From Gammaproteobacteria bacterium (lineage in GTDB: Bacteria; Pseudomonadota; Gammaproteobacteria; Steroidobacterales; Steroidobacteraceae): a DNA stretch of 45,383 bases. How positions within the stretch are numbered: position 1 is the stretch's first letter; each line of letters opens with the position of its first letter. Under the pieces are notes generated by a model. It was not told the origin of the DNA. It saw nothing but the letters and a program-made list of their open reading frames with translations, and made no database searches. Positions 1-45,383 of the stretch are shown one piece after another. The DNA is taken from contig JAFAKO010000108.1 of assembly GCA_019235245.1 (NCBI GenBank), positions 1 through 45,383 of the forward strand, written 5' to 3'. Position numbers and translations under genes: made by a program.

Positions 1-651
1 TATCCGCATGTCGATGACGTGATCCCGCTGATGGCCGAAGGCCGTGTGCTGCCTTATCTCGACGTGCCGTTCCAACATGGGGCGCCCGCCGTGCTCAAGC
101 GCATGCGCCGGCCGGCCGCGCAGGAGAAGACGCTGGAACGCATCCGCGCCTGGCGCCGCATCTGTCCAGACCTCACCTTACGGTCAACGTTCATTGTCGG
201 GTTTCCGGGCGAGACCGAGGCGGAATTCGCCGAGCTGCTCGCCTGGCTGGATGAGGCGCAACTCGAGCGCGTGGGCTGCTTCAAATACTCCCCGGTCGAG
301 GGCGCCGCTGCGAACGCGCTCCCCGACCACGTGCCGCCACAGGTGCAGGAGGAACGCTACGCGCGCTTCATGGAGCGCGCGGCGCTCATCAGCGCGCGTC
401 GCCTCGCCGCCCGCGTGGGCCGCGTCATGCGCGTGCTCATCGATGAGGTGTCGGGTGATTGCGCGGTCGCGCGCAGCGCCGGGGATGCGCCGCAGATCGA
501 TGGGGTGGTGCGAATCGCGGGGAGAGGCGCAGAGGCACGCGCGCGGCTACGCGCCGGTGAGTGGGCGGATGTCGAGATCGTATCCGCCGATGCCTACGAT
601 CTCAGCGGCCGCCTCACCGCAGTTCGCGGCGAGGCGGCCGCGACGCACTGA
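1..651 (+). CDS. rimO: Ribosomal protein S12 methylthiotransferase RimO, C-terminal half (5' end outside window)
   Basis: The frame is open from base 1 and ends at a TGA at 649-651, so the gene starts before the window. The 216 residues seen match the second half of RimO, the radical-SAM enzyme that methylthiolates an Asp of ribosomal protein S12. Visible landmarks are the [11 protein letters not shown] segment, the [12 protein letters not shown] segment of the radical-SAM barrel, [11 protein letters not shown], and a C-terminal TRAM-like RNA-binding domain (about the last 75 residues). The cluster-binding CxxxCxxC motif lies in the missing N-terminal half. Full-length RimO is roughly 430-450 residues. 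MiaB is the main alternative, but the FKYSPVEGA segment is typical of RimO. It converges on the lipoprotein gene, leaving 7 bases between them. Confidence 0.93.
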
Positions 652-658
652 GAGGCCC

Positions 659-1258
659 TCAGCCCGAGGTCATCCCGAGCGACTGCATGATCTGCGAGGC
701 CTGGTCGCGTACTGCCTGGCCCTTGCTCACCGCAGAGCTGAAATTGCCGGCGGTCGCCGCGCTGGCGGCATCGCTCCAGGCCGACTTCATGCTGTCGAGA
801 CTCGACTTCGCCGCTGCGAGCGAATCCTTGGTCACGCCCTTGGGTAAATGATGCGACTTCGAGAGGATGTCGACCCGCGACTGGATCGCGTCGACCATCT
901 TCGGCACATCCGTGCTCATCGGGGTCCAGGCGTCCTTCGCCTTGTCATTGGCGGCGTCCGCCTCCTGCTGCTTGGCGGTAGCGGTATCGCGCAGATTACC
1001 GATGGCGGTATTGAGCGCCGGCAACGCCGCCAGCACGCCCTTGTAGTCGCCCTTGGCGAGCCCGTCCTTCACGCTCGCGAGCTGGGCATCGACCGCCTGC
1101 AGCTGGTCCGGAGCGTAGTGCATCGCCGCATCACGGATGGTGGTGAGGGATGATTCCGCCGCCGCGACGCCCTGCTCGGCCGGAGCGCGCTGGTTCTGAC
1201 AGCCGGCGATCACGACGGCCGTCAGGGCGGCCATCACCCAAAACGATGGTTTCTTCAT
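659..1258 (-). CDS. Small secreted lipoprotein of unknown function
   Basis: 199 residues. The start at 1258 is chosen because MKKPSFWVM begins a normal lipoprotein signal and AGAGGA lies 8 bases upstream; a GTG 33 bases further up would add charged residues before the signal. The lipobox is VIAGC, so the mature protein starts at Cys with the sequence CQNQ. The rest is Ala/Ser/Lys/Asp-rich and predicted to be helical, with repeated patterns such as AAAKSSLDSMKSAW, suggesting a helical-bundle periplasmic protein. I do not recognise a named domain. It lies directly downstream of the LysM gene on the same strand, so the two are probably co-transcribed and act at the envelope or peptidoglycan. Confidence 0.8.
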   Translation of the reverse strand: MKKPSFWVMAALTAVVIAGCQNQRAPAEQGVAAAESSLTTIRDAAMHYAPDQLQAVDAQLASVKDGLAKGDYKGVLAALPALNTAIGNLRDTATAKQQEADAANDKAKDAWTPMSTDVPKMVDAIQSRVDILSKSHHLPKGVTKDSLAAAKSSLDSMKSAWSDAASAATAGNFSSAVSKGQAVRDQASQIMQSLGMTSG

Positions 1259-1291
1259 TGTTGCGGTCCTCTTGACAAGTGTTGCGACCAA

Positions 1292-1489
1292 TCAGGGAAT
1301 GCGCAGCTTCTGGCCGGGCCTGATCTTGTTCGGATCGCTCAGCACATCGCGATTCGCCTGAAAAACCTTAGTGTACAGCGAGGCATCGCCGTAGTACTTC
1401 TCGGCAATCTTGGAGAGCGTATCGCCCGACTGCACGAGATGGGTCTGTGTGTAGGGATTGTCGGCCGGCGGGCTCTTGTCATCTGCCAT
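1292..1489 (-). CDS. LysM-domain peptide
   Basis: 65 residues, almost entirely one LysM domain: HLVQSGDTLSKIAEKYYGD begins it and NKIRPGQKLRIP ends it. LysM modules bind N-acetylglucosamine-containing glycans such as peptidoglycan. There is no signal peptide, and the protein begins MADDKSPPADNPY. Small LysM proteins of this size related to the YgaU/Kbp type are cytoplasmic or periplasmic potassium-binding proteins, but Kbp also has a BON domain that is absent here. A strong Shine-Dalgarno (GGAGGA, 5 bases before ATG) supports the start. The lipoprotein gene follows 33 bases downstream. The function beyond glycan binding is not known. Confidence 0.88.
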   Translation of the reverse strand: MADDKSPPADNPYTQTHLVQSGDTLSKIAEKYYGDASLYTKVFQANRDVLSDPNKIRPGQKLRIP

Positions 1490-1652
1490 GTAGTCCTCCG
1501 AGTCCGTTCACGCGCTGCGGCACTGCGGACACGCAGACCAACCTCGCGTCTGCTGACATTGGAATAAAAGAGTAACACGAAGTGCGCACCACGCGATCAA
1601 CACGGGCTGACATGACGGCCAGGCAACTTCCAACCTGTAAGTAGTTGATTCG

Positions 1653-3260
1653 TTAGGGTGTTACGCGTCGCCCGCGCACGGCGTCGTCAACGCTCGCGTA
1701 GTGCAGCGCAGCCATCGGCAGCTGCGGAAGCGTGGCCCGGGCGAGGGCATCGCGAGCCGAGTCATGCAGCCGCGCCAGGCGCAGCTGGACGTTATGGCGG
1801 TCCAGCCACGCGCACAGCTCCGCCAACGCCTCGAGCGAGGTACTGTCGAGGTCGGGCGACTCCTCGAGACTCAGCACGACCATGCGCGTCGAGGCATTGG
1901 CGCTCACCCGCTCGCGCACCTGCGCCAGCAGCGGCTCCGCGTTGGCGAAGAACAGCGGCTCATCGAGCCGCAACACCAGCACCTCGGGAAGCGCTAGCGC
2001 GTCCGGAAACCGTTTGACGTTGACGTAATCGTGCTCACCGACTCGCCCGAGAACTGCGAGCCGTGGTCGCGCCAGCGAGCGCAGCAGCAGCGCGATGGTG
2101 AGAGCAATCGCCACCAGCAGTCCGTTCAGGACTCCAAACACCATCACGCTCAGCACCGCGGCGATCGCCACGAAGCGATCGCGTTCCCAGCGGAAGTAGT
2201 CGCTGAACACCCCGAAGCGCAGCGACTTGCCGACCGCATGGATCACGATGGCCGCGAGCACGGGCGCCGGAATGCGCTCGATCCAGCCGAGAAAGACCAG
2301 CACCAGCACCAGCACGACCGCGGCGGCGGTGAGGCCCGCGACGCGCGAGCGCGCCCCTGCGGCGTCGTTGGCCGAGGTGGCGGAATAACCGGCACCCACC
2401 GGCGTTCCCTGGAGCAGTCCAGCCAGCAGGTTTGCCACCCCCAGCGCGAGCAGGTCACGGTTGGGCTCAACCGTCTCATCGTGCTTGAGCGCGAAGGTGC
2501 GGATCGAGCCGTACGACTCGGCGTACAGGATGAACATGATGGCGAGCGAGTATTCGACGAGCGGCAGGGCGTGGATGCCCGTTGGAGCCGCCAGCGCCGG
2601 CACCGCGAGGGCTAAATGAATGGGCCCGGTGAGCACTACGCCGTGCGCCGCGAGCGACGGCGCGGCCAGGATGCTCGCGACGATCACCACCAGTGCACCC
2701 GGCACCCGGGGCACGCGCTCGAGCAGGAAAAGACCGGCGAGCGCCGTGAGACCGCAGGCCAGGCTCGGCAGCTGCCAGGCGGCATGGTCGCGCGCCAGCT
2801 CGAGAATCAGCGGAAAGAAGCCGCTGCTCCGGGGGTGCACGTTCGCGAGGTGTGGCCACTGCCGCACTGCGATGACGAGCGCCAGTCCGAAGGTATAGCC
2901 GCGCAGCACCGGCCGCGCGATCAGATTCGACATGGCGCCGAGCCGGAAGGCCGCGCAGGTCGAGAAGGCGATGCCGGTGCCGACGATCAGACAGGAGGCG
3001 AGCGCGACGCGCTCCGCCGCGCTCTGCGCACCGAGCGCGGCGGTGGCCGACGCCAGCACTGCCGCGGAGGAAGATGTCGCGCTCACGATGGCAACGCGGC
3101 TGCGGCCGATGAGGCCGTAGCAGATGAGCCCGGCAAAGAGCGCAATTACTCCGGCTTGCGGCGGCAGCCCGGCGAGACCCGAATAGGCAACGGCTTCGGG
3201 TAGCAGCAGTCCTGCGATGGCGACTCCGGCCAGGAGGTCCGGGACAGTCGTGGTTGTCAT
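1653..3260 (-). CDS. SulP-family anion permease with C-terminal STAS domain
   Basis: 535 residues from the ATG at 3260; a GTG at 3269 in the same frame is an alternative. The N-terminal ~400 residues form the SulP membrane domain, with the family opening PDLLAGVAIAGLLLPEAVAY, about 10-12 hydrophobic segments, and the PVGAGYSATSANDAAGARS loop. The C-terminal ~120 residues form a STAS domain, including the D-S-T-S site (PDLDSTSLEAL) used for regulation in anti-anti-sigma relatives. SulP proteins carry sulfate, bicarbonate or dicarboxylates across the inner membrane; the substrate cannot be read from the sequence. The gene is divergent from the TPR-glycosyltransferase pair and shows no clear link to the EPS genes. 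Confidence 0.9.
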   Translation of the reverse strand: MTTTTVPDLLAGVAIAGLLLPEAVAYSGLAGLPPQAGVIALFAGLICYGLIGRSRVAIVSATSSSAAVLASATAALGAQSAAERVALASCLIVGTGIAFSTCAAFRLGAMSNLIARPVLRGYTFGLALVIAVRQWPHLANVHPRSSGFFPLILELARDHAAWQLPSLACGLTALAGLFLLERVPRVPGALVVIVASILAAPSLAAHGVVLTGPIHLALAVPALAAPTGIHALPLVEYSLAIMFILYAESYGSIRTFALKHDETVEPNRDLLALGVANLLAGLLQGTPVGAGYSATSANDAAGARSRVAGLTAAAVVLVLVLVFLGWIERIPAPVLAAIVIHAVGKSLRFGVFSDYFRWERDRFVAIAAVLSVMVFGVLNGLLVAIALTIALLLRSLARPRLAVLGRVGEHDYVNVKRFPDALALPEVLVLRLDEPLFFANAEPLLAQVRERVSANASTRMVVLSLEESPDLDSTSLEALAELCAWLDRHNVQLRLARLHDSARDALARATLPQLPMAALHYASVDDAVRGRRVTP

Positions 3261-3265
3261 GCTCC

Positions 3266-3311
3266 GCACTTTATTGCAGTGCTAAATTGCCCTCAAAACC
3301 TGGCATCCAGG
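3266..3311. promoter_or_regulatory. Divergent intergenic region with two short dyads
   Basis: Between the SulP permease and the first TPR-glycosyltransferase gene there are two small inverted repeats: GCACT-7 nt-AGTGC (3266-3282) and CCTGG-cat-CCAGG (3299-3311). Either could be an operator or a short RNA hairpin. No convincing -35/-10 pair was seen, so this is only a candidate regulatory region. Confidence 0.25.
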
Positions 3312-3320
3312 TCAGTCTGC

Positions 3321-4679
3321 ATGAGCACAAACGCCTCGGAAACCGCGCCGGACCGCGCGAAGGCGCTCGAACACTTCAACCGTGGCCAGGCATTGTGGGA
3401 GCAGGGCCAGACTGATGCGGCACAGGCCTGCTTCGAGCGCGCGGTGGCGATCCTGCCTGACTTCGCCGAAGCGCATGTCAACCGCGGGATCCTGCAATAC
3501 ATGTCGAATCAGCTCGCGGTTGCACTCGCCAGCTTCGATGCGGCTGTCGCAATACGGCCGAATCTCACCGAAGCTCAGCGAAACCGTGCCAACATTCTGG
3601 CGATGCTGCATCGGGTCGACGAGTCGCTGCACAGCTACGAGCTTGCGCTGGAAGGCTATGCCAGGCAGCGTCCCGGTGGCTCCGAACCCGGCGTGGACGA
3701 GATTCACACGCGGTACAACCGGTCGTTCGCGCTGCTTCTTGGCGGAGACTTCGACAACGGCTGGCGAGAGCATGAATGGCGCCGCAGCAGTCCACGTCTT
3801 GCATACCAGCATCGGCAGTTTCCACAGCCCTACTGGCTGGGTGAAGAGCCACTTCGAGACCAAACGATCTTCCTCTATGCCGAACAGGGTTTCGGAGACA
3901 CGATACAGTTTTGCCGCTACGTGCCGCTCCTGGCGCGGCAGGGCGCGGAGGTGCTGCTCGAGGTGGAGCCCACTTTGCAGAGCCTCCTGCGCAGCCTTCC
4001 CGGGGTGTCACAGGTCCTCACGCGCGCCGACGTGCTGCCGGAATTCCACTGTTACTGTTCCCTCATGAGCTTGCCCCGTGCACTGCGTACCTCGGTCGCG
4101 ACCGTGCCGGCGGACGTTCCCTACCTCAACGCAGACACCGCTGCGGTACGAACCTGGCGGGAATTCCTGGGAGAGCGGCGCCGGCCGAGAGTTGGACTGG
4201 TGTGGTCGGGAGGGCAGGGACCCGCCCGCCGAGCGGTGCCCACACGTCGTAACGTTCCGCTGGAGAGACTCGACATCCTCAGGACCGTCGACGTCGACTT
4301 CATCAGCCTGCAGAAGGGTGAGCCGGGCGAGTCGGAGCATCGCGCGCTCCTGTCACAGGGCTGGAAGGGTCTGCGCATGAGGGCTTTCGCGGATCGCCTG
4401 ACGACTTTCGCAGACACCGCAGCCCTCATGGAAAACCTGGATCTGGTGATATCCGTAGACACCTCGACGGCACACCTGGCCGGCGCGCTCGGCAGGCCGG
4501 TGTGGCTCCTCAATCGCTTCGACTCGGAATGGCGTTGGCTGCTCGACCGGCAGGACAGTCCGTGGTATCCGACCATGCGAATTTACCGACAGGAGCGTCT
4601 CGGCGAGTGGGACGGCGTGCTCGAGCGCCTGGCGCGGGATCTCGAAGACTGGCGCCGAAAATGGCCGGTACAGACTTGA
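3321..4679 (+). CDS. TPR protein with GT9-like glycosyltransferase domain (first of a tandem pair)
   Basis: 452 residues from the ATG at 3321 (MSTNASETAPD). An upstream start at 3279 is possible but adds an atypical N-terminus. The first ~130 residues contain about three TPR units (HFNRGQALWEQGQTDAAQACF; AHVNRGILQYMSNQLAVAL). A bridging segment has GDFDNGWREHEWR. The C-terminal ~300 residues resemble the ADP-heptose:LPS heptosyltransferase (GT9) fold: PRVGLVWSGG, then DLVISVDTSTAHLAGALGRPVW and WRWLLDRQDSPWYP. Such proteins are found in EPS, flagellin-glycosylation and PEP-CTERM loci, but the sugar and acceptor are unknown. The next gene is a paralogue starting 8 bases downstream, so this is a duplicated pair in one operon. 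Confidence 0.85.
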   Translation: MSTNASETAPDRAKALEHFNRGQALWEQGQTDAAQACFERAVAILPDFAEAHVNRGILQYMSNQLAVALASFDAAVAIRPNLTEAQRNRANILAMLHRVDESLHSYELALEGYARQRPGGSEPGVDEIHTRYNRSFALLLGGDFDNGWREHEWRRSSPRLAYQHRQFPQPYWLGEEPLRDQTIFLYAEQGFGDTIQFCRYVPLLARQGAEVLLEVEPTLQSLLRSLPGVSQVLTRADVLPEFHCYCSLMSLPRALRTSVATVPADVPYLNADTAAVRTWREFLGERRRPRVGLVWSGGQGPARRAVPTRRNVPLERLDILRTVDVDFISLQKGEPGESEHRALLSQGWKGLRMRAFADRLTTFADTAALMENLDLVISVDTSTAHLAGALGRPVWLLNRFDSEWRWLLDRQDSPWYPTMRIYRQERLGEWDGVLERLARDLEDWRRKWPVQT

Positions 4680-4687
4680 GGCCACGG

Positions 4688-6268
4688 ATGAGCGTCCAGG
4701 GAATCCAAGGCAGTGTTGCACTGGCGATTGCCCTGCATCGATCGGGGAGACTCACAGAGGCAGCTGCCGCTTACGAGCAGGTCCTCAGGCTGGACCCGCG
4801 CAATTTCGATGCGCTGCACCTATCGGGCGTGATCGCCTCACAGACCAATGAACCAGCGAAAGCGGTCGAGCGGATCACCCGGGCGATCGCGAACGACCCG
4901 GGAAACATCGGTCTTCATGCGGCACATGCCAATCTCGGCGCGGCGCTCAAGGCGGTTGGTCGGCTGCAAGACGCTCTCGCGAGCTTCGATCGCGCGATTG
5001 CCATCAAGCCTGACTATGCGATCGCTCACTCGAATCGTGGCACCGTGCTGGCCGAACTCGAGTCCGATGAAGCGGCGCTGGCCAGTTACGACCTGGCCAT
5101 CGCCATTCGGCCCGACGCGGCCGCGGCGCACTTCAATCGGGGTAACCTGCTGAAGAGGATCGGAGACCTGGGTGCAGCCCTGGAGAGCTATGACCGTGTG
5201 ATCGCGCTGGATCCAGCGCACGTCGGGGTTCACAGCCCAAGAGGTGATGTGCTGAGGGAGCTCGGGCAGCTCGAGGCGGCGATCGCCAGCTTCGATCGGG
5301 CACTTACGCTGAATCCGCAAGATGTGGATGCGCACGCTGCCCGGGGAGTCACTTTGCTTCTCGCCGGAGACTTCGCGGGAGGCTGGCCGGAGTATGAATG
5401 GCGCTCCAGAGTGCGCAACGCGCACCTGCACGTACCGCGCCGGGCCCGCACAAGCCCGCGCTGGCTCGGCGCGGAGCCACTCGTGGGCAAGACCATTGTG
5501 ATCCACGCCGAGCAGGGACTGGGTGACTCGATCCAGTTCTGCCGTTACGCGAAGCCGCTCGCCCACCTGGGCGCGCAGGTGATTCTGGAAGTCGATCCTT
5601 CGCTGACCGCCGTACTGTCGACCCTGGAGGGGGTCGCGCAGGTAATCCCCACCGGCGGCGCGCTTCCCGAGCACGACTACCACTGCCCGATCATGAGTCT
5701 GCCGCTGGCGTTCAAAACCACCCTGGAGACTATTCCCGCCGGTGGCGCCTACCTTCGCGCCGACGAGCGCAAGGTGGCGCGGTGGCACAACGACCTGGGC
5801 GCAAGGTCTGCGCCTCGCGTCGGTCTGGTCTGGAGTGGAAATCCACACCATACCCATGACCGGTATCGGAGCATCGCGCTCGGGGAGCTGCTCGAGCACT
5901 TGCCGTCGGAATATGAGTACGTCTCGCTGCAGAAGGAGGTCCGCGAGCCCGACCGGTTGGTGCTGCGACAGCACGCGGAGGTGACCGATCCGACCACGCG
6001 CCTCACTGACTTCTCCGATACCGCCGCTCTCTGCAGCTGCCTCGACCTGGTGATCAGTGTCGATACCAGCGTGGCGCACCTGAGCGCGGCGCTGGGACGC
6101 CCCACCTGGATCTTGCTGCCGTGCTATCCGGACTGGCGCTGGCTGATGGCGCGCGGGGATTCCCCGTGGTACCCAAGCGTCAGGCTGTACCGGCAGCAGC
6201 GACGGTGCGAATGGGGCACCGTCTTGACGCGGGTTCGAAAGGACATGGGCGCGCTGCCCGGCTGCTGA
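4688..6268 (+). CDS. TPR protein with GT9-like glycosyltransferase domain (second of a tandem pair)
   Basis: 526 residues from the ATG at 4688 (MSVQGIQGSV); the frame is open upstream but there overlaps the previous gene. The N-terminal ~220 residues carry six or so TPR units with the repeating pattern ALASFDRAIAIKPDYA / ALASYDLAIAIRPDAA. Next comes LLAGDFAGGWPEYEWRSR and a GT9-like domain with EQGLGDSIQFCRY, PRVGLVWSGNP, LVISVDTSVAHLSAALGRP and a C-terminal DWRWLMARGDSPWYPSVRLYR. It shares this architecture with its upstream neighbour but has more TPRs. It is probably a glycosyltransferase tethered to partners by the TPR region. A GC-rich hairpin follows the stop. Confidence 0.86.
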   Translation: MSVQGIQGSVALAIALHRSGRLTEAAAAYEQVLRLDPRNFDALHLSGVIASQTNEPAKAVERITRAIANDPGNIGLHAAHANLGAALKAVGRLQDALASFDRAIAIKPDYAIAHSNRGTVLAELESDEAALASYDLAIAIRPDAAAAHFNRGNLLKRIGDLGAALESYDRVIALDPAHVGVHSPRGDVLRELGQLEAAIASFDRALTLNPQDVDAHAARGVTLLLAGDFAGGWPEYEWRSRVRNAHLHVPRRARTSPRWLGAEPLVGKTIVIHAEQGLGDSIQFCRYAKPLAHLGAQVILEVDPSLTAVLSTLEGVAQVIPTGGALPEHDYHCPIMSLPLAFKTTLETIPAGGAYLRADERKVARWHNDLGARSAPRVGLVWSGNPHHTHDRYRSIALGELLEHLPSEYEYVSLQKEVREPDRLVLRQHAEVTDPTTRLTDFSDTAALCSCLDLVISVDTSVAHLSAALGRPTWILLPCYPDWRWLMARGDSPWYPSVRLYRQQRRCEWGTVLTRVRKDMGALPGC

Positions 6269-6279
6269 TACCGCGGAAG

Positions 6280-6310
6280 CCGCCCGCCCCGCCGATCTGC
6301 CGGCGGGCGG
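6280..6310. terminator. GC-rich hairpin between convergent genes
   Basis: CCGCCCGCC (6280-6288) pairs with GGCGGGCGG (6302-6310) across a 13-base loop. It lies between the stop of the second TPR-glycosyltransferase gene and the stop of glmS, so it could terminate both. There is no run of T on either side, which lowers confidence in intrinsic termination. Confidence 0.45.
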
Positions 6311-6329
6311 GCCTTCCAGCGACGAGCGA

Positions 6330-8165
6330 TTATTCGACCGTCACGCTCTTGGCGAGATTGCGCGGCTGATCGACGTCCGTGCCCTTGAGAATCGCCGCGT
6401 GATAGGCGAGCAGTTGCAGTGGGATGCTATAGACCACCGGTGCCTGTACGTAGGAGACCTGCCGCGGCATCTCGATGACCGTGACGCCATCACTTGCTGA
6501 GATACCCGACTCAGGATCGGCGAACACGAAGAGCTCCCCGCCGCGGGCGCGCACCTCCATGAGGTTGGATTTGAGCTTCTCCAGGAGGTCGTTGTTGGGA
6601 GCCACGGCCACCACCGGCATGTCGGCGTCGACGAGCGCGAGCGGCCCGTGCTTGAGCTCGCCCGCCGGATAGCCCTCGGCATGAATGTAGGAAATCTCCT
6701 TGAGCTTGAGCGCTCCCTCGAGCGCGATCGGATACAGCGCGCCGCGTCCGAGAAAGAGCGCGTGGCGCCTGTCGGCGAAGCGCTCCGCGAGGCGCAGGAT
6801 GACCGGGTCGAGCTCGAGAGTGCGTTCCACGTGCGCCGGCAGCTCGATGAGGCGGCTGACGAGCGCGCGCTCGCGTTCGGCATCGCTCCCCTGGTGGCGC
6901 GCGAGCGCCACCACGAGCATGCCGAGCGCAGTGAGCTGCGTGGTGAAGGCCTTGGTGGAAGCGACGCCGATCTCGGGACCGGCGCGCGTCAGCATCACCA
7001 GCTCCGATTCGCGCACCAGCGAGCTCTCGGGCACGTTGCAGATGGCGAGCGAGGAGAGATAGCCCGATTCCCGTGCCAGGCGCAGCGCCGCGAGCGTGTC
7101 GGCGGTCTCGCCCGACTGTGAGATGGTCACGAACAGCGTATCCGGCGGCACCAGTGGCTTGCGGTAGCGATACTCGCTTGCGATGTCGACGGCGCACGGA
7201 ACCTTGGATATCTGCTCGATGAAGTAGCGCGCCACGCAGGCGGCGTGATAGCTGGTGCCGCAGGCGACGATGTGCACGTTCTGCGCGCGCTGCAGCACCG
7301 CAGTAGCGGCCGGTCCGAAGGCGGCTTCGAGCAGGCGTCCGTTCGCCACCCGCTCCTGCAGTGTGTTGGCGATCGCCAGGGGCTGCTCGTGAATCTCCTT
7401 CAGCATGAAATGCTGGTAGGGGCCGCGTTCGGCGGCGCTCGCCGAGAGCTCGCTCTCGCGCACCGGACGCTCGACCGCCACACCGTTGCGGTCGAGGATG
7501 CGCACCGACTCGCGGCGCACGTCGGCCACATCGCCTTCCTCGAGGAAGATGAAGCGGCGCGTTACGGGGAGTAACGCAGCGACGTCGGAAGCGACGAAGT
7601 TCTCCTCCACTCCGAGACCAATGACCACCGGACAGCCTTCGCGCGCGAGGATGAGACGCTCGGGATCGTGCTCGCTCACGACTACCAGCGCATAAGCACC
7701 CTCGAGCTCGGCGACCGTGGCACGCACGGCCTTGAAAAGGTCGTGCAGCGTCTGCAGGTGCAGGTGTATCCGGTGCGCGATGACCTCGGTATCCGTCTCG
7801 GAAGTGAACGGGTAGCCGCGGCGCAGCAGGTCGGCGCGCAGCTCCTCGTGATTCTCGATGATGCCGTTGTGCACGATGGCGATACCGTCGCGCGAGATGT
7901 GCGGATGAGCGTTGCGCTCGCTCGGCACGCCGTGGGTTGCCCAGCGGGTGTGAGCGATACCGATCCGGCCGTCGGTCGGATGCTGCTCGAGCGCCTCATC
8001 GAGCATGCGCACCTTGCCGACCGTGCGCAGCCGGGTGAGATGCTTCGAGCCATTGAGCACGGCGATGCCCGCCGAGTCATAGCCGCGATACTCGAGCCGC
8101 CGCAGCCCCTCCATCAGGATGGGGACGACATTACGCTCGGCGACGGCTCCGACGATTCCGCACAT
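6330..8165 (-). CDS. glmS: Glutamine--fructose-6-phosphate aminotransferase (isomerizing)
   Basis: 611 residues, the usual GlmS length (E. coli about 609). It makes glucosamine-6-phosphate from fructose-6-phosphate and glutamine, the entry to UDP-GlcNAc for peptidoglycan, LPS and EPS. The N-terminal glutaminase domain starts MCGIVGA with Cys at position 2 as nucleophile after Met removal, and has [12 protein letters not shown] and HTRWATHG. Two SIS isomerase domains follow ([43 protein letters not shown]), ending in the conserved LAKSVTVE tail. GAGGA sits 7 bases before ATG. It lies downstream of EPS genes on the same strand with a hairpin-rich leader between, so it may be partly co-expressed with them. 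Confidence 0.98.
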
Positions 8166-8179
8166 GGTTCCATCCTCAA

Positions 8180-8240
8180 TTAGGCCTGAAAGGCCCGGTA
8201 CCGGTCCTGGACCGGCCTAACAGTTTGCCCGAAACCGGGC
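8180..8240 (-). promoter_or_regulatory. glmS leader with nested inverted repeats
   Basis: Three dyads precede the glmS start: TTAGGCC (8180-8186) with GGCCTAA (8214-8220); an inner CCGGTCC-t-GGACCGG (8201-8215); and GCCCG-aaac-CGGGC (8227-8240). The outer and inner stems share bases and so would compete. The outermost could attenuate transcription from the upstream BON gene or set glmS translation. This is inference from symmetry only; no glmS ribozyme core was recognised. Confidence 0.4.
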
Positions 8241-8308
8241 GAAGACACTAATTCAGGCTGTTAAATCAAGAGGTTATAGCGTGGCCGTGGCCGGCTTCCG
8301 CAAAGGCG

Positions 8309-8704
8309 CTAAGGCGGAGTGCCCCCGCGGATGATAGATAAGTGTCGCTCATCGACCTCGAGTACTCCACGGACGGCTCTCGCATCCCCCTGCACGAGCA
8401 GCAGGTCGTAAGTGGATTGCACGAAGCCGCTCAGATGCACCACGCCGTTTTCGACCGAGACATCGATCATCCGGCCGCTGAGGCCAGGATCTCCGGCGAT
8501 TGCTGCCCTGACGCGTGCCTGCACATGGGCGTCAGCAGACCCGGCTGCAGGTTCGCTCCGCGGTGAACCGGCCGAACAGGCGCATAACAGGCAGAGTGCA
8601 CCTGCAACGACCGTGCGGGCCAACAGCGGGAAGGTCACGCCTGTCACGTACAGAACTCTGCGCCCCAGGTCAGCCGATCGCAATCGCTGTCCTGTGCTCA
8701 GCAT
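8309..8704 (-). CDS. BON-domain lipoprotein
   Basis: 131 residues from the ATG at 8704, which follows the upstream gene's stop by a single base (TGAGATG). A GTG at 8638 would give a shorter, more typical signal peptide. The lipobox is LCAC with the preceding hydrophobic stretch TVVAGALCL. After a short Ser/Gly/Ala linker there is a single BON domain (~65 residues): HVQARVRAAIAGDPGL, then ISV-type strand VSVENGVVHLSGFV and ARAVRGVLEVDE. BON domains bind phospholipid or envelope components (as in OsmY and secretin partners). It is probably anchored in the outer or inner membrane and co-transcribed with the EPS genes above it. Its role is unknown. Confidence 0.8.
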   Translation of the reverse strand: MLSTGQRLRSADLGRRVLYVTGVTFPLLARTVVAGALCLLCACSAGSPRSEPAAGSADAHVQARVRAAIAGDPGLSGRMIDVSVENGVVHLSGFVQSTYDLLLVQGDARAVRGVLEVDERHLSIIRGGTPP

Positions 8705-8705
8705 C

Positions 8706-9848
8706 TCACTCCGACGCAGGCGGAGCCGGGGCGAATGGCGCCGCCAGCGGCTCACCTATGAACAGCCCCTGACCAGGCATCAGCACGCTCTTCCAATACG
8801 CCTCGATCAGCGTTGCACCGCCGAGGTAGTGTGCGAGGAGCACGGGGACGTCCGGAAACTTGCCAGTGAGGGCGCATGGCTCGACCACCGTGCCATAGCT
8901 GCCGGTGGCTCCGGCTGCGAGCCACTGCAGGCTGCTCATCTGCGGGCTGTCGGTCAGCATGCCGCCGTAGGACGTGAGATGGTCTGCGACCGCGCCCGGC
9001 AGGAAGTGCACGCCGTCGATGCCCGCGACCTGCGCCGCGCCGGTGAAGTAAAACATGACGTCGGCCGGATCGACGGGAGCGCGCCCGGCGCTGACCCGAA
9101 AGTTCAACTCGTATTGCGCAACTCTTATGGCAAGCGGGTATTCGATCGAGCGCACGTTGCGTGGCCGGTCGTCGGTAATCACGAGGTACGCCGTGCCCTC
9201 CGGGGCGAGTCCGTCGGAACGGACACCGCGATCGATCAGTTCACGGGCCTGCGGCAGGTCCGAGGCGGCGATGCTCATGCTCGGACGCATGCCGAGCTCA
9301 TCGTACGGCCGCCTGACGGAGCTGTTGAAATAGGAACTGCGGCGGGTCGGCTTGCAGCCGGGAATGCAGTAATCCTCCTGATCCGCTCCGAACGTGAATG
9401 CCGAGGTGATCGACATGCAGCCGACGCGATACGGGCGCGCCCAGGTGAGAGCATACGCCTGCACCCGCGCCGGAAGCTGCCGCTCGACAGCCGCCCGCAA
9501 CGCCGTGAATTCCCCGGGCGGCAGCGCATCGCGACGGTAGTCGAAGCGCACGCGCGCGAGGTTGGACGCCGGGATGGCGCGGCGCTCGAGATAGTAGTCG
9601 CCGATCGCCACGCTGAGCGGATCCGACAGGTTCACGACCACCGCGATATCTGCCGCCTGCAGATGCTTTGTCCGCGTCACCGGCGCGAGCGGCGCGGGTG
9701 CGGTTCGCGTGGCCAGGTCGGCTTCCGCGAGCGCAGCCGTGCACGGCCACGACAGCAGCAAGGCCCAGCACGCCGTCGCCAGCCGCCCGCGAGCGGGGCT
9801 TGGGGTGCCGGAGCGACGTTTACCGCCATGAGCAGCCGCGCACCGCAT
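8706..9848 (-). CDS. TIGR03790-family secreted protein
   Basis: 380 residues from the ATG at 9848; upstream in-frame GTG codons overlap the previous gene. The start gives MRCAAAHGGKRR and then a signal peptide ending near ACWALLLSWPCTAALAEA. The mature part resembles the TIGR03790 family of unknown function: VVVNLSDPLSVAIGDYYLERRAIP, YALTWARPYRVGC, YLVITDDRP, and the end segment HYLGGATLIEAYWKSVLMPGQGLFIGEP-type (seen in pieces). Members often occur in genomes with PEP-CTERM/exosortase systems. The C-terminal half has a peptidase-like look (GATGSYGTVVEPC), but I cannot assign catalytic residues. It lies 14 bases after the WecA-like gene and 1 base before the BON lipoprotein gene, so it is in the same operon. 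Confidence 0.8.
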   Translation of the reverse strand: MRCAAAHGGKRRSGTPSPARGRLATACWALLLSWPCTAALAEADLATRTAPAPLAPVTRTKHLQAADIAVVVNLSDPLSVAIGDYYLERRAIPASNLARVRFDYRRDALPPGEFTALRAAVERQLPARVQAYALTWARPYRVGCMSITSAFTFGADQEDYCIPGCKPTRRSSYFNSSVRRPYDELGMRPSMSIAASDLPQARELIDRGVRSDGLAPEGTAYLVITDDRPRNVRSIEYPLAIRVAQYELNFRVSAGRAPVDPADVMFYFTGAAQVAGIDGVHFLPGAVADHLTSYGGMLTDSPQMSSLQWLAAGATGSYGTVVEPCALTGKFPDVPVLLAHYLGGATLIEAYWKSVLMPGQGLFIGEPLAAPFAPAPPASE

Positions 9849-9862
9849 GCGCTGATCCGCTT

Positions 9863-11485
9863 CTACAGCACTCCGCGCAGTGCGATGATCAACAGCGAGC
9901 CGAGCGTCGAGCACTGCAGCAGCCGGCGACAGGCGCTTCGCGGAGCGGTGCCGACGATGACCTCGCACGCGTAACTGAGCACGGTCGCGAGCAGCACCGC
10001 TTCCACCACAGCGCGCGAATTCACCTCGATGCCGCCAAACACCATCAGCGCCACGACGCCGCAGACGATCAGATAGTCGGTCGGCGTCGTGCCGAAGCGC
10101 TGCTCGGCACCGAAGCGGACGTACACCACGATCGCCAGCGCGAGTACCAGAGTGATCACGGCGATCAGCACCCGCGCGCCGGATGAGATCGCTTCCGGCG
10201 AGCTGATCAGCAGATAGGCCGGAAAGATGGCGGTGGCGTAGACCGCCAGTCGCAGCAGCGCCGGTCGCATCGCCTGCGGCCAGAGCAGCTGCGTGGCCGG
10301 CAGCACCGCGAGCACCGCTGCGGCGACCGCGAAGTCCGGCGGAACGCGTGCCATACCGAGCGCAGTGACCAGCATCACGATCGGCGTGAGGCCGGCGATC
10401 AGCAGCAGCGGGCCCTTGATGACCGCGCGACTGCGCTTGAGAAGATCAACGGCCTGCGTGACGCGCGACTCGACGCTGCGGATCGGCCAGTGGCGGCGCT
10501 CCGCCCTCGATAACGCCCAGAACAGGGGCACGATGCCGGCCGCGTATATCAAGGTAACCACCAGGTCGGACTCATAGCGCACCAGCACCGCGCTCACGAC
10601 GAAGCCGGCCTGGATGAGGTAGATGATGACGACCGTCTCGTAGTGATCGAAGCCCACCTGCAACAGCCGGTGGTGCACGTGGTTGCGCGTCGCCTTGAAC
10701 CAGTTCATGCCACCGTGGACCCGCTGGTATAGCACCGACAGGATGTCGGCCAGCGGCAACCCGAGAATGAGCAGCGGCAGCGCAGCGCTTACCGAGTGGT
10801 TGGCGATCTGCGTCAGATAGACGACCAGGAAACCCAGCGTGAAGCCCAGTACCTGGCTGCCGCTGTCGCCCATGAAGACATGCGCCGGATGGCTGTTGTA
10901 GCGCAGAAACCCGAAGATGCCGCCGATGGTCGCGAGCGAGCAGCCGAGCACCAGTGCGCTGCCGGACATGTAGCCGAGGATCGCGAGCGCGAGGAGGCTC
11001 AGGACCGATTCACCGCCGGCGAGACCGTCCAGGCCGTCGGAATGATTGATGGCGTTGATCACACCGATCAGGGCAAACATCGTGAAAGGCTTGCCGAGCT
11101 CCGCCGGCAGCGCGCCGTCGATGAATGGCACACGGGAAACCCACAGGTTGCCGTAGAAGACCACCGCGCCGGCGGCTGCGAGCTGCCCGATGAACTTCGG
11201 CCAGTGGCCGATGGTGCGAGCATCGTCCCAGATGCCGAAGACGAACAGGACCAGGCAACCGATGACGTACGATTGCACCAGCGGCTCGAGCTTGAATACC
11301 AGCAGCAGCGGCAGGAGGGTCCCGAGCGTGATGCCCCAGCCGCCGACGCGCGGAATGGGCACCGTATGCACCTTGCGCGGGTCGGGCATATCGACCAGGC
11401 CGAGGCGAGGTGCCACGCGGCGCATCAGCGGGATGATGAGCATGCTGACGGCTACTGCGAGGGTGAGATCGAAAAACGGATTCAC
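9863..11485 (-). CDS. WecA/MraY-like undecaprenyl-phosphate sugar-1-phosphate transferase with extended C-terminus
   Basis: 540 residues from a GTG at 11485 that follows the exosortase-EpsI stop by one base (TGACGTG). The frame runs open further upstream only because it overlaps that gene. It belongs to the polyprenyl-phosphate GlcNAc/HexNAc-1-P transferase family, which starts a lipid-linked repeat unit at the inner membrane. Seen: PRKVHTVPIPRVGGWGI, the FGIWDDARTIG cytoplasmic loop, NHSDGLDGLAGGES (Asp-rich Mg/substrate site), VFMGDSGSQVLGFTLGF and HHRLLQVG. About ten membrane segments make up the core (~340 residues). A further ~170 hydrophobic residues with five or six helices extend beyond typical WecA and have no assigned role. 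It is probably the priming transferase for this EPS. Confidence 0.88.
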   Translation of the reverse strand: MNPFFDLTLAVAVSMLIIPLMRRVAPRLGLVDMPDPRKVHTVPIPRVGGWGITLGTLLPLLLVFKLEPLVQSYVIGCLVLFVFGIWDDARTIGHWPKFIGQLAAAGAVVFYGNLWVSRVPFIDGALPAELGKPFTMFALIGVINAINHSDGLDGLAGGESVLSLLALAILGYMSGSALVLGCSLATIGGIFGFLRYNSHPAHVFMGDSGSQVLGFTLGFLVVYLTQIANHSVSAALPLLILGLPLADILSVLYQRVHGGMNWFKATRNHVHHRLLQVGFDHYETVVIIYLIQAGFVVSAVLVRYESDLVVTLIYAAGIVPLFWALSRAERRHWPIRSVESRVTQAVDLLKRSRAVIKGPLLLIAGLTPIVMLVTALGMARVPPDFAVAAAVLAVLPATQLLWPQAMRPALLRLAVYATAIFPAYLLISSPEAISSGARVLIAVITLVLALAIVVYVRFGAEQRFGTTPTDYLIVCGVVALMVFGGIEVNSRAVVEAVLLATVLSYACEVIVGTAPRSACRRLLQCSTLGSLLIIALRGVL

Positions 11486-11486
11486 G

Positions 11487-13085
11487 TCAGTCTGGCAGGT
11501 ACTTCGCGAGCGTGGGCAAAACGCTCGCGGTGAATTCGGCGAGCCGCGCATCGGCGGCCGACGCCAGCTCGTCCTGCGGCAGTGGCGTGACGAGCCGGAC
11601 GAGTGCCCCGTCGGTGCGGTTGCGCAGCAGCGCGTCCTCCAGCAGGTACCACTTGACGAGATACTCGCTGGTGATGCTCCGGCCGCGCTCCTGAAACCAG
11701 TAGTAGACGAGCTCCCGCTCGGAGCCATGCTGGACGATCGCGCGATTGACGCGCAGCTCCGTCCCCGCGGTACCGGCGCCGGGCAGCCGATGCTGCCCGA
11801 ACTCGAGAATGTCCCAACCGCCGCCCGGCAGGCATGAGCGCGGCGAATGCGCCGAGAGCCCATTGCGCTGCGAAGCGTAGTAGGCGACGTAGAAATTCAC
11901 TGGCGCCCGCGCCGGCGCATGTCCGGCCGGCAGGGCGCCGTCGCGCACGAAATCCACGAGCACGTAGTCATCGAGCCTGAGCGTATCGAGATATATCGGC
12001 TCCATCGTGAGGCGCCGGCCCCGCCAGCCCGCGACCTGCAAGGGGAAATCGGCGAAGTTTTCGCGGTGGGGTCGCACCTCGGGTCGTTGCGGCAGCGCAC
12101 GCGCCGGCAGCACCGCGGCCAGCAGCAACAGCAACACCACCACCGCCGGTTTGCCGAGCTCGCGGCTACGCAGCGTCGCGCCCGCGGCCGCCGGTGGCGC
12201 AGCTACGGGGGTAAGGACCTCGCGCAGCGAGCGCGCATCGCCCGTGAGACGTAGCAATGCCCAGCCCTCGGCGAGCAGCACCAGCAGGCACGCGATGAAC
12301 ACGACCCAGCCTTCGAACCAGTGGAGGAAGCCTTCCGCCTGCGCGATGCCGTACCTGTCCACCAGGATGCCGATCACGCCGACGCGCAGGCTGTTCATCA
12401 GGACCGTGATGGGGACGGTCGACAGAAACAGACACCAACGCATCCAGGCCTTGCCGCGGAACAGGTAGGCGATGATCACCCCGAGGGTCATCAACGGGAA
12501 CAAATAGCGCAGGCCGCTGCAGGCATCGGCGACCTGCAGCTTGTAGTTGCCGAGGTCGATGACGTTGCCTTCGAGAAAGACGCTCACGCCGGCCAGGCGC
12601 ATGAACGCCACGCCCATCTGTGAGGACAGCAGCTGCAGGCGCAGGGACAGGTTGTTGTAGAAGAACTGCGGGATGGGATTCATGAGGAACAGCAGCGCGA
12701 TGGGGACCAGCGCCACCTTGAACGCCTGCCAACCCATGACGCCGAGCACGCAGCCGGCGATGACGATCACCAGCGCGTACGCGTCCACCGTCGTGATCGA
12801 AGCCAGCGAGCCCAGAAAATAAATCGCCAGCCCGAGCAGCGCGAGTGCCACGCCGCTCCAGGAGGTCCGCCAGTTCAGTTGCGCGAAGCGCGCGCGCTGC
12901 CGCCACAGCAGGTACGCGCTGATGAGCGGGATCACGAAGCCATGACTGTACTCATCGCGCTGCCATTCGCCGAAGAGATAACCGAAGGTGCCCTGAAAAA
13001 CCAGCACCACGGCGGTGGCGGCCAGTGCCAGCACCGCAAGCTGCGGGGCGCGCAGCGCCAACCACGGGTTCCTGATAGCCGTCAT
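11487..13085 (-). CDS. Exosortase with fused EpsI domain (XrtD-like), catalytically intact
   Basis: 532 residues. The start at 13085 overlaps the stop of the upstream gene (ATGA). Residues ~1-290 are an eight-helix exosortase that cuts C-terminal sorting signals of exported proteins: EYSHGFVIPLISAYLL, then the catalytic Cys189 in ADACSGLRYLFP, Arg234 in MNSLRVG, and His255 in EGFLHWFEGW. All three members of the expected Cys-Arg-His set are present. Residues ~310-532 form an EpsI/DUF3485 domain: FADFPLQVAGWRGR, YYASQRNGLSAHSPRSCLPG and ELVYYWFQERGR. Exosortase-EpsI fusion is, as I recall, the pattern of the VPLPA-CTERM enzyme XrtD. No sorting-signal substrate was seen in the window, so targets must lie elsewhere. 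Confidence 0.92.
   Translation of the reverse strand: MTAIRNPWLALRAPQLAVLALAATAVVLVFQGTFGYLFGEWQRDEYSHGFVIPLISAYLLWRQRARFAQLNWRTSWSGVALALLGLAIYFLGSLASITTVDAYALVIVIAGCVLGVMGWQAFKVALVPIALLFLMNPIPQFFYNNLSLRLQLLSSQMGVAFMRLAGVSVFLEGNVIDLGNYKLQVADACSGLRYLFPLMTLGVIIAYLFRGKAWMRWCLFLSTVPITVLMNSLRVGVIGILVDRYGIAQAEGFLHWFEGWVVFIACLLVLLAEGWALLRLTGDARSLREVLTPVAAPPAAAGATLRSRELGKPAVVVLLLLLAAVLPARALPQRPEVRPHRENFADFPLQVAGWRGRRLTMEPIYLDTLRLDDYVLVDFVRDGALPAGHAPARAPVNFYVAYYASQRNGLSAHSPRSCLPGGGWDILEFGQHRLPGAGTAGTELRVNRAIVQHGSERELVYYWFQERGRSITSEYLVKWYLLEDALLRNRTDGALVRLVTPLPQDELASAADARLAEFTASVLPTLAKYLPD
12207..13070 (-). repeat. Exosortase-domain direct repeat, copy B (active)
   Basis: This copy encodes 288 residues of the exosortase domain. 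It matches copy A at 13151-13981 (277 residues), with roughly three quarters of residues identical by eye. Only two indels separate them: nine residues near the N-terminal end and the two-residue Cys-Ser site. This is a protein-level tandem duplication; the DNA also retains many identical runs. Confidence 0.88.
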
Positions 13086-15232
13086 ACGAACGGCACCTGG
13101 CGCAGCCCGGGCGCACGCGCCGCCTGAGGTACCGGCGACATGTGCAGCTCGGGAGTGAGCGCCTCGCGCAGCGAGCGGCCATCGCCCGTCAGGCGCAGCA
13201 GTGCCCAGGCCTCGGCGAGCAGTACCAGCAGCGAGACGATGAAAAAGGCCCACCCTTCGAACCACGGCAGTAAACCCTCTGCCTGGGCAATGCTGAACCG
13301 GTCGACGAGTATGCCGGTCACACCGACGCGCAAACTGTTCATCAGCAGCGTGATCGGGATGGTCGACACGAACAGGCACCAGCGCATCCACGGCCTGCCG
13401 CGGAACAGGTAGGCGATGATGACGCCGAGCGTCATCATCGGAAACAGGTAGCGCAAGCCGGCATCGGCCATCGGCAGCTTGTACTTACCCAGTTCTATCG
13501 CGTTACCATCGAGAAGCACGCTGACGCCGCAGAGGCGCATGAGCGCCACTCCGAGCTCAGATGACAGCAGCTGCAACTTGTACGACAGGCCGTCGTAGAA
13601 CCCCTGCGGCAGCGGGTTCATCAGAAAAAGCAGCGCGATGGGGACCAGCGCTACCTTGAACGCTTCCCAGCCCATGATTCCCAGGACGCATCCGGCAATG
13701 ACGATCACCAGCGCGTACCCATCGAGCGTCGTGACCGACACCAGCCGGCCGCCAACGTAGAGCATGAGCCCGAACAGCGCCAGCGCGGCGCCGCTCCAGG
13801 CGGGGCGCCAGCTCATGTCGGCGAACCGGGCACGCTGCCGCCACAACAGGTAGGCGCTGATCAGGGGAATGACGACGCCGTGGCTGTACTCACTGCGCTG
13901 CCATTGAGCGTAGAGATAGCCGAACGTCCCCTGGAACAACAGTATCACCGCGGTGGCCGCCAGGATCAGCAGCCAGGGGTTCTTGACGATCTGCCAGGCG
14001 AATGACTGCAGCTCCTCGAAGGCACGCTGCAGAACGGCATTGCGTTCCCAGTTGTCGAGGGCAAAAGCGCGCCCGGAGTCGCCGAGCTGCCGACGCAGGG
14101 TCGCATCGTTGAGCAGGCGGCGCAGGGCACCCGCCGTGGCTTGCGCATCTCCGGGTGGCACCACGATGCCGCCATGACGCGCGATGCGCGCGACGTCGGA
14201 GCCGGCGGCGGCGGTGGCGACCACGGGCCGTCCACTCGCCATGATCCCGGTGAGCTTGGACGGCATCACCAGGTCCTCGGCGGCGGCTCGCTGCGGCAGC
14301 AGGTGTACGTCCGCGAGGTTAAGTAACTCGTTGAGGCGCGCCAGCGGCTGCAGTGGGATGAATCTGACGTTGGCGAGATCCGCCGCGGCTGCCTCCAGAC
14401 GCGGCCGGGCCGCGCCGTCCCCGCACAACAGGAACAAGGCGTCCGGGGCGTCGAAGCGTCGTGCGACCTCGACGATGAGCTCCAGCCCCTGCTTCTCACC
14501 CATGTTTCCGGAATAAAGCAGCACACGCCGGCCGGCATCGATGCCGAGCTCGGCGCGCAACGCGTCGGTGTTCTCGAGCGGATGGATCAGCGACACATCG
14601 ACCCAGTTGGGAAACAGGAACGCGCGCCGCTGATCCACTCCTTTATCCAGCAGCCGCGCCAGCATGCGGTCGGAGATGTTGGACACCCGATCGAAGCTGC
14701 GCATCAGGGCGCGCTCGGCGGCGAGGATCGCGCGTTGCAGCGTGCCGGTAGGTATCAGGCCGAGCTCAAATGCCGCGTCGACCTCGAAGTCCTGCACGTG
14801 CAGCCACGCCTGTGCCCCACAGAGTTTCGCCGCCAACCACGCGCCGGGAGCGGCGCCGAGCGGCGGCTCGACCACGAACACGACGTGCGGGCGCCAGCTC
14901 ACGGCCTGCCACAACAACACCGGCAGACTCGAAAGCGCGAACGACAACAGGTGCAGAATACGCGTGATGCCGCGCGGCTTGCGTGGTACCCACAGTGGAC
15001 AGCGATAGACGGTGATCCCGCCGATGCTTTCCTTGCGGTAGCGCGCTGCCGAATAGCCATCGGCAACGCTCCAGGCGGGGTAGTACGGCGGCGCGGTGAC
15101 GACACGTACGGCGAGTTGCTTTTCGGTCGTCAGCCACTCCGTCATCTCGCTGACATATTTGCCTATGCCTGTGAGGTCTGGTGCATAATTCAGCGCAACG
15201 ACGAGCAATCGTCTCGAGTCGACCTTGTTCAT
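13082..15232 (-). CDS. WcaI-like glycosyltransferase fused to a degenerate exosortase (pseudo-exosortase)
   Basis: 716 residues from the ATG at 15232 (MNKVDSRRLLVV), with AGGTGGGG just upstream; a start at 15286 is possible. Residues ~8-400 are a GT-B glycosyltransferase of the WcaI type: LNYAPDLTGIGKYVSEMTEW, VVTAPPYYPAW, LLYSGNMGEKQGLE, VMPSKLTGIMASGRPVV. From Asn418 the chain runs without a stop into a full-length exosortase domain with about eight helices, EYSHGVVIPLISAYLL and MNSLRVG. The catalytic Cys is missing: the second copy reads ADACSGLR, this one ADAGLR (Ala591-Gly592; an exact 6-base loss). The catalytic His is Pro656 (EGLLPWFEGW). It is therefore probably inactive as a transpeptidase. 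It overlaps the active exosortase gene by 4 bases, implying translational coupling. Confidence 0.9.
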   Translation of the reverse strand: MNKVDSRRLLVVALNYAPDLTGIGKYVSEMTEWLTTEKQLAVRVVTAPPYYPAWSVADGYSAARYRKESIGGITVYRCPLWVPRKPRGITRILHLLSFALSSLPVLLWQAVSWRPHVVFVVEPPLGAAPGAWLAAKLCGAQAWLHVQDFEVDAAFELGLIPTGTLQRAILAAERALMRSFDRVSNISDRMLARLLDKGVDQRRAFLFPNWVDVSLIHPLENTDALRAELGIDAGRRVLLYSGNMGEKQGLELIVEVARRFDAPDALFLLCGDGAARPRLEAAAADLANVRFIPLQPLARLNELLNLADVHLLPQRAAAEDLVMPSKLTGIMASGRPVVATAAAGSDVARIARHGGIVVPPGDAQATAGALRRLLNDATLRRQLGDSGRAFALDNWERNAVLQRAFEELQSFAWQIVKNPWLLILAATAVILLFQGTFGYLYAQWQRSEYSHGVVIPLISAYLLWRQRARFADMSWRPAWSGAALALFGLMLYVGGRLVSVTTLDGYALVIVIAGCVLGIMGWEAFKVALVPIALLFLMNPLPQGFYDGLSYKLQLLSSELGVALMRLCGVSVLLDGNAIELGKYKLPMADAGLRYLFPMMTLGVIIAYLFRGRPWMRWCLFVSTIPITLLMNSLRVGVTGILVDRFSIAQAEGLLPWFEGWAFFIVSLLVLLAEAWALLRLTGDGRSLREALTPELHMSPVPQAARAPGLRQVPFV
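13151..13981 (-). repeat. Exosortase-domain direct repeat, copy A (degenerate, fused to glycosyltransferase)
   Basis: This copy encodes 277 residues, collinear with copy B at 12207-13070. The deletion of TGCAGC relative to copy B falls between 13459 and 13460, and the Pro codon replacing the catalytic His codon is at 13265-13267. The upstream boundary is the fusion junction with the glycosyltransferase domain. Confidence 0.88.
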
Positions 15233-15287
15233 CCCCACCTGCCCGAGCCGTGCGCGTTCTATCGAACCGCCACGATAGGACTGCAAT
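15233..15287. promoter_or_regulatory. Divergent intergenic region with CTATCG/CGATAG dyad
   Basis: Only 55 bases separate the two divergent EPS operons. It holds the inverted repeat CTATCG (15259-15264) / CGATAG (15273-15278) and the Shine-Dalgarno AGGA for the GTG at 15288. If the minus gene starts at 15286 instead, promoters must overlap coding sequence. The dyad is a candidate operator or hairpin. Confidence 0.3.
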
Positions 15288-16472
15288 GTGACAGTCAGAT
15301 ATCTTCACGTCATCCATTCGCTGAACCCCGAGCACGGCGGCCCGCCGCACGGGGTGAAGCAGCTGGCGTCAGCGGCAATGCGGCTGCAGCAGACCGTCGA
15401 GGTGGCGACCCTGGACAGCCCTGCGGCTTCGTGGCGCCAGGGGTGGCCGTGCCCGGTCCACTGCCTGGGTCCGGGGCTCCTCAAGTACGGCTATACGCCC
15501 CGATTCCCGCGCTGGCTGCGCCAGAATCTCGCGCGCTTCGACGCGGTCGTCATTCACGGCATCTGGCAGTACCACAGTCTGGCGACCTGGACGATCCTGC
15601 GGAAATCATCGGTCCCCTATTACCTCTTCACCAACGGGATGCTCGATCCCTGGTTCAAGCAGCGCTACCCGCTCAAGCATCTGAAGAAGCTGCTGTACTG
15701 GGCTGCCGTGGAGCATCGTGTGCTGCGCGATGCGCACGGTGTGCTGTTCACTTCCGAGGAGGAGAGGCTGCTCGCGCGGCAGAGCTTTTCTCTTTACCGT
15801 GCCAATGAAATCGTCGTCAACTTTGGCATAGCGGGCCTCGCCGGTGACGCGGGCGCGCAGCGCGCGCAGTTCCTGCAGCGCTTCCCGCACCTGCGTGGCA
15901 AACGCTGTTTTCTGTTCGTGAGCCGTCTCGACCCGAAGAAAGGCTGCGACCTGCTCATCGAAGCACTCGCTCCCCTGTTGCAGGCCGATCCGGCGCTGCA
16001 GCTGGTGATCGCCGGGCCGGATAAGTCCGGACAGCAGCAGCAACTCGCGAACCTCGCCGAGCAGCTCGGGGTCACGCAATCGATCACCTGGGCCGGTTGG
16101 CTGAGCGAGGAGCTGAAGGTCGGAGCTTTCCAGGCCGCCGAAGCCTTCGTGCTGCCCTCGCATCAGGAGAACTTCGGCATGGTGGTCGCAGAGGCACTCT
16201 CCGTTCCGCTGCCGGTGCTGATCTCCAACAAGGTCAACATCTGGCGCGAGATTGCCGCCGATAACGCCGGTCTGGTTGCCGAGGATACCGTCGAGGGTAC
16301 GCGGCACATGCTGCAGCGGTGGCTGGCGCTCAGTGAACAGGAACGCCAGGCGATGGGCCGCAACGCCGCCGACTGCTTTCGGCAGAGGTTCCACATCGAC
16401 ACCGGTGGTCGCAACATTCTGCAGCTGTTCGGGCAGCACGCCCGCAATCCGCACCCAAGCGCTGCCGCATGA
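15288..16472 (+). CDS. Glycosyltransferase family 4
   Basis: 394 residues from a GTG at 15288 with AGGA 7 bases upstream. It is a GT-B retaining glycosyltransferase: N-terminal YLHVIHSLNPEHGGPPHGV (acceptor side), LFVSRLDPKKGCDLLIEA (start of the donor-binding Rossmann half), and the donor motif E-x7-E in HQENFGMVVAEALSVPLPV. It probably adds one sugar to the lipid-linked EPS repeat on the cytoplasmic face; donor and acceptor cannot be inferred. The C-terminal segment has the usual W-L-alpha-helix crossing back. It overlaps the next gene, an acetyltransferase, by 4 bases (ATGA), and is divergent from the glycosyltransferase-pseudo-exosortase gene. Confidence 0.92.
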   Translation: MTVRYLHVIHSLNPEHGGPPHGVKQLASAAMRLQQTVEVATLDSPAASWRQGWPCPVHCLGPGLLKYGYTPRFPRWLRQNLARFDAVVIHGIWQYHSLATWTILRKSSVPYYLFTNGMLDPWFKQRYPLKHLKKLLYWAAVEHRVLRDAHGVLFTSEEERLLARQSFSLYRANEIVVNFGIAGLAGDAGAQRAQFLQRFPHLRGKRCFLFVSRLDPKKGCDLLIEALAPLLQADPALQLVIAGPDKSGQQQQLANLAEQLGVTQSITWAGWLSEELKVGAFQAAEAFVLPSHQENFGMVVAEALSVPLPVLISNKVNIWREIAADNAGLVAEDTVEGTRHMLQRWLALSEQERQAMGRNAADCFRQRFHIDTGGRNILQLFGQHARNPHPSAAA

Positions 16473-17050
16473 ATCACGCTGCCGTCGATCCGTACCTGCT
16501 GCCGCAGACTTCGGCGCGTAACCGCCTGGCGCGTGGGTTGTGGCAGATCGTCTACGTGCTGCTGTTTCGACCTACACCCCGTCCGCTGCACGCGTGGCGC
16601 GCTTTTCTGCTGCGCTGTTTCGGGGCACAGCTCGGCCCGCACTGCCGCATCTACGCCAAGGTCGAGATCTGGGCACCCTGGAACCTGCACTGCGACGATT
16701 GCGTGGTCATCGGCAATGGCGCGGTGGTTTACAACCCGGCGCGCATACAGCTGGGCTCGCACGCGACCGTCTCGCAGCAGGCCTACCTGTGCGGTGCCAC
16801 CCACGACATGGATGACCCCGCTTTCCCGATGATCTGGGCGCCCATCTCCATCGGCCCCTACGCCTGGATATGCGCCCGTGCGACCGTGCTGCCCGGTGTG
16901 AACGTAAACGAGGGTGCGGTGCTCGGCCTCGGCGCGGTCAGCAGCAAGAACCTCGAGGCGTGGCAGGTTTATGGCGGGATCCCGGCGCGGCGCATCCGGC
17001 AGCGCCGGCGCCACACGCCGGGCGCCAGGTCATCCGGCCTCTCGAGCTGA
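16469..17050 (+). CDS. WcaF-like hexapeptide acetyltransferase
   Basis: 193 residues. The start overlaps the previous stop (ATGA). It has a left-handed beta-helix acyltransferase fold: FGAQLGPHCRIYAKVEIWAP, LHCDDCVVIGNGAVVYNPARI, and the catalytic His in GATHDMDDPAFPM, followed by IGPYAWICARATVLPGV and VYGGIPARRIR. This pattern matches colanic-acid acetyltransferase WcaF, which O-acetylates a sugar of the repeat unit with acetyl-CoA. The N-terminal amphipathic segment (GLWQIVYVLLFRPTP) may touch the membrane. It is flanked by a GT4 and a GMD-like gene with no spacing, so it is part of one operon. Confidence 0.9.
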   Translation: MNHAAVDPYLLPQTSARNRLARGLWQIVYVLLFRPTPRPLHAWRAFLLRCFGAQLGPHCRIYAKVEIWAPWNLHCDDCVVIGNGAVVYNPARIQLGSHATVSQQAYLCGATHDMDDPAFPMIWAPISIGPYAWICARATVLPGVNVNEGAVLGLGAVSSKNLEAWQVYGGIPARRIRQRRRHTPGARSSGLSS

Positions 17051-18025
17051 ATGACACAGAAGCGCGCGCTGATTTGTGGCGTCTCCGGCCAGGACGGTGC
17101 CTACCTGGCGCAACTTCTGCTCGCCAAGGGTTACCACGTGTGCGGTACCTCGCGCGACGCACAGGTATCCGGCTTCCCGAATCTCGTCAGGCTCGGTATC
17201 AAGGATCGCCTCGAGCTGCTGTCCATGGTGGGCACGGATTTCCGCAGCGTGCTGAACGTGGTCGCCAGGGTTCAGCCGGACGAGATATACAACCTGGCGG
17301 GCCAGAGCTCCGTGGGCCTGTCGTTCGAGCAGCCAATGGAGACTCTCGAAAGCATCGCCACCGGCACGCTGAACCTGCTCGAAGTCATGCGCTTCATCGC
17401 CCGGCCCATACGCTTCTACAACGCGAGCTCGAGCGAGTGCTTCGGCGCCACCGGAGATCAGCCGGCGGACGAGACCACCCCATTTCATCCGCGCAGCCCT
17501 TACGCGGTCGCCAAGGCGGCCGGCTTCTGGGCCGTCGCCAACTACCGGGATGCGTACGGACTGTATGCCTGTTCCGGATTGCTGTTCAATCACGAATCGC
17601 CGTTGCGGCCGGAGCGCTTCGTGACGCAGAAAATCGTGACGGCCGCGTGCCGCATCGCCGCCGGCGACCGCCGCGCGCTGCACCTGGGGAATCTCGCGAT
17701 CCGCCGTGATTGGGGCTGGGCGGCGGAGTTCGTCGACGCAATGCACCGCATATTGCAGCTCGATGGGCCCGAGGATTTCGTCATCGCCACCGGCAGCACC
17801 TTCTCGTTGCAACAGTTCGCCGAAACGGCATTCCAGGCGGTGGGGCTCGATTGGCGCGAATGGGTGGTCAGCGACCCGGCGTTGCATCGCCCGAGCGATC
17901 TGCTGGCGAACCGGGGGAATGCGGCGAAGGCCGAGCGTCTGCTCGGCTGGAAGGCGCGTCTCACCATGCCGGGGGTGGTCGCCGGGATGGTGAGCGCCGC
18001 GCTGCACGCCGGCGCAGCAGTTTGA
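17051..18025 (+). CDS. GDP-mannose 4,6-dehydratase-like SDR (GMD or GDP-heptose dehydratase)
   Basis: 324 residues; ATG directly follows the previous TGA. Extended SDR fold with the NADP motif GVSGQDGAYLAQLLL, the catalytic SSSE (NASSSECFG), Tyr-x3-Lys in SPYAVAKAA, and the GMD signature NHESP followed by RFVTQKIV and LGNLAIRRDWGWA. GMD makes GDP-4-keto-6-deoxy-mannose. The window also encodes GDP-D-glycero-D-manno-heptose synthesis, and enzymes of this same family (DmhA/WcbK type) dehydrate GDP-heptose, so the real substrate may be GDP-heptose. No partner reductase (Fcl or Rmd) is present, so the 4-keto sugar must be reduced by an enzyme encoded elsewhere or used as is. Confidence 0.88.
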   Translation: MTQKRALICGVSGQDGAYLAQLLLAKGYHVCGTSRDAQVSGFPNLVRLGIKDRLELLSMVGTDFRSVLNVVARVQPDEIYNLAGQSSVGLSFEQPMETLESIATGTLNLLEVMRFIARPIRFYNASSSECFGATGDQPADETTPFHPRSPYAVAKAAGFWAVANYRDAYGLYACSGLLFNHESPLRPERFVTQKIVTAACRIAAGDRRALHLGNLAIRRDWGWAAEFVDAMHRILQLDGPEDFVIATGSTFSLQQFAETAFQAVGLDWREWVVSDPALHRPSDLLANRGNAAKAERLLGWKARLTMPGVVAGMVSAALHAGAAV

Positions 18026-19228
18026 ATGCGTATCTGCTTCATCACCAGCAGCCTCGAGCCTGGCAGGGACGGTGTCGGCGACTACACCCGCGACCTCGCC
18101 GCCGCCTGCCTGACGCAAGGGTGGTGCGAGGCGCGGCTGATCGCCCTCAACGACCAACATATTGCCGCTGCCGTCGCAGAGCGTCAGGCGGCACGCGGTG
18201 CTGCCCTCGAGACATTGCGCCTGCCCGCGTCCGCGCCGTGGCCCGACAGAGTACTGTCAGCCCGCGGCTTCCTGCAGCAACGCCCGGCGGATTGGGTCAG
18301 CCTGCAGTTCGTCTGCTACGGTTTTCATAAGAAGGGCATAGCCATCGGCCTCGCACGACACCTTGCCCCCCTCATCGGGCAGCGATGCCTCCACGTCATG
18401 CTTCACGAGCTCTGGATCGGTGCCCGGCGCGGAGCGGCTCTGCGCGAGCGGCTGGTCGGCTCGCTGCAGCGACGCGCGGTGTGCTCACTCATGACGAAGC
18501 TGCAACCGGCGGTCATCCACACCAGCAACACGAGTTATGTTCAGCTGCTGAGTGAGGTTGGAATTCATGCCTCGCTGCTGCCGCTTTGCGGGAGCATCCC
18601 CATCGCTGCGGAGCCGGATGCCACTTGGCTCGAACGGCAATTGCTCGACGCGGGGGCACCGCTGCCGTCTGCTGCGCCAGCATGCCACCAGTGGCGATTT
18701 GGAGTGTTCGGGTCACTTTCCGACCTGTGGTCTCCAGAACCGCTGTTTACGTACATCGCGGATGCAGCACAGCGCGCCCAGCGGGTGGTTTCGGTGATCT
18801 CGATCGGTCGCATCGGACCTGGCGAGAGACTGTGGCGCGACATGCAGGCGCGCTACGGACAGCACTTCCGTTTCGCGCGACTCGGCGAGCGCAGCGTCGC
18901 GGAGATCTCCATGTTCCTGCAGAGCATCGATTTCGGCATCGCCACCACGCCGTGGCAATTGATAGGCAAGAGCGCGAGCACGGCTGCCATGCTCGATCAT
19001 GGCCTGCCGATCATCGTCTCACGAGATGATGTAGACGTCGGCGCGCACAATCTGCAAGGTCACGACCCGCTGCTGCAGCGCATGACCGCTGCTCTGCCTG
19101 AGTGGCTTCTGCAGGTACGGCGCAGGTCACCCCGCGAGAGCCTGTCCACGATGGCCGCGCGATTCACGGCAGATATTCGTGCGGCCGGGGCGGCGGAGGT
19201 GCAGGGTGCAACCAGCCCTTCACATTGA
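18026..19228 (+). CDS. Glycosyltransferase-like protein (GT4/GT-B type)
   Basis: 400 residues; ATG follows the dehydratase stop without a gap. The N-terminus MRICFITSSLEPGRDGVGDYTRDLA is the GT4 opening with a Gly-rich loop, and VSLQFVCYGF and HVMLHELWIGAR fit the acceptor half. The C-terminal half has GVFGSLSDLWSPEPLF and the end FGIATTPWQLIGKSASTAAMLDHGLPIIV. The usual E-x7-E donor motif is not obvious (here roughly IGKSASTAAML), so activity is less certain than for the other glycosyltransferases in the window. It sits inside the plus-strand EPS operon and is followed 21 bases later by a methyltransferase. Confidence 0.78.
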   Translation: MRICFITSSLEPGRDGVGDYTRDLAAACLTQGWCEARLIALNDQHIAAAVAERQAARGAALETLRLPASAPWPDRVLSARGFLQQRPADWVSLQFVCYGFHKKGIAIGLARHLAPLIGQRCLHVMLHELWIGARRGAALRERLVGSLQRRAVCSLMTKLQPAVIHTSNTSYVQLLSEVGIHASLLPLCGSIPIAAEPDATWLERQLLDAGAPLPSAAPACHQWRFGVFGSLSDLWSPEPLFTYIADAAQRAQRVVSVISIGRIGPGERLWRDMQARYGQHFRFARLGERSVAEISMFLQSIDFGIATTPWQLIGKSASTAAMLDHGLPIIVSRDDVDVGAHNLQGHDPLLQRMTAALPEWLLQVRRRSPRESLSTMAARFTADIRAAGAAEVQGATSPSH

Positions 19229-19249
19229 CGGCTCAAAGTCTGCGGCCTT

Positions 19250-19945
19250 ATGAACACCGAGCGGCTCGCTTCTGCGTTTGTTCGGCGCGCGCTCCTCCCC
19301 CTTACACCGGCGCGCAGGCGCCTCGAGCTGCTCGCCTGGAGTAATCGCAACTTCGAAGGGGTTGAGCCGGAGCTTGCGATGCTCGACCGCCTCGTGCCCC
19401 GGGGCTGCCGGACGGCAATCGATGCAGGCGCCAACGTGGGACTGTACACACTGCGTCTCGCCAGGCTGTGCCATGCGGTGTATGCGTTCGAGATCAACCC
19501 AGGTGTCACCGGAGACCTGGAACGGGCAGAGTTACCGAACGTCAAGGTGATGCACGTGGGGCTGTCGAGCGTCGAGCGTAGCGTCGTGCTCTACATTCCG
19601 CTGTTGCACGGCAAAATGCCTCTCGAGGGGTGGGCCAGCCTCACTCCCGGCAACTGTCCGGACACCGACATTCACACGGAGATCACGGGCGAGGTTCGAA
19701 CCCTGGACAGCTACGCCATTGCCAACGTCGATTTCGTGAAGATCGATGTCGAGGGACATGAGCTTGAGCTGCTCAAAGGCGCGCGGGAGACTTTGGCCCG
19801 GTACCACCCCAGGATCCTCGCCGAAGCAAAGAACCTGAGTCCGGTCGCGGCTCTGCTGGCACCGCTCGGATATCGTGCGCGGCGCGCCGACGATTTTGGG
19901 GTAACGGGGTCGCCGCCCTGGATGCATGTGTTCGAGCGAGGCTAG
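19250..19945 (+). CDS. FkbM-family methyltransferase (first of two)
   Basis: 231 residues. Rossmann-type SAM-dependent O-methyltransferase of the FkbM family: motif I in AIDAGANVGLYTLRLA, an acidic residue after the second strand (VYAFEINPG), and the family signature VDFVKIDVEGHELELLKGA. FkbM enzymes methylate hydroxyls on sugars or polyketides, so a methyl ether on the EPS repeat is likely. The start MNTERLASAF has a weak ribosome site. It is separated by 21 bases from the next, only distantly similar FkbM gene. Confidence 0.87.
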   Translation: MNTERLASAFVRRALLPLTPARRRLELLAWSNRNFEGVEPELAMLDRLVPRGCRTAIDAGANVGLYTLRLARLCHAVYAFEINPGVTGDLERAELPNVKVMHVGLSSVERSVVLYIPLLHGKMPLEGWASLTPGNCPDTDIHTEITGEVRTLDSYAIANVDFVKIDVEGHELELLKGARETLARYHPRILAEAKNLSPVAALLAPLGYRARRADDFGVTGSPPWMHVFERG

Positions 19946-19966
19946 TTCCCCAACGCGTCGCTGCAC

Positions 19967-20737
19967 ATGGAAATCATCTCGCGAATCCGCAAAGCAGCAG
20001 CGGCGACCCAGGCGATCGCCGGCGCACGACTGCGCCAAATTGGCCAATCCGGCAATTTACCCACATATCTCGACGTCGGCGCGCGCGGTGGACTGCCCGC
20101 GCGGTGGCAACTGGCTTACAGAGCCGGCCTCATCAGGCCGGTGTTCGTTGAACCTGATCCCGGGGAGGCCGCGCGTTTGAGCTCCCGCTATCCCGGAGTC
20201 CTCGTCATTCCCAACGCCCTTGGTGACGTGGACGGGCAGGCCGCCGAGCTCAAAGTGACTCGTGAGCCGGGTCGTTCTTCGATGCTCGAGCCGGACATCG
20301 ATGTGCTGCGAGCTTTCGGTGCATCGCCATGGGAAGTAACCCAACGTCTTCCCCTGAGCCTGCGGCGCCTGGATAAGGTCTGGCCCGCCGGCCTCGCGCC
20401 GCCTTGTTTCGTCAAGGTCGACGTTCAAGGGTTCGAGCTCAACGTCCTGAAAGGATTCGGCGAGCTTCTGAATTCGGTCCTCTGCATAGAGCTCGAGGTC
20501 GTGCTGGTGCCGCTGTATCGTTCGCAGCCACACCTCGTAGAGATCGTCGACTTTCTCCGTGCCAACGGCTTCGGCCTGGTGCGGCTCGCCTCGATGGGTC
20601 TATATGCCAAGAGGGAAATGATCGAATTCAACGCCTTCTGGGTCCGACAGAGCGGCCACAGCAGCGCCGGTGTACGCCTGTGGAAGGACATGAATGGAAT
20701 CGGCAACCAGCGTCGACTGGTAGTTTGGGGCCACTGA
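19967..20737 (+). CDS. FkbM-family methyltransferase (second of two)
   Basis: 256 residues. Motif I is YLDVGARGGLP, then FVEPDPGEAARL, and the FkbM signature CFVKVDVQGFELNVLKGF. The Gly-rich loop differs from the upstream gene (GARGG instead of GANVG). Its C-terminal region (VEIVDFLRANGFGLVRL) is typical of FkbM. It is probably a second O-methyltransferase acting on another position or sugar. It ends 3 bases before the stop of the convergent flippase gene, so the two transcripts meet there with no visible terminator. Confidence 0.85.
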   Translation: MEIISRIRKAAAATQAIAGARLRQIGQSGNLPTYLDVGARGGLPARWQLAYRAGLIRPVFVEPDPGEAARLSSRYPGVLVIPNALGDVDGQAAELKVTREPGRSSMLEPDIDVLRAFGASPWEVTQRLPLSLRRLDKVWPAGLAPPCFVKVDVQGFELNVLKGFGELLNSVLCIELEVVLVPLYRSQPHLVEIVDFLRANGFGLVRLASMGLYAKREMIEFNAFWVRQSGHSSAGVRLWKDMNGIGNQRRLVVWGH

Positions 20738-20740
20738 TCA

Positions 20741-22054
20741 TCATGGCTTGCGGGCAGCAAAACTGAAATTGAGCGAATACATCAGCCAGAAGGCCAGGTT
20801 GGTCAGCACGCCGAGCCACAACACACCCATCACAGTGCTCATTGGCAGAGTCATGATGAGTGCAATCTGTATCAACAGCGCGACCGGGATAGCAAGCCAC
20901 GCAGAAGTAATGACACCCCGAGCCGCTGCCAGCGCATAGGCGGCGCCCGCCAGGGTGCCGAAGGCGCCACTGACGGCGGTGAGCACGACCTCGCGGTTGA
21001 GGCCGAGGTACTCGTGACCGAGCACCAGCAGGACTGCGCCCGGAAACATCGCTACCAGCAACACTATGAGGCCCAGCGGTGCGAGCAGAGCCAGTTGCCA
21101 GCGCCAGAAAACCGGCAGAGCCGCGTTGCTGCGGGCCAGCTGGGCACGCGCGAAACGCGGTACGACCATCACGGTGAAGGCGGCGGTAACGACGTTGTAG
21201 ACCATCGCAAGTCTGCCCAAAGCACCCACTTGAGCGACCGCCCTGGTCGTGCCGAGCAGGGCGATGAGCCAGACCGTGATCTGGCCGGCGAGCGCGTAAT
21301 AGATCGCACCGGGAGCAGCCCGGGCGACGAGCCGCGCCATCTCGCTGCGCGCGCCGGCATCGGGCGGCGCATTGAAGTCCGCAAGGCCGCGGGCGATGTG
21401 GGCCGTGCGCCAGGTCGCCCAGCTCTGAGCCAGACCGGCGCCAATCGTCGCTATCCATGCGAACGGCAGGAACGGCACGAGCGCCGCCGTCGCGACGAAA
21501 CGCAACGCTGCACCGGACAATTGGATGCGCTGCAGCTGTGTAAGCCGCTGATGTAACCGCGGAACGACCTCGAGCACCTGACCGGTGATGGTGCTGAACA
21601 ACATCGGCAGAATGGACCCGGTGACCAACAGTGCCCCGATCATCCCCGCCCCCTGCTGCCGCAGCTGCAGGAATACGACCGGCATTGCAATGAGCACCGT
21701 GAGTAGCGCAAAGCGACGGCGCATCAGCATCCCGTTTGCCACTATGGCGCCGAGTGCCTGAGGGTCTTGCCACGCCCTGCCACCGAGCGCCAGAACGCTT
21801 TGGGTCACTCCACAGTCGGAAAGGACCGCCAGCGTACCGAGCGCGGCGTTGGCGATCGTGTAATAAGCGTATTCCGGCACGGGCAGCAGCCGCACGACGA
21901 CGAGGCCGGTGACGACAGCGAGCAACTGAATGCCCGACTGCGCGCTCGCGGTGAACACGAGCGTGCGCAGCGCACGCGACCACGCACCCTTGTTCGGCGG
22001 GGAGACGTGCGCGGAGAACTGAGCTACGGCGGCGGGTACGTTTGGGTCGGTCAT
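20741..22054 (-). CDS. Wzx-type polysaccharide flippase
   Basis: 437 residues with about 12 hydrophobic segments, the layout of MOP-superfamily O-unit flippases that move lipid-linked repeats across the inner membrane. It opens with a soluble stretch and then RTLVFTASAQSGIQLLAVVTGLVVVRLLPVPEYAYYTIANA, seen in pieces (the family's first two helices). Other landmarks: GTLAVLSDCGVTQSVLALGG and APGAIYYALAGQITVWLIALLG. The C-terminal helices end in FWLMYSLNFSFAARKP. It stands alone on the minus strand between two plus-strand blocks, and its promoter region is divergent from the SGNH hydrolase gene. Confidence 0.85.
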   Translation of the reverse strand: MTDPNVPAAVAQFSAHVSPPNKGAWSRALRTLVFTASAQSGIQLLAVVTGLVVVRLLPVPEYAYYTIANAALGTLAVLSDCGVTQSVLALGGRAWQDPQALGAIVANGMLMRRRFALLTVLIAMPVVFLQLRQQGAGMIGALLVTGSILPMLFSTITGQVLEVVPRLHQRLTQLQRIQLSGAALRFVATAALVPFLPFAWIATIGAGLAQSWATWRTAHIARGLADFNAPPDAGARSEMARLVARAAPGAIYYALAGQITVWLIALLGTTRAVAQVGALGRLAMVYNVVTAAFTVMVVPRFARAQLARSNAALPVFWRWQLALLAPLGLIVLLVAMFPGAVLLVLGHEYLGLNREVVLTAVSGAFGTLAGAAYALAAARGVITSAWLAIPVALLIQIALIMTLPMSTVMGVLWLGVLTNLAFWLMYSLNFSFAARKP

Positions 22055-22226
22055 TCAGGCGACATAGATCGTGCAAGCATGCGGGATTCTGCCTGCGGCC
22101 GTGACCGCTGTGTGACGCGAAACCGAGCGCGCATCCGTTTCATGACCGACACGTGGCAGTCATCATTCTGTAGCGATGCAGTGGTAGATAGTCACCCGGG
22201 TGCGCCCCGTGCTGGAGAAAATCAAG

Positions 22227-24107
22227 ATGACGCCAAGCCGGCGTGACTTTCTGCGTTTTGCGGGTTCTGCGACGGGCTCAGCACTCCTCGTCGGCTGTGA
22301 TGCGGCCTCGGTTCCGCCCATTGCGACCGCCAACGCCGCGACACCGCAAGCCGCGAACAGCGGCGCGCAGACCAACTCGCCCGGCGCTGCGGCCCCACCA
22401 GCCAAGGATCCCGCCGCTCCGGCTGCCTCGGTCTCGACTCCGACCATCACCGCTCTGAAATCCTATCTGCAGCAGCATGCGTCCCCCACGTTTTCCCTGC
22501 CGCCCGCCGCGCTGTCCGTGCCGGGTATTTCATGGGCGGGGCCGATCACGAACTCGCCGACGCCTGCGACGTCACTGCCCAACGGGGTCGTCATCCCGTT
22601 CTCGAGCTCACTGCTCAGCAAGGCGATTGCGCCCTCGTACACCGCATCGCTGCCGGGGAATCCGCCCGTAGGGGGGCTGCCGTGTCTGGCGGTCAATCGA
22701 CCGTACACATGCAAGGGCAGCGCCCGCACCATCGGCTCGGTTCGCACCCTGCGAATCAACACCGACGCCGCAGTGTTGGAGCTCAGCGGCGTCGTCTCCG
22801 ACGACAGCCAGACCGTGCAGACCCTGATCGTCGACGGCTACCTGGTGCCGCCGAAGATCCTGACCAGCTCGCAGGGATACCGCGGCGGCTGGGACGTGGG
22901 CACGATACGCATCGACTTTGGTACGAGCCAGCAGCGCGATATCTGGATCGAGACCAACATGTACCTCGCGTTCGTGAAGGTCGGTTCGTCCGACTCCGTC
23001 GTCGCGGTGGGCGACTCCGCCGAGCCGCAGCTCACCGTGGTCGGAGACTCTTACCTGCAGTGCCAGTCGGGAACCTTCGGCAACGGCGGCGCCATCGCGC
23101 TGGAAGTGGCCGCGCGGCTCGGGATTCGCAAGGTCGCCACCGATGCCATAGGCGGTACGGCCTACTACAATTCCGGCAATAACCTGGGTAATTTCAACGA
23201 TCGCCTGCCCGCGCACGCGGCGGACAACTCGACCATCTACCTCATCATGGGTAGCCTCAACGACTACGGCGATCTGGTCAACTCGACGGTGGTGTGGCCG
23301 AGCGCCGCCCAATACAACCAGGCGGTGCTCGGTTACATGCAGGGTCTGCGGGCACGGCAGCCCAACGCACTGATCGTGATCACCGCGCCGTACTGCCCGG
23401 TTCCGAGCCTTTCGGATTCGTTCGGCATCGCACACCCAGCAACCAACACGAGCGGTACCGGCGATTATCTCTTCAAGGCCGCCCTGCTCAAGAGCTCGCT
23501 GCAGCAGATTGCGGGCCCGTGGATCTATATCGACGTGCTGATGGGCAGCGGCTGGCTGAACTCATCGGGAGCCAGCGGCGACGTGCGCAATCTGCAATGG
23601 TTCACCGGCGGTACCCCGGGGCCCGGAACCACACCCAGCTACAAGCCCGGCAACAGCAACGGCGGCGGCGGCGGCGGGTTCGGCGGCATCGCCAGCATCC
23701 CGCTGCTGAGCGGCGGGCGCTACTCACAGGGCCCGGACGTGATCGCAACTGGCGGCAGCGGCTCGGGCCTGCTTGCATGGGCCTTGCTCGACCGCACGGG
23801 CGCCGTGGACTCGATAAACGTTCTGGTCCCGGGGAGCGGCTACAGCAGTGGTGCGGGGTTGCCGACCATCAGCCTCGACCCCACGTTCCAGATCACGCCC
23901 GCGACACTCGGCACGCCGACCCTTCAGGCAGGCATCAATCCCGACGGCGCTTATCCCCTGCCCGCGTGGTTGCCGGAGGGAGTAACCGATCTCAATAACA
24001 TCTACCGCATGTTGCGCACGGATCTGACGCACCCATCGCCGGTCGGTGTCAACTACCTTTCGACGCGGCTGGCACAGAACATCCTCGCGGGCATCATGGC
24101 CCTTTAG
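22227..24107 (+). CDS. Tat-exported SGNH/GDSL hydrolase lipoprotein
   Basis: 626 residues from the ATG at 22227 (MTPSRRDFLRFAGSATG). The twin-arginine signal is SRRDFLRF and the signal ends in a lipobox (LLVGC), so it looks like a Tat lipoprotein. A low-complexity Ala/Pro linker (~60 residues) leads to a ~150-residue beta-rich domain and an SGNH domain: Ser275 in VVGDSYLQC, Asn345 in GSLND, and Asp599/His602 in DLTHPSP. A Gly-rich insert (GNSNGGGGGGFGG) splits the hydrolase domain. Such enzymes are esterases or deacetylases, and here an EPS O-acyl group is a likely target, opposing the WcaF-like enzyme. It forms a single-gene unit between the flippase and heptose operons. Confidence 0.85.
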   Translation: MTPSRRDFLRFAGSATGSALLVGCDAASVPPIATANAATPQAANSGAQTNSPGAAAPPAKDPAAPAASVSTPTITALKSYLQQHASPTFSLPPAALSVPGISWAGPITNSPTPATSLPNGVVIPFSSSLLSKAIAPSYTASLPGNPPVGGLPCLAVNRPYTCKGSARTIGSVRTLRINTDAAVLELSGVVSDDSQTVQTLIVDGYLVPPKILTSSQGYRGGWDVGTIRIDFGTSQQRDIWIETNMYLAFVKVGSSDSVVAVGDSAEPQLTVVGDSYLQCQSGTFGNGGAIALEVAARLGIRKVATDAIGGTAYYNSGNNLGNFNDRLPAHAADNSTIYLIMGSLNDYGDLVNSTVVWPSAAQYNQAVLGYMQGLRARQPNALIVITAPYCPVPSLSDSFGIAHPATNTSGTGDYLFKAALLKSSLQQIAGPWIYIDVLMGSGWLNSSGASGDVRNLQWFTGGTPGPGTTPSYKPGNSNGGGGGGFGGIASIPLLSGGRYSQGPDVIATGGSGSGLLAWALLDRTGAVDSINVLVPGSGYSSGAGLPTISLDPTFQITPATLGTPTLQAGINPDGAYPLPAWLPEGVTDLNNIYRMLRTDLTHPSPVGVNYLSTRLAQNILAGIMAL

Positions 24108-24160
24108 CGGCGCCGGCGCACCGCGCGGCGATCATCATAGTGTCACGGAGTGCTGCGATG

Positions 24161-24173
24161 TTTGGCAGCCAAA
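24161..24173. promoter_or_regulatory. TTTGGC-A-GCCAAA dyad upstream of the heptose operon
   Basis: A perfect 13-base dyad lies 36 bases before the hddA start, in the ~100-base gap after the SGNH hydrolase gene. Its symmetry and position suit an operator for the GDP-heptose operon. No clear promoter hexamers were identified beside it. Confidence 0.4.
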
Positions 24174-24208
24174 AGTCTACGGGCTAGCTCCCGTCCGCCG
24201 GATTTCTC

Positions 24209-25189
24209 ATGATCATCGCGCGCAGTCCCTTACGCATTACTTTGGGCGGCGGAGGCACGGATCTGCCTTCCTACTATCGAAAGCATGAGGGCTTCCTCAT
24301 CGCTGCTGCCATCGACAAGTACGTCTATGTCACCGTCATGCGGCCCTTCTCCGAGGGCGTCTACCTGAAATACTCGCAGCTCGAGAGCGTGGCGCATGTG
24401 GCGGACGTCAAGCACCCGATCATCCGCGAGGCGCTGCTGCTGCAGAGCCTGGAGACGCCACAGGTGGAGATCACCGCGCTGGCGGACATTCCGGCGGGCA
24501 CCGGGCTCGGCTCCTCCGGGAGCTTCACGACCGCGCTGCTGAAGGCATTGTTCGCGCATCAGCGCCGCCTGCTGCTCCCCAAGGAGCTCGCCGAGCTCGC
24601 CTGCCATATCGAGATCGATCGGCTCGGCGAGCCCATCGGCAAGCAGGATCAGTACATTGCTGCCTACGGCGGCCTCACCTGCCTCACCTACCACACCGAT
24701 GACAGCGTCTCTGCCGAGCCGCTGCACATCTCGACGGATACGCTGTTCGAGCTCGAGGACAACCTGCTGCTGTTCTTCACCGGTTTCTCGCGCAGCGCCG
24801 GCGGCATTCTCAAGGAGCAGCACCTGCGCTCGCAGCAGAACGACGCGGAGATCCTCAACAACCTGCACTACGTCAAGGAGCTCGGACTGCGCAGCCGCAA
24901 AGCGCTCGAGTCCGGCGACGTGCGCGAATTCGGCCGCCTCATGCACGAGCACTGGGAGCACAAGAAGCGCCGCTCCGGCGCCATGAGCAACAGCCGCATC
25001 GACGAGTGGTACGAGCTCGGCAGGGAGAACGGCGCGGTAGGTGGCAAGCTGGTCGGCGCCGGCGGTGGCGGGTTCCTGATGTTCTACGCCGAGGATCGCG
25101 CGCGGCTGCGGCGCGCCATGGCGCGGCTCGGACTGGATGAGGTGCGCTTCCGGTTCGATTTCGAAGGAACCAAGATCGTCCTTTCATGA
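24209..25189 (+). CDS. hddA: D-glycero-alpha-D-manno-heptose 7-phosphate kinase
   Basis: 326 residues. GHMP-kinase fold: MIIARSPLRITLGGGGTDLPSYY opens it, seen in pieces, with the ATP-binding loop IPAGTGLGSSGSFTTALL and the C-terminal motif GGKLVGAGGGGFLMFY. HddA phosphorylates heptose-7-phosphate at C1 to give the 1,7-bisphosphate in the GDP-heptose route (alpha anomer), as distinct from the HldE route to ADP-heptose. It starts an operon with hddC, gmhA, gmhB and a transaldolase, all with 4-base overlaps except the last link to the GT4. A 13-base dyad lies upstream. Confidence 0.95.
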   Translation: MIIARSPLRITLGGGGTDLPSYYRKHEGFLIAAAIDKYVYVTVMRPFSEGVYLKYSQLESVAHVADVKHPIIREALLLQSLETPQVEITALADIPAGTGLGSSGSFTTALLKALFAHQRRLLLPKELAELACHIEIDRLGEPIGKQDQYIAAYGGLTCLTYHTDDSVSAEPLHISTDTLFELEDNLLLFFTGFSRSAGGILKEQHLRSQQNDAEILNNLHYVKELGLRSRKALESGDVREFGRLMHEHWEHKKRRSGAMSNSRIDEWYELGRENGAVGGKLVGAGGGGFLMFYAEDRARLRRAMARLGLDEVRFRFDFEGTKIVLS

Positions 25190-25896
25190 AGATCTTTCCC
25201 GTTGCCGTCTTGGCCGGCGGGCTGGCGACCCGCCTCGGGGCGCTCACCAGAGACCGTCCCAAGTCGCTGATCGAGGTGGCGGGACAGCCGTTCGTCGGCC
25301 ATCAGCTGCAGCTGCTGGCGCGGCACGGCGTCGAGCGGGTGGTCCTTTGCATCGGCCACTTCGGGGAGCTGGTGCGGGAGTACGTCGGTGACGGGCGCCG
25401 CTTCGGCGTGAGCGTCGAGTATGCGCCCGACGGTGCCGAGCCGCTCGGCACCGGCGGCGCGCTGCGCCAGGCGCTGCCGCACCTCGGCGAGCACTTTTTC
25501 GTCGTCTACGGTGATTCCTACCTGCGCGCGCCGATGCTTCCGGTGCAGGAGGCCTTCCTGGCGAGCGAATCGCCCGCGCTCATGTGTGTGCTGCGCAACC
25601 AGAACCGCTGGGACCGCAGCAACGTGGTATTCGCGGACGGCCGGATCGTCAGCTACTCGAAACTCGCCGCGGACCCCGCCATGCAGCACATCGACTACGG
25701 TTTGTCGATCCTCAGCGCCGACGCGTTGGCGAGCGCCCCGCAGCCGGTGCCGTTCGATCTCGCCGACCTGTTCGCCGCGCTCGCCCGTACCGGCCAACTG
25801 GCCGGGTACGAGGTATTCGCAAGGTTCTTTGAAGTCGGCTCGGTGCAGGGGATCAGCGCGCTGAACGCCTTTCTCACCTCAGGAGAAGTCTCATGA
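25186..25896 (+). CDS. hddC: D-glycero-alpha-D-manno-heptose 1-phosphate guanylyltransferase
   Basis: 236 residues; the start overlaps the hddA stop (ATGA). Nucleotidyltransferase fold: VAVLAGGLATRLGALTRDRPKSLIEVAGQPF is the diphosphate-binding N-terminus, seen in pieces, with FVVYGDSYL as the metal-binding region. It transfers GMP from GTP to heptose-1-phosphate to give GDP-D-glycero-alpha-D-manno-heptose. The kinase, isomerase and phosphatase partners on both sides make HddC the best call; mannose-1-phosphate guanylyltransferase is the main alternative. It ends with an ATGA overlap into the isomerase gene. Confidence 0.9.
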   Translation: MKIFPVAVLAGGLATRLGALTRDRPKSLIEVAGQPFVGHQLQLLARHGVERVVLCIGHFGELVREYVGDGRRFGVSVEYAPDGAEPLGTGGALRQALPHLGEHFFVVYGDSYLRAPMLPVQEAFLASESPALMCVLRNQNRWDRSNVVFADGRIVSYSKLAADPAMQHIDYGLSILSADALASAPQPVPFDLADLFAALARTGQLAGYEVFARFFEVGSVQGISALNAFLTSGEVS

Positions 25897-26492
25897 CCTA
25901 CACGCAGCAGCATCTGCGCGAGGCGAGCGAAATCCTCGATCGGCTCGATGTGAATGCGATCGAGCAGGTGGCGGCGCTGCTGGCGCGCATCAAGCGCGAC
26001 GGCGGCCGGCTGTTCTTCCTCGGCGTCGGCGGCAGCGCCGGCAACAGCTCGCACGCCGTCAACGATTTCCGCAAGATCGTCGGCATCGAGAGCTACGCGC
26101 CGACCGATAACGTCTCCGAGCTCACGGCACGCACCAACGACGAGGGCTGGGCCAGCGTGTTCGTGGAATGGCTGCGCGTGAGCCGGCTCGAGCGCCGCGA
26201 CTGTGTGTTCGTGTTCTCCGTCGGCGGCGGCAATCTCGAGAAGAACATCAGCCCCAACCTGGTCGAGGCGCTGAAGTTCGCCAAGAGCGTCGGGGCTGCG
26301 GTGAGCGGCGTCGTCGGCCGCGATGGCGGCTTCACCGCGCGGGTGGCCGACGCCTGCGTCATCGTTCCGACGGTCAATGCCGAGACGGTTACCCCGCACG
26401 CCGAAGCCTTCCAGGCCGTGATCTGGCACCTGCTGGTGTCGCACCCGAGCCTCAAGGCGCACCAGACGAAGTGGGAGTCTGCCACCCGGTGA
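25893..26492 (+). CDS. gmhA: Sedoheptulose-7-phosphate isomerase (SIS domain)
   Basis: 199 residues, typical for GmhA. SIS-domain sugar isomerase: LFFLGVGGSAGNSSHAVNDF, seen in pieces, SELTARTNDEGW, the second sugar-binding loop FSVGGGNLEKN and VGRDGGFTA. It converts sedoheptulose-7-phosphate to D-glycero-D-manno-heptose-7-phosphate, the HddA substrate. It has ATGA overlap at its start and GTGA overlap at its end, which shows tight coupling with hddC and gmhB. This locus-specific copy is slightly unlike the housekeeping GmhA (GGSAGN in place of GNGGSA). Confidence 0.9.
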   Translation: MTYTQQHLREASEILDRLDVNAIEQVAALLARIKRDGGRLFFLGVGGSAGNSSHAVNDFRKIVGIESYAPTDNVSELTARTNDEGWASVFVEWLRVSRLERRDCVFVFSVGGGNLEKNISPNLVEALKFAKSVGAAVSGVVGRDGGFTARVADACVIVPTVNAETVTPHAEAFQAVIWHLLVSHPSLKAHQTKWESATR

Positions 26493-27022
26493 GCGCCGCA
26501 GCCGCGTTTCTCGATCGCGACGGGGTCATCAATCGCGCGATTGTGCGCGCCGGCCGCCCGTTTCCGCCGGCCTCGGTCGCGGAGCTGGAGATACTGCCCG
26601 GCGTGCCGGCGGCGCTCGCGCGACTGCGGACCGCCGGGCTGCGGCTGATCGTGGTGTCGAACCAGCCGGATGTTGCGCGCGGCAGCACCACGAAGACCGC
26701 GGTGGATGAGATCAACGACGCACTGCTGCGCGCGCTGCCGCTGGATGCCATCCGCTGCTGCCTGCACGACAGCCACCATGATTGTGATTGCCGCAAGCCG
26801 CGTCCGGGGCTGCTGCTGCAGGCGGCCGCCGACTTCGACCTCGACCTCGCCGCGAGCTGGATGGTGGGCGATCGCTGGCGCGACGTCGAGGCCGGACGCG
26901 CCGCCGGCTGCCACACGATTTTCATCGACTACGCTTACAACGAGGCACAGCCCGGTCAGGTCGACCACCGGGTAAGTTCCCTGCCCGAGGCCGTGCCGAT
27001 CATTCTGGGAGAGCTCAAGTGA
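26489..27022 (+). CDS. gmhB: D-glycero-D-manno-heptose-1,7-bisphosphate 7-phosphatase
   Basis: 177 residues from a GTG at 26489 that overlaps the gmhA stop (GTGA); the upstream open frame overlaps gmhA and is not coding. HAD-superfamily histidinol-phosphatase-like enzyme: FLDRDGVINRAI (DxDGxxN nucleophile motif), VVSNQPDVARGS, the zinc-binding loop with CLHDSHHDCDCRKPRPG, and MVGDRWRDVEAGRAAG. GmhB removes the C7 phosphate between HddA and HddC. Its GTGA overlap with the transaldolase gene keeps the set in one operon. Confidence 0.92.
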   Translation: MSAAAAFLDRDGVINRAIVRAGRPFPPASVAELEILPGVPAALARLRTAGLRLIVVSNQPDVARGSTTKTAVDEINDALLRALPLDAIRCCLHDSHHDCDCRKPRPGLLLQAAADFDLDLAASWMVGDRWRDVEAGRAAGCHTIFIDYAYNEAQPGQVDHRVSSLPEAVPIILGELK

Positions 27023-27735
27023 AAATTCTCGAATCGCTCAAGGTGAAGGTGTTCGCGGACGGTGCCGATCGCGCCGGCATGCTGGAGATGGCCGCCAAAC
27101 CGCACATCGCCGGCCTCACCACCAATCCGACCCTGATGCGCAAGGCGGGTATCAGCGACTACCGGGCCTTCGCGCGCGATGTCCTGCGCGCCATTCCGGC
27201 CAAGCCAATCTCGTTCGAAGTGTTCTCCGACGACTTCGCCGAAATGGAACGCCAGGCACTCGAGATCGCGGACTGGGGCGATAACGTCTACGTCAAGATT
27301 CCCGTCACCAACACCCAGCGCGAGCCTACCTACAAGCTGGTGAATCGTCTCGCGCTGCGCAAAGTCAAGCTCAACGTGACGGCCCTGATGACGCTGGCGC
27401 AGGTGCGCGAGGTGGTCGCCGCCCTGAGTCCGGAGACACCGAGCTGTGTCTCGGTGTTCGCCGGACGCATCGCCGACACCGGCCGCGACCCGGTGCCGCT
27501 GATGGCGGCAGCGGTGGAAATGCTTAAGCCCAACCCGCGCGCAGAGCTGATCTGGGCGAGCCCGCGCGAGCTTCTCAACATCTTCCACGCCGATGCGATC
27601 GGCTGTCACATCATCACCGTGACCAACGATATCCTGAAGAAACTCGAGCTGGTAGGGAAGGATCTGGACGACTACTCGCTCGACACGGTTAAGATGTTCC
27701 GCAACGACGCCGTCGCTGCCGGCTTCACGCTCTGA
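27019..27735 (+). CDS. Transaldolase-family protein (fructose-6-phosphate aldolase/TalC type)
   Basis: 238 residues from a GTG at 27019 overlapping the gmhB stop (GTGA). TIM-barrel class I aldolase of the small transaldolase group: VFADGADRAGM, GLTTNPTLMRKAG, NVYVKIPVTN, the Schiff-base Lys probably in RKVKLNVTALMT, and VFAGRIADTGRDP. Transaldolases exchange a C3 unit between fructose-6-phosphate and erythrose-4-phosphate and yield sedoheptulose-7-phosphate, the GmhA substrate, which would explain its place in this operon. It has a near-normal length for short transaldolases (~215-240). The pathway role is inferred from context. Confidence 0.87.
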   Translation: MKILESLKVKVFADGADRAGMLEMAAKPHIAGLTTNPTLMRKAGISDYRAFARDVLRAIPAKPISFEVFSDDFAEMERQALEIADWGDNVYVKIPVTNTQREPTYKLVNRLALRKVKLNVTALMTLAQVREVVAALSPETPSCVSVFAGRIADTGRDPVPLMAAAVEMLKPNPRAELIWASPRELLNIFHADAIGCHIITVTNDILKKLELVGKDLDDYSLDTVKMFRNDAVAAGFTL

Positions 27736-27746
27736 AGGAGCGAGCG

Positions 27747-28814
27747 GTGCGCGTGCTGCTGGCATCCCCGGCTACCGGGGCATACGGCGGTATGGAGGAG
27801 TTCGTCATCGCACTGGCACAGCAGTTGTCGGTGTGCCGGGGCTTCGAAGTGCGCGCCTGCTTCAAGCTGGTCCCCGGGGCCACGGTGAGCGACACGCTGC
27901 GCGCGCAGCTCGAGCAATCGGGGATCACCTTTGTGCTCGTGCCGCGCGCCAGCCGCGAGCTCGTCAGCCAACTGTGGTGGGCCGACCTGGTGCATGCGCA
28001 GGCGGCTTCGCCCGACATCTGTCTGCTGACGAGGTTGCTGGGCAGGAAACTGGTCCTGACGGTCCACAACCATCTGCACGGCCAGCGCGGTGCCCGGGCG
28101 CGCTCCTGGCGGGCGGCGCTGCGACTTGCGCACCGCCGCTGGTACAACTCGCAGTTCGTGCGTGCCTCCTGGGAGCGCTCCGCCCCGAGCATTGCTTCCG
28201 AAGCTTTCCCGGCGGTGGCGCGGGTCGATCGCCAGTTCTTTCCCCTGGAGGGCAGAAGCGGCTTCGTGTTCGTAGCGCGCATGGTTCCCGGCAAGGGAGC
28301 CGAAACGCTGCTCGAGGCTTACCAGGCGGCGCAGCTGGATCCCGTCCGCTGGCCGTTGCGCCTGGTCGGTGAAGGACCGCTCCTGGGCCGGCTCAAGGAG
28401 CGCTTCGCGAGCCACCCGGGAGTGCGCTTCGAAGGATTCGTGACGCAGCAATGCAAGGACGAGTTGATTGCGCGCGCGCGCTGGCTCATCGCCGTACCCG
28501 ATTACCTCGAGGCCATGGGCGTCACCCCGATCGAAGCGCGGCGCAAGGCGGTACCCTGCATCGTCTCCCTCGATGGTGGACTGCCCGAGGTGGCCGGCAG
28601 CGAGGCATTGACCTGTGCGCCCGGGGATGCTCTGGGTCTGGCGCGCTGCCTGGCTACGGCCGCGCACATGAGCGATGAAGATTACGAGCGGCGTGCCCGG
28701 GCCGCGTACGAGGGCGTGGCGCGGCTGTTGCGGCCGCTCGAGTGGTACGCGGACAGCTACCGCTCGGTCCTGGGGCGCCGCGACGACACGATCGCTGCGC
28801 CACGCGCCGGCTGA
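27747..28814 (+). CDS. Glycosyltransferase family 4
   Basis: 355 residues from a GTG at 27747, 11 bases after the transaldolase stop, with GGAGCGAGCG upstream. GT-B fold: VLLASPATGAYGGMEEFVIA, VLTVHNHLHGQ, FVFVARMVPGKGAETLLEAY and the donor motif E-x7-E in YLEAMGVTPIEARRKAVP. Its place at the end of the GDP-heptose operon suggests it transfers the heptose (or its modified form) into the EPS repeat, though this is inference. It converges with the ACP-phosphopantetheinyl transferase gene; 3 bases separate the stops. Confidence 0.9.
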   Translation: MRVLLASPATGAYGGMEEFVIALAQQLSVCRGFEVRACFKLVPGATVSDTLRAQLEQSGITFVLVPRASRELVSQLWWADLVHAQAASPDICLLTRLLGRKLVLTVHNHLHGQRGARARSWRAALRLAHRRWYNSQFVRASWERSAPSIASEAFPAVARVDRQFFPLEGRSGFVFVARMVPGKGAETLLEAYQAAQLDPVRWPLRLVGEGPLLGRLKERFASHPGVRFEGFVTQQCKDELIARARWLIAVPDYLEAMGVTPIEARRKAVPCIVSLDGGLPEVAGSEALTCAPGDALGLARCLATAAHMSDEDYERRARAAYEGVARLLRPLEWYADSYRSVLGRRDDTIAAPRAG

Positions 28815-28866
28815 GAGCTACCCGGCGCCGCGCTCGCCGGCCGGGGATTCCGCGTCCCGGTAGCTC
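28815..28866. terminator. Inverted repeat at convergent gene ends
   Basis: GAGCTACC (28815-28822) pairs with GGTAGCTC (28859-28866). Inside it CCCGGC and GCCGGG can also pair, giving a long, GC-rich stem. It begins just after the stop of the plus-strand GT4 and overlaps the last codons of the minus-strand gene. It could act as a bidirectional terminator, but no T tract follows. Confidence 0.35.
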
Positions 28867-29522
28867 CAGGTCGTGATGCAGGCGGCCGCGGCGAACTTGG
28901 TGATGTGGCTGATGCTGATGATGAACTGGAAGTGGCAGGGCAGCCGCGCCCCGTCACTGAGGGTGAGCAGAGGCTTGCCGCTCGGCGCGTGCGTCACGGC
29001 GAAGTCGCTCATGCGCATCTCCAGCAGCAGCGGGTGAGATTTCTTGGCCGCTTCCTTGGCGCAGAATATTCCGCACAGGTGGAGTCGTGCGTCCGGTCGC
29101 AGCAGCGCCGTGGCGATCTCGCCCGGCGAAAAATGGCTGCGATAGAACTCGTGCGACCGATAATCATTGGTCACTGGCAGCGCTTCGACGTCCTGGATGT
29201 CGAGCCCGAGGCCGATATCACCGCGCCAGGACAGTTGCTCCTGGCCGCGGGGCGGGTCCGCAGGAACGGCGCCCCCCTCCGGCGCCGACCGGACTTGTGG
29301 CCCAGCCCCGTTGGCGAGCATCGCGACCAGATCGCCGACCCGCATGTCGCCGCGCAACGGCTCGAGCACCCTGCCGCACGCACTCTCGAGGCGGGTGCGC
29401 AGCAGGCTCAGCCCGAGCGATGAGCTCACGCCGAGGCTCGCGAGCATGGCCGCGTCGCTGACGTCCGCGGCGGGTTTGCGCGCTATGCGCGACACCGCTG
29501 CCACTACCGCTGCACGATCCAC
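28818..29522 (-). CDS. Acyl carrier protein fused to AcpS-type phosphopantetheinyl transferase
   Basis: 234 residues from a GTG at 29522, with AGGAGGG about 10 bases upstream, just after the E2 stop; the frame stays open further upstream only as overlap with E2. Residues ~1-80 form an acyl carrier domain with the attachment Ser in LGVSSSLGL (canonical DSL reads SSL here). After a Pro/Gly-rich linker, residues ~110-234 form an AcpS-like holo-ACP synthase: GLGLDIQDVEAL, EFYRSHFSPGEI and FCAKEAAKKS. The protein could therefore load its own carrier domain with a phosphopantetheine arm from CoA. The E1-E2 genes upstream suggest the carrier takes an acyl group from them. Confidence 0.82.
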   Translation of the reverse strand: MDRAAVVAAVSRIARKPAADVSDAAMLASLGVSSSLGLSLLRTRLESACGRVLEPLRGDMRVGDLVAMLANGAGPQVRSAPEGGAVPADPPRGQEQLSWRGDIGLGLDIQDVEALPVTNDYRSHEFYRSHFSPGEIATALLRPDARLHLCGIFCAKEAAKKSHPLLLEMRMSDFAVTHAPSGKPLLTLSDGARLPCHFQFIISISHITKFAAAACITTWSYRDAESPAGERGAG

Positions 29523-29541
29523 GGCCCTGCCTCCCTCCTGA

Positions 29542-30942
29542 TCAATTCCAGCTGCCGAAACAACGATGGCACACGCCGCCGAGGCTGCCGTCCGGCCGGT
29601 AGAACGCCAGCAGGTAGCCGTCGCGCGCGAACCCGTCGTAGTAGGACGCGGCATCGACACCGCAGCGTTCGCAAAGGCCGGGAGCCCCGCCACCGTTGCG
29701 CACGAGTGCCCGCTGTTCGTTCGACGGCTGCGCAGCGCCGGCGCCCGCCGCAGCCACCACGTGCGCGGCCGTCGCATCGGACGGTGCATAACTCCGTAAG
29801 CGCGCGCGCAGCTCGCCGAGGAACAGTGCCATGTCGCGGCCGCTGGCGACGCGATGATCGAACGTAAGGTTGATCGTCATCGGGTGTCCCGGCAACGTCT
29901 CATCACCTCCGAGACCGATGATCGCCGACTGCCGGCCATTGATGAGCGGCTGAAATTGCAGAATGCCGAAGCCGGAGAGATCCGTGACCGTCAGCGTCGA
30001 GCCGAGCAATTCGTCCGCTTGCAGGCGGTTCTCGAGGTAGCGCGCGCCACAGTCGAGCGTGTGCTCGAACAGCTGCGCCGGGCTGAGGAGATCGGCGTTG
30101 CGAATCGTCACGACCTTGAGCCCCTTGCCCAGATCCATCGCAAGTCCCAGGTCTATGCGCCCATAGTAGTGGACCGCGCCGTCCTCGAAGAACGCGGTGA
30201 GCTGCGGCCAGCGCGGCAGCAGCCGCGAGATCTCGTAGAGCGCCAGCGGCAGCAGGTTGCCATCGAACAGGCGCTCGCGCCGCAGGCGAGCCCTGATGGG
30301 TGCCGAGTCGAAGCGCACCGAGAGGGTGCTGTTGATGTGGCCGCCGGCTCCGAGCGACAGTGCCGCTATCTCGGCCTCTTTTGCCCGCGAGACCCGCTGG
30401 TGATGCGAGTTGGCTGTCGTTGTGGGCGTGGCGCCGGTGATGGCCTCCGTGGCCGCAGGGTGCTGCGACACCGGACGCGCCGGGTCCACCAGCCCGAGGG
30501 CCAGCCTGACCCGCTGCGCGGTCACCAGGCCGGCTCCCTGAAAGGCATCCGCGGAAAGGGCATGGCGCTCGAGCAGCTCCGCCGCGGCCTTCGAGAACCG
30601 CGCCGACGCATAGACTCCGCGGCAATCGCTGCCATTTGCCGCGCCTGCCGCGGGCGCGGCCGCCGCGACGGCCGCGGGCTGTTGCGCCGGTGTACCGAGC
30701 TCTTCGGGCGAGGTGACGATCTTGCAGACGGGCACTCCGACGCGCACCGTGGCTTTGACGGGTAGCAGGGAGGTGACGTAGCCGGCACGCTCCGCCTCGA
30801 GCGTCATCGTGGTCTTGGAGGTCTCGAGCTCCGCGAGCTCCTGGCCCGCCTCCACATGTGCACCGTCAACGACGTGCCAGGCGACGATCTGCACCTCGTC
30901 GTCGTTGGTGTTGATCAATGGGGCGAGGACGGCGGTGATCAT
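29542..30942 (-). CDS. 2-oxo-acid dehydrogenase E2-like acyltransferase with C-terminal zinc-ribbon-like tail
   Basis: 466 residues; ATG at 30942 overlaps the E1 stop (ATGA). Residues 1-75 are a lipoyl domain with lipoyl-Lys43 in LETSKTTMT. After an Ala/Pro linker, residues ~110-150 form a peripheral-subunit-binding domain (YASARFSKAAAELLERH). Residues ~190-390 form the acyltransferase domain (INSTLSVRFDSAP; GKGLKVVTIRNAD; TVTDLSGFGILQFQP). Its active-site motif is DHRVASG, not the usual DHRxxDG, so the Asp is Ser (about residue 367). The last 43 residues carry CERC (424-427) and CHRC (458-461), a probable zinc ribbon not normal in E2. The chain ends SGS-W-N type (FGSWN). Acyl donor and acceptor are unknown. 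Confidence 0.87.
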   Translation of the reverse strand: MITAVLAPLINTNDDEVQIVAWHVVDGAHVEAGQELAELETSKTTMTLEAERAGYVTSLLPVKATVRVGVPVCKIVTSPEELGTPAQQPAAVAAAAPAAGAANGSDCRGVYASARFSKAAAELLERHALSADAFQGAGLVTAQRVRLALGLVDPARPVSQHPAATEAITGATPTTTANSHHQRVSRAKEAEIAALSLGAGGHINSTLSVRFDSAPIRARLRRERLFDGNLLPLALYEISRLLPRWPQLTAFFEDGAVHYYGRIDLGLAMDLGKGLKVVTIRNADLLSPAQLFEHTLDCGARYLENRLQADELLGSTLTVTDLSGFGILQFQPLINGRQSAIIGLGGDETLPGHPMTINLTFDHRVASGRDMALFLGELRARLRSYAPSDATAAHVVAAAGAGAAQPSNEQRALVRNGGGAPGLCERCGVDAASYYDGFARDGYLLAFYRPDGSLGGVCHRCFGSWN

Positions 30943-32903
30943 CTGCTGCCGCTCATGGCGACCGCGGCGTGCGCGATCGCCGCCACGCTCGGCAGCATCT
31001 GCTTCTCCAGGCCGCCGCTCGCGGGGACGCAATGTGCCGGCGGGTACAGGCGCCGCACCTGCAGTGCCCGCAGTGCCGGCGCTTCGGCAATCTGCGCCAG
31101 CACTTCGGCACCGAATCCGGCGAATCCCTGGCCTTCCTCCACGATGAGGAGCCGCGGCGCGCAGCGCAGGGCTTCCAGCAGTGGATCGATGCTGAAGGGG
31201 TAAACCTGCATCACCGCCAGCACCTGGGCGATGAGATCGTGCTCCGCGAACAGCAGCTCGCATGCCTCGAGCAACAGCTCGCTCGTGCCGCCGTAGCCGA
31301 GCAGTGTGAGGTCGGTGCGCGGCGCCTCCGGGCGGATCCATACGGAGGGAAATGTCTCGCTCGAGTAGTCGACCTGGAAGCCGGCGGGGCACTCGGCCAG
31401 CAGGTGACTGCCGTAGAGACGCTTGTTCTCGATGACGAGTGTGGGACCGGAGCTCGTCTCGAGCAGGGGCCGGTAGACCCTTGCCGGGTCGAGCAGATGG
31501 TTGACGGCGAGAACTCGCAACCCGGGGACGCCGAAGAAGTGACGGTCCAGCGTCTGGCTGTGTGTCGGGCCGTAGCCGCGGCCGCCGCCCATCGGGGTGC
31601 GGATGATGAGATTGCTCACCACCTGCTGGTTGTACATTTGATGAAACTTGGCGGCGTGATTGACGATCTGATCGAACGCCAGCCCGACGAAATCACCGAA
31701 CATGATCTCGACGATGGGCCGGTAGCCCATCAGGCCGAGCCCCGCGCCCACCCCGACGATGCAAGCCTCGGAGATCGGCGTATTCCTGACGCGGCCGGCA
31801 AACAGGTCCGAAAGATCCTTGGTTGCCTTGAACGCGCCTCCATAGGGCGACAGCACGTCCTCGCCGAGCAGCTGGATTTCCGGGTGCTCACCCATCAGTT
31901 CACGCAGGCACTCATTGAGCGCCGTCGCGCCGCGCCTGCGACCGGGCAGTTGCGCGCGCCGCCACTGCGGCGGGTCCCCGGCACCCGGCACGCTCAGCTC
32001 CGGGAGAACGGCTGGCGGTGAGGCCTGCGCGCTCTGCACCGCCTGCGCCACGCGAGCACGGAGCTCATCCACCCATTCACGCTCATGGTCGTTGAGCGTA
32101 CCGAGGAACCGGTTGAGCGGATCGCGCCGCTCGAAGGGCTCGACGATCTCTCGCGAGCGTGTGTCATCCCCTTTGGAATGAGCCTTGAGCCGATAGGTCT
32201 CGATGTAGAGGAAACGTGGGCGCGAGTCCTGGCGCAGCTGCTCGATGAGCGCGCCGGCAACCGCGTACAGACTCTCCCAGTTCCAGGTATTCGCCTTGAT
32301 GGTCTCGATGCCGAATGCGGCCGGACGGCTGCAGATCTCGCCCGCCAAAGTCTCGTGCTGTGCTGTCGATTGCGCGTATTTGTTGTCCTCGAGCACGAGC
32401 AGCAGCGGCAGGTCCCATTTCGCGGCGAGGTTGAAGGTCTCGTATACCACCCCTTCGCCGAGGGTCCCGTCACCGAGGTAGACCACCGAGATGTTCCCGC
32501 TCCCCCTGAGCTTGTGCGCGAGCGCCAGTCCCGCGGCCACTGGCGCGATGCCGCCCTGGATGCCATTCGAGTAGAAGCCGCCCTTATAGAGGTGCTGGCT
32601 GCCGCCGATTCCACCGCAGACCCCCGCCTGACGGCCCATGAGCTCGGCGATGAGTCCCGGCGCATCACCGGTGCGCCAGAGGAAGTGACCGTGGCAGCGG
32701 TGATTCGAGAATATCGTGTCCGTCGGACGCAAAAACTCGCTGATGAGACCCGACATCTCCTGGCCGATGCAGGTATGCACCGTGCCGTGCAGCTGTCCGG
32801 CGGCGAACAGTTCCAGCAGCGTCTCGTCTACGAAGCGCGCCAGCAGCGCCTTCTCGAGAATGCGCCGGCGCAGCGCGCCATCGACGCTGAAACGGGAGCT
32901 CAT
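30939..32903 (-). CDS. Fused alpha-beta E1 component of a 2-oxo-acid dehydrogenase-like complex
   Basis: 654 residues from the ATG at 32903 (AGGCGG upstream). Residues ~1-320 are the E1-alpha half: NHRCHGHFLWRTGD, GRQAGVCGGIGGSQHLYKGG, seen in pieces, and the thiamine-diphosphate motif GDG...N in LGDGTLGEGVVYETFN with LVLEDNKYAQST. Residues ~330-654 are the E1-beta half: LNECLRELMGEHPEIQLLGEDV, seen in pieces, TPISEACIVGVGAGLGLMGYRPIVEIMFGDF and HSQTLDRHFFGVPGLRVL. The enzyme decarboxylates a 2-oxo acid, or a related ketol donor, and passes the acyl to E2. It overlaps E2 by 4 bases. No E3 gene is present. It lies 117 bases after a GT4 gene in the same direction. Confidence 0.9.
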   Translation of the reverse strand: MSSRFSVDGALRRRILEKALLARFVDETLLELFAAGQLHGTVHTCIGQEMSGLISEFLRPTDTIFSNHRCHGHFLWRTGDAPGLIAELMGRQAGVCGGIGGSQHLYKGGFYSNGIQGGIAPVAAGLALAHKLRGSGNISVVYLGDGTLGEGVVYETFNLAAKWDLPLLLVLEDNKYAQSTAQHETLAGEICSRPAAFGIETIKANTWNWESLYAVAGALIEQLRQDSRPRFLYIETYRLKAHSKGDDTRSREIVEPFERRDPLNRFLGTLNDHEREWVDELRARVAQAVQSAQASPPAVLPELSVPGAGDPPQWRRAQLPGRRRGATALNECLRELMGEHPEIQLLGEDVLSPYGGAFKATKDLSDLFAGRVRNTPISEACIVGVGAGLGLMGYRPIVEIMFGDFVGLAFDQIVNHAAKFHQMYNQQVVSNLIIRTPMGGGRGYGPTHSQTLDRHFFGVPGLRVLAVNHLLDPARVYRPLLETSSGPTLVIENKRLYGSHLLAECPAGFQVDYSSETFPSVWIRPEAPRTDLTLLGYGGTSELLLEACELLFAEHDLIAQVLAVMQVYPFSIDPLLEALRCAPRLLIVEEGQGFAGFGAEVLAQIAEAPALRALQVRRLYPPAHCVPASGGLEKQMLPSVAAIAHAAVAMSGSR

Positions 32904-33020
32904 GTCATCGCCGCCTGGTGAACTGCCGCCCTTTATGGTTTGGTGCGCGCGGCCTTGGGAGAGTCGCGGTCGCAATCGGCGGCGGATTTTCTCACGGCTT
33001 CGGTTACAACCACGTGGCAG

Positions 33021-34316
33021 TCACTGACCCGCAGGCGCCAGCGGCGAGCTCGGAGCCACCAGGGCCTCCGGGGTCGTCTCCGCCAGCACGACATCAGCCG
33101 CGCGGCGCGCGTACGCGTCCCAGGTGTAGCGCGCGGCCTGTTCGCGCGCATTCCTTCCCATGTGCTCTCGGAGACCGCGGTCGCGATACAGGTGCTCGAG
33201 GCGCTGCGCGATGGCCTCGTTGTCCCGGATCGGGACAAAAAACCCGTCCACTCCGTCGCGCAGCACGTCACCTGGTCCATGTGTGGTCGTGATGACCGGG
33301 ACGCCGGAGGCCATGGCTTCCAGCACCACGAGCGGCATCCCTTCGATGAGTGTCGGCAGCACGAAGACGTCCGCCTCCTGGAACAGTGCCGGCAGATCCG
33401 ACTGTGGCAGGTTCGGGGTATGTCGATACAGATGCCGGTAACGCGCATAAACCTCGTGGCCCGGGACGTAGTCGCCGACCAGGTGCAGCTCACAATCCGG
33501 CCGCCGGAACAGCTCGTAACCCTGCAGCAGGTAGCCCACACCCTTGCGCTGGCCGATGTGCCCGATGAACAGCACGCGAAACACACCATCGCACCGCCGG
33601 CGGTGCGGCGCGAAGCGCTCGATGTCGACGCCGTACGGCGTCACCGCAATCTTGCGCGCATCGTGGCCGAGGGCCACGAACGATTCGCGCACGAAGCTCG
33701 AACCCACCAGGATGCGATCGGCCAGCGCGCACTCGATATCCAGGCGCTCCGCATACTCGCAGGGCAGCAGGTCGATACGTGGCAGCGCGGCCGCAAATTC
33801 GGGGTGCAGCGCCGCCTCTTCCGCGTAGAGGCGCCTCTGAAAGGCATTGTGGGCTATTGGGTAGCTCAGCACCGCTCGTCCGCCGGCGCGGTGCACGGTC
33901 TCGAACGCATAGCGTCCCGTTCCGTAGCTCGCGACTACCACGTCGGCACCGACCGCGCGCTGTCCGGCGACGCGCGCGACCGCGCGCTCCGCGGCAAAGC
34001 GCAGTGTGCTGGTGACAGTGCTGCGCCAGCGCGGCTGCACCAGGGGCAGCTTGCCAACCGCCGCGGCCAGCATGTCCTGGGTCACACCGGCCTCCACTAC
34101 CTTGTGCAGCGGCAGGCCGGCTGGAGCGGTCCGGCGGCCGAGCGTGTGGCTGTAAAGCCCCCCGAGGCCGGGTGCACGCTCGAGCGCTTTCTCCCAGCCG
34201 CGATGCTTGTTGACATACTGGCGCACGTAGCCCGTGAGCACACCGCGCCGCTCGAGCTCGACGCCGAGCCGGTTGATCTCCGGAGCCCCCAGGTTCGCCA
34301 CCAGCACCGAAGTCAC
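33021..34316 (-). CDS. Glycosyltransferase family 4
   Basis: 431 residues from a GTG at 34316 with AGGGAG upstream. GT-B fold: MTSVLVANLGAPEINRL-like opening (acceptor half), VVVASYGTGRYAFETV, YGVDIERFAPHRR, RVLFIGHIGQRKGVGYLL and the donor motif E-x7-E in LIEGMPLVVLEAMASGVPVI. It probably adds a sugar to the repeat unit; the donor is unknown. It lies between the secreted beta-propeller gene (16 bases upstream) and the E1 gene (117 bases downstream) on the same strand, so the E1-E2-ACP set and this gene likely share a transcript. Confidence 0.9.
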   Translation of the reverse strand: MTSVLVANLGAPEINRLGVELERRGVLTGYVRQYVNKHRGWEKALERAPGLGGLYSHTLGRRTAPAGLPLHKVVEAGVTQDMLAAAVGKLPLVQPRWRSTVTSTLRFAAERAVARVAGQRAVGADVVVASYGTGRYAFETVHRAGGRAVLSYPIAHNAFQRRLYAEEAALHPEFAAALPRIDLLPCEYAERLDIECALADRILVGSSFVRESFVALGHDARKIAVTPYGVDIERFAPHRRRCDGVFRVLFIGHIGQRKGVGYLLQGYELFRRPDCELHLVGDYVPGHEVYARYRHLYRHTPNLPQSDLPALFQEADVFVLPTLIEGMPLVVLEAMASGVPVITTTHGPGDVLRDGVDGFFVPIRDNEAIAQRLEHLYRDRGLREHMGRNAREQAARYTWDAYARRAADVVLAETTPEALVAPSSPLAPAGQ

Positions 34317-34332
34317 GCTCGCTCCCTGCTCG

Positions 34333-36663
34333 TCACTGCGCGATCACCGCTTCGATCGTTTGCGCCTGCTCGACACCCTCGATGTGCCAGCGGTGCACCC
34401 CGCCGTGCACGCCCTCGTCGTTGTGCCACAGGTAGAGTTGGCCGTTGACGCGGATGAGCTGCGAACTGAACGCGTTGCCGGCCTGGCCGGCATGAGCGAC
34501 GACGCGGTTTTGTGCCGGGTACACCGGCGCGCCGAACTGGCCGATGAACAGCCCGTCGTCGCGAAAGTGCATCCACTGATCGGCCTGGCCGCCGTTCCAG
34601 GCCTCGCCGTGATAGCCATAGACGATGTGCGGCCCCGCCACGGTGACGATGTTGGCGAGGTACTGCACGCCGCGTCCCAGCTCATAAGTGCCATCGAGCG
34701 AGGTGATGGCTCCGTTGGCATCCACGGTCCACTCTCCCGAGGGACTCGCGCGCCACGCCCAGCGATCCTCGCCGGCACGGACGCCGCCCAGATGCATACC
34801 GCGGGATTTCCCCGGATTGAAGAACACCACGATGCCGTTGTCGGTCTGCGGAAAGATCGGCTCATCGACCCCGTCGCCCTCGGGCACATCGTGATAGTAA
34901 GGATCCTGCGGCTGCACCGCGGACACCGAGGCCAGCCTCTCCGGCGCGCCCCAGCGCGGATTGCCGTCGCCGTCGAAGCCTGCGAGCTTGCGGGTGTAGA
35001 CCGCCACTTGCGCCAGGCGCTGTCTGAATTCACGCAGCGAGCCGTCGGGGTAGAGCCTGACGCCGAAGTCGAGTCGCGTGCCGGTGCGACGCAGTCCGCG
35101 TGCGGTGAGCTCCATGAGCTCGGCACCGTGCGGGCCGTCTTTCGGCGCGAGTCCGTAGGTGCGACCGTTCGCGAGCGTCACCACCCCGCGCAAGCCGTCG
35201 AGCTCGGTGACATACGAGCGATCCAGCCCCGCCTTCCAGTTCCGCACCAGCCGCCACGATTCCTTCAACGGCCGGGAGTAGTCCACCGCGAACTCGAGAA
35301 ACCTGTTGAACACCCGACCCGGCTGCAGCGGGTCCACGACCGCATGATAGGACTTGGGCATGTACATGATCTCGCCGATGACCCGTCTTTGCGGCGAGAG
35401 GTGCAGGTTGCGTGCGTTGCCCGGATCGCCCACCCAGAAGGAGCCGTCGCCCTGGAAGGCGATGTAAGTGACATCCTCAGACAGCCACAGCCGATCGTTC
35501 GTGACCTGCGGATTGCCGTCGCGGTAGCCGCTAGCTTGCCCGTAGGTCCAGCGCGACGCGCCGCGGTCGTCAAAAGCCTTCACCTGCTCCGTGCCGGCAT
35601 CGGCGACCAGCACGCTTCCATCGAGCGGCGAGACGGCGAGTGCCACGGGGTTTGCCAGCTGCGGAGTTGCGCGGCGCTCCTCGGCCCAGCGATCGCCGGC
35701 GCCGCGGTAGCGCACGAGCGCGGGCGTGCCCGGCATGCGACTCAGCACCCACAGCGAATCATCGGGCGCGACCGCGAGCGCGGTCGGCTGCTCCACGGCG
35801 AGCGTGGTCAGGAGCCGGCCGTCGCGTTTGTCCAGCACGCTTACGATGTTGAGATGCTGATGCGAGACGAACAGGTCGTTGCCGCGTTGCTGCACGGCGA
35901 GTCCGGTCGGCGCATCGTGGAACTCGCCGTCGACATCGAGGTTCTCGTCGCGGTAGTCGATCACGCTGCTCCAGCGATTGTCTCCCGGCGACTTCGGATT
36001 CGGAAAAACCGTGCGGCCCTGCGCGAACGCGTGCTCCGCGCCATCCCGCACCTCGAGGGCAATGACGAACGTCGCCGCATCGCGCAGCGGCGAGCCGCGC
36101 GGTGCGGCGAGGCCGACGTTGGCAAAGTATGCGAGCGTGCCGTCGGTGGCGGCGTACCTGAACACGCGGCGGTAATCATCGTGAGCCAGAGAGCTGGGAC
36201 TCTGCGGGTCGCGGGTGCTGAAGCGGTGCAGACCGCTCTGCTGCTCGTTGTAGCCGACCACGTAAAACGCGTTGCCCCGGGCGTCGATGGCCATGCCATT
36301 GATGGGATTGGCGGCTCGATGCACGTGTGGGCCGGTCATCTCACGTGAGGTGTTGCCGATGACTCCCTCCCACACATAGCGCACGTTGTGTGCCAGCAGG
36401 CGCACCCGGTAGCGCTCGGCGCTGTCGGCCGCCCTGCCGTCATCGTCACGCCCGTCCCAGTCGACGGCGACCGCGCCGGCACGGTAATCCCGCCCGCTCC
36501 AGAGCGTGCGGACCAGGCGCCCGCTGGAATCGAAGATCCCGGCGCTGGTCCGGCAGCTGCACGGCAGTACCAGCTGCGCGGTACCGCCCGCGGCCGTCGC
36601 CGCCGTCTGCGCGACTGCCGCGAGCAGCAGCCACGCCGTGGCCCCGCAGCGGCGCGCTGTCAC
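34333..36663 (-). CDS. Large secreted beta-propeller/NHL-like protein
   Basis: 776 residues from a GTG at 36663 overlapping the acyltransferase stop (GTGA). Signal peptide MTARRCGATAWLLLAAVAQTAATA, seen in pieces, ends near AATAAGG. Residues ~40-90 resemble a FlgD Ig-like repeat (DSSGRLVRTLWSGRD; VDWDGRDDDGR). The rest is beta-rich with NHL/propeller-like blades (PTGLAVQQRGNDLFVSHQH; PTALAVAPDDSLWVLSR; PVALAVSPLDGSVLVADAG). The last third (about 270 residues) has other beta repeats ending IEGVEQAQTIEAVIAQ. It probably acts outside the inner membrane on EPS or proteins, perhaps as a binding scaffold. No enzyme motif was recognised, and no sorting signal is present at the C-terminus. Confidence 0.83.
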   Translation of the reverse strand: MTARRCGATAWLLLAAVAQTAATAAGGTAQLVLPCSCRTSAGIFDSSGRLVRTLWSGRDYRAGAVAVDWDGRDDDGRAADSAERYRVRLLAHNVRYVWEGVIGNTSREMTGPHVHRAANPINGMAIDARGNAFYVVGYNEQQSGLHRFSTRDPQSPSSLAHDDYRRVFRYAATDGTLAYFANVGLAAPRGSPLRDAATFVIALEVRDGAEHAFAQGRTVFPNPKSPGDNRWSSVIDYRDENLDVDGEFHDAPTGLAVQQRGNDLFVSHQHLNIVSVLDKRDGRLLTTLAVEQPTALAVAPDDSLWVLSRMPGTPALVRYRGAGDRWAEERRATPQLANPVALAVSPLDGSVLVADAGTEQVKAFDDRGASRWTYGQASGYRDGNPQVTNDRLWLSEDVTYIAFQGDGSFWVGDPGNARNLHLSPQRRVIGEIMYMPKSYHAVVDPLQPGRVFNRFLEFAVDYSRPLKESWRLVRNWKAGLDRSYVTELDGLRGVVTLANGRTYGLAPKDGPHGAELMELTARGLRRTGTRLDFGVRLYPDGSLREFRQRLAQVAVYTRKLAGFDGDGNPRWGAPERLASVSAVQPQDPYYHDVPEGDGVDEPIFPQTDNGIVVFFNPGKSRGMHLGGVRAGEDRWAWRASPSGEWTVDANGAITSLDGTYELGRGVQYLANIVTVAGPHIVYGYHGEAWNGGQADQWMHFRDDGLFIGQFGAPVYPAQNRVVAHAGQAGNAFSSQLIRVNGQLYLWHNDEGVHGGVHRWHIEGVEQAQTIEAVIAQ

Positions 36664-37325
36664 GTCACGTATCCCTGGGCGCGGCTGAAGTAATTCAGGT
36701 GCGGATCGAGCTGCGCCACCGCTTTCGCCGGCACGCCGGCATACAGGCGGTAGGGCTCATCGTAGACCGTGTGCAGCAGCGAGTTGGCGGCGATCACCGA
36801 GTACTCGGGAATCGCGGTCCCACCCAGCAGCGTGCAGGCCGTGCCGACGAAAACGTAGCGGCCCACCGTGATCGGCTTGGCGTCCTGCCGGCACTCCGCC
36901 AGGTCGATACTGTGTGTCAGCAGCTGCGAGCGATAGCCGGCAATGGTCGCGTAGGCGCCGATGCTGATACGGTCGGTGCAATCGATGATGTGCCGGTTGG
37001 TGATCGCGGCGCTTGCGGCGAGCGCGAGCTCCGGGGCGCGCGTGCCGCGGTGCGCGAAGTGCGCCGAGCCATCGAGTGGGTAGGCCGTGATCCAGTTGAG
37101 CCGGCCGATGGTCGCGGACTCGCCGAGCTCGAGCAGCTCCAGACCCTTGCACACCGTCAGGTGTCCGATTCTGGAGTGCCCGCGCATCACCAGTTTCTGC
37201 GGAAAGACCCACGCCAGGCCGATGTGGCTCGAGGGATGCAGCTCGTAGTGGTACAGGAGCCGCAACAGCCGCCGTTTCAGCGGCCACGGCAGCAGCACGA
37301 CGAATGCGCGCCACAGCAGTCTCAT
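36660..37325 (-). CDS. Hexapeptide-repeat acyltransferase
   Basis: 221 residues; ATG at 37325 overlaps the upstream GT4 stop. Left-handed beta-helix fold of the acetyltransferase superfamily: HIGLAWVFPQKLVMRGHSRIGHLTVCKGLELLELGESATIGRLNWI, seen in pieces, then IGAYATIAGYRSQLLTHSID (candidate catalytic His in LLTHS), VGRYVFVGTACTLLGG and YAGVPAKAVAQL. The N-terminal FVVLLPWPLKRRLLRLL may lie on the membrane. It is probably a sugar O- or N-acyltransferase using acetyl-CoA, but an acyl-ACP donor from the downstream ACP is conceivable. It is the middle gene of a tightly overlapping operon. Confidence 0.83.
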   Translation of the reverse strand: MRLLWRAFVVLLPWPLKRRLLRLLYHYELHPSSHIGLAWVFPQKLVMRGHSRIGHLTVCKGLELLELGESATIGRLNWITAYPLDGSAHFAHRGTRAPELALAASAAITNRHIIDCTDRISIGAYATIAGYRSQLLTHSIDLAECRQDAKPITVGRYVFVGTACTLLGGTAIPEYSVIAANSLLHTVYDEPYRLYAGVPAKAVAQLDPHLNYFSRAQGYVT

Positions 37326-38446
37326 GCGGCAGCCGCCAGATTCTGGTAGAGCGAGACGAAGCGCTCGATCATGGCTTCGCGGGCATAGCGTTGCGCGTTC
37401 ACCAGGCCGAGGCCTCGCAGCTCATCCCTGGCTGCGCCCAGGCGGTCGAGCCGCAGGATCGCGGCCCCCAGGGCGGCGAAGTCATCGGGGTTGCAGAGGA
37501 TCGCCGCTCCGCCGGCAACCTCGGGCAAGGGCTCGCGGTCGCTGCAGATCACCGGGCAGCCGCACGCCTGTGCCTCGATGACCGGCCAGCCGAAGCCTTC
37601 GAAGCGCGAGGGAAAGTGCAACGCGAGCGCCAGGTTGTACAGCGCCTCGAGCACGTCGTTCGTCGGCTTCACCACCTCGATCACCCGGTCCGTCAGCTGC
37701 AGCTCGCGCGCCAGCAGGCGCAGCTCCGCGTTGAGCGGCTCGCCGGCAAAGACGATGCGGCCATGCCAGGAGCCGCGCACGGCGGCGACTGCCTGCAACA
37801 CGGCCTGACGGTTCTTGCGGCGCAGGCTGGAGCCGACGTTCAGGACGAACGGAATGGCGGGATCGAATCCCGGCAGCGCGGCCAGGCGGGACAGTGCGAG
37901 CTCGCGGCTGAGCGTACGGTACGGATAGTTGAGCGCGTTGGGTGTCAGCGTGATCTGCCCGGAGTACCCCTGCAGCAGCCGCTGCGCATCGCGCTGCGTG
38001 GCGCTGGAGACACAGGCGAGCACCTGGGCGCGCCGCAAACCGCGCAGGATGCTTCTCTGCAGCTGCCGCCCGGAGAAGCCCGCCGGGCAATCGGTCGCCT
38101 CACCGAGTGCGCCGCGCACCGCCAGCAGGTCATGACAGGTGACGACGTGCGGCACACGCCCGCTGAGCGGCACGTACAGCGAGTTACCGTGATCGCAGAT
38201 GTGCACGATATCGGCATCGGCCGCCGCGCGGCGCAGCTCCGGCACGCTCAGCAGGTGCTTGTCGAGATAGCCGATCCACTTCCACACACCACGCGGGCCG
38301 CGGCGGGCGCGATTCAGCACGGCGGCGGGCAGTGCCAGCACCACCTCGTGTCCGGCCGACCGCAGACCTTCCTGCAGGAGCTGCGCATAGCGCGTCATGC
38401 TCTCCAGCGCATCGGGCACATAGTTGCCGACGAGCAGAATCTTCAT
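37322..38446 (-). CDS. Glycosyltransferase family 4
   Basis: 374 residues. GT-B fold: MKILLVGNYVPDALESMTRYAQLL, seen in pieces, as the opening; HICDHGNSLYVPL and HVVTCHDLLAVRG (DDL-type acceptor side); ITLTPNALNYPY; FVLNVGSSLRRKNRQAVL; and the E-x7-E motif in FEGFGWPVIEAQACGCPVI. Donor and acceptor are unknown. It is the first gene of the minus-strand operon running to 28818, and overlaps the next gene by 4 bases. Its promoter must lie in the 120-base divergent gap shared with the Wzy-like gene. Confidence 0.92.
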   Translation of the reverse strand: MKILLVGNYVPDALESMTRYAQLLQEGLRSAGHEVVLALPAAVLNRARRGPRGVWKWIGYLDKHLLSVPELRRAAADADIVHICDHGNSLYVPLSGRVPHVVTCHDLLAVRGALGEATDCPAGFSGRQLQRSILRGLRRAQVLACVSSATQRDAQRLLQGYSGQITLTPNALNYPYRTLSRELALSRLAALPGFDPAIPFVLNVGSSLRRKNRQAVLQAVAAVRGSWHGRIVFAGEPLNAELRLLARELQLTDRVIEVVKPTNDVLEALYNLALALHFPSRFEGFGWPVIEAQACGCPVICSDREPLPEVAGGAAILCNPDDFAALGAAILRLDRLGAARDELRGLGLVNAQRYAREAMIERFVSLYQNLAAAA

Positions 38447-38568
38447 CGCCCCGACACCTGACAGCTCAGCCGCCCAGCTTTGATCAGCAATGTTTCAGCA
38501 CCAAGACAGCCATTGACCGGTATGCGACCGCAGCCCATCATTCATGCCCCGCAACCAGGACGACCAGC

Positions 38569-40011
38569 ATGCTGCTCGCTGAGGCGAGTGCCGGCTCGAC
38601 CGGCCGCGCACCGCGCGCCACTGCCACAGAACGCGCCCGGCGCCAGGTTGCCGCGCTCGTGGTGGTTTTCTACCTGCTGCTGATCTTCGAGGGCGCGCTG
38701 CGCAAGTGGTTGCTCATCTCCTGGGGCCAGCCGCTGTTTTTCATCCGTGACCCGTTCGTCCTGGCCATCTACTGGCTCGCCGTGCGTTACGGCTTTTACC
38801 CGCGCGGCAACCTGCTGGCGGCGGCCGCCCTGGCCTTCGGCTTTCTCGGGCTGGTGTTGATCGTCGTGCAGGCGACCGGCGTGGCGGCGACCATCGACAA
38901 ATGGCCGTTGCTCGCCGCCTACGGCTGGCGCAATTACTTCCTGTACATTCCCCTGCCGTTCGTCATCGGTGAGGCGCTGCGCCCCGCCGACCTCGAGCGC
39001 ATCGCCAGGATCGCTTTCCTGCTGGCGGTACCGATCGCAGCGCTCGTCGTGCTGCAGTTCCGCGCACCGCTGGAGGCCCCCATCAATGTTGGCTTCGGCG
39101 CGAGCCTCGCGCAGCAGTTCCATGGCCTGTCTATCGACATGAACCACACGCGACCGATGGGTACCTTCACCTCCGACGTCGGGCAGAAGGAGTTCGTCGT
39201 CACCTCCCTGGCAATGCTGATTGCGCTGTGGGTTATGCCAGCCGCACGGCGCTACCTGGCGCGCTGGCAGATGATCGTGGTGACCGTCGCGCTGCTCACC
39301 TGCCTGGCGCTCAGCGGCAGCCGCGGCGCCATGCTGGCGAGCGGCCTGGTGATGCTCGGCGCGGTCGCATCTGCCGCCGTGGTGAGGCGTGTCGCCGCGC
39401 GCACGATCGTGGTACCGGCGCTCATCGTGGTTCTGGCCGTCGCCCTGTTTCCCATCCTGTTCCCGGAGGGCTACAGCGCATTCCTCACGCGCTGGACCGA
39501 GGCACAGGTCTCCGAGACGCAGGTGTTCGCCTGGGGCTTCTTCGGTCGGGTCTTCTACGCCTTTTACGACTTCTTTCACTTCCTCGGCAGCACGCCGTTC
39601 AGCGGCTACGGCCTCGGGCTCGCCGGCAACGCCAGCCTCATTCTGGGAGTCACCATTCCGGGATTCACGGGCTGGGCCGAGTCGGACTGGTCGCGTCATA
39701 TCGTCGATCTCGGGCCGCTTCTCGGCATGACCTTCATCGGCTTCCGCATTGCACTCGTGATCTGGCTGGCGGGTATGTGCGTCAGCGGCGCGCGCCGCAG
39801 CGGCAACCCGCTGCCGATCATCCTCTTTGCGAGCTGTGCGTTCGAACTGCTCACCGGCCAGATCACCGGCCACGGCACGGTCAACGGCTTCACCTGGCTG
39901 TTCACCGGGCTGACGCTCGTGGCGGCACGCACCGAGGTCGCGCAGCCGATGGTACAGAGCGCGCGCGGGCCGGCCATCGCGGCGACGCCATTTCCCAACC
40001 TCCTGCGCTAG
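38569..40011 (+). CDS. Wzy/O-antigen-ligase-like polymerase
   Basis: 480 residues from the ATG at 38569 (AGGA 12 bases upstream); the open frame before it has no supporting features. About 10-12 hydrophobic segments. The end of the second half carries LALSGSRGAMLASGLVML, the core motif of the Wzy_C/O-antigen-ligase family, followed by a periplasmic loop (TEAQVSETQVFAWGFFGRVF) and late helices. It is the likely polymerase or ligase that joins repeat units at the periplasmic face. It is transcribed alone and meets the kinase gene tail to tail: both stops share CTAG at 40008-40011. Confidence 0.85.
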   Translation: MLLAEASAGSTGRAPRATATERARRQVAALVVVFYLLLIFEGALRKWLLISWGQPLFFIRDPFVLAIYWLAVRYGFYPRGNLLAAAALAFGFLGLVLIVVQATGVAATIDKWPLLAAYGWRNYFLYIPLPFVIGEALRPADLERIARIAFLLAVPIAALVVLQFRAPLEAPINVGFGASLAQQFHGLSIDMNHTRPMGTFTSDVGQKEFVVTSLAMLIALWVMPAARRYLARWQMIVVTVALLTCLALSGSRGAMLASGLVMLGAVASAAVVRRVAARTIVVPALIVVLAVALFPILFPEGYSAFLTRWTEAQVSETQVFAWGFFGRVFYAFYDFFHFLGSTPFSGYGLGLAGNASLILGVTIPGFTGWAESDWSRHIVDLGPLLGMTFIGFRIALVIWLAGMCVSGARRSGNPLPIILFASCAFELLTGQITGHGTVNGFTWLFTGLTLVAARTEVAQPMVQSARGPAIAATPFPNLLR

Positions 40012-40787
40012 TAATAGCTGTCGACGACCTCGCGGGTGCGGTTCAGCACCGTGCCGACGACCGGCAGATCGCGCAGCAGCTCGAGCGTGCGCACCAGATC
40101 GCGGCGCTGCGTGCGGCCTTCGCCCACGACGATGAGCGCCGCCTCGACGTGGCGGGAGAAAGCGAGCGCGTCGTCGGTCTTCAGCACCGGCGGCAGATCG
40201 AAGATCAGGATCCGGTCACTGTCCCGTTGACGTAACTCGCTGATCAGCTCCTGTGCCCGCGTCCCTGACAGCAGCTCCGAGGAATCCAGGCAGCGTTCCC
40301 GTGCCGGTAGCACGAGCAGCCGCTCGTAACCCATCAGGCGCACCGGCACCGCGTTGAGCGGCTGCTCCCGCCGCAGGTAATCGTCGACTCCGGTCACGGG
40401 GTCGAACCCCAGGCGGCGGTGAACGTTGGGTTTGTGCAGATCGAGATCCACCAGCAGTGCCGTGCGCTCAGGATCCGCGGACACGGCGATGGCAAGATTG
40501 ATGGCAGTGAGGGTCTTGCCGGTGCCGGGCTCGTTACCTACGATCGCGAGCGATCGCGCCTTCAGCTTGTCGAGTCGCAGCAGCACCTGCGTACGCAACA
40601 TCTTGTAGGGTGCACCGTGCGGGCCGGCGGCACCCGGCGGCAGGATGCGCTCGCGCTCGAGCGCGAAGGGATTGACGTCAATGGCGCGGATATGTCCGAT
40701 ATCGACTCGCTCGGCATCCGTGTAGGGCACGACGCGCGGCAGCATCAACGCCTTGTCGCGCTTGGAGAGTTTCGGATCCGCGTTCAA
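40008..40787 (-). CDS. Cytoplasmic tyrosine autokinase (EpsG/Wzc-C type)
   Basis: 259 residues if translation starts at the TTG at 40787, whose TTGA overlaps the Wzz-like stop; an ATG at 40745 would give 245 residues. BY-kinase fold: Walker A in VGNEPGTGKTLTAINLA, Walker A' in ALLVDLDLHKPNV, Walker B in ILIFDLPPV. The C-terminus is VVDSYY, a short Tyr pair as the probable autophosphorylation site, whereas Wzc has a longer cluster. It forms a two-part system with the Wzz-like membrane protein encoded upstream and controls EPS length and export. Confidence 0.87.
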   Translation of the reverse strand: MNADPKLSKRDKALMLPRVVPYTDAERVDIGHIRAIDVNPFALERERILPPGAAGPHGAPYKMLRTQVLLRLDKLKARSLAIVGNEPGTGKTLTAINLAIAVSADPERTALLVDLDLHKPNVHRRLGFDPVTGVDDYLRREQPLNAVPVRLMGYERLLVLPARERCLDSSELLSGTRAQELISELRQRDSDRILIFDLPPVLKTDDALAFSRHVEAALIVVGEGRTQRRDLVRTLELLRDLPVVGTVLNRTREVVDSYY

Positions 40788-42586
40788 CTCTCCACTCCCA
40801 GGCGGCGCAGCGCGGCGAGCCACAGCACATCGAGCGGTCGATACAGCAGGTGGATCAGCACTATGCCCACCAGCATCGCGCCGAGCGCGCCGTAGAGCGC
40901 CGTGTAACGACGACGACGCCGCGCCACACGGTCTTCGCGCGTCCGGATCAGCGGAATCATGGCGAGCGGCGGCGTCGACAGCAGCGCCTCGAGATCGTGG
41001 CGGCCCCGCACGCTGCCATCCAGGGCGTCGAGCAACAGCGCGGTAGCCGCGCCGACTCCGAGCGCTCCCACCGCCCCAAAGAGCAGTATCAGGCGCCGAT
41101 TGGGGCTGGTTGGCTCCTCCGGCGGGAAGGGCGGCTCGATGAGCGTGAAGCGCTCGCCCTTGCGCTCGCTCTCGAGATTCTCGGCGGTCTGCGCCTCGTT
41201 CTGCTTCAGGCGCTCGACACGGTACTGGCTCTGCAGGGAATCGAGATCGCGCAGCATCACCGTGTAGTCGCGCTCGACTGCAGGCGTCTCGGCGAGGTGC
41301 CGCTCCAGCCCGGCGCGGGTGGTCTGCAGCTCCTCGCGTTTACGCCGCAGCGAGCGCACCTCACTCAGCGCCGCTTCGCGCTGCGCCTGAATCTGGATAT
41401 AGGGCGGATTGTCCGCGCTCGCGTTCGCAGGCTTCTCGAGCGGCCCTTCGCCGGCCGCTGCGGTCGTGCTGCTGGCGGCGGGGGCGAGATTCTCGACACG
41501 TGCCCGCAGTGACGCCACCAGCCGCTCGAGACGCACGACATCGGGGTGGTCCGGTGAGTAACGCTTCTGCGCGCTGGTGAGCTCGGTCTGCGCCTCCTCG
41601 AGCTGGCGCCGCCCGTCGTTGGCATCGCCTTTGGCATCGGCGCCGGCGGCCGCTGCAGCTTCCAGGCCCTCCATCTCCCGCTTCAATCGCCGCACGTCAG
41701 GATGGTCGGGTGAATACAGGGCGAGTACCCGCGCATACTCCGTGCGCACATACTTGAGCCGATCCGCCGGCGACTGCACCCGCTCACCCGTGGATGCGTA
41801 CACCTGGGCCGTCGGGTTGATCTGCGCCAGCTGCGCATCGAGGTAGGTGATCTGCTGATCGAGCGAGCGCAGCTGCGCGTCGGTGTCGCGGATCTCCTCC
41901 TCGGTGTGCTGCATCTTCTGCTGGTTGAGCTGCATCAGCTCCGGCAGCTCATTCGCGTGCTGCGCCTTGAAGTCGGCGATCTTCGCCTGCACCTCCTTGA
42001 TCTCCTTCAGGAGCCTGGAGCTCTCACCGGTGAGGAACACCTCGGCATCGCGCGAGCTCTGCTCGCGTGACTCGATGTTCTGCTGCAGGTAAAGTGATAC
42101 CAGCTCGTTCGCCACCCGCGAGGCGAGTTCTGCCGAGGGACTGCTGTAGCTGATCGAGAAAGCGATGGTCGCCTTGGTCGGTCGACCTTCACGGGGATCG
42201 ATGACGTCCGCACTGATCATCTGCAGCGAGGTGTCCCCGCGCATCTCCTTGATGACCTCCTCGCGTGGGTGTCGTTTGCGCAGGTCGGCGTACAGGTTGT
42301 CGCGCTGAATGATCCCCATGAGGTTTTCGGTCGTCATGACGCGCTGGCTGATCACCTGGATGCGCTGCGAGGCGTAGCTCGATACCGTGGAGCGCACCAG
42401 ATCGCTCGGCAGCTCCTGCTGCTCGATGAGGATCACACCGGTGGCGCTGTAGCGCGCCGGCCAGAACAGGGCGGCGAGCGCCGCCAGCAGCAGCACCGCC
42501 CCGGCTGCCAGCAGCAATGCCCGGCCACGGCGGCGCAATACCAGCAGCGGGCTCGGCGATCGGGCGGCTTCTGCGGTAACTGTCAT
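40784..42586 (-). CDS. Wzz/GNVR-type polysaccharide chain-length protein
   Basis: 600 residues. The first helix is near residues 20-45 (RALLLAAGAVLLLAALAALF) and the second near 490-520; a final ~40 residues carry another helix. The periplasmic part is a long coiled-coil domain with the Wzz opening GVILIEQQELPSDLVRSTV and GNVR-type C-terminal end (RFTLIEPPFPPEEPTSPNRR) before the second helix. An internal block YSPDHPDV occurs twice, each followed by a helical stretch. This is the inner-membrane chain-length partner of the kinase. The ATG at 42586 overlaps the outer-membrane gene stop (ATGA). Confidence 0.9.
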   Translation of the reverse strand: MTVTAEAARSPSPLLVLRRRGRALLLAAGAVLLLAALAALFWPARYSATGVILIEQQELPSDLVRSTVSSYASQRIQVISQRVMTTENLMGIIQRDNLYADLRKRHPREEVIKEMRGDTSLQMISADVIDPREGRPTKATIAFSISYSSPSAELASRVANELVSLYLQQNIESREQSSRDAEVFLTGESSRLLKEIKEVQAKIADFKAQHANELPELMQLNQQKMQHTEEEIRDTDAQLRSLDQQITYLDAQLAQINPTAQVYASTGERVQSPADRLKYVRTEYARVLALYSPDHPDVRRLKREMEGLEAAAAAGADAKGDANDGRRQLEEAQTELTSAQKRYSPDHPDVVRLERLVASLRARVENLAPAASSTTAAAGEGPLEKPANASADNPPYIQIQAQREAALSEVRSLRRKREELQTTRAGLERHLAETPAVERDYTVMLRDLDSLQSQYRVERLKQNEAQTAENLESERKGERFTLIEPPFPPEEPTSPNRRLILLFGAVGALGVGAATALLLDALDGSVRGRHDLEALLSTPPLAMIPLIRTREDRVARRRRRYTALYGALGAMLVGIVLIHLLYRPLDVLWLAALRRLGVES

Positions 42587-43743
42587 AGCCGTCCGCTATC
42601 CCAGGAAACTGCGATCTGCGCCTGCTTGCCGTTGGCCCACTCCGTCACGTTGAGATCGCGCGCGCGCGATTGCTGGTAACTGACCGCGAGCGACCAGTGC
42701 GTGGTGAAGTGATGGCGCCACTGGATCTGCGCCACTCCCCAGGTGGCACCGCTGTACACGGCGATCGCTCCCACGGTTACCGCGTCGGTCCGTACGCCAT
42801 TGATCGATACGGTGAGCGTGCTGTGGTCGGAGGTGTCCGCGGTGAGCGTCAGCGCCGCCGCCGTCTGCGGGGCGAGCAGGCCCAGGCCGATCGGCAGCAC
42901 GGCGCGCTTGGCGGACAAGTCCCACTGCAGGCGCTCGCCCTTGTAGGTCGTACCGATCTCATACTGCGCAGAGGTGCTCGATGAGCTCCCCGAGGACCCC
43001 GTGCTCCCGTAATCCACCCGGGTCGCCCCGCCCGAGAGGTGCCAGGAATAACGCTCGCTGAACCTGCGCCGCAGTTGCACCGCTACGCCGTAGTTGGTCT
43101 GCTGCGCGCCAGTCTGCGGGTGCAGCCGGTCCGCCTCCAGGGTAAGCAAGCCCTGCACCCGCTCGCTGAAGCTCCAACTGGGACCGAACTGCAGCGAGCC
43201 GTAGTTGTAATTGGTGAGACCGAACTGCTCGGCATCCTCGTAGCGCGTGATCTGTCCCGAAACCTGCATCTGCCAGGACAATCGCTCGCTCGAGAAATAC
43301 GTGTAGCCGAGCGCTGCCACGCCGGCGTTGTGGCGACGGTTGACGTAGGTGATTCCGGTGGTGCCGAGCTCGCTGGTGACGGTCGTATCGGTGGATGCGG
43401 TCCCGTCGAATGTCCATTGGCCGCGCTCGAGACTCTCCTGGTAGTCGATGGCGAGGCTGCCCTCGTCGCGATTGAGATCGGTGCCATGGTCGTAGCGGAC
43501 CAATGCGAAGCGCGGCGCGAGCACCAGCTTGCCACGCTCGGTCTGTGCAATGGCGGCCCCCGCAACCTCCAGCTGGCCCGTCTCGTCGGACACATCGTTG
43601 CCCGGCAGCATGCGCGGGTTGACGACATAGGCCGCATTGAGCGACGACCCGAGCGTGCCGCTCCAGTCGGCCGCCCGGGATCTGCCTGCAGTCATCGCGA
43701 TCATCGTCAACATGATGAATGCGGCGCCACCGGTGCGGCTCAC
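42583..43743 (-). CDS. Outer-membrane beta-barrel protein of the exosortase-linked EPS system (TIGR03016-like)
   Basis: 386 residues from a GTG at 43743 overlapping the Wza-like stop (GTGA). The signal peptide is MSRTGGAAFIMLTMIAMTAGRSRA (seen in pieces). The mature protein starts ADWSGTLGSSLNAAYVVNP and has alternating aromatic/polar strands with tyrosines and glycines throughout (VQLRRRFSERYSWHLSGGATR), typical of a 14- to 18-strand barrel. Its gene order with Wza-, Wzz- and kinase-like genes is that of PEP-CTERM-associated EPS clusters, where this family is thought to help export at the outer membrane. The end of the sequence is DSGRL, with no terminal aromatic residue. Confidence 0.82.
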   Translation of the reverse strand: MSRTGGAAFIMLTMIAMTAGRSRAADWSGTLGSSLNAAYVVNPRMLPGNDVSDETGQLEVAGAAIAQTERGKLVLAPRFALVRYDHGTDLNRDEGSLAIDYQESLERGQWTFDGTASTDTTVTSELGTTGITYVNRRHNAGVAALGYTYFSSERLSWQMQVSGQITRYEDAEQFGLTNYNYGSLQFGPSWSFSERVQGLLTLEADRLHPQTGAQQTNYGVAVQLRRRFSERYSWHLSGGATRVDYGSTGSSGSSSSTSAQYEIGTTYKGERLQWDLSAKRAVLPIGLGLLAPQTAAALTLTADTSDHSTLTVSINGVRTDAVTVGAIAVYSGATWGVAQIQWRHHFTTHWSLAVSYQQSRARDLNVTEWANGKQAQIAVSWDSGRL

Positions 43744-44333
43744 GGCACGATTACCGTGTCGCCGCTGTGCAGGAGGATGTTCTGGGCAAGGTTCTTGCCG
43801 CGGCGCACGTCATCGTAGCGAAAGTGAAAGATCTCCTGGTGGGCGTTCTCCCGCCGCAGGATCTGAATCCCATTCACGTCGGCGTAAGGCGTGGCCCCAC
43901 CCGCGAGGCTCAGAGCCTGCATGACGTCGATCGGCCGGCCCAACGGGTACTCCCCGGGCCTGTTGACTTTGCCGACCACGAAAATACGGCTGCCATCCGC
44001 TTTCTTCACCACCACGGTGACGACCGGATCGGGAATGTATTTGGCGAGCCGGGTCTGGAGCACCTTGCGGAGATCCTCGACGGTATGTCCGGCCGCCTCG
44101 ATCTCGCCCGCGAGCGGGAAAGACATGCCCCCGTCGGGTCGCACCAGCACCTCTCCCTGCAGGTCCTGCTCTTTCCACACGGTGACCTGCAATGTGTCGC
44201 CGGGCTGCACCAGATAGGCCGCGTCGACCACCTCGGCGCTGAGACCGGCCGCGTGGCCCGGATGCAGGGCGAGCGCCAGAACGGGAATCAGAATCAGGCG
44301 CCAGGCCCGGGCTGCGATGCTTGAGGCTGCCAT
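43740..44333 (-). CDS. Wza/KpsD-like polysaccharide export protein
   Basis: 197 residues from the ATG at 44333 (MAASSIAARAW); an upstream start at 44384 would lengthen the leader. Signal sequence LILIPVLALALHPGHA, then a Poly_export domain (residues ~30-110: YLVQPGDTLQVTVWKEQDL; VRPDGGMSFPLAGEIEAAGHTVEDL) and a SLBB-like domain (~115-195: VVVKKADGSRIFVVGKVNRPGEYPL; VMQALSLAGGATPYADVNG). It is shorter than full Wza (~360), as in EpsE-type proteins, and lacks the C-terminal membrane-spanning helix. A sigma-70-like promoter lies upstream, so this starts the export operon. Confidence 0.9.
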   Translation of the reverse strand: MAASSIAARAWRLILIPVLALALHPGHAAGLSAEVVDAAYLVQPGDTLQVTVWKEQDLQGEVLVRPDGGMSFPLAGEIEAAGHTVEDLRKVLQTRLAKYIPDPVVTVVVKKADGSRIFVVGKVNRPGEYPLGRPIDVMQALSLAGGATPYADVNGIQILRRENAHQEIFHFRYDDVRRGKNLAQNILLHSGDTVIVP

Positions 44334-44561
44334 TGCGGGTCGTACCCTCAGTCTTGCCGCGACCACCGAACGGGGCGGCAGCACCAGGGAGGTTACCGTC
44401 CCGTCTGGTCGACCCGTCTATCCTCCGGCGCTTGAGGCGACGGCTGCCAAAGTTCACCTGCACCCGCGCGGCCTGGTTCGCGTACCGGGAGCCGGCAGAG
44501 CCTATGCAAAGCAGATGACAGTGCTGTTGCGGGTATGACGCGGCGCCGTTGCCCACTCTTC

Positions 44562-44589
44562 GTTATACGAATGTAAGGCTACCTGTCAT
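44562..44589 (-). promoter_or_regulatory. Sigma-70-like promoter for the export operon, with overlapping dyad
   Basis: On the minus strand, ATGACA (44584-44589) is a 5/6 match to the -35 hexamer, followed after 16 bases by TATAAC (44562-44567), a 5/6 match to -10. It is ~230 bases before the Wza-like start, so a long 5' leader is implied. A dyad GTCAT-ac-ATGAC (44585-44596) covers the -35 element and could bind a regulator. The rest of the gap 44334-44637 shows no gene or strong hairpin. Confidence 0.5.
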
Positions 44590-44637
44590 ACATGACGATT
44601 TAATTTACACGTTCGGGCACACCGCACGGGGATTCTC

Positions 44638-45383
44638 TCAGCTGCTGCGCCCGCTGAGCCGGGCGAGCGCCAGGCGCGCCTCGTCCGCACCGGAGAAAGA
44701 CGCGCCGTTGGCGAGCGCCTCCTCGAGACTGGCGCGGGCCTTGTCCGGCTGACCGGCCCGGAGCTGCGCCATCCCGAGGTGATACAGGATCTCCTTCGAG
44801 TCGGGAGCTCCGGCGGCTGCCCTCTCCAGCTCGGGCAGCGCCTGGAACACCTCACCGCGCTTGAGCATCACCCAGCCGCGGGTGTCGAGGAGCGCGGCGA
44901 CCTGCGAATCCGCGAACGACGCGGTCAGGTCACGCGCGCGGTCGAGACTCGCCCGGTCTTGCCGGTGGGTGACCAGCAGCATGGCGAGATTGTTCGTGGC
45001 GAGCTTGAGCCGCGGCCGCCGCTCGTGTAGCTGCTCGTACTGCCGGATGGCGTCTTCGAACCTCCCCTGCTGTTCGTAGAGTGTCGCAAGGCTTATCACC
45101 AGCTCGGATGCGTGCGTCGACTGCACGCCCGCCTCGTAAGCTGCAACGGCACCTGCAGTATCCTTCGCCGCTAACCGCGCGCTGCCGAGATTGGCGTACG
45201 GAACCCACCAGCCCGGCGCCAGCCGCACAGCCTCGTCGAGTGCATGAATGGCCTCGGGATAGCTCTTGTTCGCAAGATACAGCTCGCCGAGCAGGTTACG
45301 CACCCCGGCGCTCTCAGGGGCTTGCGTCGCGGCATTGCGTACCACCGCGAGGGCCTGCGCGTGCCGGCCGAGCTCGGACTCCA
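44638..45383 (-). CDS. TPR-repeat protein, C-terminal part (N-terminus outside window)
   Basis: The frame is open to the end of the window, so about 248 residues of the C-terminus are seen. It has at least five to six TPR units, recognisable by alternating Tyr/Leu/Gly/Ala spacing: GVRNLLGELYLANKSYPEAIHALDEAV, seen in pieces; WVPYANLGSARLAAKDTAGA; LYEQQGRFEDAIRQYEQL; LYHLGMAQLRAGQPDKARASLEEAL. No membrane segment lies in the visible part. In exosortase-linked EPS loci a large TPR lipoprotein (PrsT type) often sits next to the Wza/Wzz/kinase genes, so this is a candidate. Such proteins assemble or tether the export apparatus. It is upstream of the export operon on the same strand, ~300 bases away. 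Confidence 0.85.
   Translation of the reverse strand, partial: ESELGRHAQALAVVRNAATQAPESAGVRNLLGELYLANKSYPEAIHALDEAVRLAPGWWVPYANLGSARLAAKDTAGAVAAYEAGVQSTHASELVISLATLYEQQGRFEDAIRQYEQLHERRPRLKLATNNLAMLLVTHRQDRASLDRARDLTASFADSQVAALLDTRGWVMLKRGEVFQALPELERAAAGAPDSKEILYHLGMAQLRAGQPDKARASLEEALANGASFSGADEARLALARLSGRSS

Follow-up and report, generated by a model that had tools for sequence, protein, structure and literature searches.

The locus

The window, meaning the whole 45,383-nucleotide stretch of DNA from an uncultured Steroidobacteraceae bacterium that was analysed, carries at 13082-15286 on the minus strand a single open frame which, from a start ATG at 15232, encodes 716 residues. The first 417 form a glycosyltransferase (GT), and the rest form an exosortase domain without its catalytic cysteine (hereafter the Cys-less domain). 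The features of the region are as follows.

9863..11480, (-): WecA/MraY-like enzyme for sugar-phosphate transfer to undecaprenyl phosphate (PF00953, 122.8 bits; TIGR02380, 155.2 bits, under the cut-off of 326; start placed by eye)
11487..13085, (-): XrtD exosortase, intact, with a C-terminal EpsI domain and the catalytic Cys present (TIGR04152, 578.5 bits, cut-off 400; TIGR02914, PF09721, PF11984)
13082..13085, (-): ATGA overlap of the fusion stop and the xrtD start, read from the sequence
13085..13981, (-): Cys-less exosortase domain, residues 418-716 of the fusion (PF09721, TIGR02602, hydropathy scan, pLDDT 91.3)
13265..13267, (-): third catalytic residue, the His of HxxxG, changed to Pro656, with the Gly kept (alignment, invariant-position count)
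13328..13339, (-): NxxR motif, N632-R635, with the Arg retained (alignment, invariant-position count)
13457..13462, (-): missing catalytic Cys site between A591 and G592, ADA--GLRYL against ADACSGLRYL in XrtD (alignments, invariant-position count)
13982..15232, (-): WcaI-type GT4 glycosyltransferase domain, residues 1-417 of the 716-residue fusion (NF007640, PF00534, PF13579)
15288..16472, (+): divergent GT4 gene, HpsP-like (NF038295, 179.3 bits, under the cut-off of 550)

Profile searches match the whole GT to the WcaI family (NF007640, 535.8 bits against a cut-off of 276, residues 26-428 of P0001, which is the window fusion in a numbering that runs 18 above that from the ATG), as they do the GTs of P0003 and P0004 (535.2 and 529.7 bits), and PF00534 and PF13579 match the fusion GT as well. 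It falls short of the colanic acid WcaI equivalog TIGR04007 (318.3 against 800.45 bits), and it differs from the WcaI family in its attached membrane exosortase domain. Two short conserved stretches within it, EDLVMPSK and GNMGEKQG, match its nearest relatives, EDLV being present in 4 of 7 rows and GNMGEKQG in 5 of 7. The exosortase part is matched by PF09721 (186.1 bits, cut-off 25.7, P0001 446-695) and TIGR02602 (156.5 bits, cut-off 105.55), and its best-scoring exosortase subfamily is XrtD, the VPLPA-CTERM-specific exosortase of TIGR04152, at 265.4 bits. That score lies below the cut-off of 400, and the domain departs from XrtD in its lost Cys and His, in its fusion to a GT, and in having no counterpart of the C-terminal EpsI domain, there being no TIGR02914 or PF11984 match in P0001. 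The sequence-only reading had placed a GT and an exosortase domain in one chain, the latter beginning at Asn418, and both points stand: the frame is open, the profiles match both parts, and codon 418 lies at 13981.

There is no in-frame ATG, GTG or TTG in the fusion between codons 358 and 429, and because codon 429 already lies within the first membrane helix the exosortase part is unlikely to start separately; an arrangement of two genes with an internal start was rejected as improbable. The sequence also speaks against an artefact of assembly from two near-identical copies, which we judge unlikely: 22% of nucleotides differ between the copies, and they stand in a clean frame.

A simple hydropathy scan finds eight hydrophobic segments in the Cys-less domain, roughly at the eight positions of XrtD, in agreement with the eight-helix fold proposed earlier; the same scan marks two segments in the fusion GT, and it finds eight in P0003 and seven in P0004. 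Structure prediction had been put forward as a check, and AlphaFold2 folds the exosortase domain confidently (pLDDT 91.3, pTM 0.84), with the qualification that 40 of the 43 rows in the underlying alignment are live relatives, so that the prediction would lean towards the family fold. The two-domain arrangement is predicted without confidence (pTM 0.56). A Foldseek search of the PDB returned nothing at E <= 0.001, and a sequence search of the PDB returned no exosortase at E <= 1.

The adjacent xrtD gene, to which the sequence-only reading makes no reference, begins within the stop of the fusion, so both proteins are probably made together. Its product is 76% identical in protein to the Cys-less domain (78% in nucleotides over 835 columns), and so similar a neighbour tells where the domain came from. 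An HpsP-like gene also adjoins xrtD in two relatives, G121 and G047 (132.3 and 164.5 bits). The window genome, which is only 84% complete, has one weak VPLPA-CTERM match (26.0 bits against a cut-off of 25.35); such matches lie above the cut-off in 10 of 13 hand-chosen genomes, and there are none in the three in which XrtD was not detected.

Loss of the catalytic residues

Exosortases carry invariant CxG, NxxR and HxxxG motifs, and a catalytic set of Cys, Arg and His has been proposed (PMC1569441). In the window domain the Cys of CxG has gone through a two-residue gap and the His is replaced by Pro, which bears out the earlier description of this part as a 'pseudo'-exosortase; the EYSHG region is retained. 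Two other fused copies, described below, are also without the Cys, and one of them (G121) has lost the Arg of NxxR as well. Among 45 distinct XrtD-like domains, counted from matches of at least 100 bits and 200 residues, the Cys is kept in all 42 that are unfused and in none of the three that are fused. Of 53 near-invariant positions, 7 are changed in the window copy, 15 in G121 and 11 in G047.

Occurrence and number of origins

The GT-exosortase order is present in 1 of the 58 genomes of the genus, and it was not found in any second genome. Two other genomes of the family, G121 and G047, have the same type of GT joined to an exosortase domain without the catalytic Cys in the reverse order, and between these two genera the domain is kept at 57% identity. 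The G121 fusion has no in-frame start codon ahead of the first strand of its GT; the domain junction of the G047 fusion, by contrast, contains in-frame starts, so a separate GT start is possible there. Among close relatives of the GT, 2 of 80 contig loci are exosortase fusions, both of the reverse order (an exosortase domain alone being scored as an anchor), while in G056 and G082 an unfused GT lies directly upstream of xrtD. Four further candidates were set aside: in G056 (959) a stop separates the GT from xrtD, in G903 (892) the frame is a 509-residue exosortase, in G017 (1035) it is 545 residues, and G082 has two genes. No plasmid record has a place covering 80% of either fusion (P0001, none of 136 matching records; P0003, none of 121).

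In the exosortase tree the window domain pairs as a sister with the XrtD encoded beside it (support 100/99), and a single clade of the three fused copies is rejected (p-AU 0.0017). Gene conversion between the two window copies could give the look of recent sisters. A GT tree of 30 rows in which the fused GTs are constrained to a single origin is not rejected (p-AU 0.43), and we therefore dropped the GT tree as proof of two origins. In a larger tree of 70 rows, for which the bootstrap had not settled, the unfused GT of G056 nests with the reverse-order GTs (99/81). In the mixed two-domain alignments, judged by identities, the GT rows of A1, A2 and A5 are wholly or partly out of register, and those of A4 are in register.

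Functional coupling of the two activities, as proposed in the sequence-only reading, is thus sustained in part: the fusion is real and a GT paired with an inactive exosortase recurs in two more genomes, which makes a functional link plausible, but there it is in the opposite order.

Selection on the Cys-less domain

A parsimony count assigns 20 nonsynonymous and 27 synonymous changes to the window domain, against an expectation of 75% nonsynonymous (p 2e-6), corresponding to a dN/dS of about 0.25 as compared with about 0.05 for XrtD, a roughly fivefold relaxation of constraint. A codon model also rejects omega = 1 (2dlnL 36.5). Synonymous distances in that model reach saturation along the pair of sister branches (5.2 against 1.2), and we rely on the parsimony count rather than on the model's estimate of 0.058 for omega. 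Comparison of each reverse-order copy with the other dead copy gives dN/dS values of about 0.36 and 0.41, and comparison with live copies only gives 0.68 (p 0.07) and 0.55 (p 0.008); purifying selection on the G121 copy is therefore not significant against live copies alone and has p 0.002 when the sister dead copy is included. The sequence-only reading had counted against its proposal both the lack of a second genome with the same order, which is what we find, and a lack of selection on the exosortase part, where we find purifying selection instead. Because its frame is intact, with neither stop nor frameshift over about 300 codons, and its dN/dS is about 0.25, the Cys-less domain is not a decaying relic.

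Possible roles of the fusion

The reading that we prefer, to which we give a probability of about 0.4, is that a copy of xrtD fused to a GT gene and has been retained, no longer cutting, as a module that would hold the GT at the XrtD/VPLPA-CTERM site. On this mechanism, which we infer, an xrtD copy minus its EpsI domain would have been joined in frame to a WcaI-type GT gene of the kind that lies directly upstream of xrtD in two relatives, and the fused copy would then have lost proteolysis while retaining its frame and predicted fold. The dead domain may keep the GT, a cytoplasmic enzyme, close to or at the place of sorting; it would probably do so by binding either XrtD, as a partner with a kindred domain, or the lipid or tail that XrtD handles, and the WecA-like enzyme and the fused GT would make an undecaprenyl-linked sugar where XrtD joins proteins to their acceptor. 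In favour of this reading we count the single frame with no start between the domains, the Cys kept in every unfused domain and in no fused one, the purifying selection on the window copy and its predicted fold, the reverse-order fusions together with the rejection of one clade, the unfused GT upstream of xrtD in two relatives, the start of xrtD within the fusion stop, and the VPLPA-CTERM gene beside the G121 fusion. Weighing against it are the relaxed constraint and the changed near-invariant positions, the lean of the fold prediction towards the family fold, the unsure arrangement of the two domains, the single weak VPLPA-CTERM match in the window genome, and a GT tree that does not reject one origin. 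With eight helices, both ends of the exosortase domain would be expected on the cytoplasmic side, where either could carry a cytoplasmic GT; such a topology agrees with the idea, one of two in the sequence-only reading, that sugar assembly is tethered where sorting takes place. While an exosortase acts, its CTERM substrate has its folded part in the periplasm, whereas GT4 enzymes draw on cytoplasmic sugar nucleotides; direct glycosylation of sorted proteins by the fusion is for this reason less likely.

Nearly as likely is that the domain is a plain membrane anchor for the GT, its exosortase ancestry being an accident of gene order with no bearing on sorting. Adjacent genes fuse easily, so the recurrence may partly reflect gene order, and with an unfused GT adjoining xrtD in G056 and G082 an exosortase would be the easiest membrane domain to gain; the lost catalytic residues and relaxed constraint agree with this, as would an even number of helices, which on partly general grounds leaves the GT cytoplasmic in either order. 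Yet most close GT relatives do without an exosortase domain (the two fused loci in 80 are both reversed, the count being one of exosortase domains only), and a domain of some 265 codons that keeps 46 of 53 near-invariant positions in the window copy exceeds what an anchor should require.

It is rather improbable that the GT alone matters and the domain is a non-functional passenger, a recent tandem xrtD duplicate now decaying. Its presence in a single genome of the genus, the loss of Cys and His, and a protein change per column of 0.35 as against 0.064 in XrtD would all be expected of such a passenger; the unbroken frame and the selection tests already weaken that reading, and the reverse fusions keep the domain in two genera, with the lower dN/dS values when the two dead copies are compared and the higher ones against live copies only. 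We consider it quite improbable that the domain is instead a regulator or decoy that binds VPLPA-CTERM tails uncut and holds or meters the substrates of XrtD, with the GT as the passenger. Inactive kin of proteases in general may offer a parallel, the window copy keeps the EYSHG region and the NxxR Arg, and a VPLPA-CTERM protein (TIGR03370, 40 bits) is encoded immediately upstream of the G121 fusion, but a decoy leaves unexplained why the partner is each time the same type of GT, and the G121 copy has lost that Arg along with 15 of the 53 near-invariant positions. Continued catalysis by another nucleophile is very improbable, for although the predicted overall fold and the Arg are kept in the window copy, the Cys and His of the proposed Cys-Arg-His set (PMC1569441) are both missing there and the other two copies have lost the Cys, one of them also the Arg.

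Relation to known systems and meaning

Besides XrtD and the WcaI family, two known systems are close to the fusion. In the EpsH-CAAX protease fusions an exosortase domain is likewise joined to a second processing domain, and a Rosetta Stone argument was drawn from this (Haft et al. 2006, PMC1569441); there, however, the second domain is a protease, and the relevant passages of that paper describe neither a lost Cys nor a GT fusion. The type IX secretion sortase joins a protein bearing a C-terminal signal to a sugar-bearing acceptor and so offers a model for coupling of sorting to glycans, but it is unrelated to exosortases, and no fusion of a GT to a sorting enzyme is described in the pertinent part of the source (PMC7468200). 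The same source terms the exosortase attachment target an unidentified compound and offers the speculation that a modified sugar is what exosortases join proteins to, which fits a GT at the sorting site and which we count in its favour. No pseudo-exosortase or GT-exosortase fusion appears among the literature matches listed, as judged by titles and abstract openings and with Haft 2012 outside this scope.

The occurrence of exosortase genes among polysaccharide genes is a matter of neighbourhood only, whereas a GT and an exosortase fold in one chain, in both orders, are a physical link, and this suggests direct contact between sugar assembly and the sorting machinery. Since the cutting residue is lost each time, a binding or scaffolding role would be separated from proteolysis, and the fusion makes the question of the exosortase acceptor testable, through the sugar target of the GT and the contact of the Cys-less domain with XrtD. 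A broader version, which we regard as unlikely, is that non-proteolytic exosortase domains have become receptor-like membrane modules at least twice, in both orders, recruiting a GT to the XrtD sorting complex to make a lipid-linked sugar to which XrtD would transfer VPLPA-CTERM proteins. If that were true there would be a class of pseudo-exosortases, and a glycolipid would be indicated as the long-sought exosortase acceptor.

A glycosyltransferase and an exosortase domain share one reading frame

The sequence-only reading placed a glycosyltransferase and an exosortase in one chain, and this holds: the frame stays open through both domains, and no in-frame start codon occurs between codons 358 and 429, the latter already inside the first helix of the exosortase. 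A single chain is therefore the natural reading of the fusion (13082-15232, reverse strand), whose exosortase part we call Xrt*. The features of this region are as follows.

13082-15286, reverse strand: open frame of the fusion, 716 residues counted from the ATG at 15232
first part of the fusion, reverse strand: WcaI-family GT4 glycosyltransferase (NF007640, 535.8 bits, cut-off 276)
second part of the fusion, reverse strand: exosortase domain Xrt* (PF09721, 186.1 bits, cut-off 25.7; TIGR02602, 156.5, cut-off 105.55)
11487-13085, reverse strand: intact XrtD, the VPLPA-CTERM exosortase, with EpsI domain (TIGR04152, 578.5 bits, cut-off 400)
downstream of xrtD: WecA/MraY-like gene (PF00953)
8706-9968, reverse strand: TIGR03790 family protein (210 bits, cut-off 67), exosortase-cluster neighbour of the WecA-like gene
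downstream, beyond the WecA/MraY-like and TIGR03790 genes: glmS
15288, upstream of the fusion and divergent: HpsP-like glycosyltransferase

The stop codon of the fusion (TGA) overlaps the ATG of xrtD (ATGA, 13082-13085), and the identity between Xrt* and this XrtD is 76% at the protein level and 78% at the nucleotide level (835 columns).

Elsewhere in the window, the polysaccharide locus contains a row of genes with Pfam matches to GHMP kinase, nucleotidyl transferase, SIS-domain and transaldolase-like families (24209-27735, forward strand), which may be a pathway that turns a sedoheptulose-type precursor into a sugar nucleotide. It also includes a two-part E1 dehydrogenase/transketolase-like protein (30939-32975) and a phosphopantetheinyl transferase (28818-29789), both on the reverse strand and both unusual beside glycan genes.

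The fused exosortase has lost its catalytic site and is under constraint

The exosortase motifs CxG, NxxR and HxxxG, with a putative catalytic set of Cys, Arg and His, are set out by Haft et al. (2006; PMC1569441). Where the window XrtD reads ADACSGLRYL, Xrt* reads ADA--GLRYL; NSLR is retained, and LHWFEG has become LPWFEG. From this alignment it follows that the catalytic Cys and His are lost. Among 45 distinct XrtD-like domains from 171 loci (matches below 100 bits or 200 residues left out), the Cys is kept in all 42 unfused domains, as CSG in 25 and with another middle residue in 17, and is absent from all three fused ones. The other two fused domains belong to G121 and G047, genomes of the same family in which the exosortase precedes the glycosyltransferase; they read ADA-SGLALL, with the NxxR Arg changed to His, and TEIGTGLNYL, respectively. 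Scored against 40 unfused domains, Xrt* keeps 46 of 53 near-invariant positions and the reverse-order copies 38 and 42; in a leave-one-out check the live rows keep at least 93% (median 99%).

The window Xrt* is constrained, more weakly than its live sister XrtD. At codons where the XrtD and G188 sequences agree, nonsynonymous changes on the Xrt* branch number 20 and synonymous ones 27, where 75% would be expected to be nonsynonymous (p 2e-6, dN/dS about 0.25); dN/dS on the XrtD branch is about 0.05. A codon model rejects omega = 1 for Xrt* (2dlnL 36.5), with synonymous branches saturated. When each reverse-order domain is paired with the other dead copy as its sister, dN/dS is 0.36 (G121, p 0.002) and 0.41 (G047, p 0.004); a comparison restricted to live copies gives 0.68 (p 0.07) and 0.55 (p 0.008), respectively.

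The synonymous branch of Xrt* in the codon model is about four times that of XrtD (5.2 vs 1.2), which is odd for two copies in one genome; saturation could account for it, as could gene conversion or an origin of the fused copy in a relative.

AlphaFold2 gives Xrt* alone a pLDDT of 91.3 and a pTM of 0.84, from an alignment of 43 rows, 40 of them live relatives. The whole fusion scores 78.6 and 0.56, so that the arrangement of its domains is not confidently predicted. A fold search of the PDB gave no match at E <= 0.001.

Recurrence and origin of the fusions

Three of 217 genomes of the family (query P0003, a reverse-order protein; E <= 1e-50, best five candidates per genome scored) carry both domains in a single frame: the window genome, G121 and G047. 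The sequence-only reading had looked to a second genome with the same two-domain order; the pairing recurs in reverse order, and the searches revealed no other genome with the order seen in the window. These reverse-order fusions (JAATEY010000013 and JAIBJM010000009; loci L038 and L039) span 763 and 764 codons from stop to stop, and both exceed the WcaI-family and exosortase cut-offs. The same two records are the only one-frame fusions among the 80 best loci, out of 294 relatives, in a contig scan. The genus search found a fusion in one of 58 genomes, and two small families (2 and 22 genomes) contained none. No further fusion was evident by frame length among the matches listed for samples of the order (396 genomes), class (369) and phylum (398), where scoring the best two candidates per genome may miss cases.

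A tree of 45 exosortase rows places the window Xrt* as sister to the window XrtD (100/99). The G121 and G047 domains pair with each other (100/100) beside the XrtD of G047 (96/81), and a single clade of all three fused domains is rejected (p-AU 0.0017). This tree and the opposite domain orders argue for two origins. Alternatively, the fusion may have arisen once and later been reshaped by rearrangement and gene conversion. In a 30-row glycosyltransferase tree one clade of fused enzymes is not rejected (p-AU 0.43); a 70-row tree groups the fused enzymes and the unfused, xrtD-adjoining glycosyltransferases of G056 and G082 in a single clade (100/99), and that of G056 is nested among the fused ones at 99/81, the bootstrap not having settled.

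The gene order in G082 is a divergent glycosyltransferase (HpsP-like by eye), the WcaI glycosyltransferase and xrtD, which matches the window minus Xrt*. In G121 and G047 the HpsP-like gene is divergent to xrtD with no WcaI glycosyltransferase between them; the latter lies elsewhere in its reverse-order fusion, on another contig in G121 and about 14 kb from xrtD in G047. The G047 fusion sits near flagellar-looking genes (by eye) at the contig start (L149:1-6128, C115), on the contig that also carries xrtD.

VPLPA-CTERM signals and a possible role

VPLPA-CTERM signals (TIGR03370) exceed the cut-off in 10 of 13 chosen genomes, and in none of three genus members without detected XrtD and none of 14 control genomes. 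A single, weak match occurs in the window genome. In G121 one such gene (L151:6461-7183, C158, 40 bits) lies immediately upstream of the fusion on the same strand, and its product is a candidate dedicated substrate.

With eight helices, both exosortase ends would be expected to lie in the cytoplasm, so that a glycosyltransferase joined to either one would still have access to sugar nucleotides. Keeping the glycosyltransferase at the sorting site is the likeliest role of Xrt*, perhaps through contact with XrtD or an XrtD-bound partner. The single frame, the dead catalytic site, the constraint, the neighbouring intact XrtD and the recurrence in reverse order are the observations behind this proposal. 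Almost as likely, Xrt* is a plain membrane anchor for the glycosyltransferase. A glycosyltransferase held at the sorting site would fit the speculation, reported in PMC7468200, that exosortases join proteins to a sugar-like compound. Among the literature matches listed, neither an exosortase-glycosyltransferase fusion nor a pseudo-exosortase is reported; the fusion described here appears to be new within the known exosortase system.
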